A stretch of DNA of 64,000 bases from Micrococcales bacterium 72-143 (GTDB taxonomy: Bacteria > Actinomycetota > Actinomycetes > Actinomycetales > Microbacteriaceae). The DNA lies in contig MKVM01000003.1 in assembly GCA_001898835.1 (NCBI GenBank), forward strand, positions 124,001 through 188,000, read 5' to 3'. Position 1 is the first letter of the stretch; each line of letters begins with the position of its first letter. The position numbers were made by a program, and so were the translations under genes. Positions 1 through 64,000 of the stretch are shown one piece after another. A model generated the notes under the pieces. It saw only the letters and a list, made by a program, of their open reading frames with translations, did no database searches and was not told where the DNA came from.

Positions 1-187
1 AGATGAGCGCCACGACGACGCCGATCTCGTCGAACCGCGACTGCACGATCGGCGGAGAGGCGGAGAGGAACACGCCGGGCACAGGCAGATCGGGCAGCTC
101 GAACACCCAGGCGATCACGATCGAGGAGAGCGCGAGCCCCCACGAGGCGACGAGCACCGCGAGGGCGGCGGCGCGGCGGCGGGTCAT
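1..187 (-). CDS. Membrane sensor protein, N-terminal fragment (runs off the window)
   Basis: Only the first 62 codons are inside the window. The ATG overlaps the stop of the upstream kinase-like gene as ATGA, so the two are translationally coupled. The visible residues start with MTRRRAAALAVLVASWGLAL, a basic stretch followed by a membrane helix, then an extracytoplasmic stretch rich in Pro and hydrophobics. This opening resembles the membrane sensor region of the preceding gene, so a paralogous sensor kinase is the best guess, but no catalytic part is visible. Function is inferred from context only. Confidence 0.6.
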   Translation of the reverse strand, partial: MTRRRAAALAVLVASWGLALSSIVIAWVFELPDLPVPGVFLSASPPIVQSRFDEIGVVVALI

Positions 188-2211
188 CGCGGCACCTCCA
201 CGACGATCCGCCTGAGCGACGCCGCCTCGCCGTCGTCGAGGCTGCCGCCGAGCTCGGCCGCCCGGTCGCGCACCGATCCGAGGATGGGGGCCTCGTCGGA
301 CGGGCGACCACGGCCGTCGACGGTGAGCGCGATGCGCACCGTGCGCGGCTCGACCTCGATCGCGATGCGGGCGAGGCGCGCATCCGGTGCGCGGCGGGCG
401 AGCAGCACGAGCTCCGCGACGAGGTGGTGCACCGCGGCCTCGCGCCCCTCCGGGATCGCATCCCCCAGCATCCCGTCCACGGCGATGTCGAGCCGGGCGC
501 TCGAGAACCGCGCCGCGAGCTCCCGCAGCGCCTGGTCGACGTCGCCCGAGTCGAGCGCGCCGGGCAGCAGGGTGCGCGCGAGGTCGCGCACCTCGGTGGT
601 GCGCTCGGACAGCTCCTCGCGGATGCCCGCGAGCTCCGCCCCGGCGGTCGGGTCGCCCCCCGCGACGAGCGCGGGGACACGGTCGAGCCGATCGACGCTG
701 CGGGCGAGACCGGGCCCGAGTCCCTCGTCGAGCTCGCGGGCGACCATCCGGCGCTCCTCCGCCCCCACCTCGCGGGCGCGCTCGCCCGCGTCGAGGATGT
801 CGCGGTTGATGTCGGCGAGCCGCACCGCGACCGCGAGCACACCCGACACCTGGTCGAGCACGCGCACGACGCGCCGGTCCACCCGCTGGCGGCCGGGGGC
901 GGCCGCCTCGATCCAGCCGACCTCCCCCGAGGAGCCGCGCAGCGGGATGCGGGCGGGCGGACCGCCCGGGCCGCCGCTCGCCGCACTCACGCCGCCGAGC
1001 TCCGCGGAGTGCAGCTCGAGGCGGGCGAGCCGCAGGGCGGAGCGCAGCTCCTCGGCGAGCGCGCGCAGGTCGTCGCCGTCGACGTCGTCGGGCACCCGGT
1101 CGCCGAGGGTGCGCACGAGCTGGGCGGGGTCGGCGGCGTCGCCGTAGACGAGCTCGTCGACGCGCCCCTGGATCCAGATGCGGAGCGGCTCGATCCCGAG
1201 CGCGAGCGCGGCGACGCCGATGACGCCGGCGATGAGCGGGGCGACGGGGAGGGCGATCGCGATCGTCGTCGCGATCGCGGAGTAGGCGAGCACGAGCACG
1301 GCCACGAGCAGCACGTTGACGACCGCCCGATTGACCGCGACGTCGATGCCGCCGACGCGGCGTCCGAGCGCGAAGACGATGACGGCCGCGGGCATGAACA
1401 GGAGGGCCACGATGGGGGCGAGCGGTGAGACACGGCTGAGGGTCTGCGCGAGCTCGGGCCAGATGGGCAGGAAGATCGGCGAGCCGAGCAGCACGAGCAT
1501 CGTCTGGCCGACGACGATCCATCCCTGGCCCGCCCGGTCGGTGACGGGGCCGAACCAGCGACGCCACACGGCCACGACGACGCTCACGGCGCCGAGCGCC
1601 ACCGCGGCCGTGAAGGCGACGACGATCGTGGTGCGCAGCACCTCCTGCACGACGGGGTCGGCAATCGCGAGGGGGTTCGGGATCGCCCCCTGGCGCTGAC
1701 GGAACACGGCGAGCACGACCGGCACGAGCGAGAGGACGAGCCCGGCGCCGACGAGCCCCCGCACCGCGCGGCCGAGCGGGCGCGTGGTCAGCAGCAGGGG
1801 CAGGATCGAGAAGCTCGCGAGCGCGCCCGGGATCCAGGCCCGGTCGGCGAGGTGAGCGAGGAGCCCATCGATGGCGGGGTCACCCGTGCCGGCGCGCGAC
1901 AGCACGGTCAGCAGGAGCGACAGCCCCGCGCCGACCCCCTGCACGGAGAGCAGGACGCCGACGAAGCGCGACCCGCGCGAGACGATGATGCCCGCGACCC
2001 CTCCCCAGACGATCGCGTAGCCGAGGTAGACCGGGGTGAGGTCGCCTTCGTGCACGTAGGGCGGCCCGATGACGGCCGCCGCGACGACGCCGGCCACGGC
2101 GAGCGCCCACGACACCGCCGTGACCGCGACGCCCGCGACGAGCGCAGCAGTGCGCGGGCGCACGGGTGCGCTGCGCGGGTCGAACCGCGCGGCGTCCGTC
2201 GGGGCGCTCAT
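184..2211 (-). CDS. Degenerate NarL/DesK-type sensor histidine kinase, multi-span membrane protein
   Basis: 675 residues from ATG 2211, chosen over an upstream GTG at 2325 because AAGGA precedes it and the protein then begins directly before the first membrane helix. About eight to ten hydrophobic segments fill residues 20-350, followed by a cytoplasmic part with a HisKA_3-like dimerisation region and an ATPase-like C-terminus. The usual phospho-acceptor motif (R-E-L-H-D) reads RELDEGLG near residue 492-499, so Asp stands where His is expected. The N-box Asn is also not evident, and only a remnant VDGRGRP of the glycine motif is seen. Such proteins may act as a partner of another kinase; the coupled next gene is a candidate. 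No response regulator gene is visible inside the window. Confidence 0.75.
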   Translation of the reverse strand: MSAPTDAARFDPRSAPVRPRTAALVAGVAVTAVSWALAVAGVVAAAVIGPPYVHEGDLTPVYLGYAIVWGGVAGIIVSRGSRFVGVLLSVQGVGAGLSLLLTVLSRAGTGDPAIDGLLAHLADRAWIPGALASFSILPLLLTTRPLGRAVRGLVGAGLVLSLVPVVLAVFRQRQGAIPNPLAIADPVVQEVLRTTIVVAFTAAVALGAVSVVVAVWRRWFGPVTDRAGQGWIVVGQTMLVLLGSPIFLPIWPELAQTLSRVSPLAPIVALLFMPAAVIVFALGRRVGGIDVAVNRAVVNVLLVAVLVLAYSAIATTIAIALPVAPLIAGVIGVAALALGIEPLRIWIQGRVDELVYGDAADPAQLVRTLGDRVPDDVDGDDLRALAEELRSALRLARLELHSAELGGVSAASGGPGGPPARIPLRGSSGEVGWIEAAAPGRQRVDRRVVRVLDQVSGVLAVAVRLADINRDILDAGERAREVGAEERRMVARELDEGLGPGLARSVDRLDRVPALVAGGDPTAGAELAGIREELSERTTEVRDLARTLLPGALDSGDVDQALRELAARFSSARLDIAVDGMLGDAIPEGREAAVHHLVAELVLLARRAPDARLARIAIEVEPRTVRIALTVDGRGRPSDEAPILGSVRDRAAELGGSLDDGEAASLRRIVVEVPR

Positions 2212-2331
2212 GCCTGCATCCTTCCGCGTCGCGCGGTCTCCGCAGCCAGGATGCCCTGTCCCCCGTCCCGGAATCCAGGGGCCGATGTCCCCCGACTGCT
2301 CGCAGCGCGGCGCGAGCCGCACCACGACGCC

Positions 2332-3312
2332 TCAGGCGCCGTCGCGCGCGGCGATCGCGAGGTCGGGCTGATCGGCGAACACGCCGTCGACACCCGTCGC
2401 GAACACGCTCTCGTACTCGCCGCGCCACGCGCCCCACTGCGCGGCGTCGCCGGCGCGGAAGGGCTTCGTGAGGAACTTGTTCTCGGGGCGCAGAGTCCAG
2501 GTGAACACCTCGAGCCCCGCGTCGTGGGCGCGGTCGACGAGCTCCACGCCCGCGCGCGCATCCGGCTTCAGCAGGCGCCCCTTGTCGACGCTGATGCCGT
2601 GGACCCGCCCGGCGAGCTCGTCGAGCCGCTCGAGCTGGGCGCTGTAGTCGGGGGCGGATGCGCCGAGCCGCATCATCAGGTCGGGTGCCGTGCCGCTCGC
2701 CTCGAGCAGGTACACGAGCTTCGCGTCGAGTCCGCGCTGCCGCACCTCGCCGAGCACCGTCTCCTCGAAGCTCTCGACGACGAGCGGACCGGGGAAGCGC
2801 GCGAGCGCGTCGGCGACGAGCTCGCCGAGCGGCAGCCCGATGGCGTCGAAGTACGCCGCGTGCTTGATCTCGGCGACGAGCCCGAGCCGACGGCCGTGGC
2901 GCTCGGAGGCGTCGGCGATGAGGCGCAACAGCTCGTCGAGCCGCAGGATCGGATAGCGGCCGTCGAAGGTCGCCGAGGAGGGGCGGATGCCGGGCAGCCG
3001 CTCGACGGCGCGCAGCGTCGAGAGCTCCTCCCAGGTGAAGTCCTCCGTGAACCAGCCCGTCATGGTGACCGGGCCGAAGCTCTTCGTCGTGCGGCGGTCG
3101 GCGAACTCGGGACGGCGCGCGACATCCGTCGTGCCGGAGATCTCGTTCTCGTGCCGCAGCACGAGCACGCCGTCGCGGGTGGCGACGATATCGGGCTCGA
3201 CGGCGTCGGCCCCGAGCGCGAAGGCCAGCTCGTAGGCGGCCCGCGTGTGCTCGGGCCGGTACCCGCTCGCGCCGCGGTGCCCGATGACCCAGGGGCGCCG
3301 CTCTCCGCTCAC
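2332..3312 (-). CDS. glpQ: Glycerophosphodiester phosphodiesterase
   Basis: 326 residues, a full-length GDPD family TIM barrel without signal peptide. It shows the N-terminal signature IGHRGASGYRPEHT (catalytic HRG and downstream E) and VEPDIVATRDGVLVLRHE, which carries the metal-binding E and D and the second catalytic His. It would hydrolyse glycerophosphodiesters to glycerol 3-phosphate and an alcohol. The GTG start has a TAGGGT box ending exactly 7 bases before it, as expected for a leaderless mRNA. It lies downstream of a giant membrane protein whose N-terminal region resembles GDPD-associated membrane domains, but a strong hairpin separates the two, so it is probably transcribed alone. 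glpQ versus ugpQ cannot be settled from sequence. Confidence 0.9.
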   Translation of the reverse strand: MSGERRPWVIGHRGASGYRPEHTRAAYELAFALGADAVEPDIVATRDGVLVLRHENEISGTTDVARRPEFADRRTTKSFGPVTMTGWFTEDFTWEELSTLRAVERLPGIRPSSATFDGRYPILRLDELLRLIADASERHGRRLGLVAEIKHAAYFDAIGLPLGELVADALARFPGPLVVESFEETVLGEVRQRGLDAKLVYLLEASGTAPDLMMRLGASAPDYSAQLERLDELAGRVHGISVDKGRLLKPDARAGVELVDRAHDAGLEVFTWTLRPENKFLTKPFRAGDAAQWGAWRGEYESVFATGVDGVFADQPDLAIAARDGA

Positions 3313-3333
3313 CTCGCAACCCTAGCCGGACAC

Positions 3334-3361
3334 CCCGGGTGCCGTCCGAGCGGCACCCGGG
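3334..3361 (-). terminator. Hairpin terminator after the giant surface-protein gene
   Basis: Perfect 11-bp stem CCCGGGTGCCG / CGGCACCCGGG with a 6-base loop, 21 bases after the stop of the giant gene on the minus strand. There is no U-tract, which is common for high-GC actinobacterial terminators. The downstream leaderless -10 box of the phosphodiesterase gene follows immediately. Confidence 0.7.
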
Positions 3362-3382
3362 AGCCGGGTGGGGCGGTGCACG

Positions 3383-6300
3383 TCAGTAGGACATCGTCGA
3401 GTAGTTGTAGCCCGGGCCGGGTGCCGCCGGCATCCCGGGGATCTTCGAGAGCACGCGGATCATGCACGCGTTGTAGGCGCCCCCGTCGGTCCAGGCCGCC
3501 CGAGCGGAGGAGTCCCACCCGAGGTTGCCGGCCGCCGCCTGCTGGTAGACGGCGAGGCCGACCGCCGCGACGCGGCCGAAGGTCTTCGACGCGTTCTGCG
3601 CCGACTGCACGTTGGCCGCGGCATCCGCCCCGTAGAAGCGCTCCACGAGATTCGCGACGGCCCCCTGGGTTCCCGCGTTGGCCCGGTCCTTGAGGGCGCC
3701 GAGGGCGGCGCCGGCTGCCGCGTTCTGCAGCTGGACCATGGAGCTCGACGGCGTGCTGCCGGCCGATCCTCCCCACTCCACGCCGCACTGGAACGGTGCC
3801 TGCATGATCTCCATCGCCGTGCCGACGGCGGACGTGCCGGACAGGATCGCGTCGAGCACCTTCCCCTGCACCCCGAGCTTGTCGGTGATGAAGGAGAGCG
3901 CGGAGCCGAACGCGGCGACGCCCGACATGACCACGAACACGGGGTTCGACCCCGCGACGAGGGCGGAGGCGACGGCGGCAGCCGCGCCGACCGCCTTCTT
4001 CGCCGCGACGGCGAGCGCGTTGCCGAGGTCGGTGAACGCGGAGCTGATGGCCTCGCCCGCCGACTTCGACGAGAAGTACGCGTAGACGGACTTGTCGGAG
4101 CTCATGACGACGGCGGCGAAGCGGTCGTCGGTCGCATCCGCCGCCCCCTTCCACTCGCGGAACAGGTTGCTGCCCTCGCTCGTGGCCGTGAGGGTCACCG
4201 TCGTGCCGCCGATGTAGCGGTTCTCGGATGCGGGGGTGTCGGGGCAGTTGGGCGCCGGGTCGACCTGCACGCTCGCCCAGTTCGAGGTGAGCTGGTGGCA
4301 GACGACCTGGTAGGTGGCGGTGATGGTGGCGTTCTGCGCGGCACCGTCCATGGCGATGGGCGTGAGCGGCTGGGTCTCGGCGCTCGTGACGGCACCCGAC
4401 CAGCCGAGGAAGCGGTATCCGGACGGGTCGGCGCCCGCGTTGAGGTACACCTGCGAGCCGACCGTGTACGCGGCACGGCCCGGAACGGGGCAGTTCGGGG
4501 TGGGCGACACCTGGATGAGGTCGGAGTCGGATCCCACCTCGCTGCTGTGCGGGGTGCCGTTGGGGCTCAGCAGCACGGCTTGGGCGTAGATGCGCTCGCA
4601 CACGTACACCGTGACGTCGGTCGCGCTGTAGGCCGCGAAGGTGCGGCTCGAGCCGGGCTGCACGCCGCCGTCGACGGCGGTGATCGATCCCGTCGAGTTG
4701 CGGAAGCGCTTCGTCGTGTAGCCGATCGCGATATACGGGTTCGCGCCGGAGGTCGCATTGGGGGTCGCCGTGACCGTGATAGGCACCCCGCCGTCGCCGA
4801 GGTACATCTCGACCATCTTGACGTCGTAGGTGCCGACGGGGCAGCCGTTGCGTCCGAGGGAGTTCTGCACCTCGTAGCCCACGTCGATCGCCCCGGCGGG
4901 CACGACGGTGATACGGAACGGCACGCACGTCGAGGGGTCGACGAAGCTCGCCGTCGCGACGCCGCCCGCCGGGCCCACGTTGACGGTCGTGACCGTGCTC
5001 GTCGGGCGGGCCACCGCGGCGCCCGACCATGACACGAACTGGTAGAGCGTCATCCCGCGGGGCTTCGTGTCCGCGGCCTCGATCCAGATCTCGCTGTTCG
5101 GCAGGTACCAGCCGGCCTCGGCCGTGGGGCAGGTGCTCGCCTGGCGGACCTTCGCGGTGCCCATGGGGTCGCCCGTCACGGGGTTGATGCCGGCGACGGC
5201 GACCGAGAACGGCACGCACGACGCGACGGTCGCCGAGAGGGTCAGCGGCGCCGTCATCCGGAACTGGGTGGTTCGCGTGGTGCCCGGGTCGCCGCGGAGC
5301 GCGTCGACCTCTCCCCCGCTCGTGCGGGTCAGGACGGTGCGGTCGACGTAGGCGTGCGGGGCGGTCGTCGTGGTCGCGACGGTCGTGTACGAGCCTGCGA
5401 GGTAGCCGGCCTCCCCGGTGCGCGCGTTCGTGCAGGCGGAGCCGGCCGTCACGCGGTAGCTCAGCTCGGCCGAGCCGAGGAGGGTGAGCGGGTAGCAGAT
5501 GTTCGCGAAGCTCGCGCCGATGACGTTGGCCGCGCCGCTCGGGCGACGGCCGACCGTGAAGGCGATCTCGGCGTCTCCGCGCACGGCCTCCGGCACGTCG
5601 CCGCCCCAGCGGATGAACTCCTGCGGCACGCCGCGGACGGTGTATCCGGGGGTCGCGGATGCGTGGAGCACCGTGCCGGTGAAGACCGATCCGGTGAGCG
5701 CGGCGCCGTCGTCGACCCACCGCCCCACGTGTCCGCCGCAGTTGGGCGTCTCGGCCACGGTCACACCGAGGGAGATGCGCACGGGCACGCACAGCGGCTC
5801 GATGCGCACGCCGAAGGCGATCGGCGAGAAGCCCGGGGTGACGGTCACCGCGATCTGGCCGACGTCCTGCCAGTCGGAGGTCGTCACGAAGCTGCTCGCC
5901 GGGGTCACGCCGCTCAGCTGGTCGTCGAGGGTGTGCTGCACCTGCCAGCGTGCGACGGTGCCCGCCGTATAGCCGGCGCCGTTCGCGCAGTTGGGGCTCG
6001 TGATGGGGGTCAGGGTGCCCGTGCCGCTCGCGAAGCCGATCGTGCCGAGCGGCACGCAGCTCACGAAGATGCCCGTGCGCTGTGCGCTGCGCGGCTCCCA
6101 GTTCGCGTCTCCCGCGTAGTCGAGGCGGAAGGTGTTGGCGACCGCGGTGAGGCTCGTGCCGGCCTCGAAGGTGTAGTCGCAGTAGCCGTCGCGCGCCGTC
6201 GAGGTGCAGATGGTCTGGGTGCCGCGCACGAGCGCGATGGCCGGGCCGTCGACGGTGGGACCCTGCACCTGCCACGAGAAGCGCACGGTGTCGAGCCCGA

Positions 6301-9300
6301 TCCAGGAGCTGCCGCTCGAGGAGCCGAACACGATCTGCGGCACCCCGGGGGCGGCGGTCACGTTGCTCGTCGCGGTGCCGTCGCCCCAGGACCCGCTGCC
6401 CGGGTAGCTCGCCGTGAGCGTGTCGGCGCCGGCCGTGGCCGGGGCGTTCAGCACGCAGCTGCCGGTCGAGGCGAGCGCGCCGCCTCCGAGGGGGGTGAGC
6501 GTCGCGATGCAGCTGCCGCCCGCTCCGGTGACGACGACGGCCCCCTGCGGTGCGGTGGCGGGCCGCGGGCCGCCCCACGCCGCGTCGAGCGAGACGGTGG
6601 CGGTGACGCTGCTGCTGCCGCCCACCCGGAAGGCGGGGGTGCCGAGCTGCACGGTCACGGGCGCGTGCGTCCAGGAGTGGGCGAGGGTGCCGCTCGAGGA
6701 GGCCACGGTCGGGTCGTAGGAGCCGAAGGAGGCGGTGATCGTGCCCGACCAGTCGAGGCTCGGCGCGACGAGGAGGGAGGCGGTCCCGGTGGCGTCGACG
6801 GGCACCGAGCCGAGTTGCACGCCGCCTCTCGAGAAGGTGACGATGCCCGAGGTCGCGGGCGTGCCCTCCGAGACGACCCGCGCCGTGTACCGCAGCTGCA
6901 CCCCGACCACGCCGGGCTGCAGCACGTTCCAGCCGTCGACCGTCGAGCTCGTCACGGTCGTGACGGTGCGGGCGGGGACGACCGTCACGGTCGCGGGCGC
7001 GGATGCCGTCGAGTTGTACGCGGAGGCGTAGCCGTCGTAGGCGACGACGAGGTCCTCGCTGCCGATCGCCAGGCCGGCGAGCGGCAGAGTCGCCGTGGAG
7101 GTGTGGGGACCCGCGGCGGTGAGCGTGACAGGGTCGCCGAAGGCGACGTTCGTCGCCGCGCGGCGCAGCTGCACCTGGCCGGTGGGCGCGGAGCCGGCGC
7201 CCGTCACGGTGACGGTGAGCGGCGCCGCCGCCCCGGCGGACATGGCGATGCTCGGCCATCCCGTGACCTCGACGGTCGGCGTCTCGCGCGTGATCGTGGT
7301 GCTCGCGACGCCGTACTGGCTGTTGTCGGGCACGCCCGCGGTGAACCGCGGGTCCCAGACGCTCGGCACGTACCAGGCGCGCACGAGGATCGTCCCGGGC
7401 CCCGTCACGGGGATCCCTCCCGGGAGGGTCGCGCGGCCGTCGCCGTCGAGCGGCGCGCCCTGCGACCAGTCGCCGCCGTTGACCGCGAAGTACACCTGCC
7501 CCGTCGGGACGAGGCCGGGGCCGCCCTGCGCGACCGTCACCTGAGCGGTCGCCGTGGCTGTGCCGCCGTAGCCGGCGGGGGTGAGCGTCACCGCGACGGC
7601 GGTCGTCGCCGGGTCGACCGTCACCTGGGGCGCGGGCATCGGCGAGACGGATGCGGCGAAGCCCGCCGCCGGGACGAACTCGGCCCGCAGCTCGCGGAGC
7701 CCGACCCACTCGGCGGGGATCGTCAGCGTCCCGGTCGCCTTGCCGAGTCCGGCGGGCAGCAGGGAGGCGGCCGGGATCCGAGCGATCTCCTGACCGCTCG
7801 CGACGATCGCGATGTCGCCGACGGGCGCGAGGCCCGTCGACCCGGAGCCGATGTTGGCGACCGTCGCGGTCACGACGAGGTACTGGCCGTAGCGCAGGCT
7901 CGCGCGGTCGACGGCGATGGTGCTCGTGGTGGTCGCCGCGAGCACGACGACCTCGGCGACACCCGTCGATGCGGCGAAGCGGCTGTCGCCGGCGAAGCGC
8001 GCCTCGATCCGGTGGGTGCCCACGGCGAGCGGGGGCGCGTCGTCGCCCGCGACGTGCAGCTGGAGCCGGCCCTCGCCCGCGGCGAGCGTCACGGTGCCGA
8101 GCTCGCGGACGGCGCCGTCGTCGAGCAGCTCGACGAGCTGCACCTCGCTGCCGTCGTCGGGCTGAACGGCACCCGCCGTCACCGCGATGTCGATCGCGAG
8201 GGCGTGCCCGTGGGCGACGGTGCCGGGTGCCGTGACGGTCGTCGTGGTCGTCGCCGAGCCCACTGAGATCCCGAGGGCGTCGCTCGCGTCCGAGGCGGCG
8301 AAGCGGGTCGTTCCGGAGTAGTCGGCCGTCAGCTGGTGGCCGCCGAGCCCGAGGGAGGCCGCGGAGGCGGAGAGCGTGGCGACGCCGCCCGCGCCCACGG
8401 TCGCGGTGCCGAGGATCGCGCCGCCCTCGGTGCGGAACGTCACCGTGCCGCCCGCGGGGACCGCATCCGAGTCGGGTGCCTCGACGGTCGCCGTGAGCTC
8501 GACCGTGTCGCCCCAGCTCGGGCTCGTCGTCGAGGCGGTGAGCGTCGCCCGGGTGGTGGCGAGGGCGACGGTCTTCATGACGGGTGCCGCGAGGGCGGAG
8601 CCCGCGAAGTAGCCGCCCCCGTCGGCGAGGAACGCGACGGCGAAGGCGTGGGCGCCCGGCTCGAGGCCCGCGGGGATGGTCACCACGATGCTCGCCCTGC
8701 CGTCGCGCGCGCCGTCGGGGCTCAGCGCGACCGTGACGGCGTCGCCCGCGTCGGGCGTCACGCGCACCGAGCCCTGCGGGTCGGCGGTGGAGCCGGCCTG
8801 CGACTCGACCGTCACCGTGAAGCTCAGCTCGGAGCCGTACTGGGGCGCGTTCGGGGTGACGACGACGACGCTGACGATGGTGCCCGCATCCGTGATGGTG
8901 AGCGGCTCGCCCGCGGACGCGCCCGTGCCGTTGACCGGGTCGCCCGAGTAGCGGGCGACGACGCTGTGGGTGCCGCCCGCGATGAGGTCGCGCTCGAGCG
9001 TCGCGACGCCGCCGCTCACGGCGACGGGGCCGTACTGCCCGGCCGGGCCGAGGTCGAAGACGACGCTGCCGCCGTCGGGGACCGGGGCGCCGGCCTCCGT
9101 CTCGACGGTCGCCGTGAACACGACGGTGCCGCCGTAGGGTGCGGTGGCGGTGTCGAGGGTGAGCGAGACATGCGACGGCGGGCGCACCGTGACGGTCGTC
9201 TGGGGGGAGCTCGCAGGGTCGTGCTCGGCGTCGCCGAGGTAGTCGGCGACGAGGTGGCGGGCGCCGCGCGGGAGGTCGTCGACCGTCGTCGACACGCGGC

Positions 9301-11758
9301 CGTCGACGAGGGTGAGGTCCGAGGCGATCGTCGTGCCGGGCTCGCCGTCGGTGACGTCGCGGATGACGACGTCACCGCTGCCCGCGGTGACGGCGACCTG
9401 GAGGGTCACCTCGTCGCCGTCGGTCACGAGGGAGGGGGTCGCGGTGAGCACGACGGGGTTGATGACCTCGAGCGGCACGGCGTCCGAGCTGCTGGCGTCG
9501 AAGGCGGTGCCCAGCGTCGGCGTGAAGACCGCCGTGATGGCGTGCGTACCGGCGGTGAGGCTGTTCACGGCGGCCGTGGCGATCGCCCGCAGGGTCGCGG
9601 ACGAGCCGTCGTACGTCGCCGGGACGGTCGCGAGCGAGACGCCGTCGGCGAGGAACTCGACGGTGCCCTGCGGCAGCACCCCGGCCTCCGAGTACGGCCT
9701 GACAGTGGCGGTGAGGGTGACGAGTGAGCCCTGCAGCACGGGACCGGCGCTCGTCGACACGGCCGTGACGCTGCGGTGGTCGAACTCGGCCGCACCGGGG
9801 TCGCAGGCCGCCGCGCGGGCGCGTCCGGCGGCATCCGTGGCGGGGCAGGAGCTGCCGATGCCGAGCAGGCTCGCGGCGATGAGGGGGTGCACGAGCGCGG
9901 TGCCGATGCGGGTCAGCGGTCCCACGATCTTGCCGACCGGGTCGCCCGAGACCGCAGGGTTCGCGGCGATGCCGGGGCACGTCGTGTCGGAGTTGGGCAC
10001 GACGTTGCCGTAGCCGGTGCTGAGCCCGCTGAAGCCGGCGCACGCGGGCACGCCGCCGCCGCCCGCGTCGCGCGCGAGGATCGAGTCGCGGAGCGTGAGC
10101 GGAACGCTCGAGGCGGGTGGCGCCCCGAGGTGGCTGCCGGTGTCGGAGTCGATGAAGGTCGAGCTCTGCACCGTCAGCGGCTGGAACGCGTAGATGTCGG
10201 CGCCGCTGCCGCCCCATCCGACGGCGTTGCGGGAGAACGTCGAGTTGACGACGGTGAGCGGCGCGTAGCTGTAGACGGCGCCGTTGTAGCTCGACCAGCT
10301 GTCGACCACGGTCACGGAGTCGAGCGACGCCGAGGGGGCGTTGAGGGTCATGGCACCGCCCGACGCCGCGGAGCCGCCGCGGAAGACGATGCCCGAGACG
10401 GCGAGCGCGCGGTAGCTCGAGAGGCTCAGGATGCCGGATCCGTGGCCGACGAGCTCGACGGAGTGACCGCTCGCGTCGAGCCTGAACGCGGCGCCCGTCG
10501 CGGTGTTCGCGAGCGAGTTGAACGCCAGCACCGTGTCGCCGCCGGCGACCGAGTAGTCGGGCGCGGCGAGGTCGACGGTCATGCCGGACGTGAAACGCAC
10601 CACGAGGTCGCCGGCGAAGCCCGCGAGCGCGAGATCCTGGGCGACGCCGAGCGCCGCGCGCACGGTGCAGTCGGGGCCGTCCGCCTCGCAGGAGGCGCGC
10701 TGCGCGGCGAGCGCGTCCGCGTCGAAGGGCGTGTCGGCGGGCGAGGTCACGCGGATGACGCCGTCCCCCGACGGCACGGCGATCGCGGGCGCGACGGCGA
10801 CCGGCGCGATGACGCTCGCGACGAGCGCGACGATCGTCGCGGTCGCGACGCGCGCCATCGCGGGAAGGGGACGGCTGCGGCGCCGGGGGTCAGCAGGGGG
10901 CGCCGCAGCCGGGTCGAGGATCCGACCGTCGGGCCCGGCGGCCCGGCGGTAGAAGACGGTGAGCGCCGCGAGGGTGAGCGGCAGCAGCACGAGCTGCACG
11001 AGCTGGGCCGCCTGGGCGGCCTGCTCGCCCCACGCCTGCAGCACGAGCCACGACACGAGGAGGGTCGTGCCGACCGTGAGGACGACGGCGGACAGGGCGA
11101 GGGCGAGCACCCGCAGGCGACGTCCCCGCACGAGCCGCCCCGCGATCCGGAACGCCTGCAACGGCCCGACGCGCTCGAGCACGGCGGCCGGGAAGAGCAG
11201 CAGGGCACGCGCGGTCTCGCGCAGCGCGAGCGCGAGCGGGATCGCCGCGATCACGAGCGCGCGCACCGACGGCCAGTGGCGGAGCGCCTCCGGGCGGCGA
11301 CGACGCAGCAGGCGCACGAGCGGGGTGGCGGCGAGGGCGAGCAGCGCCCCGATCGTGATGACGGGGAACAAGGCGGTGAGGGCGAGCGGCACGGCGACGG
11401 CGAGCAGCAGGGCGAGGCCGAGGGGGCCGGTGCGGCGGATGCCGCGCACGAGGGCGCGGAACAGCCGCACGCGGCGGCCGGCGATCGTCTCGTCGGTGTT
11501 GACGACGATCGCCGCGTAGCCGGCGACGCCGAGCGGCACGAGCAGCAGCAGGGTGAGGCCGCTCGCCACGGCCATCCAGCCGATGAGCTGCGCGAGCGTC
11601 ATCGACCCCGCGACGACGGGGGCGATCGACGTCATGACGAAGGCGACGAGTGTCAGCAGCGCGGCGCTCGCGATGCCGACCACGAACTGGCCGGCCGCGA
11701 GCCGCCAGCCCTGTCGGCCGACGACGCGCAGCAGGTCGCGGACGGATGCACGCAGCAT
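3383..11758 (-). CDS. Giant membrane-anchored surface protein with Ig-like repeats
   Basis: About 2,791 residues from ATG 11758 (an upstream in-frame ATG at 11821 would only add a Pro/Arg-rich tail). Residues 1-270 hold six to seven membrane helices reminiscent of the GDPD-type/DUF975 membrane domain. A further hydrophobic segment around residue 301 reads like a signal peptide (MARVATATIVALVASVIAPV). After it come a CSLREA-like stretch (RVTSPADTPFDADALAAQRA), a beta-helix-like region with DSILARDAGGGG-type text, then many ~90-residue bacterial Ig-like repeats of the PF16640 kind. Cys-containing repeats (C-x-P-F/L ... P-NC ... F-x-x-W-x-G) resembling InlB-type B repeats follow. The last ~230 residues are Ala-rich and hydrophobic, with no LPxTG tail. 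A role in adhesion or envelope architecture is likely; the exact function is unknown. It is divergent from a LAL regulator. Confidence 0.8.
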   Translation of the reverse strand: MLRASVRDLLRVVGRQGWRLAAGQFVVGIASAALLTLVAFVMTSIAPVVAGSMTLAQLIGWMAVASGLTLLLLVPLGVAGYAAIVVNTDETIAGRRVRLFRALVRGIRRTGPLGLALLLAVAVPLALTALFPVITIGALLALAATPLVRLLRRRRPEALRHWPSVRALVIAAIPLALALRETARALLLFPAAVLERVGPLQAFRIAGRLVRGRRLRVLALALSAVVLTVGTTLLVSWLVLQAWGEQAAQAAQLVQLVLLPLTLAALTVFYRRAAGPDGRILDPAAAPPADPRRRSRPLPAMARVATATIVALVASVIAPVAVAPAIAVPSGDGVIRVTSPADTPFDADALAAQRASCEADGPDCTVRAALGVAQDLALAGFAGDLVVRFTSGMTVDLAAPDYSVAGGDTVLAFNSLANTATGAAFRLDASGHSVELVGHGSGILSLSSYRALAVSGIVFRGGSAASGGAMTLNAPSASLDSVTVVDSWSSYNGAVYSYAPLTVVNSTFSRNAVGWGGSGADIYAFQPLTVQSSTFIDSDTGSHLGAPPASSVPLTLRDSILARDAGGGGVPACAGFSGLSTGYGNVVPNSDTTCPGIAANPAVSGDPVGKIVGPLTRIGTALVHPLIAASLLGIGSSCPATDAAGRARAAACDPGAAEFDHRSVTAVSTSAGPVLQGSLVTLTATVRPYSEAGVLPQGTVEFLADGVSLATVPATYDGSSATLRAIATAAVNSLTAGTHAITAVFTPTLGTAFDASSSDAVPLEVINPVVLTATPSLVTDGDEVTLQVAVTAGSGDVVIRDVTDGEPGTTIASDLTLVDGRVSTTVDDLPRGARHLVADYLGDAEHDPASSPQTTVTVRPPSHVSLTLDTATAPYGGTVVFTATVETEAGAPVPDGGSVVFDLGPAGQYGPVAVSGGVATLERDLIAGGTHSVVARYSGDPVNGTGASAGEPLTITDAGTIVSVVVVTPNAPQYGSELSFTVTVESQAGSTADPQGSVRVTPDAGDAVTVALSPDGARDGRASIVVTIPAGLEPGAHAFAVAFLADGGGYFAGSALAAPVMKTVALATTRATLTASTTSPSWGDTVELTATVEAPDSDAVPAGGTVTFRTEGGAILGTATVGAGGVATLSASAASLGLGGHQLTADYSGTTRFAASDASDALGISVGSATTTTTVTAPGTVAHGHALAIDIAVTAGAVQPDDGSEVQLVELLDDGAVRELGTVTLAAGEGRLQLHVAGDDAPPLAVGTHRIEARFAGDSRFAASTGVAEVVVLAATTTSTIAVDRASLRYGQYLVVTATVANIGSGSTGLAPVGDIAIVASGQEIARIPAASLLPAGLGKATGTLTIPAEWVGLRELRAEFVPAAGFAASVSPMPAPQVTVDPATTAVAVTLTPAGYGGTATATAQVTVAQGGPGLVPTGQVYFAVNGGDWSQGAPLDGDGRATLPGGIPVTGPGTILVRAWYVPSVWDPRFTAGVPDNSQYGVASTTITRETPTVEVTGWPSIAMSAGAAAPLTVTVTGAGSAPTGQVQLRRAATNVAFGDPVTLTAAGPHTSTATLPLAGLAIGSEDLVVAYDGYASAYNSTASAPATVTVVPARTVTTVTSSTVDGWNVLQPGVVGVQLRYTARVVSEGTPATSGIVTFSRGGVQLGSVPVDATGTASLLVAPSLDWSGTITASFGSYDPTVASSSGTLAHSWTHAPVTVQLGTPAFRVGGSSSVTATVSLDAAWGGPRPATAPQGAVVVTGAGGSCIATLTPLGGGALASTGSCVLNAPATAGADTLTASYPGSGSWGDGTATSNVTAAPGVPQIVFGSSSGSSWIGLDTVRFSWQVQGPTVDGPAIALVRGTQTICTSTARDGYCDYTFEAGTSLTAVANTFRLDYAGDANWEPRSAQRTGIFVSCVPLGTIGFASGTGTLTPITSPNCANGAGYTAGTVARWQVQHTLDDQLSGVTPASSFVTTSDWQDVGQIAVTVTPGFSPIAFGVRIEPLCVPVRISLGVTVAETPNCGGHVGRWVDDGAALTGSVFTGTVLHASATPGYTVRGVPQEFIRWGGDVPEAVRGDAEIAFTVGRRPSGAANVIGASFANICYPLTLLGSAELSYRVTAGSACTNARTGEAGYLAGSYTTVATTTTAPHAYVDRTVLTRTSGGEVDALRGDPGTTRTTQFRMTAPLTLSATVASCVPFSVAVAGINPVTGDPMGTAKVRQASTCPTAEAGWYLPNSEIWIEAADTKPRGMTLYQFVSWSGAAVARPTSTVTTVNVGPAGGVATASFVDPSTCVPFRITVVPAGAIDVGYEVQNSLGRNGCPVGTYDVKMVEMYLGDGGVPITVTATPNATSGANPYIAIGYTTKRFRNSTGSITAVDGGVQPGSSRTFAAYSATDVTVYVCERIYAQAVLLSPNGTPHSSEVGSDSDLIQVSPTPNCPVPGRAAYTVGSQVYLNAGADPSGYRFLGWSGAVTSAETQPLTPIAMDGAAQNATITATYQVVCHQLTSNWASVQVDPAPNCPDTPASENRYIGGTTVTLTATSEGSNLFREWKGAADATDDRFAAVVMSSDKSVYAYFSSKSAGEAISSAFTDLGNALAVAAKKAVGAAAAVASALVAGSNPVFVVMSGVAAFGSALSFITDKLGVQGKVLDAILSGTSAVGTAMEIMQAPFQCGVEWGGSAGSTPSSSMVQLQNAAAGAALGALKDRANAGTQGAVANLVERFYGADAAANVQSAQNASKTFGRVAAVGLAVYQQAAAGNLGWDSSARAAWTDGGAYNACMIRVLSKIPGMPAAPGPGYNYSTMSY

Positions 11759-11817
11759 GGCACTACCCCCACCCGCGGCTCGGGTTCCCCGTGAGCGCGC
11801 CGCGGGTCGCACGCTCG

Positions 11818-11832
11818 GCACGATTGTCGTGC
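11818..11832. promoter_or_regulatory. Short perfect dyad in the divergent intergenic region
   Basis: GCACGA-TTG-TCGTGC, a perfect 6-3-6 inverted repeat 60 bases upstream of the giant gene start. On the minus strand it contains GACAAT, a possible -10 box for the giant gene. A second regulator site or the promoter core are the options. Confidence 0.4.
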
Positions 11833-11850
11833 GGGTCGCGCGTCACCTCT

Positions 11851-11869
11851 CTAGGTGGAAACCACCTAG
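11851..11869. promoter_or_regulatory. Perfect 19-bp dyad operator between LAL regulator and giant surface gene
   Basis: CTAGGTGG-AAA-CCACCTAG is a perfect 8-3-8 inverted repeat. Each arm has TAGGT, matching the TRGGY core known for LuxR/GerE-type helix-turn-helix proteins, so the divergent LAL regulator is the natural ligand (inference). It sits at about -36 to -18 of the presumed leaderless start of the regulator gene, and just upstream of the -35 region of the giant gene. That geometry fits autoregulation plus activation of the surface protein. Confidence 0.6.
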
Positions 11870-11874
11870 ACCGC

Positions 11875-11880
11875 CATACT
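11875..11880 (+). promoter_or_regulatory. Putative -10 box (CATACT) for a leaderless LAL transcript
   Basis: CATACT ends exactly 7 bases before the GTG at 11887, so transcription would begin at the start codon. No well-spaced Shine-Dalgarno sequence is present. Confidence 0.45.
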
Positions 11881-11886
11881 GGGGCG

Positions 11887-14451
11887 GTGCAGTGGACGGC
11901 CGAACCCGAGGCGGAGCTCGTCGACGCCCTCGTCGCCCGGCTCACCGCCCGCCGCGGCCGGGCCGTGCTGCTCGTCGGCCCCGCCGGCATCGGCAAGACG
12001 ACCCTCGGCGCCGCCGTCGCTCGGCGCCTGCACGAGGGCGGGCACCGGGTGGTCCCGGTGCTGGCGGAGCGGGCGCTCGCCGGGGTGCCGCTCGGCGCCA
12101 TGGCGTCGGCGCTCGGCGGTCTCCCCGCCGACCCCGGTGCGACGCCCGCCGAGCGCCTCCAGCTGCTCGCCGCCGCACTCGCGCCCGCCGCCGCGCGCGC
12201 CCTGCTCGTCGTCGACGACGCACCCCGGCTCGACGAGGCGTCCGCCGCCGCCGTCCGGCAGTTCGTGCGCGCATCCGGCGTACCCTGCGTGCTCTCGGCG
12301 CGCACCGGCGAGGACCTTCCCGACGCGCTCGCGCACCTCGACGCCGAGGGGCTCGTGGAGCGCATCGAGGTGGCCCCCCTCGCGGACGACGTCGCCGCCG
12401 CCGCGGTGGAGCGCGCCCTCGGCGGACCCGCGGAGCCCGAGAGTCTGCGCACGCTGCTGCGCCGCGCCGCCGGCAACCCGTCCTCCCTGCGCCGCCTCCT
12501 CGAGGAGGCCGAGCGGGTCGGCGTGCGCCCCTCGCCGTCCGGCGCGATCATCCCCGAGACCGAGCTTCCGGAGGCGCTCGCCCGCGAGATCGCCGAGCGT
12601 CTCGCCCCGCTCGGCGACCGCGAGCGAGCGCTCGCCGAGTTCCTGGCCGTCGTGGAGTCCATCGACGCGGACCTCGTGCCGGATGCGCGCGCGCTCCGGC
12701 ACCTCGAGCGGCACGGCCTGGCGATGCGCGACGGGGACGGCGCCCGCCTCGCCCACCCCCTGCTCGGCGAGCACCTCGCCGAGGCGCTCGTGGGCCCGGC
12801 AGGCGACCACCGGCGCCTCGAGGCCGCCCGCGTGCTCGAGGGCACCGGGCGCGACGCGCTGAGGTTCCGCGCGCTCGGGCTGCGGATGCAGACCTCCGAG
12901 CCGCCGACCACGGCCGAGCTCAGCTGGGCGGCCGTGCACGCCAACGCCTTCGACGATCGCACCGTCGCCATCCGCTACGCCCGCCACGCGGTCGAGTCGG
13001 CGCAGCGGCGGCGTGAGGCGGCCCCCGCTGCGGCGCTCACGGTGCTCGCCGCCGCCCTCTCCATGAGCGGCAGCCTCGACGACGCCGACCGCGCCTTCGA
13101 CGAGGCGCTCACCGCCGCATCCGACGACGCGGAGAGCGCGGAGGCGGCGACCCTCGCCGGCTTCCACTACGCGGTGCGGCGCCGCGATCCGGCGCGGGCC
13201 GCCGCGCTCGGCCAGGAGGTGCTCGACCGACTGGGCGACCCGTCCGCACGCAGCTACCTCGCCGCGAACGTCGCCAAGTGGCGGCTCATGGCGGGCCAGG
13301 TGTCCGAGGACCCGGGCGTGCCGCTCGAGCCGACGGAGGACGCCGCGTTCGCCCTCAGCCCGCTCATCCTGCGCCTCACCGTCGCGATCTTCGGCGGCGA
13401 CGTGCCGGAGGCCCGCGCCGCCATCGGCGAGGGGCGCCCGCTGATCGCCGTCGCGCGCGGCGTCACCCGCCACGGGCGCGAGCTGCTCGACTTCGGCGAG
13501 TACCTCGTGATGCTGCTCGAGGGGAGGGGCGAGGAGGCGGCCGCCTTCGCCGAACGGGTGAGGCCCGACCGCTTCGACGAGGCGGCCGGCATGTGGAGCT
13601 ACGGCCAATCCATGGCCGAGTACCATGCCGGACGCCTCGAGGAGGCCTACCGCCTGTCGCGCGACGCCGTCGAGCAGCTGGAGTGGCGCGACTTCCTCGG
13701 CGCGCTGGGCGCGGCCCGCGGTGTCCAGGTCGCGACCATGGCCGCACTCGGCGACCGGGACCGGGCGCGCGAACAGCTCGCGACCCTGGAACCCGACGCC
13801 GAACGCTTCCCCTCCGCGGCGCTCCAGCTCGCGGAGGCACGCGCCTGGCTGCTGCACGCGGAGGGCGCCGACGAGCGCGCCGCGGCCGTGCTCGCGGAGG
13901 CCGCTGCCGCCGCCATCGAGGTCGGCTACCCCAGCTTCGCCGCCCTGTCGGCCCACCTCGCCGTGCGGTTCGGGCAGCCGGATGCGGTGCTCGCCCCGCT
14001 CCGGGACGCCGCGGCCCGCGCCCCCGAGGCCCGGCTCGTGGGCCTCATCCGCGACCACGCCGAGGCGCTCGACCGCGGCGACCCGCCCGAGCTGCTCGCC
14101 GTCGCGGAGCAGCTCGCCGCCGCACGCTGGAACGCCGCCGCCCACGATGCCGCGCTGCAGGCGGCGGATGCCGCACGCCGGGCAGGCGCGGCATCCGTCG
14201 CCCGGCGCGCGCGGGCGCTCGCCTCGCGCCTCGCGGCGGAGCTGCAGCCGTCGCCGCTCGCGGGCGCGGCGGCCGACGCCCTCTCACCGCGGGAGCTCGC
14301 GGTCGCGCGCCTCGCCGCCGACCGCGAGCGCAACCGGGAGATCGCCGACCGGCTGGGCATCTCGCTGCGCACGGTCGAGAACCACCTCGCGAGCATCTAC
14401 CGCAAGCTCGACGTCACCGGCCGCGACGAGCTGCGCGCCGTCCTCGGCTGA
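11887..14451 (+). CDS. LAL-type LuxR family ATP-binding transcriptional regulator
   Basis: 854 residues from GTG 11887. Longer in-frame starts would overlap the divergent gene and have no support. Walker A GPAGIGKTT lies at residues 31-39 and a Walker B-like ALLVVDDAPRLDE near 108-120, giving an AAA/STAND ATPase. A helical TPR-like middle of about 450 residues follows. The C-terminal LuxR helix-turn-helix contains LSPRELAVARLAADRERNREIADRLGISLRTVENHLASIYRKL in pieces. LAL proteins are ligand- and ATP-dependent activators, usually of neighbouring genes. The divergent giant surface gene and the shared dyad make that gene the likely target. The signal sensed is unknown. Confidence 0.88.
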   Translation: MQWTAEPEAELVDALVARLTARRGRAVLLVGPAGIGKTTLGAAVARRLHEGGHRVVPVLAERALAGVPLGAMASALGGLPADPGATPAERLQLLAAALAPAAARALLVVDDAPRLDEASAAAVRQFVRASGVPCVLSARTGEDLPDALAHLDAEGLVERIEVAPLADDVAAAAVERALGGPAEPESLRTLLRRAAGNPSSLRRLLEEAERVGVRPSPSGAIIPETELPEALAREIAERLAPLGDRERALAEFLAVVESIDADLVPDARALRHLERHGLAMRDGDGARLAHPLLGEHLAEALVGPAGDHRRLEAARVLEGTGRDALRFRALGLRMQTSEPPTTAELSWAAVHANAFDDRTVAIRYARHAVESAQRRREAAPAAALTVLAAALSMSGSLDDADRAFDEALTAASDDAESAEAATLAGFHYAVRRRDPARAAALGQEVLDRLGDPSARSYLAANVAKWRLMAGQVSEDPGVPLEPTEDAAFALSPLILRLTVAIFGGDVPEARAAIGEGRPLIAVARGVTRHGRELLDFGEYLVMLLEGRGEEAAAFAERVRPDRFDEAAGMWSYGQSMAEYHAGRLEEAYRLSRDAVEQLEWRDFLGALGAARGVQVATMAALGDRDRAREQLATLEPDAERFPSAALQLAEARAWLLHAEGADERAAAVLAEAAAAAIEVGYPSFAALSAHLAVRFGQPDAVLAPLRDAAARAPEARLVGLIRDHAEALDRGDPPELLAVAEQLAAARWNAAAHDAALQAADAARRAGAASVARRARALASRLAAELQPSPLAGAAADALSPRELAVARLAADRERNREIADRLGISLRTVENHLASIYRKLDVTGRDELRAVLG

Positions 14452-14469
14452 GCGGCGCTCCCGAGGGGC

Positions 14470-16101
14470 TCAGAGCGCGACGGCGCCCACGAGGTTCACC
14501 CGGATCCCCATCCGGTCGAGCATCGCGGCCTTCGCCGCGAGGGCCCGATCGGCGGTCTCGGCGTCCGGTGCGTAGACGAGCTGCGCGTGGTTCGCCTTGT
14601 GTCGCGCCATGAACTGGTCGCGCGTCACGTCGTGCAGCACGACGTGCGCGATGGGCCACTCCGGGTTGGTCGCCCGCTTGCGGCGTTCCGTCTCCTCGGC
14701 CGGCAGCTCCACGACGGTGCCGCGGAAGATGTCGGCCTGCAGCACGCCGTCCGCGATGAAGACGCGCGACAGCACGACCTCGCCGGGCTTGGAGACGCCG
14801 TTGAGGGTCGCGCCGCCCGCGGGGAAGAAGACGTGGCCCTGCCGCCAACCCTCGGCGTGGTCCCATCCGCCGAGATGCGAGGCGGGCACCGAGCCCGAGA
14901 TCTCGTACACCCACACGAAGCGGCCGTCGTGCTCCTCGCCCCAGCGCACATCGTGCAGCGTGTTGTCGGGCACGAGCCCCATCGCGCGCCACACGCGGTC
15001 GGTGACGAGCGCGTCGACGGCCACCCCCTCGTCCGCCTCGTTGAAGTGCGGGAACGCCCGGCCGGCGTGCAGCTCGCGGGCACCGTCGCGCGAGAGCACG
15101 GGGGGCCGCTCCGTGGTGTTGAGGATGCCCTCGGCGAGGTCGGAGGCCGGCACCAGGTCCTTGAGGCCCTGCTGGTACTGGATGCCGACGGCGTCGAGCC
15201 CGAAGTCGTCGGCGATTCGCAGCGCGGCGATGTACATCTTGAGCTGCCACTGCACCTGCTCGCGCGTGAGCTCCGTCGCCGGGTCCTCGCCGTAGCGGAA
15301 CGTCATCCCCCGCTCGACGAGCCAGTCGTAGGCGGCGTCCGCCTCGTCCTCGCGGACGTTCAGCATCTCGGCGTAGAGCGCCGACTGCGAGAGGCGCTCC
15401 TTGTAGATCCCCGTGGGGTTCAGCAGCTCGTCGTCGAAGATCGCGTTGTACATGCCCATGCAGCCTTCGTCGAAGACCCCGATGATGGCCTTCTCGGCGA
15501 GCAGTTGGTCGCCGAGCGCCCGACCGAGTTCGACCTCCGGGCTGTCGGGCAGCGGGGGCAGCGGCCGCACGTGGGACGCGTCGTGGGTGATGCGCCCCGT
15601 CTCGGTCCACTCGCGCAGCCCGTCGCGGAACCACGGGTCGGTGAAGTCGACGGACCAGGTGGTCGCGTACTCCTTGCCCATCTTGGTGAGCCCGGCGTTG
15701 AGACCGAGGAGGCCGACGAGGCCCGGCCAATCCCCGGCGAAGTTCGCGACCGTGAGGATGGGGCCGCGATGCGTGCGCAGGCCCGCGAGCACGTGATGGG
15801 AGTACTGCCACACCGATTCCGCGACGATGAGGGGCGCATCGACGGGGATGTGCCGGAACACCTCGAGGCCCATCCGCTGGCTCGAGATGAAGCCGTGCCC
15901 TGTCGCCGGGTCGACCTCGTTCGCGCGGATCACGCGCCAGCCGAGCTCCTCGAGCACGCGGGTGACGGCCGTCTCGAGCTCCACCTGGGTGGGCCAGCCG
16001 GCCACGTTGGCCGACTCCCGCAGGTCGCCGGATGCGATGAGGTAGGCGGTCTTCGGAGCGAGCTCCGGCCGCGGGGTGATCGCGGGAAGCGCGTAGGTCA
16101 T
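14470..16101 (-). CDS. L-fucose/D-arabinose isomerase family sugar isomerase
   Basis: 543 residues; GGAG precedes the ATG, which overlaps the kinase stop as ATGA. Family signs are GIQYQQGLKD (306-315) with D321 in DLAEGIL, aligning with the G-x-x-GQR...GDTAEAIL metal-site region of FucI, and ANH at 503-505, matching the GANHG histidine of FucI. Length is close to FucI (~590). FucI enzymes interconvert L-fucose/L-fuculose and D-arabinose/D-ribulose. Coupling to an FGGY kinase inside a GH172/GH183/GH116 locus makes D-arabinose to D-ribulose the most economical role (inference). L-fucose or another aldose cannot be excluded, and not every metal ligand could be verified by eye. The gene is convergent with the LAL regulator. 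Confidence 0.8.
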   Translation of the reverse strand: MTYALPAITPRPELAPKTAYLIASGDLRESANVAGWPTQVELETAVTRVLEELGWRVIRANEVDPATGHGFISSQRMGLEVFRHIPVDAPLIVAESVWQYSHHVLAGLRTHRGPILTVANFAGDWPGLVGLLGLNAGLTKMGKEYATTWSVDFTDPWFRDGLREWTETGRITHDASHVRPLPPLPDSPEVELGRALGDQLLAEKAIIGVFDEGCMGMYNAIFDDELLNPTGIYKERLSQSALYAEMLNVREDEADAAYDWLVERGMTFRYGEDPATELTREQVQWQLKMYIAALRIADDFGLDAVGIQYQQGLKDLVPASDLAEGILNTTERPPVLSRDGARELHAGRAFPHFNEADEGVAVDALVTDRVWRAMGLVPDNTLHDVRWGEEHDGRFVWVYEISGSVPASHLGGWDHAEGWRQGHVFFPAGGATLNGVSKPGEVVLSRVFIADGVLQADIFRGTVVELPAEETERRKRATNPEWPIAHVVLHDVTRDQFMARHKANHAQLVYAPDAETADRALAAKAAMLDRMGIRVNLVGAVAL

Positions 16102-17606
16102 GCGAGTGCTCCTTCGGTTTGCCGGACGGCGAGCGCGTGCGCGACGTCGGTCGTGCCGCGGTAGAGATCGAGATAGAGGCGGTACAGCGCGTCGTAGGCG
16201 GCGGCCGCGGCGGGGTCGGGGCGGATCACGACCTCGACGGGGTTCCAGTCGGCGATGCGGGGCGGGATCTCGGCGGTCGCGCAGGCGGCGAGGAACGCGG
16301 CGCCGTAGCTCGCGCCGATCGTCGTCGCGGGCACCTCCTGCTCGAGGCCGGTCGCGTCGGAGACGATCTGCAGCCACAGCGCGCCCTGGGTGCCCCCGCC
16401 GACGGCGACGACCCGGCGGATGTCGGCCCCCGCGGCGCGCATCGTCTCGATGTTGTGCCGCACCCCGAAGGCGGTGGCCTCGAGAGCCGCCCGGTAGAGG
16501 TCGCCCCGCCCGTGACTGAGGGTGAGCCCCGCGATGACCCCCCGCGCGTCCGGGTCGAGGATGGGGGTGCGCTCGCCCGCGAAGTAGGGGAGCATGACGA
16601 TCCCGTGCGCCCCGACCCCGGATGCCGCCGCTTCGGCGAGCAGCTCCGGATAGTCGGCGCCGGTGAGGGAGGAGAGCCATGCCGTGAGGGCGCCCGCCGC
16701 CGCGAGTCCTCCCGCGAGGTTGCGGCTGCCGGAGAACGCGCCCGCCGTGGTCCACATCGACGGGGTGCGAAGCGTCTCCTCGCCCGTGGCGACGAGGAAC
16801 ATCGTGGTGCCGTACATGAGCATGAGGTCGCCGTCGCCGTGCGCTCCCGCGCTCACGGCCTCGGCCCAGGCGTCGATCGTGCCGACGATCACGGGCGTGC
16901 CGGCGGGGATCCCCGTCTCGGTGGCGGCGGCCTCCGTCACCTGGCCGGCGAGGTCGCCCGCCCAGGCGAGGGCCGGCGGCTCGAGCCCCGGGGCGTAGCG
17001 GGCCCAGAGCTCCTCGTCCCATCGCCCGGCCTCGATGTCGTAGAGCGGCGTGGTCTGGCTCGCCGACTGATGATCGAGCACGTACACCCCCGTGAGCCGG
17101 CGGACGAGCCAGGATGCGGGCATGAAGAGACGGCGCGCACGCGCGTAGCCGTCGGGCTCCTCGTCGGCGATCCACACGATCTTGGGGCCCGCCGCCTGCG
17201 AGCTGAGGAGGGAGCCCGCGGTGCGCGCGATGCGCTCGACGCCGAGCTGGACGGACATCCGCTCGACCTGCTCGGAGGCACGCGTGTCGATGCCGTAGAG
17301 GATCGCGGGGCGCACCGGCTCGTCGTGCGCGTCGGCCAGCAGGACGCACGGTCCCATGCCGCTGACCCCGACCGCGGCGATATCGATTTCTTGGCCGTCG
17401 TGCGCGAGTTGGGCGTGCAGGCGTCGCGCGATCTCGACGAATTCGGCCCACCAGATCCGGCCGTCCATCTCGACCCAGCCCGGCCGCGGACGCGACACCT
17501 CGTGCGAGATCGCTGCGCTGGCAAGGATGCGGCCCTCGGAATCGACGACGACGCCCTTGCTGCTCGACGTGCCGATGTCGACGCCGAGAGTGCAACGACG
17601 ACGCAT
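16098..17606 (-). CDS. FGGY-family carbohydrate kinase, candidate D-ribulokinase
   Basis: 502 residues with a strong AAGGAGG ribosome site. The N-terminal phosphate loop GVDIGTSSSKGVVVD and the FGGY catalytic Asp in VGTIDAWAEA (D245) are intact. A second ATP-binding part follows around residues 390-410 (AVGGGTQGALWLQ). It is coupled by ATGA to the isomerase gene, so product of one is probably substrate of the other. In the D-arabinose scheme it would make D-ribulose 5-phosphate; xylulokinase or fuculokinase specificity remains possible. Transcription starts from an operator-bearing promoter 42-70 bases upstream, and the leader contains a small inverted repeat GTCCGGC-AA-GCCGGAC (17626-17641). 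An operator-like site lies inside the gene at codons 73-76. Confidence 0.85.
   Translation of the reverse strand: MRRRCTLGVDIGTSSSKGVVVDSEGRILASAAISHEVSRPRPGWVEMDGRIWWAEFVEIARRLHAQLAHDGQEIDIAAVGVSGMGPCVLLADAHDEPVRPAILYGIDTRASEQVERMSVQLGVERIARTAGSLLSSQAAGPKIVWIADEEPDGYARARRLFMPASWLVRRLTGVYVLDHQSASQTTPLYDIEAGRWDEELWARYAPGLEPPALAWAGDLAGQVTEAAATETGIPAGTPVIVGTIDAWAEAVSAGAHGDGDLMLMYGTTMFLVATGEETLRTPSMWTTAGAFSGSRNLAGGLAAAGALTAWLSSLTGADYPELLAEAAASGVGAHGIVMLPYFAGERTPILDPDARGVIAGLTLSHGRGDLYRAALEATAFGVRHNIETMRAAGADIRRVVAVGGGTQGALWLQIVSDATGLEQEVPATTIGASYGAAFLAACATAEIPPRIADWNPVEVVIRPDPAAAAAYDALYRLYLDLYRGTTDVAHALAVRQTEGALA
17379..17390. promoter_or_regulatory. Candidate auxiliary LacI operator inside the kinase gene
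   Basis: GATATCGATTTC differs by one base from the 12-bp core GAAATCGATTTC of the five upstream operators. It encodes Glu-Ile-Asp-Ile with the uncommon codons GAA and GAT, preceded by CAA, which is unusual in this GAG/GAC/CAG-rich genome. It lies about 277 bp downstream of the main operator, a distance compatible with looping or roadblock repression. Confidence 0.4.
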
Positions 17607-17647
17607 GCCGGCTCCTCCTTGACCCGTCCGGCAAGCCGGACGCGCCC

Positions 17648-17676
17648 ACTCTAGAAGAAATCGATTTCAAGCTCAA
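17648..17676 (-). promoter_or_regulatory. Promoter with LacI operator for the kinase-isomerase operon
   Basis: Reading the minus strand: -35 TTGAGC (17671-17676), 17-base spacer, -10 TAGAGT (17648-17653). The spacer contains the operator TGAAATCGATTTCT (17656-17669), so repressor and RNA polymerase would compete directly. The same geometry is found at 25157-25185. Confidence 0.7.
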
Positions 17677-17719
17677 GTCACGCCCACGGGGCCGGCATCG
17701 CGCCGCACCGGCGGACGCC

Positions 17720-18697
17720 TCAGATACGCGCCGGTTGCACCTCGTTGCGCAGCACGACGGTTCGCGCGGGCTGCGTGTCCCCGCCGATCCGGCCGAGCAG
17801 CATCTTGGCGGCCGTCACCCCCATATGACGGGCGGGCAGCCGCACGACCGTGACCGCCGACGGGGTCAGCGTCGTGAACGGAAGCGAGCCGATGACCGCG
17901 ACCCCCATCTTCGGCGGGGTCATCCCGTGCTCGGTGAGCACCTGGATGGCGCCGACCCCGAGCAGGTTGTTGGCGGCGACGATCGCATCGGGCGGCTCTG
18001 CCGACCCGAGAAGCTCCTCCATGACCTCGCGCCCCCCGTCGACCCGGAAGGTCGAGTAGCGCAGCAGCGGATCGAGGTCGAGCTCGGGGAAGTGCCGCGC
18101 CATCACACCCCGCCAGCCCTGCGCGCGCTCGTAGGCCGTCTCGACGTGCTCCGGCCCGGTGAGGCAGGCGATCCGCGTGTAGCCCGCCTGCACGAGGTTC
18201 TCGGTGGCGGCCTGCCCCGCCTGACGATTGGCCATCACGACGCCGTCGATGTCGTATCCCGTGCCCCGGTCGACCGCGACGACCGGGCGGCCACGCGCGA
18301 GCAGCTCGTCGAGGTCGCTGTGGTCCGATGCCGCGGCGAGGATCACGCCCGCCATGTGCTCGGAGATCGCGATCTGCAGGTAGGTCGCCTCCTTGTCGAC
18401 ACGGGAGTCGGTGTTGCACAGCACGACCGAGTAGCCGGCCTCGGATGCGACGTCCTCGACGCCGCGCGCCATCTCGGTGAAGTACGGGTTCTCGATGTCC
18501 GGGATCACGAGGGCGATGACCTCGGAGGCCTGCCTGCGCAGCGTGCGCGCCGTGCGATTGGGCGTGAAGCCGAGCTGCCGGGCGGCGTCGCGCACGGCGG
18601 CCGTCTTGTCCTCCGAGACGCCCATGCCGTTGAACACGCGCGAGACGGTCGCCGGCGAGACGCCCGCCAGCTTCGCCACCTCGTAGATCGTCGCCAT
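17720..18697 (-). CDS. LacI-family transcriptional repressor of the glycan locus
   Basis: 325 residues. The N-terminal helix-turn-helix ATIYEVAKLAGVSPATVSRV and hinge are typical of LacI/GalR, followed by a periplasmic-binding-protein-like sensor domain (VIALVIPDIENPYFTEMARG onward). ATG 18697 is chosen; a GTG at 18706 three codons upstream is possible. The gene lies between the kinase-isomerase operon and the divergent beta-propeller gene. One operator sits in the divergent promoter region, implying autoregulation, and four more copies precede the other transcription units. The inducer is probably D-arabinose, D-ribulose or an arabinan fragment (inference). Confidence 0.9.
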   Translation of the reverse strand: MATIYEVAKLAGVSPATVSRVFNGMGVSEDKTAAVRDAARQLGFTPNRTARTLRRQASEVIALVIPDIENPYFTEMARGVEDVASEAGYSVVLCNTDSRVDKEATYLQIAISEHMAGVILAAASDHSDLDELLARGRPVVAVDRGTGYDIDGVVMANRQAGQAATENLVQAGYTRIACLTGPEHVETAYERAQGWRGVMARHFPELDLDPLLRYSTFRVDGGREVMEELLGSAEPPDAIVAANNLLGVGAIQVLTEHGMTPPKMGVAVIGSLPFTTLTPSAVTVVRLPARHMGVTAAKMLLGRIGGDTQPARTVVLRNEVQPARI

Positions 18698-18724
18698 CGC
18701 TCCCACCAGCCGTGCCGGCGCACG

Positions 18725-18769
18725 TTGACATGCCGGTCTAGCAACACTACAGTGCTGAAATCGATTGCA
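18725..18769 (+). promoter_or_regulatory. Promoter and LacI operator shared by the beta-propeller gene and lacI
   Basis: On the plus strand: TTGACA (18725-18730), 17 bases, TACAGT (18748-18753), then operator TGAAATCGATTGCA (18756-18769) over the expected start site near 18760. On the minus strand TTGCAA (18766-18771), 16 bases and TAGTGT (18744-18749) form a plausible promoter for lacI, with the operator inside its spacer. One bound repressor could block both directions. Confidence 0.7.
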
Positions 18770-18870
18770 ACATTGACGCGGCCGCCGACCCCGCGACCGG
18801 CATCCCCCTCGCGCGCGACAGCGGTCCCCTGACGCTCCGCGTCGCCCACGTCGACCAGGCGAACACCGTC

Positions 18871-20370
18871 ATGACCGCGAGCGACGGCGACCTCTGGCCC
18901 TCCGCGTGGGCGAGCGACGGGTCGCTCTACGCCGCCGCCGGCGACGGCACCGGCTTCGCCCGCCGCGGATGGAGCGACATCCTCGTCAACCGCATCGACG
19001 GCACGCCTGAGACGGGACTCACCGGGGAGCGCCTCTCCGACGGCGACGCAGTCGCCCCGATCTGGGACCCGGAGCGCTTCAACCGCAAGCCGACCGGAAT
19101 GGCGTGCGTGCGGCTCGACGGCCGCGACGTGCTGCTGCTCGCCGTGCAGGACCTCCGCTGCACGGAGGGTCCCGACATGTTCAACGAGGCGCCGACGGCC
19201 ACGATCGTGCGCAGCGACGACCTCGGACGCACCTGGACGTGGCCCGAGCAGCCGATGTTCACCGATCACGTCTTCACGACCGTGATGCTCCTCGACCTCG
19301 GCCAGGCGAACGGCGGATGCGGGTGGGTCTATGCCTACGGGATCGACGGCAACTGGCGCACCTCCTTCTCGAAGATCGTCGACGATCCGACCGCGCTCTA
19401 CCTCGCCCGCGTGCCGGCCGCGCGCGCGCAGGATCGCGAGGCCTGGGAGTTCATCTCCGGCTACGGCGACGACGGCTCGCCCCTGTGGACGCACGACATC
19501 GGGCGGAAGCACCCCGTGCTCGTCGACGAGCGCCGCCACTATCCCGAACCCGTTCCCGGCATGGACGCCCGCGGCTTCACGGGCATCGCGCAGGGCGGGG
19601 TGGTGTGGAACCCGGGGCTCGGCCGCTATCTCTACTCCAGCTGGAGCGAGTACACCTTCGAGTTCTTCGAGGCGCCCGCCCCGTGGGGCCCCTGGCGCCT
19701 GCTTCACCGTCATGACTTCGGTCACTTCCCCTGGCACGGGCCGCGATCGCCGATCGCCAAGCACGGCGGCTACGCCCCGACCATGCCCTCCAAGTTCATC
19801 TCGCCCGATGGCCGGGACCTGTGGTTGCAGAGCAACTGGTTCGTCCCCGCCTCGTCGCGGGGCGGCCGCGCCTACTCCTTCGGCCTGCGGCGCGTGCGTT
19901 TCGACCCCGGCACGGATGCGGTCGCCCCCGCATCCGGGAACCTCGCCCTCGACGGGGCGTGGCCGCTCGTGTCCCGCGCCCGAGAAGGCCAGGAGGCGGT
20001 GCTCAACGACGGCACGCGCGACTACGCGGAGGACTCCGCGTTCGGCCCGGGGTCGGGTGAGGACGTGTGGGGCTACACCTGGGCGGCCCCCCGGCGGATG
20101 GCGCGGCTCGTGTACGCCCCCGGGCCGCAGGACTCGCTCGGCGGCTGGTTCGCGTCGCCTCCGCGCGTCGAGGTGCGGATCGACGGAACCTGGCGCGCGG
20201 TCGAGCACCTCGAGGTCGCGCCGCCGTACCCGTGCGACTTCACCGCTCTCGAGGAGGACGCGTACGTCTTCTCCTTCGCACCCGTCGTCGCCGACGGCAT
20301 CCGGCTGACGGGCGAGCCCGGGGGCCCGCTCCGCTACACCTCGATCTCCGAGCTCGAGGTCTGGGCGTAG
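18871..20370 (+). CDS. DUF4185-like beta-propeller glycosidase, no signal peptide
   Basis: 499 residues from the first ATG. The opening GDLWPSAWASDGSLYAAAGD parallels the DUF4185 motif (T-D-L-G ... G-x-x-x-x-x-F-G-D), and repeated blade-like text follows (IVRSDDLGRTWTW; GRYLYSSWSEYTFEFFEAP; LWLQSNWFV). The last ~100 residues look like a beta-sandwich. DUF4185 enzymes include the GH183 endo-D-arabinanases, so action on arabino-oligosaccharides is likely but not proven. No signal peptide is visible, suggesting a cytoplasmic enzyme. Start is uncertain: the frame stays open upstream through the operator to the predicted transcription start, no good Shine-Dalgarno precedes 18871, and no ATG/GTG/TTG lies in frame upstream within the transcript. 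Convergent with the permease gene. Confidence 0.7.
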   Translation: MTASDGDLWPSAWASDGSLYAAAGDGTGFARRGWSDILVNRIDGTPETGLTGERLSDGDAVAPIWDPERFNRKPTGMACVRLDGRDVLLLAVQDLRCTEGPDMFNEAPTATIVRSDDLGRTWTWPEQPMFTDHVFTTVMLLDLGQANGGCGWVYAYGIDGNWRTSFSKIVDDPTALYLARVPAARAQDREAWEFISGYGDDGSPLWTHDIGRKHPVLVDERRHYPEPVPGMDARGFTGIAQGGVVWNPGLGRYLYSSWSEYTFEFFEAPAPWGPWRLLHRHDFGHFPWHGPRSPIAKHGGYAPTMPSKFISPDGRDLWLQSNWFVPASSRGGRAYSFGLRRVRFDPGTDAVAPASGNLALDGAWPLVSRAREGQEAVLNDGTRDYAEDSAFGPGSGEDVWGYTWAAPRRMARLVYAPGPQDSLGGWFASPPRVEVRIDGTWRAVEHLEVAPPYPCDFTALEEDAYVFSFAPVVADGIRLTGEPGGPLRYTSISELEVWA

Positions 20371-20384
20371 CGGAGCCGCCGCGG

Positions 20385-21281
20385 CTACTTGATGCCGGAG
20401 ATCTTGATGCCCTCGACGATGTAGCGCTGAAGCACGAGGCACAGGATGATGACGGGCGCCGCCGCGAGAGCGGACCCCGCCATGAGGAGGCCCAGCTCGC
20501 TGTTGCCGCGCTCGAAGCGGAACGACGCGAGGTACTGCTGGATCTGGAAGAGGTCGGGGCTCGAGATCGTCATGACGGGCCACACGTAGGAGTTCCAGAA
20601 CGCGAGGAACGAGGTCATCGCGACGACCACGAAGACGGGCTTCGACATCGGCACGAAGATCGACACGAAGATCCGGAATCGCCCCGCGCCGTCGATGAAC
20701 GCCGACTCCTCGAGCGCCCGGGGCACCGACAGATAGAACTGCCTCAGGAAGAAGATCTGCGCCGCCGACGCCGCCCCCGGCAGTATCAGCACCGCGAGCG
20801 TATCGAGCATGTGCAGGCGCGTCACCACGATGAACGAGGTGAGCAGGATCGCCATGCCCGGCAGGAACATCGTGCCGATCACGACGACCCAGACGAGCCT
20901 CTTGAACGCGAAGTCCAGTCGTGCGAAGACGTACGCCGCCATCGAGTTGATGGCGACGCTGAGCGCCGCGAAGATGAGCGCGCCGGCGAGCGTCACCAGG
21001 ACGGTCCGCAGGAACGCCGGGTCGGAGAGGATCTGCGCGTAGTTCTCCCACTTCCACACCTCGGGGAAGAACTGGAACGGGGTGCGGGTCACCTCGTTGC
21101 GGGCCTTGAAGCCGGAGATCACGAGCCAGGCGAGCGGGAACAGCGCGCCGAACAGGAACGCGACGACGAGGATCCCGCGAAGCAGCCCGGCCGCGATCCG
21201 CGGTCCCCGCGCACCCCGTGGGTGGCGCGCGGGTCGGGACTCGGTCTGCGGGGCGTCGCTGATGAGTGTCGTAGCTGTCAC
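20385..21281 (-). CDS. Carbohydrate ABC transporter permease, MalG type
   Basis: 298 residues from GTG 21281, three bases after the partner permease stop. Six membrane helices are visible, and the MalG-type EAA loop reads PRALEESAFIDGAGRFRIFVSIFVPMSKP near residues 185-215. The C-terminus ends in QRYIVEGIKISGIK, close to the classic QR-x-x-x-x-G-x-x-x-G-x-x-K ending. With the MalF-type permease it forms the membrane channel of a CUT1 sugar importer. No ATPase gene is encoded here, so a shared MsiK-like ATPase elsewhere is presumed (known arrangement in actinobacteria). Substrate is inferred to be arabino-oligosaccharide from neighbours. Confidence 0.93.
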   Translation of the reverse strand: MTATTLISDAPQTESRPARHPRGARGPRIAAGLLRGILVVAFLFGALFPLAWLVISGFKARNEVTRTPFQFFPEVWKWENYAQILSDPAFLRTVLVTLAGALIFAALSVAINSMAAYVFARLDFAFKRLVWVVVIGTMFLPGMAILLTSFIVVTRLHMLDTLAVLILPGAASAAQIFFLRQFYLSVPRALEESAFIDGAGRFRIFVSIFVPMSKPVFVVVAMTSFLAFWNSYVWPVMTISSPDLFQIQQYLASFRFERGNSELGLLMAGSALAAAPVIILCLVLQRYIVEGIKISGIK

Positions 21282-21284
21282 GGT

Positions 21285-22211
21285 TCAGTCCTCTGACTGG
21301 GTCGAGTTCAGGAAACGGAAGATGAGCGCCGAGATCGTCCCCAGCACGATGAAGAGCAGGAACGCGGCGGCGATCGAATAGCCGACCGTGGGATCGTCGC
21401 GGAAGTGCGAGAAGATCAGCAGGTTCGGGAGCATCGTCGCGTCCTGCGGCCCTCCCTTCGTGAGCACGAGCGGCAACTCGAACTGCTGCACGTTCGCGAC
21501 GAACCCGGCGATCGTGAGGTAGACGAAGGTGTTCTTCATGAGGGGCAGGGTGATCGCGAAGGTGCGCTGCCACCAGCCGGCGCCGTCGAGGACGGCGGCC
21601 TCGTAGTAGCTCGCCGGGATGTCGAGCAGGCCCGCGAGCATGATGAGCGCGGCGACGCCGAGCCCCAGCCAGATGGCGGGTACGGCCATCGCGGGGAGGG
21701 CGAGCCCCACATCCGCGAGCCAGGCCTGGGCCTCGATCCCGAGGAAGCCGATCGCCCAGTTCGCGATCCCCCCGCGGTACTGGTAGATCAGGATGAAGAT
21801 GATCGACGCGATGACCGTCGAGATCGCCGTGGGGATGAACACGCTCACCTTGAGCACCGAGGCGAGACGTCTGCTGACCCCCGCCACGAGGCTCGCGAAG
21901 GCGAAGGCGAGCACGAGCTGCGTCGGCACCACCATGAGCGCGAAGAGCAGTCCGCGGCCGACCGATGCGACGAAGGCGTCATCCGTCAGCACGCGCCGGA
22001 AGTTGTCGAACCCGACGAACACCGACTCGCGGTAGAAGCTCCAGTCGAAGAAGCTCAGGTAGGCCGACTGGACCATCGGCCAGATCACGAAGATGGCCAG
22101 CAGCACGAGAGCGGGAGCGAGCATCACGAAGGCGATGAGCGTGTCGCGGGGGGCGCGGCGCGTGCGCCGAGCCCCCCGCACGGCCTCGCGGCCGGTAGTG
22201 GAACGGGTCAA
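21285..22211 (-). CDS. Carbohydrate ABC transporter permease, MalF type
   Basis: 308 residues from a TTG start five bases after the binding-protein stop. Cytoplasmic Arg-rich N-terminus, then six membrane helices (LIAFVMLAPALVLLAIFVIW first). The EAA-loop equivalent is LLDIPASYYEAAVLDGAGWWQRTFAITLPLMKN near residues 200-230. It pairs with the downstream MalG-type permease as a CUT1 sugar channel. Member of the operon GH183-CBM / binding protein / MalF / MalG controlled by the operator at 25165-25178. Confidence 0.93.
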   Translation of the reverse strand: MTRSTTGREAVRGARRTRRAPRDTLIAFVMLAPALVLLAIFVIWPMVQSAYLSFFDWSFYRESVFVGFDNFRRVLTDDAFVASVGRGLLFALMVVPTQLVLAFAFASLVAGVSRRLASVLKVSVFIPTAISTVIASIIFILIYQYRGGIANWAIGFLGIEAQAWLADVGLALPAMAVPAIWLGLGVAALIMLAGLLDIPASYYEAAVLDGAGWWQRTFAITLPLMKNTFVYLTIAGFVANVQQFELPLVLTKGGPQDATMLPNLLIFSHFRDDPTVGYSIAAAFLLFIVLGTISALIFRFLNSTQSED

Positions 22212-22216
22212 GATCG

Positions 22217-23544
22217 CTACTTCTTCTGGTCCGCCAGCTTCAGGTCGGCGATCACCTTGGTGATGGCCGCATCCGCTTCGGCTTGCGCCTCATGGATGTC
22301 TCCACCCAGCATGGCCTTCTCGAGCGCCGTCCCCATCGCGAAACTCACCTGCCAGTCGTAGGTGGGCTCCAGGATCGCCGACTTCGTCGACTCGACGAGC
22401 ACGTCGTAGAAGGGGTTCACCGACTTCGCCGGGTCCTCCGCGAGCTCGGCGGCGACGCTCATGCGCGGCGAGAGCTTGGTGAACTTGGTGTCGATGAAGT
22501 ACTGCTTCGGCACCGAGGTGTCCTCCGCGAGCAGCCAGCTGATGGCGGATGCCGCGAGCTCCTGCTTCTTCGAGTTGGCGTCCACGCCGATCGTCCACCC
22601 GCCGAGCGTCGCGCTCGACCGTGACGGGTCCCCGTCGATGGTGGGCATCGCGGCGACGCCGAGCTTGTCGATGACGTCGGGGTAGGAGTTCAGCAGCAGG
22701 CTGATCCCCCACGAACCGTTGGCCATCATCGCGAGGGTGCCTCGCCGAGCGGGGCGGCGTCGCCGTACGGGCTGAGCGGCTGCTTGGCGATGACGCCCTT
22801 CGCGTAGAGGTCCTGATAGAACTGGAAGAGCGGCTCGTAGGCCGGGTCCGACGCCTCCGACGTCGACCAGTCGTCCGAGATCGGCAGGTGCCCCGCGGTG
22901 CCGTTCTGCGACGCCCAGGTGGTCCAGGACAGCTCGACCGCGTTCTGCGCGATCTGGAAGGGCACGACGTCCGCGTTCGCGGCCTTCAGCTTGAGGCCCG
23001 CGTCGATGAGGCCGTCCCAGTCGGTCGGCGGCTTCGCCGGGTCGAGCCCGGCCGCCTCGAAGTAGTCGGTGCGGTAGAGCAGCAGCGCGCTGGGCTCGTA
23101 CAGCAGCGGATACGCGTACTGCTTGCCGTCGATGGTGACCGCGTCGAGGAACCGCGTCTCGAGGTCGTCCCAGGCCGACTGCTCGATGTAGGAGGTGATC
23201 GGGGCGATCTCCCCGTTGCGCGCCTTCATCGGAACGGCCGAGTAGTTCATCGTGTACATGTCGGGCGCGGTGCCGGCAGCCTGGGCCGCCTTCATCTTCT
23301 GCTCCCAGGCGTCGCCGGGGACGACCGTCAGCTTGATCTGCACGTCGTCGTGCGCCGCGTTGAACGCGTCGACCTGCGCCTTGTACCAGGCGTTGTCCTC
23401 ATCCGAGAACTTGTTCTGCCAGAACTCGACGGTCTTGTCGTCGACGGGGGCTCCGCCGCCGGGGGTGCCGCTGCCGCACCCGGTGAGGGCGAGGGCTCCG
23501 ACGACGACCGTCGAGACGGCGAGGCCGAGGGATCGGTACTTCAT
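22217..23544 (-). pseudogene. Carbohydrate ABC transporter substrate-binding lipoprotein, frameshifted
   Basis: Intended product is about 442 residues. GAGGAGG precedes ATG 23544. The lipobox ALTGC puts the lipidated Cys at residue 23. The CUT1 binding-protein fold is clear (TVEFWQNKFSDEDNAWYKAQ; WDGLIDAGLKLK; MMANGSWGI). The first frame runs to a TGA at 22726-22728 after SPYGDAAPLGEAPSR, while the remainder (from GTLAMMANGSWG) is in another frame. Adding one base to the CC at 22740-22741 restores GEGTLAMMANGSW, so a single-base deletion in a C run explains everything. This could be a sequencing or assembly error or a recent inactivating mutation; both halves retain normal codon use. Function: capture of arabino-oligosaccharides for import (inference). 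Confidence 0.85.
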
Positions 23545-23579
23545 TGTTTCCTCCTCTGTGACTGCGTGATGCAGGGGCT

Positions 23580-25103
23580 TCAGTACGTGGTCAGCGAGTA
23601 GTCGTCGACCTGGACCCACATGTCGCCGTGGTCGGTCCAGATGCCGGTGAAGAGCTCGACGCTCGTTCGGCTTCCGCTGTTGAAGGTCACCGTGTAGCGG
23701 GTCCACGACCCGACGGCGTGGAAGTTCGCCTCCGAGATCGGAGCTCCTCCGACGTTGCGGACCCCGAAGAATCCGTTGTCGTTGTTGCCGGACGTGCGGA
23801 TGAACCCGGTCATGCGGTAGTTGGTGTTCGGCGTCACCGTGACGACCTGATGGATGTCGTGCCAGCCGGAGTTGTAGCGCACGAACCCGTTGCGGTCGCC
23901 CGAGAACCCCCAGATGCCGTTGTCGATCCCGCAGTTGCCCGTGCACGCCCACGGGCTGCTCGCGCTGCCGGTGGTCTGCCGCTCGAAGCTCGGGTCGCGC
24001 ACCAGGTTGGGGTTGGCCACGGTGCCGGTAGCCGTCAGGTTCACCTTCAGCAGGTAGACGTTGTACGGGTCCCATTCCGACAGCGCGAAGTAGAGCTCGC
24101 TGCCCGACGACCACGGGTGCATGAAGCCGCCGTAGGGTCCGGGGTAGTCCGCGGAGCTCGCGATCACCTCGGGCGTGCTCCAGGATGCGGTCGGCCCGGT
24201 GGCGTTCCGCAGCACGATGTCGCTGCCCTGCATGTAGCTCATGAGCCACTTGCCGCTGTAGGCGTTCTTCTGCACCGAGAGCTCGGCGACCGGGGCGGAG
24301 ACGATCGCGACGGCGGCCGACTCGGACGACGACCAACTCGACCCGTTCCAGTAGGTGAAGGCCGACTTGGTGAGCATCGAGGCCTCGGCCACGCGCGCGA
24401 GGTAGGCCGACCCGGTGCGGCCGTTCGGGGTGCCGAACATGTAGACGTAGCCACCGTCGCGCACGAAGGCGACCATCTGGAACTTGTTGGTGCCGCCGGG
24501 GTTGTCCCAGCGGGGACCGCCCGCGGTCACCCATGTCTGACCGTTGTCGTCGGAGTAGGCGATCGCCGCGTAGTTGGTGTCCCACGAACCGGGGACGCCC
24601 CAGTGGCGCACGGACATGTAGGCGAGGTACTGACGCGTGCCGACCGCGACGCCGGCGGTCGGGATGACGGTCATCTCGTCGTTGTCGATCTTCTTGCTCG
24701 GGATGAGCTCCTTCGCATGCCCGGGCACGTCGGTGGCCGCGCTCGCGAAGCTCATGCCGTCGGAGAGGTTGGTGTCGGTGCTGCGCAGCAGGACCTGGCT
24801 GCGCCAGTCGTTGCCGTTGCCGCCCGGTGGGGTCCAGGTGTTCCCGAAGGTGTCGCCGAACGCGGCGAGGATCTGGCCGGAGCCGTTGTCCCACATGATG
24901 CCGAGGTCGGTGGAGTACACGCCCCAGTTGGCGGGGGTGTTGCTGACGGAGCCCGGACCGGTCATCTTGCTGACGACGACCGCGGGCGACAGCGCGGTGG
25001 TGGCCTCCGCCCGCTCCGCGTCGGGTGAGGAATAGAGAAGTGCTGCCGCGGCCAGTCCCGTCACGGCGAGGCCCGCTGTCCAGCGGGCGATAGTGCGACC
25101 CAT
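23580..25103 (-). CDS. Secreted DUF4185 (GH183-type) endo-D-arabinanase with C-terminal binding module
   Basis: 507 residues with a strong AAAGGAGG site. Signal peptide at residues 1-34 (RTIARWTAGLAVTGLAAAAL then ...AERAEA). The DUF4185 beta-propeller follows: GVYSTDLGIMWDNG and LAAFGDTFGNTW near 60-90, YLAYMSVRHWG, MLTKSAFTYWNG, and the closing SEWDPYNVYLLK near 345. From about residue 360 a jelly-roll carbohydrate-binding module begins (NLVRDPSFERQTTG ... VQVDDYSLTTY). GH183 is an established family of endo-acting D-arabinanases from mycobacteria, Dysgonomonas and Microbacterium. It is first gene of the importer operon, so extracellular cleavage coupled to uptake is the obvious role. Confidence 0.85.
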   Translation of the reverse strand: MGRTIARWTAGLAVTGLAAAALLYSSPDAERAEATTALSPAVVVSKMTGPGSVSNTPANWGVYSTDLGIMWDNGSGQILAAFGDTFGNTWTPPGGNGNDWRSQVLLRSTDTNLSDGMSFASAATDVPGHAKELIPSKKIDNDEMTVIPTAGVAVGTRQYLAYMSVRHWGVPGSWDTNYAAIAYSDDNGQTWVTAGGPRWDNPGGTNKFQMVAFVRDGGYVYMFGTPNGRTGSAYLARVAEASMLTKSAFTYWNGSSWSSSESAAVAIVSAPVAELSVQKNAYSGKWLMSYMQGSDIVLRNATGPTASWSTPEVIASSADYPGPYGGFMHPWSSGSELYFALSEWDPYNVYLLKVNLTATGTVANPNLVRDPSFERQTTGSASSPWACTGNCGIDNGIWGFSGDRNGFVRYNSGWHDIHQVVTVTPNTNYRMTGFIRTSGNNDNGFFGVRNVGGAPISEANFHAVGSWTRYTVTFNSGSRTSVELFTGIWTDHGDMWVQVDDYSLTTY

Positions 25104-25156
25104 TTCACGCCTCCTTTGGCGATCCGTCGGCGCGGACGTCGGCGTCCGGCATCGTC

Positions 25157-25185
25157 AGGGTAGACGAAATCGATTTCAAGTGCAA
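25157..25185 (-). promoter_or_regulatory. Promoter with LacI operator for the GH183-importer operon
   Basis: Minus strand: -35 TTGCAC (25180-25185), 17-base spacer TTGAAATCGATTTCGTC, -10 TACCCT (25157-25162). Operator TGAAATCGATTTCG occupies 25165-25178, wholly inside the spacer, exactly as at 17648-17676. Confidence 0.75.
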
Positions 25186-25221
25186 GGCGCCGCGAGGGGC
25201 GATTTCGGGGCCTGGATTGCA

Positions 25222-25268
25222 TTGACAGCACCCAGTGGCCATCCATAGAATGGCTGAAATCGATTACA
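25222..25268 (+). promoter_or_regulatory. Promoter with LacI operator for the GH172 gene
   Basis: Plus strand: TTGACA (25222-25227), 18 bases, TAGAAT (25246-25251), then operator TGAAATCGATTACA (25255-25268) covering the presumed start site. The arrangement mirrors the promoter at 18725-18769. Confidence 0.75.
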
Positions 25269-25293
25269 GTCGAGAAGAAAGCCGCTGCCTTCA

Positions 25294-26430
<1,137 letters not shown>

Positions 26431-26438
26431 GCGGCGCG

Positions 26439-28928
26439 TCACTCCGGGCGGATGACCTCGAGCTCGAGCGCGCCCTCGGCGACCTCGATCGCGACCTCGT
26501 CCTCGCTCACCACGACCGTGCCGTAGCCGGCCGCCGCGATCCACGGCCACCGTCCGGGAGCGTCGACGTGCAGCACTCCGGCCGCCTCGTCGACGCGCAC
26601 CCCGGACCGTGCCTGCAGCACCGTCCAGCCGGACATCGCGCGCGCGTAGTGGTCGCCGCACTCGATCTCGTTGTACGGATTGCGCCGCGCTCCGTCATGC
26701 CGGCCCCACAGCCCGTCGAGCACGGCCTGGCCCTCCTCGACGAGCCCCTCGAACAGGCAGTGCGCGGCGACCTGCCACTCGATCCCCGTCCATACCTCGT
26801 CGGCGTAGCGGGTCGGCACCCGGGGGCGGCCGCCGTCCGGCCACGAGCACATCACGAGACCCACGTCGTCCGCCGAGTCCGCGTAGACGCGGTAGGGGTG
26901 GGCGAAGTCCGCGAAGCCGTGCCGGAGGTTCGTCGCGACGACGTGGCGCAGCGCGCTGCGCACATGCTCGACCGGCAGGATCGGCCCCAGTCCCAGCTGA
27001 TGAGCCCACCACTGCCCGATCACCTGGTCGCTGAGCGTTCCCGTGAGCCACTGGAAGTCGACGGGGTCCCCCTCGTCCAGCACCTGCACGTAGTGGGTCC
27101 CGTCGAACAGCGCCTCGTCGTAGAGCCGCGAGCCGGATGCGAAGCGCGCCCGCGCATCCGCCGCCTCGGCCCCGTCGCCCGCGAGCAGTGCGAGCTCCTC
27201 GTAGGCGCGGAGCGCCGCCAGCCACAGCGTGCCCATGAACGGGTTGACGCCCGCGAGGTCGATGTCATGGGTGCTCGGCTGGATGCCGTGCAGGATGCCG
27301 TCGCCGTCGGCGTCCCACTTCCCCGCGATGTGCCGGTAGAGCCGCACGAGCGCGGGCCAGCGCCGCTCCAGCCAGTCGCGCCCCGCACCCCGCTGCACGT
27401 CGCGGAGCGACTTGAGGATCGTCGCGAGCATGCCGTCGAGAGCGGGCTCCTCCGGGCCGCCGATCAGCTCATCCGTCATCTGCGCCAGGTAGACGGGCAC
27501 GCGCAGGCGATGGGGGATCGCCCCGCTCGCGGCCTGCATGATGTCGAACTCGGTGTCGCGCATGTTCCGTTCGAGACTCGGCCACAGCCCCGCGAGTGCC
27601 GCCTCGTACTGCCACACGTGAGTGCAGTTGAGCGGGCAGGAGCCGCCGAAGACGCCGGACCACATCCACGTCGAGGCGCCGAGCGAGCCCTCGTAGCCGT
27701 AGAAGCGTCCGTCCGCGCCGAGGAAGCAGCTCGGGCTGCGCACATAGGCCGCCTGGGCGGCGAGGCGGTCGACCTCGCGCGCCTCGAGACTGGAGCCCAC
27801 GAGGGTGGCCGTCCACGCCGTGGTGCGCGCGACCAGCTCCTCCCAGCGGCGCTCGACCTCGTCCTGCACCGCGAGCGCGTCCGCGAAGCGAAGCGCGTAG
27901 GCGTTGCCGAGGAAGAAGCGCGTGGAACCCCACTCCGCGCGCGGCTGCCCGAACTGCTCGACGTCGACCATCCGGTTCGGGAAGTGCCACGACATCGAGA
28001 AGCGGACGGTGCGCGAGGCACCGGGCTCCAGCCAGAACGGCACGCCGACGACACCGAGCCAGGAGCGCCCGTCCGGGCTCGGGCCGACGCCGCCGCGCGG
28101 GGCGTTGAGCTGCGGGTCGCCGATCGTGGGGGCGGTCGAGAGCCGGGCCCGACCGTCGTTCAGCGCCCGCGAGGCCAGGAAGGCGCGCAGCTGCTCGACC
28201 CCCGCGCAGCGCGCCAGCACGGCGGCCGCCTCGTCGTCGGCGGCGAGCACGAGCTGGCCCGCGAGCTGGTCACTCTCGTCGAGGGAGGGGTTGTCCATGA
28301 CGACACGCGCCCAGCCCCCGCCGCGGCGCAGGCGGTTGACGTTGCCGCCGAGCCCCGGCGTGTGCTCGCCGATCGGGGTGATGCCGTCCCAGCCTGCCGC
28401 GTTCAGCAGCGAGCCCGCGAGCGTGCCGTGCAGCGGGTGGCTTCCCGTGTTGCTGAGCGTGAACTCGAACATCCCCGTCGGGATGGAGCTCAGCTCCACG
28501 TCCCGCGGCGCCATCGGGTTGAGCGCCCGCATCCGCACGACGAGCGGATGCGCCGTGTCGCGGAGCTCGACCTCGGCGACCGGATAGGTGCCGCTGAAGC
28601 GTGCCGATTCGAAGGTCGAGAAGGCGGCGGCCGCGTCCGACATCCAGGCGGGCACGGCGGCGTCGGTGGTCAGCGGGGCCTCGGGGTCGGGCACCGGGGT
28701 GCCCTGCAGCATCGAGATCACCTCGAGCGGCGGCTCGATCTGCGTCACCCGCAGCCAGAATCCGGTGCCCGGGAGCGCGCCCAGGTGATTCGGCATCCCG
28801 TTCAGCTGCCACTGACGCAGCGAGCCGTCCGCGTTGACGGCGAAGCCGCCGGTGCCGATTCCGCCGACCGGCATCGCGAGCGCCGGCGCCGCGGTGTGGG
28901 CGAGCGACTGCTGCAGGATGTCGGCCAT
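26439..28928 (-). CDS. GH116 family glycosidase
   Basis: 829 residues with the two GH116 domains: an N-terminal beta-sandwich (GGIGTGGFAVNADGSLRQWQ) and an (alpha/alpha)6 barrel. FYGYEG (E413) matches the GBA2-type FGYLEG nucleophile motif. STHDIDLAGVNPFMGTLWLAAL (D555) matches the acid/base region, 142 residues apart against about 150 in GBA2. NCTHVWQYEAAL and NEIECGDHYARAMSGW are further family marks. GH116 covers beta-glucosidases and xylosidases; a Microbacterium member acts as exo-beta-D-arabinofuranosidase on mycobacterial arabinan (established knowledge). No signal peptide. Begins one base after the stop of the lipoprotein GH183 gene, so the two form an operon under the operator at 30125-30138. 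Confidence 0.87.
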   Translation of the reverse strand: MADILQQSLAHTAAPALAMPVGGIGTGGFAVNADGSLRQWQLNGMPNHLGALPGTGFWLRVTQIEPPLEVISMLQGTPVPDPEAPLTTDAAVPAWMSDAAAAFSTFESARFSGTYPVAEVELRDTAHPLVVRMRALNPMAPRDVELSSIPTGMFEFTLSNTGSHPLHGTLAGSLLNAAGWDGITPIGEHTPGLGGNVNRLRRGGGWARVVMDNPSLDESDQLAGQLVLAADDEAAAVLARCAGVEQLRAFLASRALNDGRARLSTAPTIGDPQLNAPRGGVGPSPDGRSWLGVVGVPFWLEPGASRTVRFSMSWHFPNRMVDVEQFGQPRAEWGSTRFFLGNAYALRFADALAVQDEVERRWEELVARTTAWTATLVGSSLEAREVDRLAAQAAYVRSPSCFLGADGRFYGYEGSLGASTWMWSGVFGGSCPLNCTHVWQYEAALAGLWPSLERNMRDTEFDIMQAASGAIPHRLRVPVYLAQMTDELIGGPEEPALDGMLATILKSLRDVQRGAGRDWLERRWPALVRLYRHIAGKWDADGDGILHGIQPSTHDIDLAGVNPFMGTLWLAALRAYEELALLAGDGAEAADARARFASGSRLYDEALFDGTHYVQVLDEGDPVDFQWLTGTLSDQVIGQWWAHQLGLGPILPVEHVRSALRHVVATNLRHGFADFAHPYRVYADSADDVGLVMCSWPDGGRPRVPTRYADEVWTGIEWQVAAHCLFEGLVEEGQAVLDGLWGRHDGARRNPYNEIECGDHYARAMSGWTVLQARSGVRVDEAAGVLHVDAPGRWPWIAAAGYGTVVVSEDEVAIEVAEGALELEVIRPE

Positions 28929-28929
28929 C

Positions 28930-30075
28930 TCATCCGGCCTTCACGAGGTCGGCGGAGAACCAGAAGACGTTGTACGGCCCCCACAGGGAGAGCGTGAAGT
29001 AGATCGTGCGGCCGCCGTTCGCGACGTAGCGCGGGTTGAGGTACGGGGAGTAGAGCCCGGGGTACTCCGAGCCCGGAACGAGCTCGAGGGCGTCGCCCCA
29101 GGCGCCCCAAGGCGTGAGACCCTCGCGGATGTAGGCGTTGCCGGCGTCGGAGTAGGTCATGATCCAGCGGTCCAGGTAGTCCGACCACATGACCGAGAGC
29201 TCGCCGATGGTGCCCTCGACCACGAGGGTCGCGCGGGCGGGATCGGAGCTCCAGTTCGGCCGGCCCGCCGCATCGAGGCCCGTGAAGTACTCGTAGGCCT
29301 GGATGTCCTCGACGGCCTCACGCGTCATGGCGACGCGCATGAGGGCGACGCCGCCGAAACGCCCGGCGGGGATGCCCCAGATGTAGAGCCTGTCGACGCC
29401 GTCCTCCCGGGCGGGCGCGACCGCGATCTGCACGAAGTTGGAGTCGCCCGGCCACTGGACGTCGATCGGCGTCCAGCTCGCACCGCGGTCGGTGGAGCGT
29501 GCGAGGCGCGCGTAGTTGGCGTCCCACTTTCCGGCGTCGCCCCAGTGGGTGACCGACATGTAGCTCAGGTAGAGGGTGTCCTCCACCGCGAAGCCGTAGG
29601 TGGGGATCTTCGTCACCTCGCCCGTGCCGTCGTTGGCGTCGTGGTCGCCCTCGACGAGTGCCTCCGCGAGGCCGAGGCCGTCGGCGGGCGCCCAGCCGGC
29701 GAACGAGATGCCGTCGGCGGGGTCGGCGTCGGTGGTCCACGCGGACACGTTGGAGCGCCAGAAGCCGCCCTGCCCGCCGTAGGAGTCGGGGTCGCGTTCG
29801 CCGAAGGTGTCGCCGAAGAGGAAGTAGGTGCGATCGCCCAGGTTGATCATCGATCCCAGGTCGGTGCCGGCGACCCCGGCGCGCTCGGTGTCGTTGACCG
29901 CGCCCGGACCCGTCAGCTGCGCCACCTGGGTGAGCTCACGCACTCCCGTCAGCACGAAGGGGTCGTCCTGGGTGCCGCGCACCTCCGGCGGGCCGCCGAC
30001 GCAGCCCGCGAGGGAGGCGGCGGCGATGGCGGCGAGAGATGCGGAACCCAGCCGGGCGGCAGCGCGCGAATCCAT
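28930..30075 (-). CDS. DUF4185 (GH183-type) lipoprotein, putative endo-D-arabinanase
   Basis: 381 residues with GAGGAGG before the ATG. The lipobox SLAGC gives lipidated Cys25, so the enzyme should sit on the outer face of the membrane. The DUF4185 pattern is clear: GPGAVNDTERAGVAGTDLG, RTYFLFGDTFGERD, LYLSYMSVTHWGDAGKWDANYA and the closing SLWGPYNVFWFSADLVK. It shares these blocks with the secreted paralogue at 23580-25103 but lacks a binding module. Endo-cleavage of D-arabinan at the cell surface is inferred from the family. First gene of a two-gene operon with GH116. Confidence 0.85.
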   Translation of the reverse strand: MDSRAAARLGSASLAAIAAASLAGCVGGPPEVRGTQDDPFVLTGVRELTQVAQLTGPGAVNDTERAGVAGTDLGSMINLGDRTYFLFGDTFGERDPDSYGGQGGFWRSNVSAWTTDADPADGISFAGWAPADGLGLAEALVEGDHDANDGTGEVTKIPTYGFAVEDTLYLSYMSVTHWGDAGKWDANYARLARSTDRGASWTPIDVQWPGDSNFVQIAVAPAREDGVDRLYIWGIPAGRFGGVALMRVAMTREAVEDIQAYEYFTGLDAAGRPNWSSDPARATLVVEGTIGELSVMWSDYLDRWIMTYSDAGNAYIREGLTPWGAWGDALELVPGSEYPGLYSPYLNPRYVANGGRTIYFTLSLWGPYNVFWFSADLVKAG

Positions 30076-30124
30076 GGATCCTCCTCGATCGTCTCGCCCA
30101 GGCTACGGGGGATCACCTCGAAAA

Positions 30125-30138
30125 AGAAATCGATTTCA
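30125..30138 (-). promoter_or_regulatory. LacI operator upstream of the GH183 lipoprotein-GH116 operon
   Basis: TGAAATCGATTTCT on the minus strand, identical to the operator upstream of the kinase. The promoter elements are less clear here: TTCTTT (30123-30128) and TAGCCT (30100-30105) with a 17-base spacer would put the operator over the -35 region. Confidence 0.7.
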
Positions 30139-30218
30139 AGGCGGTCGCGACCGACCGTCGCGCCCCGCGCGGGAACCGGCTGGGCCGCACGCCGATCCGC
30201 CCGCGCTACGCTCCGACC

Positions 30219-30719
30219 ATGCCCGCCCGTCCAGCGACCGAGCGCCCGCGAGGCGAGCCGACCGCACGGCTCCCGCTGCGCTGGGGCGATCACGGCACGC
30301 GGCTGTGGGCGGCATCCTGGCTCGTCGTGGGCGGCGGGGTGTCGATCGCGGGCTCCAACACCGAGGCGCTCTGGGTGCTCGCGATGGGCACGGCCGCGCA
30401 CGTGGCGGGGTGGTGCATCCTGCCGTCGGCGGGCTGGCGCCGCGTGGTCGCCGTCGCGCCGTCGACCCTCGCGATGTGGCTGCTGCTCGCCGGTCCGCGC
30501 TTCGTGATCGTGCTCGTCGCCCCCTACCTGCTGTGGCTGCTCGTGCGGCACCGTCCGCCGCTGGCGGCGATCACGGCCGTTCCGGTGGTCGCCGCGGCGC
30601 TCATCGTGGGCAACGCCTTCGGCCAGGACTACGCCCGGATGCTGCCCGCTCTCGCGATCGTCGGCGCCACGATGGCGGCCTGCGCGTGGGCGGCGCGCCT
30701 CATCGGCCGCAACCGCTGA
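30219..30719 (+). CDS. Small integral membrane protein, unknown function
   Basis: 166 residues from ATG 30219, which lies exactly 7 bases after TACGCT (30207-30212), a leaderless-type start. A basic N-terminus (MPARPATERPRGEPTARLPL) is followed by four or five membrane helices (WAASWLVVGGGVSIAGS; LWVLAMGTAAHVAGWCIL; VVAVAPSTLAMWLLLAGPRF; IVLVAPYLLWLLV; AAITAVPVVAAALIVGNAF). I recognise no family. It stands between the arabinan locus and a membrane protein on the other strand, and codon use is like the host's. Confidence 0.7.
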   Translation: MPARPATERPRGEPTARLPLRWGDHGTRLWAASWLVVGGGVSIAGSNTEALWVLAMGTAAHVAGWCILPSAGWRRVVAVAPSTLAMWLLLAGPRFVIVLVAPYLLWLLVRHRPPLAAITAVPVVAAALIVGNAFGQDYARMLPALAIVGATMAACAWAARLIGRNR

Positions 30720-30725
30720 GCAGGC

Positions 30726-31391
30726 TCAGGCGGGCACGGCGTCGGCGCGGCGCGCGCGCAGCGCGTCCACGAGCCCCTCGAGGTGCGCGCCCGTCGGAAC
30801 GGAGAGTCCCCCGAGCCCCGAGCCGAGCACGGCGAACGGCAGCTCGACGAGCCCCGCGTCCTCGCCGTCGAGCACGCTGACGGTGATGCCGCCCGTCGAG
30901 CGCCCCCAGCGGGTCACGCGGGTCACGCGGATGTCGGCCACGGCATCCCAGGGCGCGCGCCCGAGGCGCACGGGATGCTCGGCGGACCCGGACCAGACCT
31001 CGATCCCGGAGTCGTCGGCGAGCAGGGTGAGGCCGATCGGCACGAACGGCACCTCGGTGCGCAGCGCGCGGACCGCACGGGACAGGCCCCGGGCACGCGT
31101 GCCGCGCAGCACGAGCGCCCCCGGCCGGGCTGCGGCGAGCGCGGCCGCGCGCTGACGCGCCCGCGTCGACCAGATCATGAGCCCCGCGAAGAGCACGAGC
31201 ACCGTGCCCGTGACGATCGCCGCGAGCAGGAGGAAGTCGGCGGTCGAGCGGGAGTCGACCCCGCCCCGGAAGGCGGCGAGAGCCGAGAGCACGAGCGCCG
31301 CCAGGTAGGCGAGGAACAGCGGCGTCGGCGCGGCCGCGCCGCTGTCGTCGCCGAGTCGCGGGCGCGCGGACTCGTCCCTCCACCGCTGCAT
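30726..31391 (-). CDS. Membrane protein with cytoplasmic beta-rich domain, unknown function
   Basis: 221 residues. Two membrane helices (LFLAYLAALVLSALAAF near 25-41; FLLLAAIVTGTVLVLFAGLMIW near 53-74) are followed by a soluble domain of about 140 residues (VPIGLTLLADDSGIEVWSG ... PVRLGRAPWDAVADIRVTRVT) that resembles small PH-like modules, but this is only an impression. TACGCT lies 7 bases plus one before the ATG, close to the leaderless spacing. No functional assignment. Confidence 0.7.
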   Translation of the reverse strand: MQRWRDESARPRLGDDSGAAAPTPLFLAYLAALVLSALAAFRGGVDSRSTADFLLLAAIVTGTVLVLFAGLMIWSTRARQRAAALAAARPGALVLRGTRARGLSRAVRALRTEVPFVPIGLTLLADDSGIEVWSGSAEHPVRLGRAPWDAVADIRVTRVTRWGRSTGGITVSVLDGEDAGLVELPFAVLGSGLGGLSVPTGAHLEGLVDALRARRADAVPA

Positions 31392-31493
31392 GCCTCGAAG
31401 CGTATGAGTCCGCGCCGCCCGGCGGCAGTCCCCTGAAGGGGGAACCCCAGAACGGGGCGCGGGGCGCGCGGGACCGCGGCCGAGACCCCCGCG

Positions 31494-33086
<1,593 letters not shown>

Positions 33087-33090
<4 letters not shown>

Positions 33091-33527
33091 GCGCTCACCT
33101 CCTCCGCGGCGGGAGCCGCATCCGTTGTCGCCCGGATGCGCGCCTCGATGTAGGGCGGCACCTGGAACTCGAAGTAGTAGCTGAGGAACGGCACGACGCC
33201 GCCGAGCGCGATGAACAGGAAGCGCCCGAAGCTGTAGCGGGCCAGCCGCCACATGATGAAGTCGCATGCCAGGTAGAGCACGTACAGCCAGCCGTGCACG
33301 GTCAGGATCACGATCGACAGGTTGATCGCGGTGATGCTGTCCTTCGGGGTGAGCGCGAGGAAGCCGAACGGCCCGCCCAGCTCGATGTCGACCCCGAAGC
33401 CGTAGCGCATCACCATCATCACGACGAGCAGCAGCAGGAAGGTGCCCGTGATCGCCGCGGAGACCCGGTAGACCTTGAGCGCCGACCGCAGCCGGGGCAC
33501 GTCGGAGGGGCGAGGACCAGCGGGCAT
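33087..33527 (-). CDS. DUF3817 family integral membrane protein
   Basis: 146 residues with four membrane helices; contains the family-type [20 protein letters not shown] opening and [20 protein letters not shown]. It is translationally coupled to guaA, a common actinobacterial pairing whose reason is unknown. The ATG lies exactly 7 bases after TAGACT (33534-33539), so the mRNA is probably leaderless. Confidence 0.85.
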
Positions 33528-33533
33528 GGAGCC

Positions 33534-33552
33534 AGTCTACGGAAGCTAGGCT
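33534..33552. promoter_or_regulatory. Back-to-back leaderless -10 boxes
   Basis: TAGACT on the minus strand (33534-33539) and TAGGCT on the plus strand (33547-33552) are each exactly 6 bases from their start codons. The two divergent genes are only 31 bases apart, so their promoters overlap. Confidence 0.55.
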
Positions 33553-33558
33553 GACCGG

Positions 33559-34947
33559 ATGTCCCGACCCAGCACCGCCGCCGCCCCTGCAACCCTCCGT
33601 GCCGCTCGGCGGGCGGGCATGCTCGCGATCGCCGCCGCGGCCGCGGTCGGTCTCGCGATCGCGCCTGGCCCGGCGGCGTTCGCCGACACCTCGGTCACCT
33701 CGATCGGCGAGCTGGCGAACGCCTTCGCGACGCAGCCCTCCGGTTCGACGATCACGCTCGACGCCGACCTCACGGGGGATGACACGAGCGACACCGTCAA
33801 GGTGCCAGCGGGCCGCACGCTGACCCTCGACCTGAACGGCCACCGGCTCACCCTGGTCGGCGACGATGCCACCGGAACCGCCGGCCTCGGAGTCCCGGCG
33901 GGAACCACCCTCACGATCGTCGACTCCGCGCCCGGCGGAGCAGTCGGCGCCCTCAACGCGACCGGCAGCTATGGCGGCGGCGGCGCCGCAATCGGTGGAG
34001 CGGCCGGCGAAGCGGCGGGCACGATCGTCATCGATGGCGGTGCCATCACGGCCCGGGGCGAATTCGACGGAGCCGGGATCGGCGGCGGGGGCGGCGGCGC
34101 AGGCGGCGCCACCACGATCAACGGCGGCACCGTCACCGCGACGGGCGGCGACTTCGCCGCCGGGATCGGTGGTGGTCGCAACAGCGCCGGCGGCACGATC
34201 GTCATCAACGGCGGCACCGTGACAGCGTCGAACAACAACGAGATGGCCGCGGCGATCGGCGGCGGCTACCTCGGATCCGGCGCATCCGTCTCGATCGGGG
34301 CGGGCGCGGTGGTCACGGTCGGCCCGGGATTCGACGGCTTCGGCGCGATCGGCCCTGGCGTCCCCGTGCCCGACAGCAGCAACTTCGGGTCGCTCTCCAA
34401 CGCCGGCACCCTGATCCTGCCGACCTTCAACAGCATCGACATCCCGGCGGGCGTCGTGGTGACCAACTCCGGCACGATCCGCAACGCGGGCACGCTCACC
34501 GTCGCCGGCACGCTCGCGAACACCGGCGTCATCCTGAACGCCCGCACCATACTGAACCCCGCCAACGTGACGGGACACAACGCCACCGTGCTGCTGGACG
34601 GCAACGGCGGCACCGCGCCGGCGAGTCCGGCCGTCGTCTACGCGGGCACCTTCCAGGACGGCGAGATCGCCTTCCCGGCGGATGCCACGCGCACGGGCTT
34701 CACCTTCGACGGCTGGTTCACCCAGGCCGTCGGCGGCACGCAGGTGACCGCCGCCACCGACCTCGGCCTCGGCGGTCCGAAGTCGGTCACCCTGTACGCG
34801 CGATGGAGCGACCCGGCCTCCAGCGGCTCCGGCTCGGAGCTCGCCGACACGGGCGCGGACGCCCTCCCGATCGGGCTGGCCGGCGCTGCGCTGCTGCTCG
34901 TCGGCCTCGCCCTGCGCCTGCGCAGCAGGGCCCGCGCCGCCGGCTGA
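33559..34947 (+). CDS. Cell-wall-anchored surface protein with LAxTG tail
   Basis: 462 residues. Signal peptide 1-42 ending ...PAAFA. Repeated short beta-strand turns with [26 protein letters not shown] and [13 protein letters not shown] suggest a right-handed beta-helix at roughly residues 150-230. Then comes one InlB-type B repeat ([20 protein letters not shown] then [10 protein letters not shown]). The C-terminus has LADTG (428-432), a hydrophobic helix and a basic tail, a class-E sortase-type sorting signal. Function unknown, probably adhesion or envelope. It lies inverted between guaA-DUF3817 and SURF1. Promoter appears leaderless. Confidence 0.85.
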
Positions 34948-34954
34948 GCCGCCG

Positions 34955-35734
34955 CTACGGCGCCGCCTCCCGCTCGCGCTCCCACACGTCGCGCACCAGG
35001 CGGTACCAGAGGAACACCGCGAAGCCCGCGAAGATCACCCACTCGATCGCATAGAACACGTTGAGCCAGTTGAGGCTCGTGTCGCGGGTCGGCGGCGGCT
35101 GATGGATGGCGTCGAGCCCCGGCGTCGGCTCGGCGAGCACGACATAGCCGGCGTAGACGGCGCCGGGCGCCTGCCACAGGTTGAGCAGCTCGCCGATCGA
35201 CAGCACGCGCCGCTCCCCGGTCTCCACGTCGTTGAGCTCGGGCGACTCGGTGGGCAGGTAGCGGCCGGCCACCGCGAGGGTCGCGGGCACCTCCGCCTCG
35301 GCGCGCACCGCGGCGTCGGCATCCGGAGCCCAGCCGAGGCCGACCGCGAGCGACACGCCCTCCTCGGTCACGATGTGGGCGACGAGCCAGAAGCCCTCCA
35401 CGCCGTCGTTCTCGCGCGGGCCGATCACCGAGAAGTCGCCCGGCACGACGGCGCCGGATGCCGTGATCCGCTGGCCGATGGACGCGTCGGTCATGGGGGC
35501 CTGCGGGCGCGCCACCGTCTCGAGCGGCACGGGGGTCTCGGTGTCGTAGTCGGGCGCGGCGACGTTCTGCACGCTGCGGTCCAGCTGCCACTGCCCGAGC
35601 GCCGCGAAGGCGGCCGCGATCGCGAGCGACAGCACGAGCGCCCCGATCCAGCGCGGCCGCCGCGCGACGCTCAGGAACTGCGCGAGCGTCGGACGCGGGG
35701 GGCGCGCGTCCGGGTCGGCGGGGGCGGCGGTCAC
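34955..35734 (-). CDS. SURF1 family cytochrome oxidase biogenesis protein
   Basis: 259 residues from GTG 35734. Two membrane helices frame an extracytoplasmic domain: an N-terminal one ([26 protein letters not shown]) ending in the SURF1 signature G-x-W-Q-x-x-R/D, and a C-terminal one ([26 protein letters not shown]). [13 protein letters not shown] is part of the SURF1 core. SURF1 helps assemble haem-copper oxidase. CAGAGT ends 7 bases before the start, again leaderless-like. Confidence 0.88.
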
Positions 35735-35769
35735 CCCCTCACTCTGCCAGGTCGCGCCTGGACGGCCAC

Positions 35770-37221
35770 TCAGTACTCGGGGTCGACCTCGCGCGCCCGG
35801 CGCACGTCGTCGGCGGTGAGGCCGTCGGACTGGGTGCGCGCCTGCTCGGCGAGTCGCGCCTCGCGCTCGAGCGCCGACTCCACGTCGGGAGCGGTGTCCT
35901 CGAGCACCGTGACGGGCACGGTCTCCGGAACCGCCTCCGGCACCTCGGCGGCCGCGACCTCCTCCGGCAGCGGCTCACCCGCCATCGCGGCCTCGGCGAG
36001 GGCGAGCGCGCGATCCCGCTCGAGGTCGAGCTCGTGCCGCTCCTCGACCCGCGGCCGGCGGCGGAACAGGGCCCCGATCCGCTCCGAGTTCACCGCCAGG
36101 ATCGGGCCGACGAGCGCCATCACGAGCACGTACAGACCGGCGAACGGCGTGAGCCGGGCATCCAGGCCCCCCGCGGCCGCGAGCGTCGCGAGGATGAGCG
36201 CGAACTCGCCGCGGTTGACGAGGATGACGGCGGTGTTGAGGCCCGCCTGCGGCCCGAAGCCGTTGATCCACGCGACGAACTGCCCCGCCCCGATGTTGAG
36301 CACGATCGTCATCACGATCGCGCCCGCGACCGGCAGCAGCACCTCGCCGAAGGTCGACGGGTCGAGTGCGAGCCCGAAGTTGAGGAAGAAGAAGGCGCCG
36401 AACACGTCGCGCAGCGGCGTCGCGAACGCCTCGATGCGGGCACGGAACCGGGTGGCGCCCAGCGCGAGCCCGATGAGGAACGCGCCGATCGCATCCGTCA
36501 CCCCCAGCAGCTCGCCGATGCCGCCGAACGCGACCGCGAGGGCGAAGATCAGGATCGTGAAGAGCTCGTCGTCCTTCGTCTGAACGAGGCGCGACACGAT
36601 CCGGCCGCCCCAGCGCGCCACCGAGAACATCACCACGAGGAACAGGAACGCGATCCCGAGCTTCACGACGACCGCCCAGAAGTCGGTCTCGCCCGAGATG
36701 ACGACCGACACGATCGCGAGGTAGATGGCGATGAAGATGTCCTCGACGACCGTCACCCCGAGGATCATCGGCGTCTCGGGGTTGGCGAGGCGCCGCAGCT
36801 CGATGAGCAGCTTCGTGACGATCGCGCTCGACGAGGTCGCCGTCATCCCCGCGATGACGAGCGCCTCGCGGGTGCCCCAGCCGACCATGAAGCCGAACGC
36901 GAACCCGATGCCCATGTTGATGAGCACGTAGCTGCCACCCGACAGCAGCAGCTTGCCCGCGTTGCCGAAGAACTCGTCCTGGTCGAACTCGAGGCCCAGG
37001 TTGAACAGCAGGAACAGCAGCCCGAAGATCGCGATGAGCTCCACGTAGCTCGACTCGATGTGCAGCGGGAAGAGGTGGAAGTGCGGACTCGCGAGCAGTC
37101 CGACGAGCATGTAGATCGGGATCGACGGCAGGCCGATGAGCTTCCCGAGCCGCCCCAGCACATACGCGATGAGGAACAGGACGCCGAGGACGATGAGCTC
37201 TTCGCCGAGGTGCCCGTTCAT
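35770..37221 (-). CDS. CPA2 family K+/H+ antiporter (KhtU/KefB-like)
   Basis: 483 residues. Twelve or so membrane helices over residues 8-380, with CPA2 marks LFLLFNLGLEFD, TATSSSAIVTKLL, VVEDIFIAIYLAIV (the conserved Asp of the ion site) and NRGEFALILATLA. A charged Glu-rich cytoplasmic tail of about 95 residues follows, without a TrkA-N domain. It starts three bases after the RCK_C subunit gene, so the two form an antiporter with a separate regulatory subunit, as in the KhtTU system. Likely role is K+ and pH homeostasis at the cytoplasmic membrane. Confidence 0.9.
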   Translation of the reverse strand: MNGHLGEELIVLGVLFLIAYVLGRLGKLIGLPSIPIYMLVGLLASPHFHLFPLHIESSYVELIAIFGLLFLLFNLGLEFDQDEFFGNAGKLLLSGGSYVLINMGIGFAFGFMVGWGTREALVIAGMTATSSSAIVTKLLIELRRLANPETPMILGVTVVEDIFIAIYLAIVSVVISGETDFWAVVVKLGIAFLFLVVMFSVARWGGRIVSRLVQTKDDELFTILIFALAVAFGGIGELLGVTDAIGAFLIGLALGATRFRARIEAFATPLRDVFGAFFFLNFGLALDPSTFGEVLLPVAGAIVMTIVLNIGAGQFVAWINGFGPQAGLNTAVILVNRGEFALILATLAAAGGLDARLTPFAGLYVLVMALVGPILAVNSERIGALFRRRPRVEERHELDLERDRALALAEAAMAGEPLPEEVAAAEVPEAVPETVPVTVLEDTAPDVESALEREARLAEQARTQSDGLTADDVRRAREVDPEY

Positions 37222-37224
37222 GAC

Positions 37225-37749
37225 TCAGCCTCCCGGCGGGGCGTCGGTCTGCCGGGGCTTGAACTCGCCGGTCCGGTAGAACTGGAACGCCTTCGCGACC
37301 TTCTCCGGCGCACCGGCGACCACGAGGGTGTCGCCGGGGAACACACGGAAGTCGGCATCCGGGCCGGGGTTGGCGGAGTCGCCGCGCACGACGGCGACGA
37401 CCGTCACCCCGGGAAGCCCGCGCTCGGTCATGTTGCCGAGTGGCTGACCCGCGATGTGGTGGTCGTAGTCCACGTGGAACCAGTCGATCGAGAGGCCCGG
37501 GATCTGGTCGAGGCCCGAGAGCGACTCGGTGATGCGCGTGCCGCCGAGCAGCTCGGCGAGGGTGTGCGCCTCGTCCTCGTCCAGGCGCAGCGAGACCTTG
37601 CGGCCGTCGCCGTCCTCGGCATCCGCGAACGAGATCAGATCGGATGCGCCGGAGCGGTGCGTGATGACGCCCACCTTGCCGCCGTCATCGGTGACGAAGG
37701 TGTGCAGCACCCCCACTCCGGGAAGTTTGACCCGCCGGACGTCGACCAT
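37225..37749 (-). CDS. TrkA-C (RCK_C) regulatory subunit of the K+/H+ antiporter, KhtT-like
   Basis: 174 residues, soluble. The C-terminal half (LSIDWFHVDYDHHIAGQPLG ... FRVFPGDTLVVAGAPEKVAKA) is an RCK_C domain, and the N-terminal half (VDVRRVKLPGVGVLHTFVTD) matches KhtT-type proteins. GAGGAG lies before the ATG. It would gate the antiporter encoded immediately downstream in response to nucleotides or ions. Confidence 0.88.
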   Translation of the reverse strand: MVDVRRVKLPGVGVLHTFVTDDGGKVGVITHRSGASDLISFADAEDGDGRKVSLRLDEDEAHTLAELLGGTRITESLSGLDQIPGLSIDWFHVDYDHHIAGQPLGNMTERGLPGVTVVAVVRGDSANPGPDADFRVFPGDTLVVAGAPEKVAKAFQFYRTGEFKPRQTDAPPGG

Positions 37750-37867
37750 CGCCGCTCCTCACGCTCATTCGGGCACTCTCCCCCACCCTACCGGCGCGCA
37801 TCCGCCGCGGCTGAGGACGTCATGGTCCGCCCCCGCGAACGCGCCGCGGGAGCGGGTCACGGCCGGG

Positions 37868-39223
37868 TCAGGCCCGACGCCGGCGCAGCACGACGAGGAA
37901 CACGCCCGAGAGCAGCAGCGCGAGCCCGGCGGCCGCCCCCGTGAACGTGACCGCCTGGTCGACACCCGTCGCCGCCAGCTGCGGCACGAAGCTGTACCGC
38001 ACGCCGTTGAAACTCACGTCGGCGACCACCGCCGGCGCCGACGACTGGGCGAGCACGCCGAAGGCCAGGATCTGCACGTTGCCGCCCTGCGCGACCAGCG
38101 CCTCGAGCAGCTCGCCGAGCGCCACGGGGCTGTTGGCGGCGATCGCCGGGGTCACCGAGGTCGCGGGGATAGCGCGGCTCGAGACCCACTGGTCGGAGAG
38201 GGCCACGCCCGTGGCACCGGCCGTGGCGCCCGCTGCGGGGCGGAGGGTCGCGAAGGTGGCGCCCGGTCCGAAGAAGACCGGAACCTGCAGGAACGCCTCG
38301 CCGGAGACGACGGTCACCGCCAGCGAGGTGAACAGCGGGAAGGGATCGGTCGTGGCGATCGGGGTCGCGAGACCGTCGATGATCTGCGAGTTCGCGCCGT
38401 TGCCGAAGCTCAGGCCCGTCGTCGTCACCTCGTAGGCGGGGGTCGCGTTGGCGTAGCCTTCGTGCCATCCGGTGTAGCTGGACTCGTCGGGGCGGATCTG
38501 CGACGCCGCCACGTTCACCGTCGAGCCGACCGGGATGCTCGACACCGTGCGCCCGAAGGTCGCCGTGTCGCCGGCGAAGGCGATGCTCGACACGACCGCC
38601 GGCGGGAACTGCCCGACCGTGTAGAAGCCGTAGCCGGAGTAGCGGACGTCCTCGCCGTAGCTGTCGAACGCGGCCAGGAAGTCGCTCAACGGGGCCGCGG
38701 TGTTCGCGGCGATGGCGGTGCCCGCCAGGCCGACCGCCCGCGAGGAGACGAAGGAGGTGCCGAGCGTCGGGGCCGCACCGGATGCGACGGGGGCGGCCGT
38801 GCGCAGGGTGCCCCAGGCGAGGATCGTGCCGGGCGCCGCGGAGTCGGTGATCGAGTAGGGGACCTCGAGGAGGATGTCGCCCGTTCCGACGATCGTGGCG
38901 CCCGTGATGAGGGCGCCGAGGGCGGCGCCGTCGGCTACCGCCAGCCCCGGGGCCCCGGTCGCGACGAGACCCTTGAGCGCGTAGACGTCGCCCGCGGGGT
39001 CGGTGCGGAGCCCGTTCCAGACGTCCGCGAGCTGGGCGGCGTCGCCGGTCTCCAGGTGCCACCCCAGGTACGAGGTGTCGTCGGGCGCGATGCCGGCGGC
39101 GAGCACGTGCTCGGTCGCCGCGACCGCGGGGGTCGTGGTGATGAGGGCGGCACCCGAGGCGATCAGCGCGGCGGCGAGACCCCCGGCGAGCACACGACGA
39201 GGACGGGTGGTGGATGGCGACAC
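37868..39223 (-). CDS. Secreted surface protein with two tandem repeats and LAxTG tail
   Basis: 451 residues from GTG 39223, chosen because AGGAG is well placed and the signal peptide (RRVLAGGLAAALIASGAALI) then starts correctly; an upstream ATG at 39265 adds 14 residues. Two repeats of about 190 residues are seen: IAPDDTSYLGWHLETGDAAQ and IRPDESSYTGWHEGYANATP each open a unit, and TSFVSSRAVGLAGTAIAANT matches QWVSSRAIPATSVTPAIAAN. LAATG (416-420), a hydrophobic helix and RRRR close the protein. Function unknown; wall-anchored by a class-E-type sortase is inferred. Confidence 0.82.
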   Translation of the reverse strand: MSPSTTRPRRVLAGGLAAALIASGAALITTTPAVAATEHVLAAGIAPDDTSYLGWHLETGDAAQLADVWNGLRTDPAGDVYALKGLVATGAPGLAVADGAALGALITGATIVGTGDILLEVPYSITDSAAPGTILAWGTLRTAAPVASGAAPTLGTSFVSSRAVGLAGTAIAANTAAPLSDFLAAFDSYGEDVRYSGYGFYTVGQFPPAVVSSIAFAGDTATFGRTVSSIPVGSTVNVAASQIRPDESSYTGWHEGYANATPAYEVTTTGLSFGNGANSQIIDGLATPIATTDPFPLFTSLAVTVVSGEAFLQVPVFFGPGATFATLRPAAGATAGATGVALSDQWVSSRAIPATSVTPAIAANSPVALGELLEALVAQGGNVQILAFGVLAQSSAPAVVADVSFNGVRYSFVPQLAATGVDQAVTFTGAAAGLALLLSGVFLVVLRRRRA

Positions 39224-39364
39224 GGGTGCTCCTGCTCGAGTTCGGGGAACCCGGGGGTCCCTCAACCACGCTAGCCGCGGCGTCCGCCGCCCGTAACCCC
39301 GCTTGTACCCCGAATGGGCGGATTGCCGTACCCCTTTACGGGGGACACAGCGCGGAACCCCGCG

Positions 39365-41053
39365 TCAGACCTCGCGCGCCTCGAGACGCACCCGCTCGGC
39401 GGATGCGTCGTCCGGCTCGAGCTGGCTCGCGCGCTCCGCCGCCACCCGCTCCAGGTAGCGCTCGACCTCCAGTTCGGTGCGTGCGGCGTCCCAGCCGAGC
39501 ACCTCGCCGACGAGCCGGGCGGCCACGGGCGCAGCCGAAACGCCGCGATCCCACGCCTCGATCGACATCCGGGTGCGACGGGCGAGCACGTCGTCGAGGT
39601 GCAGCGCGCCCTCGTGGCTCGCGGCGTAGACCGCCTCGGCGGCGAGGTAGTCCTCGGTGCCGGGCAGCAGCTCGCCGAGCTCCGGCCTGGCCGCGATGAG
39701 CGCGAGCACCTCGCGGGCGTGCGTGCCGTAGCGGTTGAGGAGGTGCCCGACCGCGCCCGGCGTCAGGCCGTGCCGGCGCGCGATGCGGCCGCGGCGGTTC
39801 CACGCCGCCGGGTACCCCTCGGCGCCGGTGAGGCCGATGTCCTCGGTGACCGACTCGGGGACGGGGCGGCCGAGCTCCCGCACCGCGGCATCCACGGTGT
39901 CCTTCGCCATCACCCGGTAGGTGGTGAGCTTGCCGCCCGCCACCACGACGAACCCGGGAACGGGCGTCGCCACGATGTGCTCGCGGCTGAGCTTGCTGGT
40001 CTCCTCGCTCTCGCCGGCCAGCAGCGGCCGCAGCCCCGCGTAGACGCCCTCGACGTCGTCGCGTGTGAGCGGCGTCGCGAGCACCGTGTTGATGTGCTCG
40101 AGGATGTAGTCGATGTCGGCCGCGGTCGCCGCGGGGTGCGCGAGGTCGAGGTGCCAGTCGGTGTCGGTCGTGCCGATGAGCCAGTGCTGGCCCCACGGGA
40201 TGAGGAACAGCACGCTCTTCTCGGTGCGCAGCAGCAGGCCGATGGTGCCCCGGATGCGGTCGCGCGGCACGACCAGATGCACGCCCTTCGACGCGCGCAC
40301 CCGGAACGGGCGCACGCCCGCCATCTCCTGCAGCTCGTCGGTCCAGACGCCCGTGGCCGATACGACGGTGCGCGCCCGGATGTCGAAGCGCTCGCCCGTC
40401 TCGCGGTCGATCGCGCGCGCCCCGACGACGCGGGCCCCCTCGCGCAGCAGCTCCTCGACCTTGACACGGCTCGCGGCGTGGGCCCCGTACTCGGCTGCGG
40501 TGCGCACGACGCTCGCCACGAGGCGTGCGTCGTCGACCTGCGCGTCGAAGTAGACGAGGCCACCGCGGAACGCGTCGGGGGCGAGATCGGGTGCCGCCTT
40601 CGCGAGCTGGCGCTTCGTGAGGTGGCGGTGGTGGGGCACGCCCGGCTCGCGCCCACCCGTCCAGGAGAACAGGTCGTAGAGCGTCATGCCGGCGCCGATG
40701 TAGGCGCGCTCGACGACGGGCGTGGTGACGGGGTAGAGGAACTTGACCGGCTTCACGAGGTGCGGCGCGATCCGCTGCAGCAGCAGGCCCCGCTCGATGA
40801 GCGCCTCGCGCACGAGCCGGAAGTCGAGCTGCTCGAGGTACCGGATGCCGCCGTGCACGAGCTTGGAGCTGCGGGAGCTCGTGCCCGAGGCCCAGTCGCG
40901 CGCCTCGACGATGCCGGTGGTGAGCCCGCGGGTCACCGCGTCGAGCGCGGTGCCGGCCCCCACGATCCCGCCGCCGACGACGAGCACGTCGAGCTCACGC
41001 GATCCGAGCGCCGCGATCGCTTCCACTCGCCCCTCGGGGCCCAGCTCACCCAC
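39365..41053 (-). CDS. glpD: FAD-dependent glycerol-3-phosphate dehydrogenase
   Basis: 562 residues, usual GlpD length. FAD-binding motif VVGGGIVGAGTALDAVTRGL near residues 26-45; ARDWASGTSSRSSKLVHGGIRYLE and PLLAGESEE are GlpD signatures. It oxidises sn-glycerol 3-phosphate to dihydroxyacetone phosphate at the membrane, feeding electrons to the quinone pool. The GTG start sits exactly 7 bases after TAGGGT, so leaderless translation is likely. The GDPD gene at 2332-3312 could supply the substrate but is far away. Confidence 0.95.
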   Translation of the reverse strand: MGELGPEGRVEAIAALGSRELDVLVVGGGIVGAGTALDAVTRGLTTGIVEARDWASGTSSRSSKLVHGGIRYLEQLDFRLVREALIERGLLLQRIAPHLVKPVKFLYPVTTPVVERAYIGAGMTLYDLFSWTGGREPGVPHHRHLTKRQLAKAAPDLAPDAFRGGLVYFDAQVDDARLVASVVRTAAEYGAHAASRVKVEELLREGARVVGARAIDRETGERFDIRARTVVSATGVWTDELQEMAGVRPFRVRASKGVHLVVPRDRIRGTIGLLLRTEKSVLFLIPWGQHWLIGTTDTDWHLDLAHPAATAADIDYILEHINTVLATPLTRDDVEGVYAGLRPLLAGESEETSKLSREHIVATPVPGFVVVAGGKLTTYRVMAKDTVDAAVRELGRPVPESVTEDIGLTGAEGYPAAWNRRGRIARRHGLTPGAVGHLLNRYGTHAREVLALIAARPELGELLPGTEDYLAAEAVYAASHEGALHLDDVLARRTRMSIEAWDRGVSAAPVAARLVGEVLGWDAARTELEVERYLERVAAERASQLEPDDASAERVRLEAREV

Positions 41054-41097
41054 TCCTCAACCCTACGTCGCGCCACCGCCCTCGTGGCGAGCCGGGT

Positions 41098-42219
41098 TCA
41101 GCTCTGCAGGTATGGCGCGACGACCACCTCGACGCGCTGGAACTCCTTGAGGTCGGAGTAGCCCGTGGTGGCCATCGAGCGGCGCAGCGCCCCGATCAGG
41201 TTGACCTGGCCGTCCGGATGCGACGAGGGCCCGAAGAGCACCCGCTCGAGCGGCGCGATCGTGCCCACCTCGACGCGGGCACCGCGGGGCAGTTCGGGGT
41301 GGTGCGCCTCGGCGCCCCAGTGCCAGCCGCCGCCGGGCGCCTCCTCGGCCCGCGCGAGCGTGGAGCCCAGCATCACGGCATCCGCGCCCATCGAGATCGC
41401 CTTCACGATGTCGCCGCTCGTGCCGAGCCCGCCGTCGGCGATGACGTGCACGTAGCGGCCGCCCGACTCGTCGAGGTAGTCGCGGCGCGCACCCGCGACA
41501 TCCGCGACGGCCGTCGCCATGGGGGCGTGGATGCCGAGGCTCGCGCGCGTGGTGCTGGCCGCGCCACCGCCGAAGCCGACGAGCACGCCCGCCGCACCCG
41601 TGCGCATGAGGTGGAGCGCCGCCGTGTAGGTCGCGGCGCCGCCGACGATCACGGGCACGTCGAGCTCGTAGATGAACTTCTTGAGGTTGAGCGGCTCGAC
41701 CGTCTTGCTGACGTGCTCGGCGCTCACCGTGGTGCCGCGGATGACGAACAGATCGACGCCCGCGTCGACGACCGTCTTGTAGTGCTCCTGCGTGCGCTGG
41801 GGGCTGAGCGCACCGGCGACGGGGACGCCGGCCGCGCGGATCTCCGCGAGACGCGCCTTGATGAGCTCGGGCTTGATCGGCTCGGCGTACAGCTCCTGCA
41901 TGCGCGCGGTGGCGCCCTCGGCGGGGAGCCCGCGGATCTCGGCGAGCACGGAGAGCGGGTCCTCGTAGCGGGTCCACACGCCCTCGAGATCGAGCACGCC
42001 GAGGCCGCCGAGCCGCCCGATCGCGATCGCGGTCTCGGGGCTCACGACCGAGTCCATGGGGGCGGCGAGCACCGGGATGTCGAAGGTGAACGCGTCGATC
42101 GTCCAGCTGACGCTGACATCCTGCGGGTCGCGCGTGCGGCGGCTCGGCACGATCGCGATGTCGTCGAAGGCGTACGCGCGGCGCGCGCGCTTGGCCCGCC
42201 CGATCTCGATGTCGCTCAC
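41098..42219 (-). CDS. guaB3: GuaB3-type IMP dehydrogenase-related protein
   Basis: 373 residues, IMPDH TIM barrel without CBS domains, as in actinobacterial GuaB3. Conserved: PVLAAPMDSVVSPETAIAIG, VIADGGLGTSGDIVKAISMGADAVMLGS. The active-site loop reads GFGGGAASTTRASLG, with S222 where IMPDH has its catalytic Cys (GPGSICTTR in the paralogue at 43547-45049). IMP oxidation by the usual covalent mechanism is therefore unlikely; role unknown. GTG start with TAGGGT exactly 7 bases upstream (leaderless type). Confidence 0.88.
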   Translation of the reverse strand: MSDIEIGRAKRARRAYAFDDIAIVPSRRTRDPQDVSVSWTIDAFTFDIPVLAAPMDSVVSPETAIAIGRLGGLGVLDLEGVWTRYEDPLSVLAEIRGLPAEGATARMQELYAEPIKPELIKARLAEIRAAGVPVAGALSPQRTQEHYKTVVDAGVDLFVIRGTTVSAEHVSKTVEPLNLKKFIYELDVPVIVGGAATYTAALHLMRTGAAGVLVGFGGGAASTTRASLGIHAPMATAVADVAGARRDYLDESGGRYVHVIADGGLGTSGDIVKAISMGADAVMLGSTLARAEEAPGGGWHWGAEAHHPELPRGARVEVGTIAPLERVLFGPSSHPDGQVNLIGALRRSMATTGYSDLKEFQRVEVVVAPYLQS

Positions 42220-42261
42220 CGCTCCACCCTACCGGCGGACCGTCACGCCTCGGCCTCCGAG

Positions 42262-42355
42262 CGGCGGGAGAAACCACCCCATCGGCGGGAGCAGTCGCGG
42301 CACCGGGCGGGCATCCTGTCACCCGGCGGGAGCAGCGACTCCCGCCGCCTGTCAC
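42262..42355. repeat. Left ~94-bp inverted repeat of the AbiEi/DUF559 cassette
   Basis: Order: CGGCGGGAG, 12 bases, CGGCGGGAG, 32 bases, then hairpin CGGCGGGAG-CAGCGA-CTCCCGCCG (42324-42347). The same order and the same 12- and 32-base spacings recur in inverse orientation at 43437-43531. The hairpin lies 7 bases after the gene's stop and may double as its terminator. Confidence 0.75.
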
Positions 42356-43296
42356 TATCTCCGCCCGCGCGGGATGCCGGCAGCGTCTAGTTTCGCGATG
42401 AGCGCCGCCGGATTCATGAGGTCGGACCAGTACAGCCGGATCACCGCGTAGCCCTGACCGCGCAGGTGGTCCTCGCGAAGCTTCTCGGCGAGCACCGTGC
42501 GCGCGGGGTCACCTTTGTTCAGCGCAGGGTCGAGGTACTTGCCGAAGCCGTCGAACTCGGCGATGACGCGCCGGGCGCGCCAGCAGAAGTCGACCGCGTA
42601 GACGCCCGTCGAATGCGGGAACTCGACTTGCAACTCCGGGAGCTCGTAGCCCAACTCGAACATGAGCGCCCGCGTGTACGACTCCGCGTACGAGTCGGAC
42701 AGCGGCGACGCGAACACGATCGCGCGCTCCACGAAGCGGCGCCGCATCGTGCCCGGCAGCTTCCGCAGCTCCTCCGCAAGCCGTTCGCGCGACACGCGAT
42801 GCGGGTTCCTCCGCCAGAGCGCCCAATCGAGGGTGCCGACCGCCCGCGCGAAGTCGGCGGCGCGTGCGACGTCGATCGCCGTGCGCGCGACGTCGGTCAC
42901 CAGCCTCCCCTCGATGCGACGGAGGCCGGCACCGGCCGCCGCCGCGGTGATCCGACGAACGCCGGGCTCCGAGCGCCCTCCTCCTTTCCAGCGATCGAGG
43001 AACGTCACCTCCTCGGGGTGACTGTGCAACCACATTCCCCAGATGGTCGCCGCCGTGGCCCCGGCGAACGGCAGCTCCTGTCGCGCGTCGTGGCTCGCGG
43101 CCTCGGCGCGCCACAGATGCCGCGTTCGTTCGTCGGCCGCCTCCCACAGGGCGGCGGGGATGTACGCGCCTCGACGCAGCTTCACGAGCTCGCCCCGCTC
43201 GACGGCCCGCGTCAGCTCACGAATGTCGGAGCCGACGCGCGCGTGGTCGGTGCTGTAGATCACACCGCCTCGGGCGATATCCGCGGACAGGTTCAT
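42355..43296 (-). CDS. AbiEi-like HTH plus DUF559/Vsr-like nuclease-fold protein
   Basis: 313 residues from ATG 43296. The N-terminal ~90 residues (IRELTRAVERGELVKLRRGAYIPAALW) match the winged-helix domain of AbiEi-type antitoxin proteins. The C-terminal part (TGVYAVDFCWRARRVIAEFDGFGKYLDPAL ... REDHLRGQGYAVIRLYWSDL, in two pieces) resembles the DUF559/Vsr-type endonuclease core with D and E in the strands. No cognate AbiEii toxin gene is adjacent. It is bracketed by ~95-bp inverted repeats and lies between guaB3 and guaB. Whether it is active as nuclease or regulator is unknown. Confidence 0.75.
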   Translation of the reverse strand: MNLSADIARGGVIYSTDHARVGSDIRELTRAVERGELVKLRRGAYIPAALWEAADERTRHLWRAEAASHDARQELPFAGATAATIWGMWLHSHPEEVTFLDRWKGGGRSEPGVRRITAAAAGAGLRRIEGRLVTDVARTAIDVARAADFARAVGTLDWALWRRNPHRVSRERLAEELRKLPGTMRRRFVERAIVFASPLSDSYAESYTRALMFELGYELPELQVEFPHSTGVYAVDFCWRARRVIAEFDGFGKYLDPALNKGDPARTVLAEKLREDHLRGQGYAVIRLYWSDLMNPAALIAKLDAAGIPRGRR

Positions 43297-43436
43297 GCAC
43301 GAAGGATGTCCGCCCGCTCGACCGCGGCATCCGCTCAACGGTCCGCCCTGGGGATGGCGCGTCAATCCCCGGGCTGTTGAGAACACCCGCATCGCTGCCG
43401 CCGCATCCGCTTTCCGTCGCGAGACCGGGCGGAGAT

Positions 43437-43531
43437 GTGATGACGCGGCGGGAGCAACTACTCCCGCCATGCGCCAGGTTCGCCGCCCGCTGCCACGGTT
43501 TCCCCCGCCGCAGGCGAAGTTTCTCCCGCCG
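43437..43531. repeat. Right ~95-bp inverted repeat of the AbiEi/DUF559 cassette
   Basis: Reverse complement of the left repeat in layout: hairpin CGGCGGGAG-CAACTA-CTCCCGCC(A) at 43446-43469, 32 bases, CCCCCGCCG, 12 bases, CTCCCGCCG. It ends 15 bases before the guaB stop. Confidence 0.75.
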
Positions 43532-43546
43532 ACAGAGGTGGCGAGG

Positions 43547-45241
<1,695 letters not shown>

Positions 45242-45295
45242 TCAAGGTCGACGGAGCCCGAGCGGCCTCGTCGTTCCCGAGATCTTGGAGGTTCC

Positions 45296-46633
45296 GTGGC
45301 TCACGCTCGAACAGCGCCCGTCCCACGGCTGCATCGCCGGGTAGTCGCCGCGCTCGCGTTCCTGGCCGCGGCGGCAGCCGGCGTCGGGATCCTCGCGGGG
45401 CCCGCCGGCAGCAGCTGGGCGGCCACCTCGGCCGACTACCCGTACACGCTCAAGGGCAACGTCCGCGCCGCCGGCGAGTCCGTCCCGGATGCGACGGTGC
45501 GTGTCACGGGTCAGGACGAGGAGGGCGCCGCCTTCGAGGAGGAGGCGACCACCGACAAGAACGGCGCGTGGTCGGTCGGAGTGCCCACCAAGGACGGTAC
45601 CTGGACGATCGAGCTCGTCGAGTCGAGCCTCCCGAGCGGTGTCGCCGTCCCCGACGGCTTCTCCTTCACCCAGGAGGCGACCTTCGGCGCGACGAGCACC
45701 GTCACCCGCAACTTCACCCTCGGCGCCGCCGAACGGCAGACGGTCGGCTTCTGGGACCAGTTCCTCTCCCGCGCCGTCAACGGCCTCAACTTCGGCCTCA
45801 TGCTCGCGCTCGCCGCGATCGGCCTCTCGCTCGTGTTCGGCACGACGGGCCTCTCGAACTTCGCCCACGGCGAGATGGTCACCTTCGGCGCGCTCATGGC
45901 GCTGCTGTTCACGACCGGCTTCGGGCTCTCGATCTGGGTCGCGATCCCGATCGCCGTCATCGCATCCGCGGGTCTCGGGCTCGCGATGGATGCCGGACTC
46001 TGGCGGCCGCTCCGGCGCAAGGGCCTCGGCACGGTCCAGCTGATGATCGTCTCGATCGGTCTCTCGCTGGCCCTGCGCTACGTGTACCAGATGTTCGTCG
46101 GGGGTCGCACCGAGCAGCTGCCGGGCGCGGTCGCCGAGGTCATCCCGGGGCTCGGGCCGATCCGCCTCACGGTCACCGACCTCATCAGCATGGGCGTCTC
46201 GATCGTCGTCATCGTCGCCTTCGCCTGGTGGCTCATGCGCACCCGCATCGGCCGCGCCACGCGCGCCGTCTCCGACAACCCCTCGCTCGCCGCCGCGAGC
46301 GGCATCGACGTGGACGGCGTGGTGCGGGTCGTTTGGGTCGTCGCCGCCGCGCTCGCGGGCCTCTCGGGCGTGCTGTGGGCCTACTTCCGGCCCGGCATCA
46401 AGTGGGACATGGGCACGAGCATCCTGCTGCTGATCTTCGCGGCGGTCACGCTCGGCGGTCTCGGCACCGCCTTCGGCGCCCTCGTCGGCTCCATCATCGT
46501 GGGCCTCCTCGTCGAGCTGTCGACGCTGTGGATCCCGTCCGACCTCAAGTACGTGGGTGCGCTCGTCGTGCTCATCGTCATCCTGCTGTTCCGTCCCCAG
46601 GGCATCCTCGGGCGCCGAGAGAGAATCGGGTAG
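45296..46633 (+). CDS. Branched-chain amino acid-type ABC permease (LivH) with fused secreted beta-domain
   Basis: 445 residues from GTG 45296 with TTGGAGG upstream. Unusual layout: a signal-peptide-like segment (1-43, ...AGPAGSSWA), then a ~100-residue beta-sandwich (YPYTLKGNVRAAGESVPDAT ... NGAWSVGVPTKDGTWTIELV) of the carboxypeptidase-regulatory/CNA-B kind, then the LivH permease from about residue 150 (FLSRAVNGLNFGLMLALAAI; GLSNFAHGEMVTFGA; RAVSDNPSLAAASGI; LFRPQGILGRRERIG). LivH homologues normally lack the first 150 residues. First gene of livHMGF; substrate may be amino acids, amides or urea. Confidence 0.9.
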   Translation: MAHARTAPVPRLHRRVVAALAFLAAAAAGVGILAGPAGSSWAATSADYPYTLKGNVRAAGESVPDATVRVTGQDEEGAAFEEEATTDKNGAWSVGVPTKDGTWTIELVESSLPSGVAVPDGFSFTQEATFGATSTVTRNFTLGAAERQTVGFWDQFLSRAVNGLNFGLMLALAAIGLSLVFGTTGLSNFAHGEMVTFGALMALLFTTGFGLSIWVAIPIAVIASAGLGLAMDAGLWRPLRRKGLGTVQLMIVSIGLSLALRYVYQMFVGGRTEQLPGAVAEVIPGLGPIRLTVTDLISMGVSIVVIVAFAWWLMRTRIGRATRAVSDNPSLAAASGIDVDGVVRVVWVVAAALAGLSGVLWAYFRPGIKWDMGTSILLLIFAAVTLGGLGTAFGALVGSIIVGLLVELSTLWIPSDLKYVGALVVLIVILLFRPQGILGRRERIG

Positions 46634-46638
46634 TCGCG

Positions 46639-47619
46639 ATGAACTTCCTGCAGATCATCTCCAACACGCTCGCGCAGATCCTCGCGCCCGCGACCCTCGG
46701 GTACGTGCTCGCGGCCATCGGCCTGTCCGTGCACTTCGGCTTCGCCGGACTGCTCAACATGGGCGTCGCCGGCTTCATGGCGATCGGCGCCTACGGCTTC
46801 GCGATCTCGATCCTCACCTTCGGGCTGCCGTGGCCGCTCGCGGCGCTCATCGGCCTCGCCGCGGCCGTCGTGTTCGCGCTCATCATGGGCATCCCGACGC
46901 TGCGCCTGCGCGGCGACTACCTCGCGATCGTGACGATCGCGGCGGCCGAGGTGCTGCGCCTGCTGTTCCTCACCTCCACCTTCCGCCCCGTGACCGGCTC
47001 GGCAGACGGCCTCTCCGGGTTCCAGGCGGGGTTCCGCGCCAGCAACCCGCTGCCGCCCGGCAAGTGGGGCTGGGGTCCGTGGACCTACCAGTCCGACCAG
47101 TGGTGGGTCATCATCGTGGGCGTCATCACGATCGCGATCGCCGTGCTGCTCGTCTGGGCGCTCATGCGCAGTCCGTGGGGCCGCGTCATCCGCGGCATCC
47201 GCGAGGACGAGGATGCGGTCGGCTCGCTCGGCAAGAACGTCTTCGCCTTCAAGATGCAGGCGCTCGTCGTGGGCGGCATCATCATCGCTGCGGGCGGCAT
47301 CATCACGGCGATGGGCACCAACGTGAACCCCAACGTCTACGTCACCTCGCAGACGTTCTACGTGTGGACGGCGCTGCTGCTCGGCGGCGCCGCCACGATC
47401 TTCGGCCCGGTACTCGGCGCCGTGCTGTTCTGGATGGTGCGGGCGTTCCTCTCGAACCTGCTGCCCGCCCTCGTCTCGATCGGCTGGCTGCCGTTCCTCA
47501 CCCCGGAGCAGAGCCAGATGCTCGTGTTCGTGCTCGTGGGCGCCGCGCTCATGCTGCTCGTCATCTTCCGGCCTCAGGGCATCCTCGGGAGCAAGAAGGA
47601 GCTGACCTTTGTCCGCTGA
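46639..47619 (+). CDS. Branched-chain amino acid-type ABC permease (LivM)
   Basis: 326 residues from ATG 46639, five bases after the LivH stop. Around nine membrane helices; LivM signatures SVHFGFAGLLNMGVAGFMAIGAY, PTLRLRGDYLAIVTIAAAE, RGIREDEDAVGSLGKN and LFIV-like end VIFRPQGILGSKKEL. The last 11 bases overlap the TTG start of the ATPase gene. Confidence 0.93.
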   Translation: MNFLQIISNTLAQILAPATLGYVLAAIGLSVHFGFAGLLNMGVAGFMAIGAYGFAISILTFGLPWPLAALIGLAAAVVFALIMGIPTLRLRGDYLAIVTIAAAEVLRLLFLTSTFRPVTGSADGLSGFQAGFRASNPLPPGKWGWGPWTYQSDQWWVIIVGVITIAIAVLLVWALMRSPWGRVIRGIREDEDAVGSLGKNVFAFKMQALVVGGIIIAAGGIITAMGTNVNPNVYVTSQTFYVWTALLLGGAATIFGPVLGAVLFWMVRAFLSNLLPALVSIGWLPFLTPEQSQMLVFVLVGAALMLLVIFRPQGILGSKKELTFVR

Positions 47620-48592
47620 CGTCGCGCCCCCCGCACCGCGCCCCAAGTCGACCGGCCTGCACACGGGCGAGATCCGCCCGGGTGTCGCCAAGGTCGACCC
47701 GATCATCGTCGTCGACGGCGTCCGCCGGGTCTTCGGCGGCCTCACCGCCGTGGACGTCGACCACCTCGAGATCCCGCGCAACGCCATCACGGCGCTCATC
47801 GGGCCGAACGGGGCGGGCAAGACCACCCTGTTCAACCTGCTCACCGGATTCGACAAGCCGAACGCCGGCACCTGGTCGTTCGACGGGCGCTCGCTCGCCG
47901 GCATCCCCGCCTACAAGACGGCCCGCATGGGGCAGGTGCGCACCTTCCAGCTCACCAAGTCCCTCGGCCTGCTGACGGTGCTCGAGAACATGAAGCTCGG
48001 GGCGCCGAAGCAGGCGGGCGAGCGCATCGGGGCGAGCATCCTGCCGTTCCTGTGGCGCAAGCAGGAGGCCGAGATCGAGGTGAAGGCGCGCGAGCTGCTC
48101 GCCCGCTTCAAGCTCGACACCAAGGAGAAGGACTTCGCCGCGTCGCTCTCCGGCGGTCAGCGCAAGCTGCTCGAGATGGCGCGCGCCCTCATGAGCGACC
48201 CGACGCTCGTCATGCTCGATGAGCCGATGGCGGGCGTCAATCCTGCCCTCACGCAGTCGCTGCTCGACCACATCCTCGACCTCAAGGACCTCGGCATGAC
48301 GGTCGTGTTCGTGGAGCACGACATGCACATGGTGCGCCACATCGCCGACTGGGTCGTCGTCATGGCGGAGGGGCGCATCGTCGCCGAGGGGCCGCCCGAC
48401 ACGGTCATGCGCGAGCAGGCCGTCATCGACGCCTACCTCGGCGCCCACCAGGACGTCGACCTCGGCGTCGTCACTGGCCGCGTCGCGGGCGAGCTCACCC
48501 CGGAGGGCGAGGCCCTCGCCGAGGAGGCCCGCGAGATCGACGCGGCGATCGAGGCGGATGCCGCCGCGACCGAGACGGAGGACGGCAAGTGA
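47609..48592 (+). CDS. Branched-chain amino acid-type ABC ATPase (LivG)
   Basis: 327 residues from TTG 47609 with GAAGGAG upstream. Walker A GPNGAGKTT near residue 68, signature LSGGQRKLLEMARALMSDP, Walker B TLVMLDEPMAGVNP, and the LivG-type H-loop VFVEHDMHMVRHIADWVVVM. An N-terminal extension of ~30 residues and an acidic C-terminal tail are longer than usual. Its stop overlaps livF as GTGA. Confidence 0.94.
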   Translation: MSADVAPPAPRPKSTGLHTGEIRPGVAKVDPIIVVDGVRRVFGGLTAVDVDHLEIPRNAITALIGPNGAGKTTLFNLLTGFDKPNAGTWSFDGRSLAGIPAYKTARMGQVRTFQLTKSLGLLTVLENMKLGAPKQAGERIGASILPFLWRKQEAEIEVKARELLARFKLDTKEKDFAASLSGGQRKLLEMARALMSDPTLVMLDEPMAGVNPALTQSLLDHILDLKDLGMTVVFVEHDMHMVRHIADWVVVMAEGRIVAEGPPDTVMREQAVIDAYLGAHQDVDLGVVTGRVAGELTPEGEALAEEAREIDAAIEADAAATETEDGK

Positions 48593-49356
48593 GCGATCCG
48601 AGCACCGGCGGCGCGACCGTCGCGACCGCGGCATCCGTGCCGAACGTCGTCGAGCTGACCGACGTGGTCGCCGGCTACCTGCCGGGCGTCAACATCCTCA
48701 ACGGCGCGAGCCTCACGGCCGCCAAGGGCGAGCTCATCGGCATCATCGGGCCGAACGGAGCCGGCAAGTCGACGATGCTCAAGGCCATCTTCGGCCAGGT
48801 GAAGATCCGCTCGGGCTCGGTCGTGCTCAACGGCGAGGACATCACGGGCCTCCGCGCCAACAAGCTCGTCGCCAAGGGCGTGGGCTTCGTGCCGCAGACC
48901 AACAACGTGTTCCCGAGCCTGACCATCGCCGAGAACCTGCAGATGGGCGCCTACCAGCGGCCGAAGGCGGTCGCCGAGCGCGTCGACTTCGTGACCTCCG
49001 TCTTCCCCGACCTCGGACGGCGCCTGCAGCAGCGCGCGGGCTCCCTCTCGGGCGGTGAGCGGCAGATGGTGGCGATGGGCCGCGCGCTCATGATGGATCC
49101 GCACGTGCTGCTGCTCGACGAGCCCTCGGCGGGTCTGTCGCCCTCGCGTCAGGACGAGGCGTTCCTGCGGGTCTCGGAGATCAACAAGGCCGGTGTGACC
49201 ACGATCATGGTCGAGCAGAACGCGCGCCGCTGCCTGCAGATCTGCGACCGCGGCTACGTGCTCGACCAGGGGCGCGACGCCTACACGGGCACCGGCCGCG
49301 AGCTGCTCAACGACCCGAAGGTGATCGGCCTCTACCTCGGCACCCTCGGCGCCTGA
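48589..49356 (+). CDS. Branched-chain amino acid-type ABC ATPase (LivF)
   Basis: 255 residues from GTG 48589. Walker A GPNGAGKST near 58-66, signature LSGGERQMVAMGRALMMDP, Walker B VLLLDEPSAGLSP, H-loop IMVEQNARRCLQICDRGYVLDQG. Last gene of livHMGF; the binding proteins are encoded separately on the other strand at 50631-51980 and 52135-53397. Confidence 0.94.
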   Translation: MSDPSTGGATVATAASVPNVVELTDVVAGYLPGVNILNGASLTAAKGELIGIIGPNGAGKSTMLKAIFGQVKIRSGSVVLNGEDITGLRANKLVAKGVGFVPQTNNVFPSLTIAENLQMGAYQRPKAVAERVDFVTSVFPDLGRRLQQRAGSLSGGERQMVAMGRALMMDPHVLLLDEPSAGLSPSRQDEAFLRVSEINKAGVTTIMVEQNARRCLQICDRGYVLDQGRDAYTGTGRELLNDPKVIGLYLGTLGA

Positions 49357-49377
49357 GCGCCGCGCACTGTCGCGTCG

Positions 49378-49430
49378 AGTGGGCGCGAACGGCTGCCTCC
49401 ACCGCGCGAAGGCGGCCGTCTGCGCCCACT
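49378..49430. repeat. Left 53-bp hairpin repeat of the second DUF559 cassette
   Basis: Outer arms AGTGGGCGC (49378-49386) and GCGCCCACT (49422-49430); inner arms ACGGCTGCC (49389-49397) and GGCGGCCGT (49411-49419) pair with one wobble. A related repeat in inverse orientation, with the same length, begins at the gene's stop codon. Confidence 0.75.
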
Positions 49431-49536
49431 GACGCACCCGTCGCATCCGCTCCTGCACAGGATCATGGACGCCCGGGGATGCCAGGATGCCGGGGCGGCA
49501 GGTCGGCGGGATGCGGTCGGGTGGTGGGGTGGGTGG

Positions 49537-50511
49537 ATGCCCATGTCGCCCCAGCCCCTCCCGCCCGGGTTGGGCGAGTCGTTCAGCGTGGGCGAGGCGC
49601 ATGTCAAGGGGGTCACTCGGTCGCGGACGCGCGCCCGCGACCTGGAGGCTCCCTTCCACGGCGTGCGCCGCCGGGCGGGCGCGGAGATCGCCCTCTCGGA
49701 GGCGCCCCTCGCGCGCGACCGCGCGACGCGCGAACGGGTGCTGCGCGACGCCCGTGCGCTCGCGCAGGTGATGCCGTCGCACGCCTTCTTCACCGGACGC
49801 ACAGCCGCCGTTCTTCTCGGGCTGCCGCTGGATGCGGGAGATGCCCTCGACGTAGGGACCTTCCTCCCGCAGCGCGGCGTGCGCCGCCCCGGGGTCCACG
49901 GTCGGCGCCTCACGCCGGGGTATGCGAGCGTCCGCTTCGAGGACGGGATCCGGATGTCGAGTCCCGCTTCCACGTGGGCGATGCTCGGCGGAGAGCTCGA
50001 CGAGCGCGAGCTCGTGCGGCTCGGCGATGCGATCGTGCGCATCCCCCGCGATCGATCCGGCGCGCATCGCCCGGAACTGCAGCTCGCAACACCCGGGGAG
50101 TTGCGGGCGGCGCTCGACGCGGGGCGGCGTGCGGGTGCCGAGCGGCTTCGCGGGGCGCTCACGCGCATCCGGGTGGGCAGCATGTCCCCGCTCGAGACGG
50201 ATGCGCGCCTCGAGGTGGCCGACGCGGGGCTCCCGGAACCTGAACTCGACGTGGAGATCCGTGCCGCCCGATCCGGCCGCCTGCTGGGCATCGCGGATGC
50301 CCGATTCCCCGAGTATCGCGTGCTGCTCGAGGTCGAAGGCGACCACCACCGCACCGACCGCCGCCAGTGGGCGCGCGACATCGAGAAGCACGCCGCCTAC
50401 GCTGCCGAGGGCTACGAGACGGTGCGGGTCACGGGCGTGCAGGTGCGCGAGTGCCCTGCGCAGGCCATCGCCCTCATCCGCGCCGCCCTGCTACGTGGCG
50501 GGTGGTGTTGA
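49537..50511 (+). CDS. DUF559/AbiEi-related nuclease-fold protein
   Basis: 324 residues from ATG 49537; an upstream ATG at 49465 exists but its added text is low-complexity. The N-terminal half (AHVKGVTRSRTRARDLEAPF; RALAQVMPSHAFFTGRTAAV) matches the transcriptional-regulator-like half of AbiEi/DUF559 proteins. The C-terminal half (RLLGIADARFPEYRVLLEVE then GDHHRTDRRQWARDIEKHAA) shows the D-E-V-E-G-D-x-H core of DUF559 restriction-like folds. Stop overlaps the start of the right repeat. Activity unknown; paired 53-bp hairpins on both sides suggest a small mobile or selfish cassette. Confidence 0.72.
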   Translation: MPMSPQPLPPGLGESFSVGEAHVKGVTRSRTRARDLEAPFHGVRRRAGAEIALSEAPLARDRATRERVLRDARALAQVMPSHAFFTGRTAAVLLGLPLDAGDALDVGTFLPQRGVRRPGVHGRRLTPGYASVRFEDGIRMSSPASTWAMLGGELDERELVRLGDAIVRIPRDRSGAHRPELQLATPGELRAALDAGRRAGAERLRGALTRIRVGSMSPLETDARLEVADAGLPEPELDVEIRAARSGRLLGIADARFPEYRVLLEVEGDHHRTDRRQWARDIEKHAAYAAEGYETVRVTGVQVRECPAQAIALIRAALLRGGWC

Positions 50512-50563
50512 GTGGGCGCATATGGTCGCTTCGCCAGCGCCGTGACAGCCCTCCGCGCCCACT
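50511..50563. repeat. Right 53-bp hairpin repeat of the second DUF559 cassette
   Basis: Arms AGTGGGCGC (50511-50519) and GCGCCCACT (50555-50563), same as the left copy. Its interior resembles the reverse complement of the left interior (GG-x-CGC, TTCGC, CAGCC in the same order), so the copies flank the gene as inverted repeats. Confidence 0.72.
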
Positions 50564-50584
50564 GGAGCGCGCATGACGCAGCGA

Positions 50585-50614
50585 AGCGGCCCCGGTCCGA
50601 AGACCGGGGCCGCT
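50585..50614 (-). terminator. Strong hairpin terminator of the liv-type binding-protein gene
   Basis: Stem AGCGGCCCCGGTC / GACCGGGGCCGCT (13 bp) with loop CGAA, 16 bases after the stop on the minus strand. Confidence 0.75.
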
Positions 50615-50630
50615 CGCGTGAAGGGATGCG

Positions 50631-51980
50631 TCAGCCGACGTTCAGGAACGAGTAGTTGTTGTCCTTGCCGTACTGGAAGACACCGATCGACGCCTCGGTC
50701 GGGTCGCCGACCTCGTTGAACGTGATCGGGCCGGACACGCCGTCGTAGTCGGCGACGCCGCCTCCGATGATGATGTCCGCGCACTCCGCGTAGCTGGTGC
50801 ACTTCGTGCCGTTGCCCTTGCCGCCCGACACCTGCTGGAGGTGCGCAGCGACATCCGGTCCGGCCGTCGAGCCCGCCTCGAGGGCGGCGAGGGCCAGCAG
50901 GATGACCGCGTCATACGACTCGGGGGCGTAGGTGAAGTCCTTCAGCTCCGCCTGGCCCTTGCCGGTGACGTAGGCCTGGAGGTCGTTGCGGAAGCCCTCG
51001 ATGGTGGCCGGGTCGACCGCCGGGTAGGTTCCCTTGGCGCCCTCGAGCGTGCCCGCGTCGAACTCGTCACCGAAGTTGGCCAGGTTGCCGTCGACGAAGT
51101 ACATCTTGTCGGCCGGGAACTTGGCGCCCACGAGCTCGGGGATGATCGTCTTGACCTCCTCGAAGGTGATCAGCGCGATCGCGTCGGGGTCGGCCGCCAG
51201 CACGTCCTCCACCTGCGACGAGAAGTTCGTGTCGCCGGTGTTGTAGAGCGCCGCCGAGACGACCTCTCCACCCGCGGACTCGAACGCCTGCTTCGCGAAG
51301 CACGCGAGGCCGGTGCCGTAGGAGTCGTTGAGGATGATCATGCCGAGGGTCTCGTTGCCGTCGCCCGCGATCAGGTTGCCGAGCACCTCGCCCTGGAGGA
51401 CATCCGAGGGGGCGGTGCGCCAGTAGAGCCCGTTGTCCTTGTAGCCGGTGAAGGCCGCGGAGGTGTTGGCGGGCGAGAACTGGATGGCGTCGGCCGCGAT
51501 CACCTGGTCGATGAACTGCAGCGAGGTGCCGGAGGACGCGGCGCCGATGATGGCGGTCGCACCCTCGCCGAGGACGCGCGGGATCTCGGTCTCGTAGGCC
51601 TTGTTGTCGGTGTCACCGGAGTCGCCCTGGATGAGGTCGATGGTGATGCCCTTGTTGGCGTCGTTGACGACCTGCGCCGCGTACTCGGTGCCGGCGATCT
51701 CGGGCGGTCCGAGGAACGCCAGGTTGCCGGTGACGGGCAGCGCCGTACCGATCTTGTACGTCAGGCCCTGCGCCGGGCCGGTCGACGACGACGAGTACTC
51801 GGGCGTGTACGAGGCGGGCGCAGCCGCGTCGCAGTCGACCGGGAACTCGAACGCGCTCCCACCCGACTCGCCGTCGCTCGGGGTGCCGGTCGAACAACCG
51901 ACGAGGACGAGGGCGCTCGCGCCGGCCATGGCGATGCCGCCGATGACCTTCGCACGCCGTGAACGTGTGAAGACGCTCAT
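50631..51980 (-). CDS. LivK-type ABC substrate-binding lipoprotein
   Basis: 449 residues from ATG 51980 with AAGGAG upstream. Lipobox VLVGC gives Cys29. A Periplasmic_binding_6 fold follows: YKIGTALPVTGNLAFLGPPE, IIGAASSGTSLQFIDQVI, MIILNDSYGTGLACFAKQAF and YAPESYDAVILLALAAL. It would deliver substrate to the livHMGF transporter 1.3 kb away on the opposite strand. An AT-rich upstream region with two nested inverted repeats precedes it. Confidence 0.92.
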   Translation of the reverse strand: MSVFTRSRRAKVIGGIAMAGASALVLVGCSTGTPSDGESGGSAFEFPVDCDAAAPASYTPEYSSSSTGPAQGLTYKIGTALPVTGNLAFLGPPEIAGTEYAAQVVNDANKGITIDLIQGDSGDTDNKAYETEIPRVLGEGATAIIGAASSGTSLQFIDQVIAADAIQFSPANTSAAFTGYKDNGLYWRTAPSDVLQGEVLGNLIAGDGNETLGMIILNDSYGTGLACFAKQAFESAGGEVVSAALYNTGDTNFSSQVEDVLAADPDAIALITFEEVKTIIPELVGAKFPADKMYFVDGNLANFGDEFDAGTLEGAKGTYPAVDPATIEGFRNDLQAYVTGKGQAELKDFTYAPESYDAVILLALAALEAGSTAGPDVAAHLQQVSGGKGNGTKCTSYAECADIIIGGGVADYDGVSGPITFNEVGDPTEASIGVFQYGKDNNYSFLNVG

Positions 51981-52060
51981 TGTGCTCCTTGCTTGGGGTA
52001 AGTCCATGGGACGACACCGCCGCCCCCGGTTGCTCCAACCTAACCGCCTGTGTGTATCCC

Positions 52061-52107
52061 GAGTGTTGCGATGTGTTAACACTCTGTAACGCCACCGAAT
52101 CGTTACA
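52061..52107. promoter_or_regulatory. Two inverted repeats upstream of the liv-type binding-protein gene
   Basis: GTGTTAACAC (52073-52082) lies within GAGTGTT-N10-AACACTC (52061-52084). TGTAACG-N9-CGTTACA (52085-52107) directly adjoins it. The region is the most AT-rich around, as expected of a promoter. On the minus strand TTAACA, 17 bases and TACACA give a possible promoter. Regulator unknown. Confidence 0.5.
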
Positions 52108-52134
52108 ATTCGCGGCCGTCGACGACGGAATCCG

Positions 52135-53397
52135 TCACCCGGAGAAGGCTCCGCTCGTGGCGTACTTGTTCTCGGCGGTGTAGGCGAACAGCGTGTAGGT
52201 CGCGAGGGTCGGGTCGCCCGCCTCATCGAGCCGCAGCGGCCCCACGATGCCCTCGTAGGCGATGTCGGGCTCGGTGCTCAGCACGTCGGCGCACTCGCCG
52301 AAGCTCGTGCAGCGGATGCCCTCGCGCGTCGCGCCCACGAGCTGCCGCGCGAGGGAGCGCCCCCCGTCGTCACCCGCGAGGATCGCGGCGAGCGCGGCGA
52401 TGACGGTGGCGTCGTAGGCCTCCGCCGCGTAGCGCACCTCGCCGAGCCCCGGGTCCTCGGCCTTGAGCTTGGCGATGAACGCCGCGTCCGGCTGGATGCC
52501 CTCGAGGATGCCGTTGGCGCCGGTGAGCGTGCCGGCCGGAAGCGCCTGCGAGTAGTCGGCGAGGTTCTGGCTCGTGAGCCACAGCTTGGCGCCGCCGTAG
52601 CCGGCCTGCGCGAGCGCCGTGATGAGCGCCTTCGTGACGTCGCCGTTGTCGGGGGTGGCGAGCACGACGGCATCCGGCTTGGCCTTCGTGACCTTCGTCA
52701 CGGCCGCGGCGACCCCGGACGCGTTCTTCACGGTCGCGGTGGCCGTGAGCTCGGCGTCGTGGTCGGCGAGCGACGCCTCGAGCGGCTCCGTGATCGAGGC
52801 GGACACCTCGTCGGCGCCCACGACGAGCGCGACCTCGTGCGCGCCCTTCTCGGGCAGCAGCTCGCCGAGCACGACGCCCTGGTGCGGGTAGGCGGGGATG
52901 GTGCGGGCGAAGAACCCGTCCGCACCCTCCCCCACGCCGGGGTAGGTGGCGGCGGGCGAGATGAGGGGGATGCCCGCCTCGATCGCCTTCGGCAGAAGGC
53001 GCTCGGCGAGCACCGAGGAGCTGGGGCCGATGATGACGTCCACCCCCTTCTCGACGAGCGCGGCGAGGGAGGCCTCCGCGGTCTCGGTGGTGGCGTCGCC
53101 GGAGTCGCGGTTGACGACCTCGACGGGCTGCCCGAGCACGCCGCCGGCGGCGTTGATGTCGCGGATGGCCGCGTTGACCCCCGCGACCTGGGCGGCCCCG
53201 AGGAAGGCGGTGGCGCCGGTGGTGGGGAAGAGGGTGCCGATGCGCAGCACCCCGTCGCCGCTCGGCGCGAGGGTCTCGGTCGGGGTCGGGGTGGGGGTCG
53301 GCATGGGTGCGGCGGTGCAGCCGCCCAGGGCGAGCACGAGCGCGGATGCCGCGACGAGCACGACGGGGCGACGGCGGGGCGGCAGGGCGCGCGGCAT
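52135..53397 (-). CDS. Second LivK-type ABC substrate-binding lipoprotein
   Basis: 420 residues from ATG 53397 with GGAGGAG upstream; a GTG or ATG further up would spoil the signal peptide. Lipobox LALGGC gives Cys27, followed by a Pro/Thr linker (PTPTPTPTETL). LRIGTLFPTTGATAFLGAAQ, IIGPSSSVLAERLLPKA, KPDAVVLATPDNGD and YAAEAYDATVIAALAAI are Periplasmic_binding_6 features. It is a diverged paralogue of the next gene downstream (both share IRCTSFGECADVL / TKCTSYAECADII near the C-terminus), so one transporter may use two receptors. Confidence 0.9.
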   Translation of the reverse strand: MPRALPPRRRPVVLVAASALVLALGGCTAAPMPTPTPTPTETLAPSGDGVLRIGTLFPTTGATAFLGAAQVAGVNAAIRDINAAGGVLGQPVEVVNRDSGDATTETAEASLAALVEKGVDVIIGPSSSVLAERLLPKAIEAGIPLISPAATYPGVGEGADGFFARTIPAYPHQGVVLGELLPEKGAHEVALVVGADEVSASITEPLEASLADHDAELTATATVKNASGVAAAVTKVTKAKPDAVVLATPDNGDVTKALITALAQAGYGGAKLWLTSQNLADYSQALPAGTLTGANGILEGIQPDAAFIAKLKAEDPGLGEVRYAAEAYDATVIAALAAILAGDDGGRSLARQLVGATREGIRCTSFGECADVLSTEPDIAYEGIVGPLRLDEAGDPTLATYTLFAYTAENKYATSGAFSG

Positions 53398-53450
53398 CCT
53401 GGATCTCCTCCTCGGGCCGGGGCCGGCCACGCGGCGACCCTACCGCGCGC

Positions 53451-54386
53451 TCACGCCACGGGGAGGGAGGCGCGACGGCCGGCGCGAGCCGCCCGCACCA
53501 TGTCGACGGTGAGGAGGACGAGCGCAAGCCACACGAGGCAGAATCCGATCCACCGCCCGACCGGCATGGGCTCGTGCAGCAGGAACACCCCGGTGAGGAA
53601 CTGCAGCACCGGCGCGAGGTACTGCGTGAGGCCGAGCGCGACGAGCGGCAGCCGCCGGGCCGCCGCCGCGAACAGCAGCAGCGGCGTCGCCGTGATGACG
53701 CCCGTCGCGATCATGAGAGCCACATGCACGGGGCCTGCGCTGCCGAAGCCGAGCCCGACCGTCGCGCCCACCACGACGAGCTGCACGACGGCGACCGGTG
53801 TCAGCCACGCGGTCTCGAGCGTGAGGCCCGAGACCGCGTCGACCTGGGCGCCGACGCGCTTCTTGATGAAGCCGTAGAACCCGAACGAGAGCGCGAGAGC
53901 GAGGGCGATCCAGGGGAAGGCGCCGTAGCCGACCGCGATGACGACGATCGCGACGAGGGAGACGCCGACGGCGGCCCACTGCAGGGGACGCAACCGCTCG
54001 CGCAGCACGATCACCCCGAGGGCGACCGTGATGATCGGGTTGATGAAGTAGCCGAGCGATCCCTCCACGACGTGCCCGCCGAGCGTGGCGAGCACGAACA
54101 CCTGCCAGTTGACGTAGATGAGCACGCCGGCGAGCGCCATCATCCCGAGCACCCGCCACTGGCGCGAGAGGCCGAGGAAGCCGCGCCATCCGCGGGTCAC
54201 CGTGAGCAGCACGGCACAGAAGCCGAGCGACATGAGGATGCGGAAGGCGACGATCTCCCACGGGCTCGCGGGGGCGAGCAGCAGGAAGTAGCCGGGGAGG
54301 AAGCCCCAGAGGCCGTAGGCGGTGATCGCGTAGGCGAGCCCGGTGCCCTGACCGCCGACGCGCGGGACGGGGTCGGGCGTGCTCAC
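53451..54386 (-). CDS. rarD: RarD/EamA family permease
   Basis: 311 residues from GTG 54386, which is exactly 7 bases after TAGCCT (leaderless type). Ten membrane helices in two EamA halves; RarD-type text includes ITAYGLWGFLPGYFLLL, YFINPIITVALGVIVLRERL and LGLTQYLAPVLQFLTGVFLL. Drug/metabolite transporter superfamily; substrate unknown (RarD is named from chloramphenicol sensitivity). Confidence 0.9.
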   Translation of the reverse strand: MSTPDPVPRVGGQGTGLAYAITAYGLWGFLPGYFLLLAPASPWEIVAFRILMSLGFCAVLLTVTRGWRGFLGLSRQWRVLGMMALAGVLIYVNWQVFVLATLGGHVVEGSLGYFINPIITVALGVIVLRERLRPLQWAAVGVSLVAIVVIAVGYGAFPWIALALALSFGFYGFIKKRVGAQVDAVSGLTLETAWLTPVAVVQLVVVGATVGLGFGSAGPVHVALMIATGVITATPLLLFAAAARRLPLVALGLTQYLAPVLQFLTGVFLLHEPMPVGRWIGFCLVWLALVLLTVDMVRAARAGRRASLPVA

Positions 54387-54427
54387 CACACGAGGCTAGT
54401 CGGCGCAGCCGGGGCCCGGAGACGGGA

Positions 54428-54457
54428 AAGGCCCCGTTGGCAGAGCCACGGGGCCTT
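54428..54457 (-). terminator. Intrinsic terminator of groES
   Basis: Stem AAGGCCCCGT / ACGGGGCCTT with a 10-base loop that itself contains GGC/GCC; on the minus strand TTTCCC follows. It separates groES from the rarD gene. Confidence 0.75.
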
Positions 54458-54492
54458 CCGGCAGGATGTCGTCGAACGGCATCCGGGGTTCG

Positions 54493-54789
54493 TCAGCGGA
54501 CGACGACCGCCAGCACATCGCGGGCGGACAGCACGAGGAACTCCTCGCCGCCGAACTTGACCTCGGTGCCGCCGTACTTCGAGTACAGCACCTTGTCGCC
54601 CACGGCGACGTCGAGGGGCACGCGGTTGCCGTTGTCGTCGATGCGGCCGGGGCCCACGGCGACGACCTCGCCCTCCTGCGGCTTCTCCTTGGCGGTGTCC
54701 GGGATGACCAGACCCGACGCGGTGACCTGCTCGGCTTCGACCTGCTTGATGACGATGCGATCCTCGAGCGGCTTGATGGAGACCGACAC
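54493..54789 (-). CDS. groES: Co-chaperonin GroES
   Basis: 98 residues, full-length 10-kDa chaperonin: [20 protein letters not shown], the mobile loop [16 protein letters not shown], and [20 protein letters not shown]. It caps GroEL during protein folding. No groEL follows here; a terminator closes the transcript, so GroEL must be encoded elsewhere. GTG start with AGAGGT upstream. Two CIRCE elements and a good sigma-A-type promoter lie upstream, indicating HrcA control. Confidence 0.97.
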
Positions 54790-54818
54790 GTGTGACCTCT
54801 TTCTGAAGACTCAGGGGT

Positions 54819-54845
54819 TTGGCACACTCCCTTCGAGAGTGCCAG
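54819..54845 (-). promoter_or_regulatory. CIRCE element 1 (HrcA operator)
   Basis: TTGGCACAC-N9-GAGTGCCAG, 7 of 9 matches in each half to TTAGCACTC / GAGTGCTAA. It lies in the groES leader, downstream of the start site. Confidence 0.65.
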
Positions 54846-54849
54846 GACA

Positions 54850-54878
54850 ACTATAGGCCCGGATTAGCACTCATTCAA
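54850..54878 (-). promoter_or_regulatory. groES promoter
   Basis: Minus strand: TTGAAT (54873-54878), 17 bases, TATAGT (54850-54855). CIRCE 2 overlaps the -35 region. Confidence 0.75.
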
Positions 54879-54890
54879 TCCGACTGCCAA
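54864..54890 (-). promoter_or_regulatory. CIRCE element 2 (HrcA operator)
   Basis: TTAGCACTC-N9-GACTGCCAA: a perfect left half and 7 of 9 in the right half of the CIRCE consensus. Confidence 0.75.
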
Positions 54891-54914
54891 TCCGGGGGCG
54901 GATAGCGTGAGGGC

Positions 54915-56090
54915 ATGACGCCCGAGGAGCTGCGCGCCCTGCTGACGCCCGAGGGGCTGCGGCTGCTCGACGAGGTCGGGCCCGTGGCCGCGGATGCGGA
55001 CGTCGTGCGGACGGTGTCGCGCCTGCGCGCCGCAGGCCACGCGCCCGAGCTCGTCGCCGCGGTGCTCACCCAGGCGCGGCTGCGCACGCGCGCACGCACG
55101 CGCTTCGGCGAGTTCGCCGAGCGGATGCTCTTCACACCCGACGGGCTCGAGCAGGCCACCCGCCTGGCGGTCGCGGCGCAGCACGCGGGCCGGTTCTCGC
55201 GGGCGGGGGTCGCATCCGTCGCCGACCTCGGCTGCGGCATCGGTGCCGACGCCCTCGCCTTCGCGAGCCTCGGGATGCGCGTCGTCGCGGTCGAGCGCGA
55301 CGAGGTGACGGCCGCGATCGCCGCCTACAACCTCGCGCCGTTCCCGGAGGCGCGGGTCGTGCACGGCGACGCCCTCGCCGACGAGCCCGCGGATGCCGAG
55401 GCGCTCTGGTTCGACCCCGCGCGCCGCGGCGGCGGTCGCCGCCACGCCGATCCGGCCGACTGGTCGCCGCCGCTCGACGCGGTGTTCGCGCGCGCGGCCG
55501 CCAAGCCGACCGGTGTGAAGCTCGGCCCGGCGCTCGACCACGCGCTGCTGCCCGAGGGGGTCGAGGCGCAGTGGGTCTCGGTGAACCGCGAGGTCGTCGA
55601 GCTCGTCGTCTGGTCGGGAGCGCTCGCCAGGGAGGGTGCCGGCCGTGCGGCGCTCCTTCTCGGCTCCGCGGGCGTCCATGAGCTCGTCGCGCCCGGTCCG
55701 GCCGCGGATGCCGAGGTCGGTGCCCTCGGGGAGTTCCTCGTGGAGCCCGACGGCGCCGTGATCCGGGCGCAGCTCATCGGCGAGCTCGCGCGCCGCATCC
55801 GGGGACGCATGCTCGATGAGACGATCGCGTGGATCACGACGGATGCCGCGCCGGACACCCCGTTCGGCCAGGCGTTCCGGGTGCGGGAGGAGCTGCCGTT
55901 CGACGAGCGGAAGCTGAAGCGGATGCTGCGGGAGCGCGGGATCGGCACCCTGGAGATCAAGAAACGCGGGGTCGATGTCGACCCCGCGTCCCTGCGCACC
56001 CGGCTCGGGCTGCGCGGCTCGGAGGCCGCGACCCTCGTGCTGACGAGGATCGCCGGCAGACGCACGGCGATCCTCGTCGACAGGGTGTGA
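54915..56090 (+). CDS. Class I SAM-dependent methyltransferase with THUMP-like C-terminal domain
   Basis: 391 residues. SAM motif I VADLGCGIGADALAF near residue 103, acidic VVAVERDE after it, and the DPPR/NPPY-like WFDPARRGGGRR near 170. The C-terminal ~75 residues (ELPFDERKLKRMLRERGIGT ... AATLVLTRIAGRRTAILVDR) match the THUMP-like domain found in actinobacterial methyltransferases of unknown substrate, often next to groES. RNA is the probable substrate. TAGCGT (54903-54908) ends exactly 7 bases before the ATG, so the mRNA is probably leaderless. Confidence 0.85.
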   Translation: MTPEELRALLTPEGLRLLDEVGPVAADADVVRTVSRLRAAGHAPELVAAVLTQARLRTRARTRFGEFAERMLFTPDGLEQATRLAVAAQHAGRFSRAGVASVADLGCGIGADALAFASLGMRVVAVERDEVTAAIAAYNLAPFPEARVVHGDALADEPADAEALWFDPARRGGGRRHADPADWSPPLDAVFARAAAKPTGVKLGPALDHALLPEGVEAQWVSVNREVVELVVWSGALAREGAGRAALLLGSAGVHELVAPGPAADAEVGALGEFLVEPDGAVIRAQLIGELARRIRGRMLDETIAWITTDAAPDTPFGQAFRVREELPFDERKLKRMLRERGIGTLEIKKRGVDVDPASLRTRLGLRGSEAATLVLTRIAGRRTAILVDRV

Positions 56091-56138
56091 TGACGCCGCG
56101 GGAGCCCGACCGCTGGTCGGGCCGCCCGGGCGCGGCGC

Positions 56139-56657
56139 TCAGTTGTAGTAGTAGCCGCCGGAGTTCAGCAGTGCGAAGTAGGCGACGATGGCGATGATCC
56201 CGAGGAGGCCGAAGATCAGGCTGAGCCCGATCGCGACGAAGCCCGTGATGCGGCCCGTGAGCGACATCCACTTGGGGGCCCCGGGCTCCTTCTTCTTCGC
56301 CTGGAAGCCGAGGATCACCGCGACGATACCCGGGATGAGGCCGAAGCCGTAGACGAAGGCGAAGATTACCCCGACGATGCCGAGGATGAAGGACACGATG
56401 CTCAGGGTCTGCTTGACCGGCGCGCCGGCCGGGGCGTAGCCGGCGGCGGGCGCGGCAGCGGGAGCCGCGTAGGGGTTGGCGGCCGGGGCGGCGGGCGCGG
56501 CGGGGGGCACGACCGGCTCGGCGACGGGGGCCGCGGGGGCCTCCGGAACGACGGGCGCCGCCTCCGGGACGACGGGCGCCGCCTCGGGCACGACGGATGC
56601 CGCGTCGGTGGCGGGCGTCGGCTCCTCGGGAGCGGCGGGGGTGGTGGGATCGGTCAT
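56139..56657 (-). CDS. DUF4190-type membrane protein with Ala/Pro-rich repeat N-terminus
   Basis: 172 residues with GAAGGAG before the ATG. The N-terminal ~85 residues are Ala/Pro/Val-rich, with tandem VVPEAAP units. Two membrane helices follow (LSIVSFILGIVGVIFAFVYG and FVAIGLSLIFGLLGIIAIVA) around GIVAVILGFQAKKKE, the DUF4190-like pattern. Function unknown; a neighbour on the same strand has the same layout. Confidence 0.8.
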   Translation of the reverse strand: MTDPTTPAAPEEPTPATDAASVVPEAAPVVPEAAPVVPEAPAAPVAEPVVPPAAPAAPAANPYAAPAAAPAAGYAPAGAPVKQTLSIVSFILGIVGVIFAFVYGFGLIPGIVAVILGFQAKKKEPGAPKWMSLTGRITGFVAIGLSLIFGLLGIIAIVAYFALLNSGGYYYN

Positions 56658-56731
56658 GTCCGAACTCCTTCGACTGGGGGACTGCGCCCCATGCTCCCAG
56701 CGGGCTGGGAACGTGTCAACGCGCCGCGGCG

Positions 56732-57283
56732 TCAGTAGGAGGAGTACGAGGAGCCCCAGATGCCGAGGCCCGCGAACACGAAGACCATGAACAGGATGTA
56801 CAGCACCATGAACCCGACCATGACGTAGCCGACGATGACGCCGGCGATCGCCATCCCGCGTCCCCCCTCGCCCGTGCGCTTGATCTGACTGAGCGCGATG
56901 TGCCCCGTGATGACGCCGCCGATCGCCGTGATCCAGGTGAGGAGGCCGACGAGCGAGAGCACGAGCGACACGATCGCGAGCGGGTTCGTGCGCGGCGCGT
57001 AGGCGTAGGCGGCGCCCGCCGTCGTGTACGGGGTGTAGGCGGCGGGAGGCGGCGCGGTCGGCACCGGCTGGTAGGGGCTCGCCGCGGATGCGGTGGCCGG
57101 GTCGACGGCGCCGTACGGTGCCGCGGGCGCGGCGGATGCGGGGGCCAGATACGGGTTCGCGGGCGCGAGGTACGGGTTCTGCGGCGCGGCGTAGGGGTTC
57201 GCGGGTGCCGCCCCCGTGGGCGGCTCGGGCGCGGCGTACGGGTTCACCGGCTCGGGCGGGGACGGGTTGGTGGTGTCGGACAT
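56732..57283 (-). CDS. DUF4190-type membrane protein with NPYxAP repeats
   Basis: 183 residues with GAGGGAG upstream. N-terminal ~100 residues carry repeated NPYAAP/NPYLAP units rich in Pro, Ala and Tyr, then two membrane helices (LAIVSLVLSLVGLLTWITAI and GVIVGYVMVGFMVLYILFMV) around VITGHIALSQIKRTGEGGRG, a DUF4190 signature. Related in layout to the protein encoded just downstream; function unknown. Confidence 0.82.
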   Translation of the reverse strand: MSDTTNPSPPEPVNPYAAPEPPTGAAPANPYAAPQNPYLAPANPYLAPASAAPAAPYGAVDPATASAASPYQPVPTAPPPAAYTPYTTAGAAYAYAPRTNPLAIVSLVLSLVGLLTWITAIGGVITGHIALSQIKRTGEGGRGMAIAGVIVGYVMVGFMVLYILFMVFVFAGLGIWGSSYSSY

Positions 57284-57347
57284 GAAGCTCCCTCGGACGT
57301 CTCCGTCATGGTGTCAGCAGCCGCCCGCGACGGCAAGCCGAACCCCC

Positions 57348-58445
57348 TCAGGCCTGGATGCGGGTGACGGGCAGCGTCGAATCGGCTCCGACGTCGAGGC
57401 TCGAGGGCGCGTGCCCCGCGGCGATGAGCTGCGCGGCGATCGAGGCGATCATGGCGCCGTTGTCGGTGCACAGCGAGAGCGGCGGCACCCGCAGCGCGAC
57501 GCCCGCCTCCGCGCACCGCAGCGCCGCGACCTCCCGCAGGCGCCGGTTGGCGACCACCCCGCCGCCGAGCAGCAGCCGGGGCACGCCCAGGTCGCGGCAG
57601 GCGGCGAGCGCCTTGGTGAGCAGCACGTCGACGACCGCCTCGCGGAAACCGGCCGCGACATCCGCCACCGGCACGGGCCCACCTGCGGCACGGGCGGCCT
57701 CCACGTGGCGTGCGACGGCGGTCTTGAGTCCCGAGAACGAGAAGTCGTAGCGGTGCCGTTCGAGATCCTTCGGCGCCGTGAGCCCGCGCGGGAAGCGGAT
57801 GGCGTCGGGGTCGCCGGTGGCCGCGGCCCGGTCGATCTCGGGCCCTCCCGGGTACGGGAGCCCGAGCAGGCGGGCGACCTTGTCGAACGCCTCCCCCGCG
57901 GCGTCGTCGATCGTCTCGCCGAGCAGCTCGACGTCCGAGACGAGGTCGCGCACGAGCAGCAGCGAGGTGTGACCGCCGGAGACGAGGAGGGCGATCGTGG
58001 GCAGCTCGAGCCCGCCGCCGCCGAGGAGCGGCTCGTGCTGCAGGAGATCGGCGCCCACGTGGCCCACGAGGTGGTTCACGGCGTAGAAGGGCTTGCCCGT
58101 GGCGACGGCGAGCGCCTTCGCCGCACCGACCCCGACCATGAGGGCGCCCGCGAGTCCGGGGCCGCTCGTGACGGCGATCGCGTCGAGCTCGTCGAGGCCG
58201 ACGCCTGCGGTGCGCAGCGCCTCCTCGATCGCCGGGGTGAGGGCCTCGAGGTGCGCCCGCGCGGCGATCTCGGGCACGACGCCGCCGTAGCGGGCGTGCT
58301 CGTCCATCGAGCTCGCGATGACGTTGGCGAGCAGTTCCGTGCCGCGCACGATGCCGACGCCGGTCTCGTCGCAGCTCGTCTCGATGCCGAGGACGAGTGC
58401 GCGGGCGGGCGCACCCCCCGGAGAATCGTGCGAGATGGTCGTCAC
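57348..58445 (-). CDS. tsaD: tRNA N6-adenosine threonylcarbamoyltransferase TsaD
   Basis: 365 residues from GTG 58445, overlapping the tsaB-rimI stop as [19 protein letters not shown] opens the ASKHA fold; the metal-binding histidines are in [46 protein letters not shown] and [14 protein letters not shown] follow. TsaD transfers the threonylcarbamoyl group to A37 of ANN-decoding tRNAs, working with TsaB and TsaE, all encoded in this operon. Confidence 0.97.
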
Positions 58446-59605
58446 GAGGCTCCTTGGTGACCATTCGGCACGATTCTCCGCATCACGACCGCGTCGATCC
58501 CGTCGGGCTGGTAGTAGGCGGGGCGCACGGCGATGCGCGCGAAGCCGCGGCTCGCGTAGAGCGCCTCGGCGCCGGGGTTGTCGGCCCGCACCTCGAGGAA
58601 CACCTCGTCGGCGCCGCGCGCGGCCGCCTCGGTCAGCAGCGCGTCGAGGAGGGCCGCCCCGATCCCCCGCCGACGAGCGGATGCGGCGACCGCGATGGTC
58701 TGCACGTCGCCCTGCCCCCCGCCGCGCGGGGCGAGCAGGCCGGCGTAGCCGATCACGGCATCCGCGTCGTCGACGGCCACGAGGTAGTGGGTGTGCTCGC
58801 CGGCGAGCTCGGCGGCCAGCAGCTCGCGCGACCACGCGTCGCTCGGGAAGGTCGCCTGCTCGAGCGCATCGATCGCGTCGAGGTCGGATGCCGCCACGCG
58901 CCGCAGCGTCCACGTCCCGCTCACGGGGGACCGACGGCCGAGACGGCCGTCGGCGCTGGCGTCGCGGCGAAGGCCAGAAATGGCCTTCGCTCCCAGCTCC
59001 AGCGCGCGCTTGGGCGCCGACAGCGTCACGTCGGGGGCGCGCAGGTAGACGGGCTCGGCCGGGCCGGTCTCGAGGCCCGCGTCGCGACGGGCGAGCGCGA
59101 GCAGGCCGAGCCGCCCGGCGTCGATCGTCGCAGCATCCACGCGCACGTAACCGGCGACGGAGGTGACGGTGTCGAACTCCGCGACGGGCGTGAGCGCGGG
59201 ACCCTCGATGCGCACCGGAAGCCCGTCGGATGCGGGGGCCGCGTACCGCGACCAGGCGAGCTCGCGGCGGCGCGCATCCGTCACGACGAGCACCGGTTCG
59301 CTGCGCCCGTAGGCCGCCGCGTCGTGCGACACGACCGGCAGAACGGGCCGGCCGATGCCGAGGGCGAAGGCACGCGCCGCGGCGATCCCGACGCGGAGGC
59401 CCGTGAAGGGGCCGGGCCCCATCCCGACCGCGACGCCCTCGAGCTCGGCGGGGACGATGCCCGCCTCGTCGAGCACCTCCTGGATGAAGCGCCCGATCAG
59501 CTCGGCGTGGCCGCGCGTGTCGGCGCTCGTGCGCTCGGCACGCGTACCCGTGCGGCCGACGACGGCGACGCTCGTCCCGGTCGAGGTGTCGATCGCGAGC
59601 AGCAC
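58442..59605 (-). CDS. tsaB: TsaB-RimI fusion protein
   Basis: 387 residues from GTG 59605. Residues 1 to ~205 are TsaB ([40 protein letters not shown]), the dimerisation partner of TsaD. Residues ~230-387 are a RimI-type GNAT acetyltransferase ([40 protein letters not shown]), which acetylates ribosomal protein S18. The linker (residues ~205-230) is encoded by two perfect hairpins (58931-58990). TAGGCT ends exactly 7 bases before the GTG and includes the tsaE stop codon, so an internal leaderless promoter is possible. Confidence 0.93.
58931..58990. repeat. Two perfect hairpins encoding the TsaB-RimI linker
   Basis: CCGACGGCC-GAGAC-GGCCGTCGG (58931-58953) and GCGAAGGCCA-GAAA-TGGCCTTCGC (58967-58990). 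Both are inside the coding frame, at the junction between the two enzyme domains. Confidence 0.7.
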
Positions 59606-59614
59606 CGCACCAGC

Positions 59615-60085
59615 CTAGATCGCGACGCCCTCCCACCGGGGCCCGTGGGGGGCGAGACGCACGTGACGGGGGGCGTCGTCGGCGGCGGGGTCGCCGCCGA
59701 GCGGCCGCACGATGTCGAGCTCGAGCCACGAGTCGACGACCCCGTCGAGCTTGCCGGCCCCCCATTCGACGACCGTGATCGACCCCGCCAGGTCCAGGTC
59801 GAGGTCGTCGACCTCGGCCGCGGTCGCGAGCCGGTACGCGTCGACGTGCACGAGCGGGACCCCGGATGCGGTGGGGTGCGTGCGCGCGAGCACGAATGTC
59901 GGGCTCGTCACCCGCTCGCGCGCCCCGAGCGCGGTGCCCAGACCGCGCGTGAGGGTGGTCTTGCCCGCGCCCAGCTCGCCGTTCAGCAGCACGAGGTCGC
60001 CCGCACGCAGCACGGAGGCGAGCCGGGCGCCGAGCGCCTCCATGGCCTCCGCATCCGGCACGACGAGGTCGAGGGGGTCGCTCAC
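59615..60085 (-). CDS. tsaE: tRNA threonylcarbamoyladenosine biosynthesis ATPase TsaE
   Basis: 156 residues from GTG 60085, overlapping the alr stop as GTGA. Walker [15 protein letters not shown] near 35-48; [11 protein letters not shown] and VHVDAYRL are TsaE signatures, and [12 protein letters not shown] follows. It drives turnover of the TsaBD complex with ATP hydrolysis. Confidence 0.95.
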
Positions 60086-61176
60086 ACCGCCACCCGGGCG
60101 ACGCGCGGCCCGACGCGCGTGACGATCTCGTAGCCGATCGTGTCCGCGGCGTGCGCCCAGTCGTCGGCGCCGGGCGCCCCGGTGGACGGGTCGCCCCACA
60201 CGACGACCTCGTCTCCCACCCGCACCTCGGCGTCGCCGACGTCGACGACGAACTGGTCCATCGCGATCCGCCCCACCTGCGGATGCCGCAGGCCGCCGAT
60301 CGCGACCTCGGCGCGCCCCGAGGCGTGGCGCGGGATGCCGTCGGCGTAGCCGAGCGGGACGAGCGCGAGCGTGGTCTCGCCGGCCGTGCGATGCCGGTAG
60401 CCGTAGGAGACGCCAGTGCCCTCGGGGACGCGCCGCACGGCGGCGACCTCGGTCACGAGCTCCATGACGGGGCGCAGCCCGAGCCCGGCCGGGTCGACCG
60501 CGGGATCCGGCGCGAGGCCGTAGCTCGCGATGCCGACCCGCACGAGGTCGAAGCGCGCGTCGGGCATCGTGAGGGCCGCCAGGCTCGCGGCGAGGTGCCG
60601 CAGCTCGGGGTCGAGGCCGGCAGCGCGCGCCGCGGCCACGGCATTCGCGAACGCCGCACGCTGCGTCTCGTCGTCGTCAGGCGAGGCGCCCGAGAGGTGG
60701 CTCATGAGCCCGCACACCCGCAGCCGGCCCGCGCGCTCGAGCTCGGCGGCGCGAGCGAACAGCTCCGGCTGCTCGCCCGGCGCGATGCCGTTGCGACTGA
60801 GACCGGTGTCGAGCTTGAGGTGCACGGATGCACCTGCCGCGGCCGCCGCCTCGAGCTGGGCGCGCGTGGAGACCCCCACGTCGACCCCGGCGTCGACGGC
60901 GCCGCGGAAGTCGGGGTCCGCGGTGTGCAGCCAGGCGAGCAGCGGGGCGCGGATGCCGGCCTCGCGCAGGGCGAGCGCCTCGCCGAGGTCGGCGACGCCG
61001 AGCCAGTCCGCACCCGCGTCGACGGCCGCGCGGGCCACCGGGACCGCGCCGTGTCCGTAGGCGTCTGCCTTGACGACGGTCATGAGCTGGGCGGGCGCCA
61101 CGGTGCGCCGCAGCGTCTCGACGTTCGCGGCGAGCGCGTCGAGACGGATGCGGGCCTCGCGCCGCGGCGCGGTCAC
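60082..61176 (-). CDS. alr: Alanine racemase
   Basis: 364 residues from GTG 61176, overlapping the acpS stop. PLP lysine K36 in [10 protein letters not shown], fold-type III barrel, and the C-terminal catalytic Tyr region in [11 protein letters not shown]. It makes D-alanine for peptidoglycan. Between acpS and tsaE in a tightly coupled operon; the NAD(P)HX epimerase gene often found beside alr is absent. Confidence 0.97.
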
Positions 61177-61529
61177 GGCAGGCGCTCCGCGACGACCGTC
61201 GCGACCGCGACGCCGGCGTCGTGGCTCATCGACACGTGGAGCGCCCCGATCCCCCGTCGCGCGAGCAGGGCCCCGAGCGGCCCCTCGACGACGAACGAGG
61301 GGTTGCCGGTCGCATCGGAGGCGATCTCCATGTCGACCCAGCGCACGTCCTCCGCGTCGCCGAGCGCCTTGACGAGGGCCTCCTTCGCGGCGAAACGGGC
61401 CGCGAGGGAGCGCAGCGGCAGCGACCGTTCGCTCTCGGCGAACAGGCGCTCACGCAGGCGCGGCGTACGCGACACCGCGCGCTCGAACCGGGCCAGATCG
61501 ACCACGTCGACGCCCAATCCGACGATCAC
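61173..61529 (-). CDS. acpS: Holo-[acyl-carrier-protein] synthase
   Basis: 118 residues from the GTG at 61529, preferred because GGTGGAG lies five bases upstream and family members begin with IVGLGVDVVDLARFE; a GTG at 61535 overlapping the glmS stop is the alternative. FAAKEALVKALGD carries the Mg-binding Glu and catalytic Lys. AcpS transfers 4'-phosphopantetheine from CoA to acyl carrier protein. Confidence 0.95.
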   Translation of the reverse strand: MIVGLGVDVVDLARFERAVSRTPRLRERLFAESERSLPLRSLAARFAAKEALVKALGDAEDVRWVDMEIASDATGNPSFVVEGPLGALLARRGIGALHVSMSHDAGVAVATVVAERLP

Positions 61530-61531
61530 GC

Positions 61532-63382
61532 TCACTCCACCGTGACGGACTTCGCCAGGTTGCGCGGCTGATCGACGTCGAGGCCCTTCGCGGTGGCGAG
61601 TTCCATGCCGAAGACGTGCAGCGGCACGACCGCCAGCAGCGGCTCGAAGAGCGGCGCGGCGAGCGGGATGCGGATGACCTCGTCGGCGTACGGCACCACG
61701 GCGACGTCGCCGAGCTCCGCGATCGCGATGACGCGCGCACCGCGTGCGCGGATCTCCTGGATGTTCGAGACGACCTTCTTGTGCAGCGACGACGGATCGC
61801 GCGGGCTCGGCACCACGACGAACACGATCTGCCCGGGCTCGATGAGCGCGATGGGCCCGTGCTTCAGCTCGCCCGCGGCGAAGCCCTCGGCGTGGATGTA
61901 GGCGAGCTCCTTGAGCTTGAGCGCGCCCTCGAGCGCCACCGGGTAGCCGACGTGACGGCCGAGGAAGAGCACCGACTGGGTGTCGCTCATCCAGTGGGCG
62001 AGCTCGGCGATGCGCCCAGACGCCGACTCGACGACCGTCTGGATCTTGCCCGGCACCGCCTCGAGCTCCGCGATCTGGGCGGCGACGCCGTCCGCGTCGA
62101 GCGTGCCGCGCAGCGAGGCGAGGTGCAGCCCCAGCAGGTACAGCGCCGTCACCTGGGCCACGAACGCCTTCGTCGACGCGACCGCGACCTCCGGGCCCGC
62201 ATGCGTGTAGAGCACGGCATCCGACTCGCGCGGGATCGTCGCGCCCTGGGTGTTGCAGATCGAGAGGGTGCGCGCGCCCTGCTCGCGGGCGTAGCGCACC
62301 GCCATGAGGGTGTCCATCGTCTCGCCCGACTGGCTCACCGACACGACGAGCGTGTGCTCGTCGAGCACCGGGTCGCGGTAGCGGAACTCGTGGGAGAGCT
62401 CGACGTCGACCGGGATGCGCGCCCACGCCTCGATCGCGTACTTGCCGACGAGACCCGCGTAAGCGGCCGTCCCGCAGCCGAGCACGAGCACCCGGTTGAC
62501 GCCCGCGAGCGCATCGGCGACGCCGTCGAGCTCCGAGAGGGTGATCGCGCCCTCGTGCACGCGCCCGCGCAGGGTGTTGGCGACGGCCTCCGGCTCCTCG
62601 GCGATCTCCTTCTTCATGAAGCTCGGCCAGCCGCCCTTCTCCGCGGCGGAGGCGTCCCAGGCGACCTCGAACTCGGTCGCCTCGACGGGTGTGCCGGCGA
62701 AGTCGATCACCTCGACCGAGTCGGGGCGGATCGTGACGATCTGGTCCTGGCCGATCTCCATCGCGCGACGGGTGTGCTCGACGAACGCCGCGACATCCGA
62801 CCCCAGGAAGTTCTCGCCCTCCCCGAGGCCGATCACGAGCGGCGAGCTGCGCCGCGCGCCCACCACGACCCCCGGCGCGTCGGAGTGCACGGCCAGCAGG
62901 GTGAAGGCGCCGTCGAGACGCCCCACGGTGCGGCGCATCGCCTCGGTGAGATCGCCCGCCTCGTGGAACGCGCGACCCACGAGCAGCGCGGCGACCTCGG
63001 TGTCGGTCTCCGACTCGAAGGTCTCGCCCTGCGCGGTGAGCTCGGCCTTCAGCTCGGCGAAGTTCTCGATGATGCCGTTGTGGATGAGGGCCAGGCGACC
63101 GCCGTCGCCGAAGTGCGGATGCGCGTTGACGTCGGTGGGGCCGCCGTGCGTCGCCCAGCGGGTGTGGCCGATGCCCGTGCGGCCGTCGAGGAGCGGACGC
63201 TCGGCGAGGTCGTCGACCAGCACACCGAGCTTGCCGGCGCGCTTGCGCGCCCCCAGCTCGCCCGAGGGCGCGAGCACCGCGACGCCCGCGGAATCGTAGC
63301 CGCGGTACTCCAGCCGCTTGAGCCCGCCGAGGAGCACCTCGAGGCTGCTGCCCGGGCCCACGTATCCCACGATTCCGCACAT
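61532..63382 (-). CDS. glmS: Glutamine-fructose-6-phosphate aminotransferase (isomerising)
   Basis: 616 residues. N-terminal nucleophile Cys2 in MCGIVGYVG; the glutaminase domain runs to ~240, then two SIS domains (VSVSQSGETMDTLMAVRYAR; LKHGPIALIEPG) and the C-terminal DQPRNLAKSVTVE. It makes glucosamine 6-phosphate, the entry to peptidoglycan amino sugars. First gene of glmS-acpS-alr-tsaE-tsaB/rimI-tsaD. TAGGAT lies seven bases before the ATG, nearly the leaderless spacing; no glmS ribozyme is seen in the short upstream region. Confidence 0.98.
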   Translation of the reverse strand: MCGIVGYVGPGSSLEVLLGGLKRLEYRGYDSAGVAVLAPSGELGARKRAGKLGVLVDDLAERPLLDGRTGIGHTRWATHGGPTDVNAHPHFGDGGRLALIHNGIIENFAELKAELTAQGETFESETDTEVAALLVGRAFHEAGDLTEAMRRTVGRLDGAFTLLAVHSDAPGVVVGARRSSPLVIGLGEGENFLGSDVAAFVEHTRRAMEIGQDQIVTIRPDSVEVIDFAGTPVEATEFEVAWDASAAEKGGWPSFMKKEIAEEPEAVANTLRGRVHEGAITLSELDGVADALAGVNRVLVLGCGTAAYAGLVGKYAIEAWARIPVDVELSHEFRYRDPVLDEHTLVVSVSQSGETMDTLMAVRYAREQGARTLSICNTQGATIPRESDAVLYTHAGPEVAVASTKAFVAQVTALYLLGLHLASLRGTLDADGVAAQIAELEAVPGKIQTVVESASGRIAELAHWMSDTQSVLFLGRHVGYPVALEGALKLKELAYIHAEGFAAGELKHGPIALIEPGQIVFVVVPSPRDPSSLHKKVVSNIQEIRARGARVIAIAELGDVAVVPYADEVIRIPLAAPLFEPLLAVVPLHVFGMELATAKGLDVDQPRNLAKSVTVE

Positions 63383-63476
63383 GGAGTCGATCCTAGGCGA
63401 CCCGGACCGTGCGGTTCCCGACCGCACCCGGACGAGGGTATTCCCCGGTCAGAAGGCGACTGCTAGCGTTCCTGCA

Positions 63477-63541
63477 ACCCGAAACCGAATACCGACGCCC
63501 GCCGCGGACCCGAAACCGCGACGAGCTGCTTACCCGAAAGG
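63477..63541. repeat. Three short direct repeats (ACCCGAAA) before the secreted-protein gene
   Basis: ACCCGAAACCG at 63477-63487 and 63508-63518, and ACCCGAAAGG at 63532-63541. They lie in the leader or promoter of the next gene; possible regulator half-sites spaced 31 and 24 bases. Confidence 0.35.
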
Positions 63542-63551
63542 TCGCCGCACG

Positions 63552-64000
63552 ATGCGAACGACTCGTGCCGCGCTGCCCGCTGTCGTCTCGGCGGCGCTGC
63601 TCGGCATCCTCCTGACACCCGCGCCCGCATTCGCCGCGGGCGGCACGGTGTACGTCGACGACGACTGGGCGGGGGCGACAGCCGGCTCCGACCCCGATGG
63701 CGCCGGCCCCGCCACCTCCTTCGGCACCGACGCCTTCGCGACGGTCACGGACGCCGTCGCGGCCGCCCCCGACCGCATCGAGCTCGCGAGCGGCGACTAC
63801 GTCGGCCAGCTCGTGATCCCCACCGACGTCGCGATCGTCGGCGCGGGCCAGGGCTCCACCTTCCTCACCGCGCCGCCGACGCCCGCCGGCTACACGACCT
63901 TCTGGGGGCAGAACGGCATCGTCGTGGTCGACGGGGCGGACGTCGTGCTCTCCGGCGTGACCATCCGCGGACCGCAGAACGGGGTGCCGTTCATGGTGGG
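63552..64000 (+). CDS. Secreted beta-helix (pectin-lyase-like) protein, 3' end outside window
   Basis: 149 codons visible from ATG 63552, with GAAAGG upstream. Signal peptide MRTTRAALPAVVSAALLGIL to ...AFA (residue ~28). GGTVYVDDDWAGATAG followed by FATVTDAVAAAPDRIELASG and YVGQLVIPTDVAIVGAGQGS is the usual opening of right-handed beta-helix proteins of the pectate-lyase or NosD kind. No catalytic residues are visible yet. Divergent from glmS. Confidence 0.8.
   Translation, partial: MRTTRAALPAVVSAALLGILLTPAPAFAAGGTVYVDDDWAGATAGSDPDGAGPATSFGTDAFATVTDAVAAAPDRIELASGDYVGQLVIPTDVAIVGAGQGSTFLTAPPTPAGYTTFWGQNGIVVVDGADVVLSGVTIRGPQNGVPFMV

What the first reader, a model, noticed from the sequence alone, without database searches (positions are those of the whole stretch)
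14470..30075. Complete candidate D-arabinan utilisation locus
Three DUF4185/GH183-type proteins, one GH172, one GH116, a CUT1 importer, a LacI regulator, a FucI-family isomerase and an FGGY kinase lie together. GH183, GH172 and GH116 are exactly the families reported to act on the D-arabinan of mycobacterial arabinogalactan and lipoarabinomannan, including in Microbacterium. What the published enzyme sets lack, as far as I know, is the linked uptake, regulation and catabolic arm seen here. The bacterium would eat the wall polymer of related actinobacteria.
Basis: partly seen in the sequence, partly recalled or inferred. Interest (0 to 1): 0.92.

Follow-up and report, generated by a model that had tools for sequence, protein, structure and literature searches.

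The report
Transferred D-arabinan-eating gene island
This bacterium carries a gene cluster for cutting, importing and eating D-arabinan, a sugar polymer of mycobacterial cell walls; such clusters are already published in its relatives, and what this copy adds is a predicted repressor site shared by its genes, signs of assembly from more than one source, and insertion in one block.

Summary
In detail: the named genes are at 14470-30075. The reading (D-arabinan utilisation) is very likely right, but the novelty claim is wrong. Shimokawa et al. 2023 (PMC10509167) already describe this cluster in Microbacterium arabinogalactanolyticum, with importer, isomerase and kinase, induced by D-arabinose and mycobacterial wall extract. 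I find much the same cassette in 17 further actinobacterial loci.

Added here: (1) a LacI-type operator, GAAATCGATTNCA, has 5 exact matches in the 3.33-Mb genome, each just upstream of PUL genes, and recurs in relatives: 64 sites in 18 loci, 62 upstream of a PUL gene, 0.0 expected. (2) The locus is mosaic: regulator, isomerase and GH172 are Microbacterium-like; GH116, solute-binding protein and main endo-arabinanase are Jiangella-like. (3) It lies in a ~27-kb block; the flanking genes adjoin in 8 of 8 congeners. (4) The third DUF4185 protein is a divergent GH183-fold protein, without visible signal peptide, with one active-site Glu replaced by Gln.

Caveat: the solute-binding-protein gene is frame-broken as assembled, so "complete" is unproven.

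The parts
14470..16101 (-). FucI-family isomerase (proposed D-arabinose to D-ribulose), 543 aa
   Evidence: PF02952 40.1 bits over cut-off 29.3, PF07881 below cut-off; 69-89% identical copies in 17 of 17 kept cassettes, one only a fragment at a contig end; no PDB sequence match
16098..17606 (-). FGGY kinase (proposed D-ribulose to D-ribulose-5-phosphate)
   Evidence: PF00370/PF02782; nearest NCBIfam xylulokinase, below its cut-off
17656..17669 (+). LacI-type operator before kinase-isomerase unit
17720..18706 (-). LacI-family regulator of the PUL
   Evidence: PF00356 + PF00532; up to 88-89% identical to Microbacterium PUL regulators
18725..18753 (+). promoter-like TTGACA-17-TACAGT
   Evidence: 2 found in 14400-30300 against 0.8 in shuffles
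18756..18769 (+). LacI-type operator between lacI and D4185c
18871..20370 (+). D4185c: divergent GH183-fold protein, no signal peptide by eye, extra C-terminal part
20385..21281 (-). importer permease 2
   Evidence: PF00528
21285..22211 (-). importer permease 1
   Evidence: PF00528
22217..23544 (-). solute-binding protein in two pieces (22217-22729 and 22726-23544), frame broken
   Evidence: PF01547/PF13416 on the N piece, PF01547 at its cut-off on the C piece; one frame in 20 of 20 relatives matched by both pieces
23580..25103 (-). GH183a, secreted endo-D-arabinanase, EndoMA1 type with its C-terminal binding domain
   Evidence: PF13810 391 bits; 8HHV E 3e-172; D33, D51, E243, R198 and 10 of 10 checked binding-domain residues kept
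25165..25178 (+). LacI-type operator before GH183a-importer unit
25222..25251 (+). promoter-like TTGACA-18-TAGAAT
25255..25268 (+). LacI-type operator before GH172
25294..26430 (+). GH172 exo-alpha-D-arabinofuranosidase, no signal peptide by eye
   Evidence: PF11175 294 bits; 87.3% identical to ExoMA1 8IC8, specificity residue N253 kept
26439..28928 (-). GH116 exo-beta-D-arabinofuranosidase, clade with Jiangella-like proteins
   Evidence: PF12215 + PF04685; 36.4% identical to ExoMA2, E431/H446/R483/D557 kept; tree
28930..30075 (-). GH183b, lipoprotein GH183; by place beside the importer in relatives perhaps the MIAR_33320 counterpart (inferred)
   Evidence: PF13810 262 bits; lipobox LAGC read from sequence; D33, D51, E243, R198 kept
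30125..30138 (+). LacI-type operator before GH183b-GH116 unit
   Evidence: lies inside the longest frame of the 30039-30719 ORF, whose true start is unknown
3313..30130 (.). block missing at this site in congeners (holds giant Ig-like gene, LuxR-type gene and the PUL); edges approximate
   Evidence: flanking genes adjoin in 8 of 8 congeners; GH172 in 1 of 9 genomes of the genus, the own one

Best explanation
A horizontally acquired, LacI-controlled D-arabinan utilisation locus. Secreted GH183a and lipoprotein GH183b cut the D-arabinan of mycobacterial-type arabinogalactan and lipoarabinomannan into oligosaccharides; a CUT1 ABC importer brings them in; cytoplasmic GH116 removes beta-linked ends and GH172 alpha-linked ends to give D-arabinose; isomerase and kinase turn it into D-ribulose-5-phosphate for the pentose phosphate pathway. 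The LacI protein sits on GAAATCGATTNCA sites before five gene groups and is released when D-arabinose or a derivative appears. D4185c probably helps to cleave imported oligosaccharides in the cytoplasm. Shown by sequence: gene content, residue conservation, operator distribution, the empty site in congeners, mosaic kinship. Inferred: substrate, transcription units, inducer, isomerase and kinase specificity, D4185c activity and location. As assembled the binding protein is broken, so uptake may be lost in this strain or the break may be a sequencing error.
For: Sequence and residue-level match to three enzymes of known structure and activity (activities in PMC10509167). Much the same cassette around GH172 in 17 actinobacterial loci. 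In the published cluster the GH and SBP genes are induced by D-arabinose and wall extract. Operator: 5 exact matches in the genome, all in the PUL, backwards control 0; 62 of 64 sites upstream of PUL genes in 18 loci. No PF04602 match in the genome. Flanking genes adjoin in 8 of 8 congeners.
Against: SBP frame broken. GH116 only 36% identical to the tested ExoMA2. D4185c below Pfam cut-off with Gln at the third active-site carboxylate. Isomerase and kinase not assigned to a substrate by any model used. Many other loci of the same GH172 scan (for instance L032, L033, L037, L039, L040) show GH172 with none of the other PUL genes in the stretch held, so GH172 alone does not mark the pathway. No expression or growth data for this organism.
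Confidence: 0.86

Rival explanations
1. The locus serves another D-furanoside (for instance alpha-D-fructofuranosides or another D-arabinose glycan) rather than mycobacterial-type wall D-arabinan.
For: GH172 also holds an alpha-D-fructofuranosidase, and DUF4185 is widespread (PMC10509167, sections 9-10). GH116 is divergent.
Against: GH172 carries Asn253, whose side chain blocks fructofuranose in ExoMA1, and GH183a keeps the checked D-arabinan-contacting residues of EndoMA1 except L292.
Confidence: 0.07
2. A decaying acquired locus (not exclusive with the main reading): the importer's binding protein is really frame-broken, so enzymes are made but oligosaccharides are not used.
For: Break in the SBP; the D4185c frame has homologous residues upstream of any usual start codon.
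Against: The other genes are open over their length with high third-position GC; operators intact; one break in a draft assembly may be an error.
Confidence: 0.25
3. Remodelling of the cell's own D-arabinan wall, as proposed for mycobacterial GH183 enzymes.
For: GH172 and GH183 occur in wall-arabinan makers (PMC10115798 abstract and section 10).
Against: No PF04602 match in this genome while the C. glutamicum control is positive; isomerase, kinase and importer genes point to catabolism.
Confidence: 0.02

Closest known systems
D-arabinan PUL of Microbacterium arabinogalactanolyticum, MIAR_33170-33320 (Shimokawa et al. 2023, PMC10509167)
   Same: GH183 set, GH172, GH116, ABC importer, isomerase and kinase in one cluster; GH172 87.3% and GH183a 55.2% identical to its enzymes.
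   Different: Four DUF4185 genes there, three here; GH116 only 36% identical and of another clade; SBP and GH183a of Jiangella type; third DUF4185 divergent, without visible signal peptide; regulator and operators not named in its main text. Its genome was not found here, so gene order was compared through its locus tags and other Microbacterium loci only.
Jiangella anatolica GH116-GH172-lacI-GH183b-importer-GH183a-D4185c cluster (locus L067)
   Same: Nearest relative of the SBP and GH183a; GH116 of the same clade; has a D4185c.
   Different: LacI only 37% and GH172 64% identical; no isomerase or kinase match in the stretch held.
Dysgonomonas gadei PUL42 (Al-Jourani et al. 2023, PMC10115798)
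   Same: DUF4185, DUF2961 and a predicted fucose isomerase, seen in growth on D-arabinan.
   Different: Bacteroidota PUL; its sequence was not compared here.

Membership tests
Actinobacterial D-arabinan PUL (M. arabinogalactanolyticum type) | secreted GH183 endo-D-arabinanase with catalytic Asp/Asp/Glu | tested here: met
   GH183a and GH183b keep D33, D51, E243; signal and lipobox read by eye; activity not tested
Actinobacterial D-arabinan PUL (M. arabinogalactanolyticum type) | GH172 exo-alpha-D-arabinofuranosidase with Asn253 | tested here: met
   87.3% identity, N253 kept
Actinobacterial D-arabinan PUL (M. arabinogalactanolyticum type) | GH116 with ExoMA2 catalytic and specificity residues | tested here: met
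   E431, H446, R483, D557 kept at 36.4% identity
Actinobacterial D-arabinan PUL (M. arabinogalactanolyticum type) | intact ABC sugar importer | tested here: inconclusive
   two permeases present; SBP frame broken as assembled
Actinobacterial D-arabinan PUL (M. arabinogalactanolyticum type) | linked isomerase and kinase genes | tested here: met
   substrate specificity not tested
Actinobacterial D-arabinan PUL (M. arabinogalactanolyticum type) | induction by D-arabinose and mycobacterial wall extract | not testable with these tools
   needs culture
GH183 (DUF4185), for D4185c at 18871-20370 | Pfam PF13810 score over the curated cut-off | tested here: not met
   30.7 bits against 39.5
GH183 (DUF4185), for D4185c at 18871-20370 | propeller fold like EndoMA1 | tested here: met
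GH183 (DUF4185), for D4185c at 18871-20370 | catalytic Asp/Asp plus third Glu | tested here: inconclusive
   D51 equivalent kept in 14 of 14; an invariant GDLWP Asp lies near D33 but the alignment does not put them in one column; E243 is Gln in 14 of 14. The Glu is essential in EndoMA1 but not in DgGH4185b

The most novel reading that the evidence does not exclude
D-arabinan loci of actinobacteria form one regulon under a LacI repressor with a conserved GAAATCGATTNCA operator, and they come in interchangeable versions (Microbacterium-type and Jiangella-type) that recombine; D4185c and its relatives are a separate GH183-like subfamily with a Gln in place of the third carboxylate and, in this version, a cytoplasmic site of action, so with a new linkage specificity.
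Probability: 0.35. Interest if true: 0.55.

Novelty: new member of a known kind. Interest (0 to 1): 0.42.

Why it matters
D-arabinan is found in few cell walls, mycobacteria among them, so a mapped operator and regulator could make a D-arabinan/D-arabinose sensor, and a second GH116 clade and an odd GH183-like family widen the set of candidate enzymes for dissecting arabinogalactan and lipoarabinomannan. The empty site in congeners and the mosaic kinship suggest that the ability to eat this polymer moves between actinobacteria. The basic system itself is already published.

Tried and rejected
Novelty of uptake and catabolism: rejected on PMC10509167. Own-wall remodelling: rejected on PF04602 absence. 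Idea that the window GH116 is a mycobacterial gene because many class-level matches share one genus: rejected; that genus is Jiangella-like (its G508 copy scores and spans as the J. anatolica protein), and PF04602 is in none of 11 other genomes tested (12 with the own); one Mycobacterium MAG (L031) does carry the type. Naming the host organism: not achieved; it is in a genus of 9 held genomes, in a family that is probably Microbacteriaceae, since a LacI from a same-family genome is identical to that of a Cryobacterium MAG. Finding the M. arabinogalactanolyticum genome by its ExoMA1 sequence among 398 family genomes: not in the draw (best 91%). tRNA genes in the window and Rfam RNAs in 1-36000: none. 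No integrase or transposase among the block's proteins scanned; short ORFs and direct repeats at the edges were not looked at. Foldseek search of D4185c in pdb could not be queued; VIA-align was run instead. The C-terminal part of D4185c was not folded alone. Co-occurrence of D4185c with GH172 (at E under 1e-100: 13 and 23 of 394 genomes, 12 shared) gave Fisher p 7e-16, but 8 of the 12 are one family, so this is not a fair probability. The operator pattern was first read off the window, so its presence there is partly circular; its absence elsewhere in the genome and its recurrence in relatives are not. Only the exact pattern was searched genome-wide; weaker sites elsewhere were not sought.

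Full report
What is there. Pfam puts the 23580-25103 and 28930-30075 products firmly in DUF4185 (391 and 262 bits, cut-off 39.5), the 18871-20370 product below it (30.7). The SBP is split: N piece 22726-23544, C piece 22217-22729. In the open stretches of the fetched loci (stretches under 180 residues and a few duplicate loci left out) the N piece has 46 matches and the C piece 21; the 20 stretches matched by both have them in one frame; the other C-piece match (L018) is at a contig end.

What the enzymes are. GH183a is 55.2% identical to EndoMA1 (8HHV) with D33, D51, E243, R198, W138, P141 and Y293 and 10 of 10 checked residues of its C-terminal binding domain kept; L292 is Pro. GH183b is 35% identical and keeps D33, D51, E243, R198, W138, L292 and Y293 (P141 is Ala). 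GH172 is 87.3% identical to ExoMA1 with Asn253 kept, the residue that shuts out fructofuranose. GH116 is 36.4% identical to ExoMA2 but keeps nucleophile E431, acid/base D557 and the arabinofuranose-reading H446 and R483 (residue roles from PMC10509167 sections 8 and 9). In a wider GH116 alignment these four are identical in 42 of 42 rows; all rows were picked by similarity to the window protein or ExoMA2, include these two and at least two duplicate pairs, and two short matches were dropped. Neither GH172 nor GH116 shows a signal peptide by eye; GH183a has one and GH183b a lipobox, as in the published scheme. No signal-peptide program was run.

The published system. PMC10509167 (abstract, section 6 part 1, sections 7-10 and searched passages read) describes in M. 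arabinogalactanolyticum four DUF4185 genes, GH172, GH116, an ABC importer, isomerase and kinase, with induction of the GH and SBP genes by D-arabinose and mycobacterial wall extract, and related clusters in other actinobacteria. The finding's claim that linked uptake and catabolism were missing from print is therefore wrong. The words regulator, LacI, transcription and operator do not occur in its main text, though its gene maps (figures) and supplements could not be seen, and a search for papers with both D-arabinan and LacI gave none in the held library.

The cassette elsewhere. A scan with GH172 gave 80 loci, a capped list. In the 17 that I kept for their close regulator (LacI 63-89% identical: L004-L018, L022, L026), lacI and isomerase occur in 17 of 17, a GH183 in 17 of 17, GH116 in 16, both permeases in 16, kinase in 14 within the stretch held, some cut by contig ends. 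The 63 other loci were not counted; Streptomyces loci there have isomerase, kinase and importer genes with more distant binding proteins and regulators, and many Bacillota and Chloroflexota loci show GH172 alone. GH172 at 66% identity or more is in 14 of 398 family genomes, the own one included, and in 1 of 9 genomes of the genus, the own one: patchy.

Regulation. The palindrome GAAATCGATTNCA has 5 exact matches in the 3,330,479-base genome, all in this locus: before kinase, between lacI and D4185c, before GH183a, before GH172, before GH183b; the pattern read backwards has 0. In the window a looser pattern with up to two mismatches has 5 matches, 0.45 expected. Over 18 loci (a window stretch plus the 17; 367,944 bases) there are 64 sites; 62 lie within 350 bases upstream of a PUL gene match, two (L006, L009) do not, one of the 62 also lies inside the 30039 ORF frame; 0.0 are expected from a first-order model, three samples a locus. 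The only two promoter-like hits of the region, TTGACA-18-TAGAAT before GH172 and TTGACA-17-TACAGT before D4185c (0.8 expected), end 3 and 2 bases before an operator. That is the layout of a repressor over the start site. In M. arabinogalactanolyticum the same kinds of gene respond to D-arabinose. Regulator, operator and inducer remain untested.

Mosaic and insertion. Against the Microbacterium loci, GH172 is 85-89%, isomerase 81-89% (75% in a 51-residue fragment), LacI 75-89% and kinase 70-73% identical, and LacI falls inside the Microbacterium group of its tree. The SBP N piece and GH183a pair with Jiangella anatolica (SH-aLRT 99 and 98). GH116 falls in a clade (100) with Jiangella-like proteins, one Mycobacterium MAG, one Ruaniaceae protein and others, apart from the Microbacterium GH116s, though its own place inside that clade is weak and the program warns of long branches; one Jiangella-family protein (L164) sits in the other clade. 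All are quick trees of coverage-filtered rows. The picture is not a clean two-source one: the permeases are only somewhat closer to Jiangella (74 and 66% against at best 66 and 62%), GH183b is closer to Microbacterium (74 against 69%), and D4185c is closest to M. barkeri (73 against 56%). GC is lowest in 1-40000 over 20-26 kb (0.667-0.679), the importer and GH183a. In 8 of 8 congeners the genes that flank the block here, a GDPD-family gene (2332-3312) and the 30039-30719 gene, adjoin, their match ends at most about 120 bases apart; here some 26.8 kb lie between. Of the PUL genes only GH172 was sought in the whole congener genomes. Whether the giant Ig-repeat gene and the LuxR-type gene came with the PUL is unknown.

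Verdict. A real, well-conserved D-arabinan utilisation locus; a new member of a published kind, with a well-supported predicted regulon, a mosaic build and an odd GH183-like protein as the parts worth following.

Noticed in passing
3383-11821 (-): 2812-aa protein with nine bacterial Ig-like Big_3_5 stretches and Flg_new_2 repeats, inside the block missing at this site in congeners.
   Followed up: partly
11650-14451 (+): LuxR-type regulator with an AAA/STAND-like ATPase part, also in the block; 36-37% relatives elsewhere in two congeners.
   Followed up: partly
18742-18871: Open frame upstream of the first usual start codon of D4185c encodes residues conserved with L007 (RVAHVDQANTV) but has no ATG, GTG or TTG; unusual start, trimmed N terminus or error.
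   Followed up: partly
L022:13642-14484: A protein that looks like only the leader and C-terminal part of D4185c, as if the propeller had been deleted (by eye).
   Followed up: no
L046:15811-21043: Paenibacillus locus with GH172-, GH183b-, SBP- and permease-like genes: a D-arabinan-type cassette in Bacillota.
   Followed up: no
L031:10001-13584: Mycobacterium MAG with GH172 and a window-type GH116 (55%) side by side.
   Followed up: no
33559-34947 (+): Surface-protein-like gene with beta-helix and Flg_new repeats near guaA.
   Followed up: no
45296-53430: Branched-chain amino acid type ABC importer genes with two Peripla_BP_6 binding proteins.
   Followed up: no
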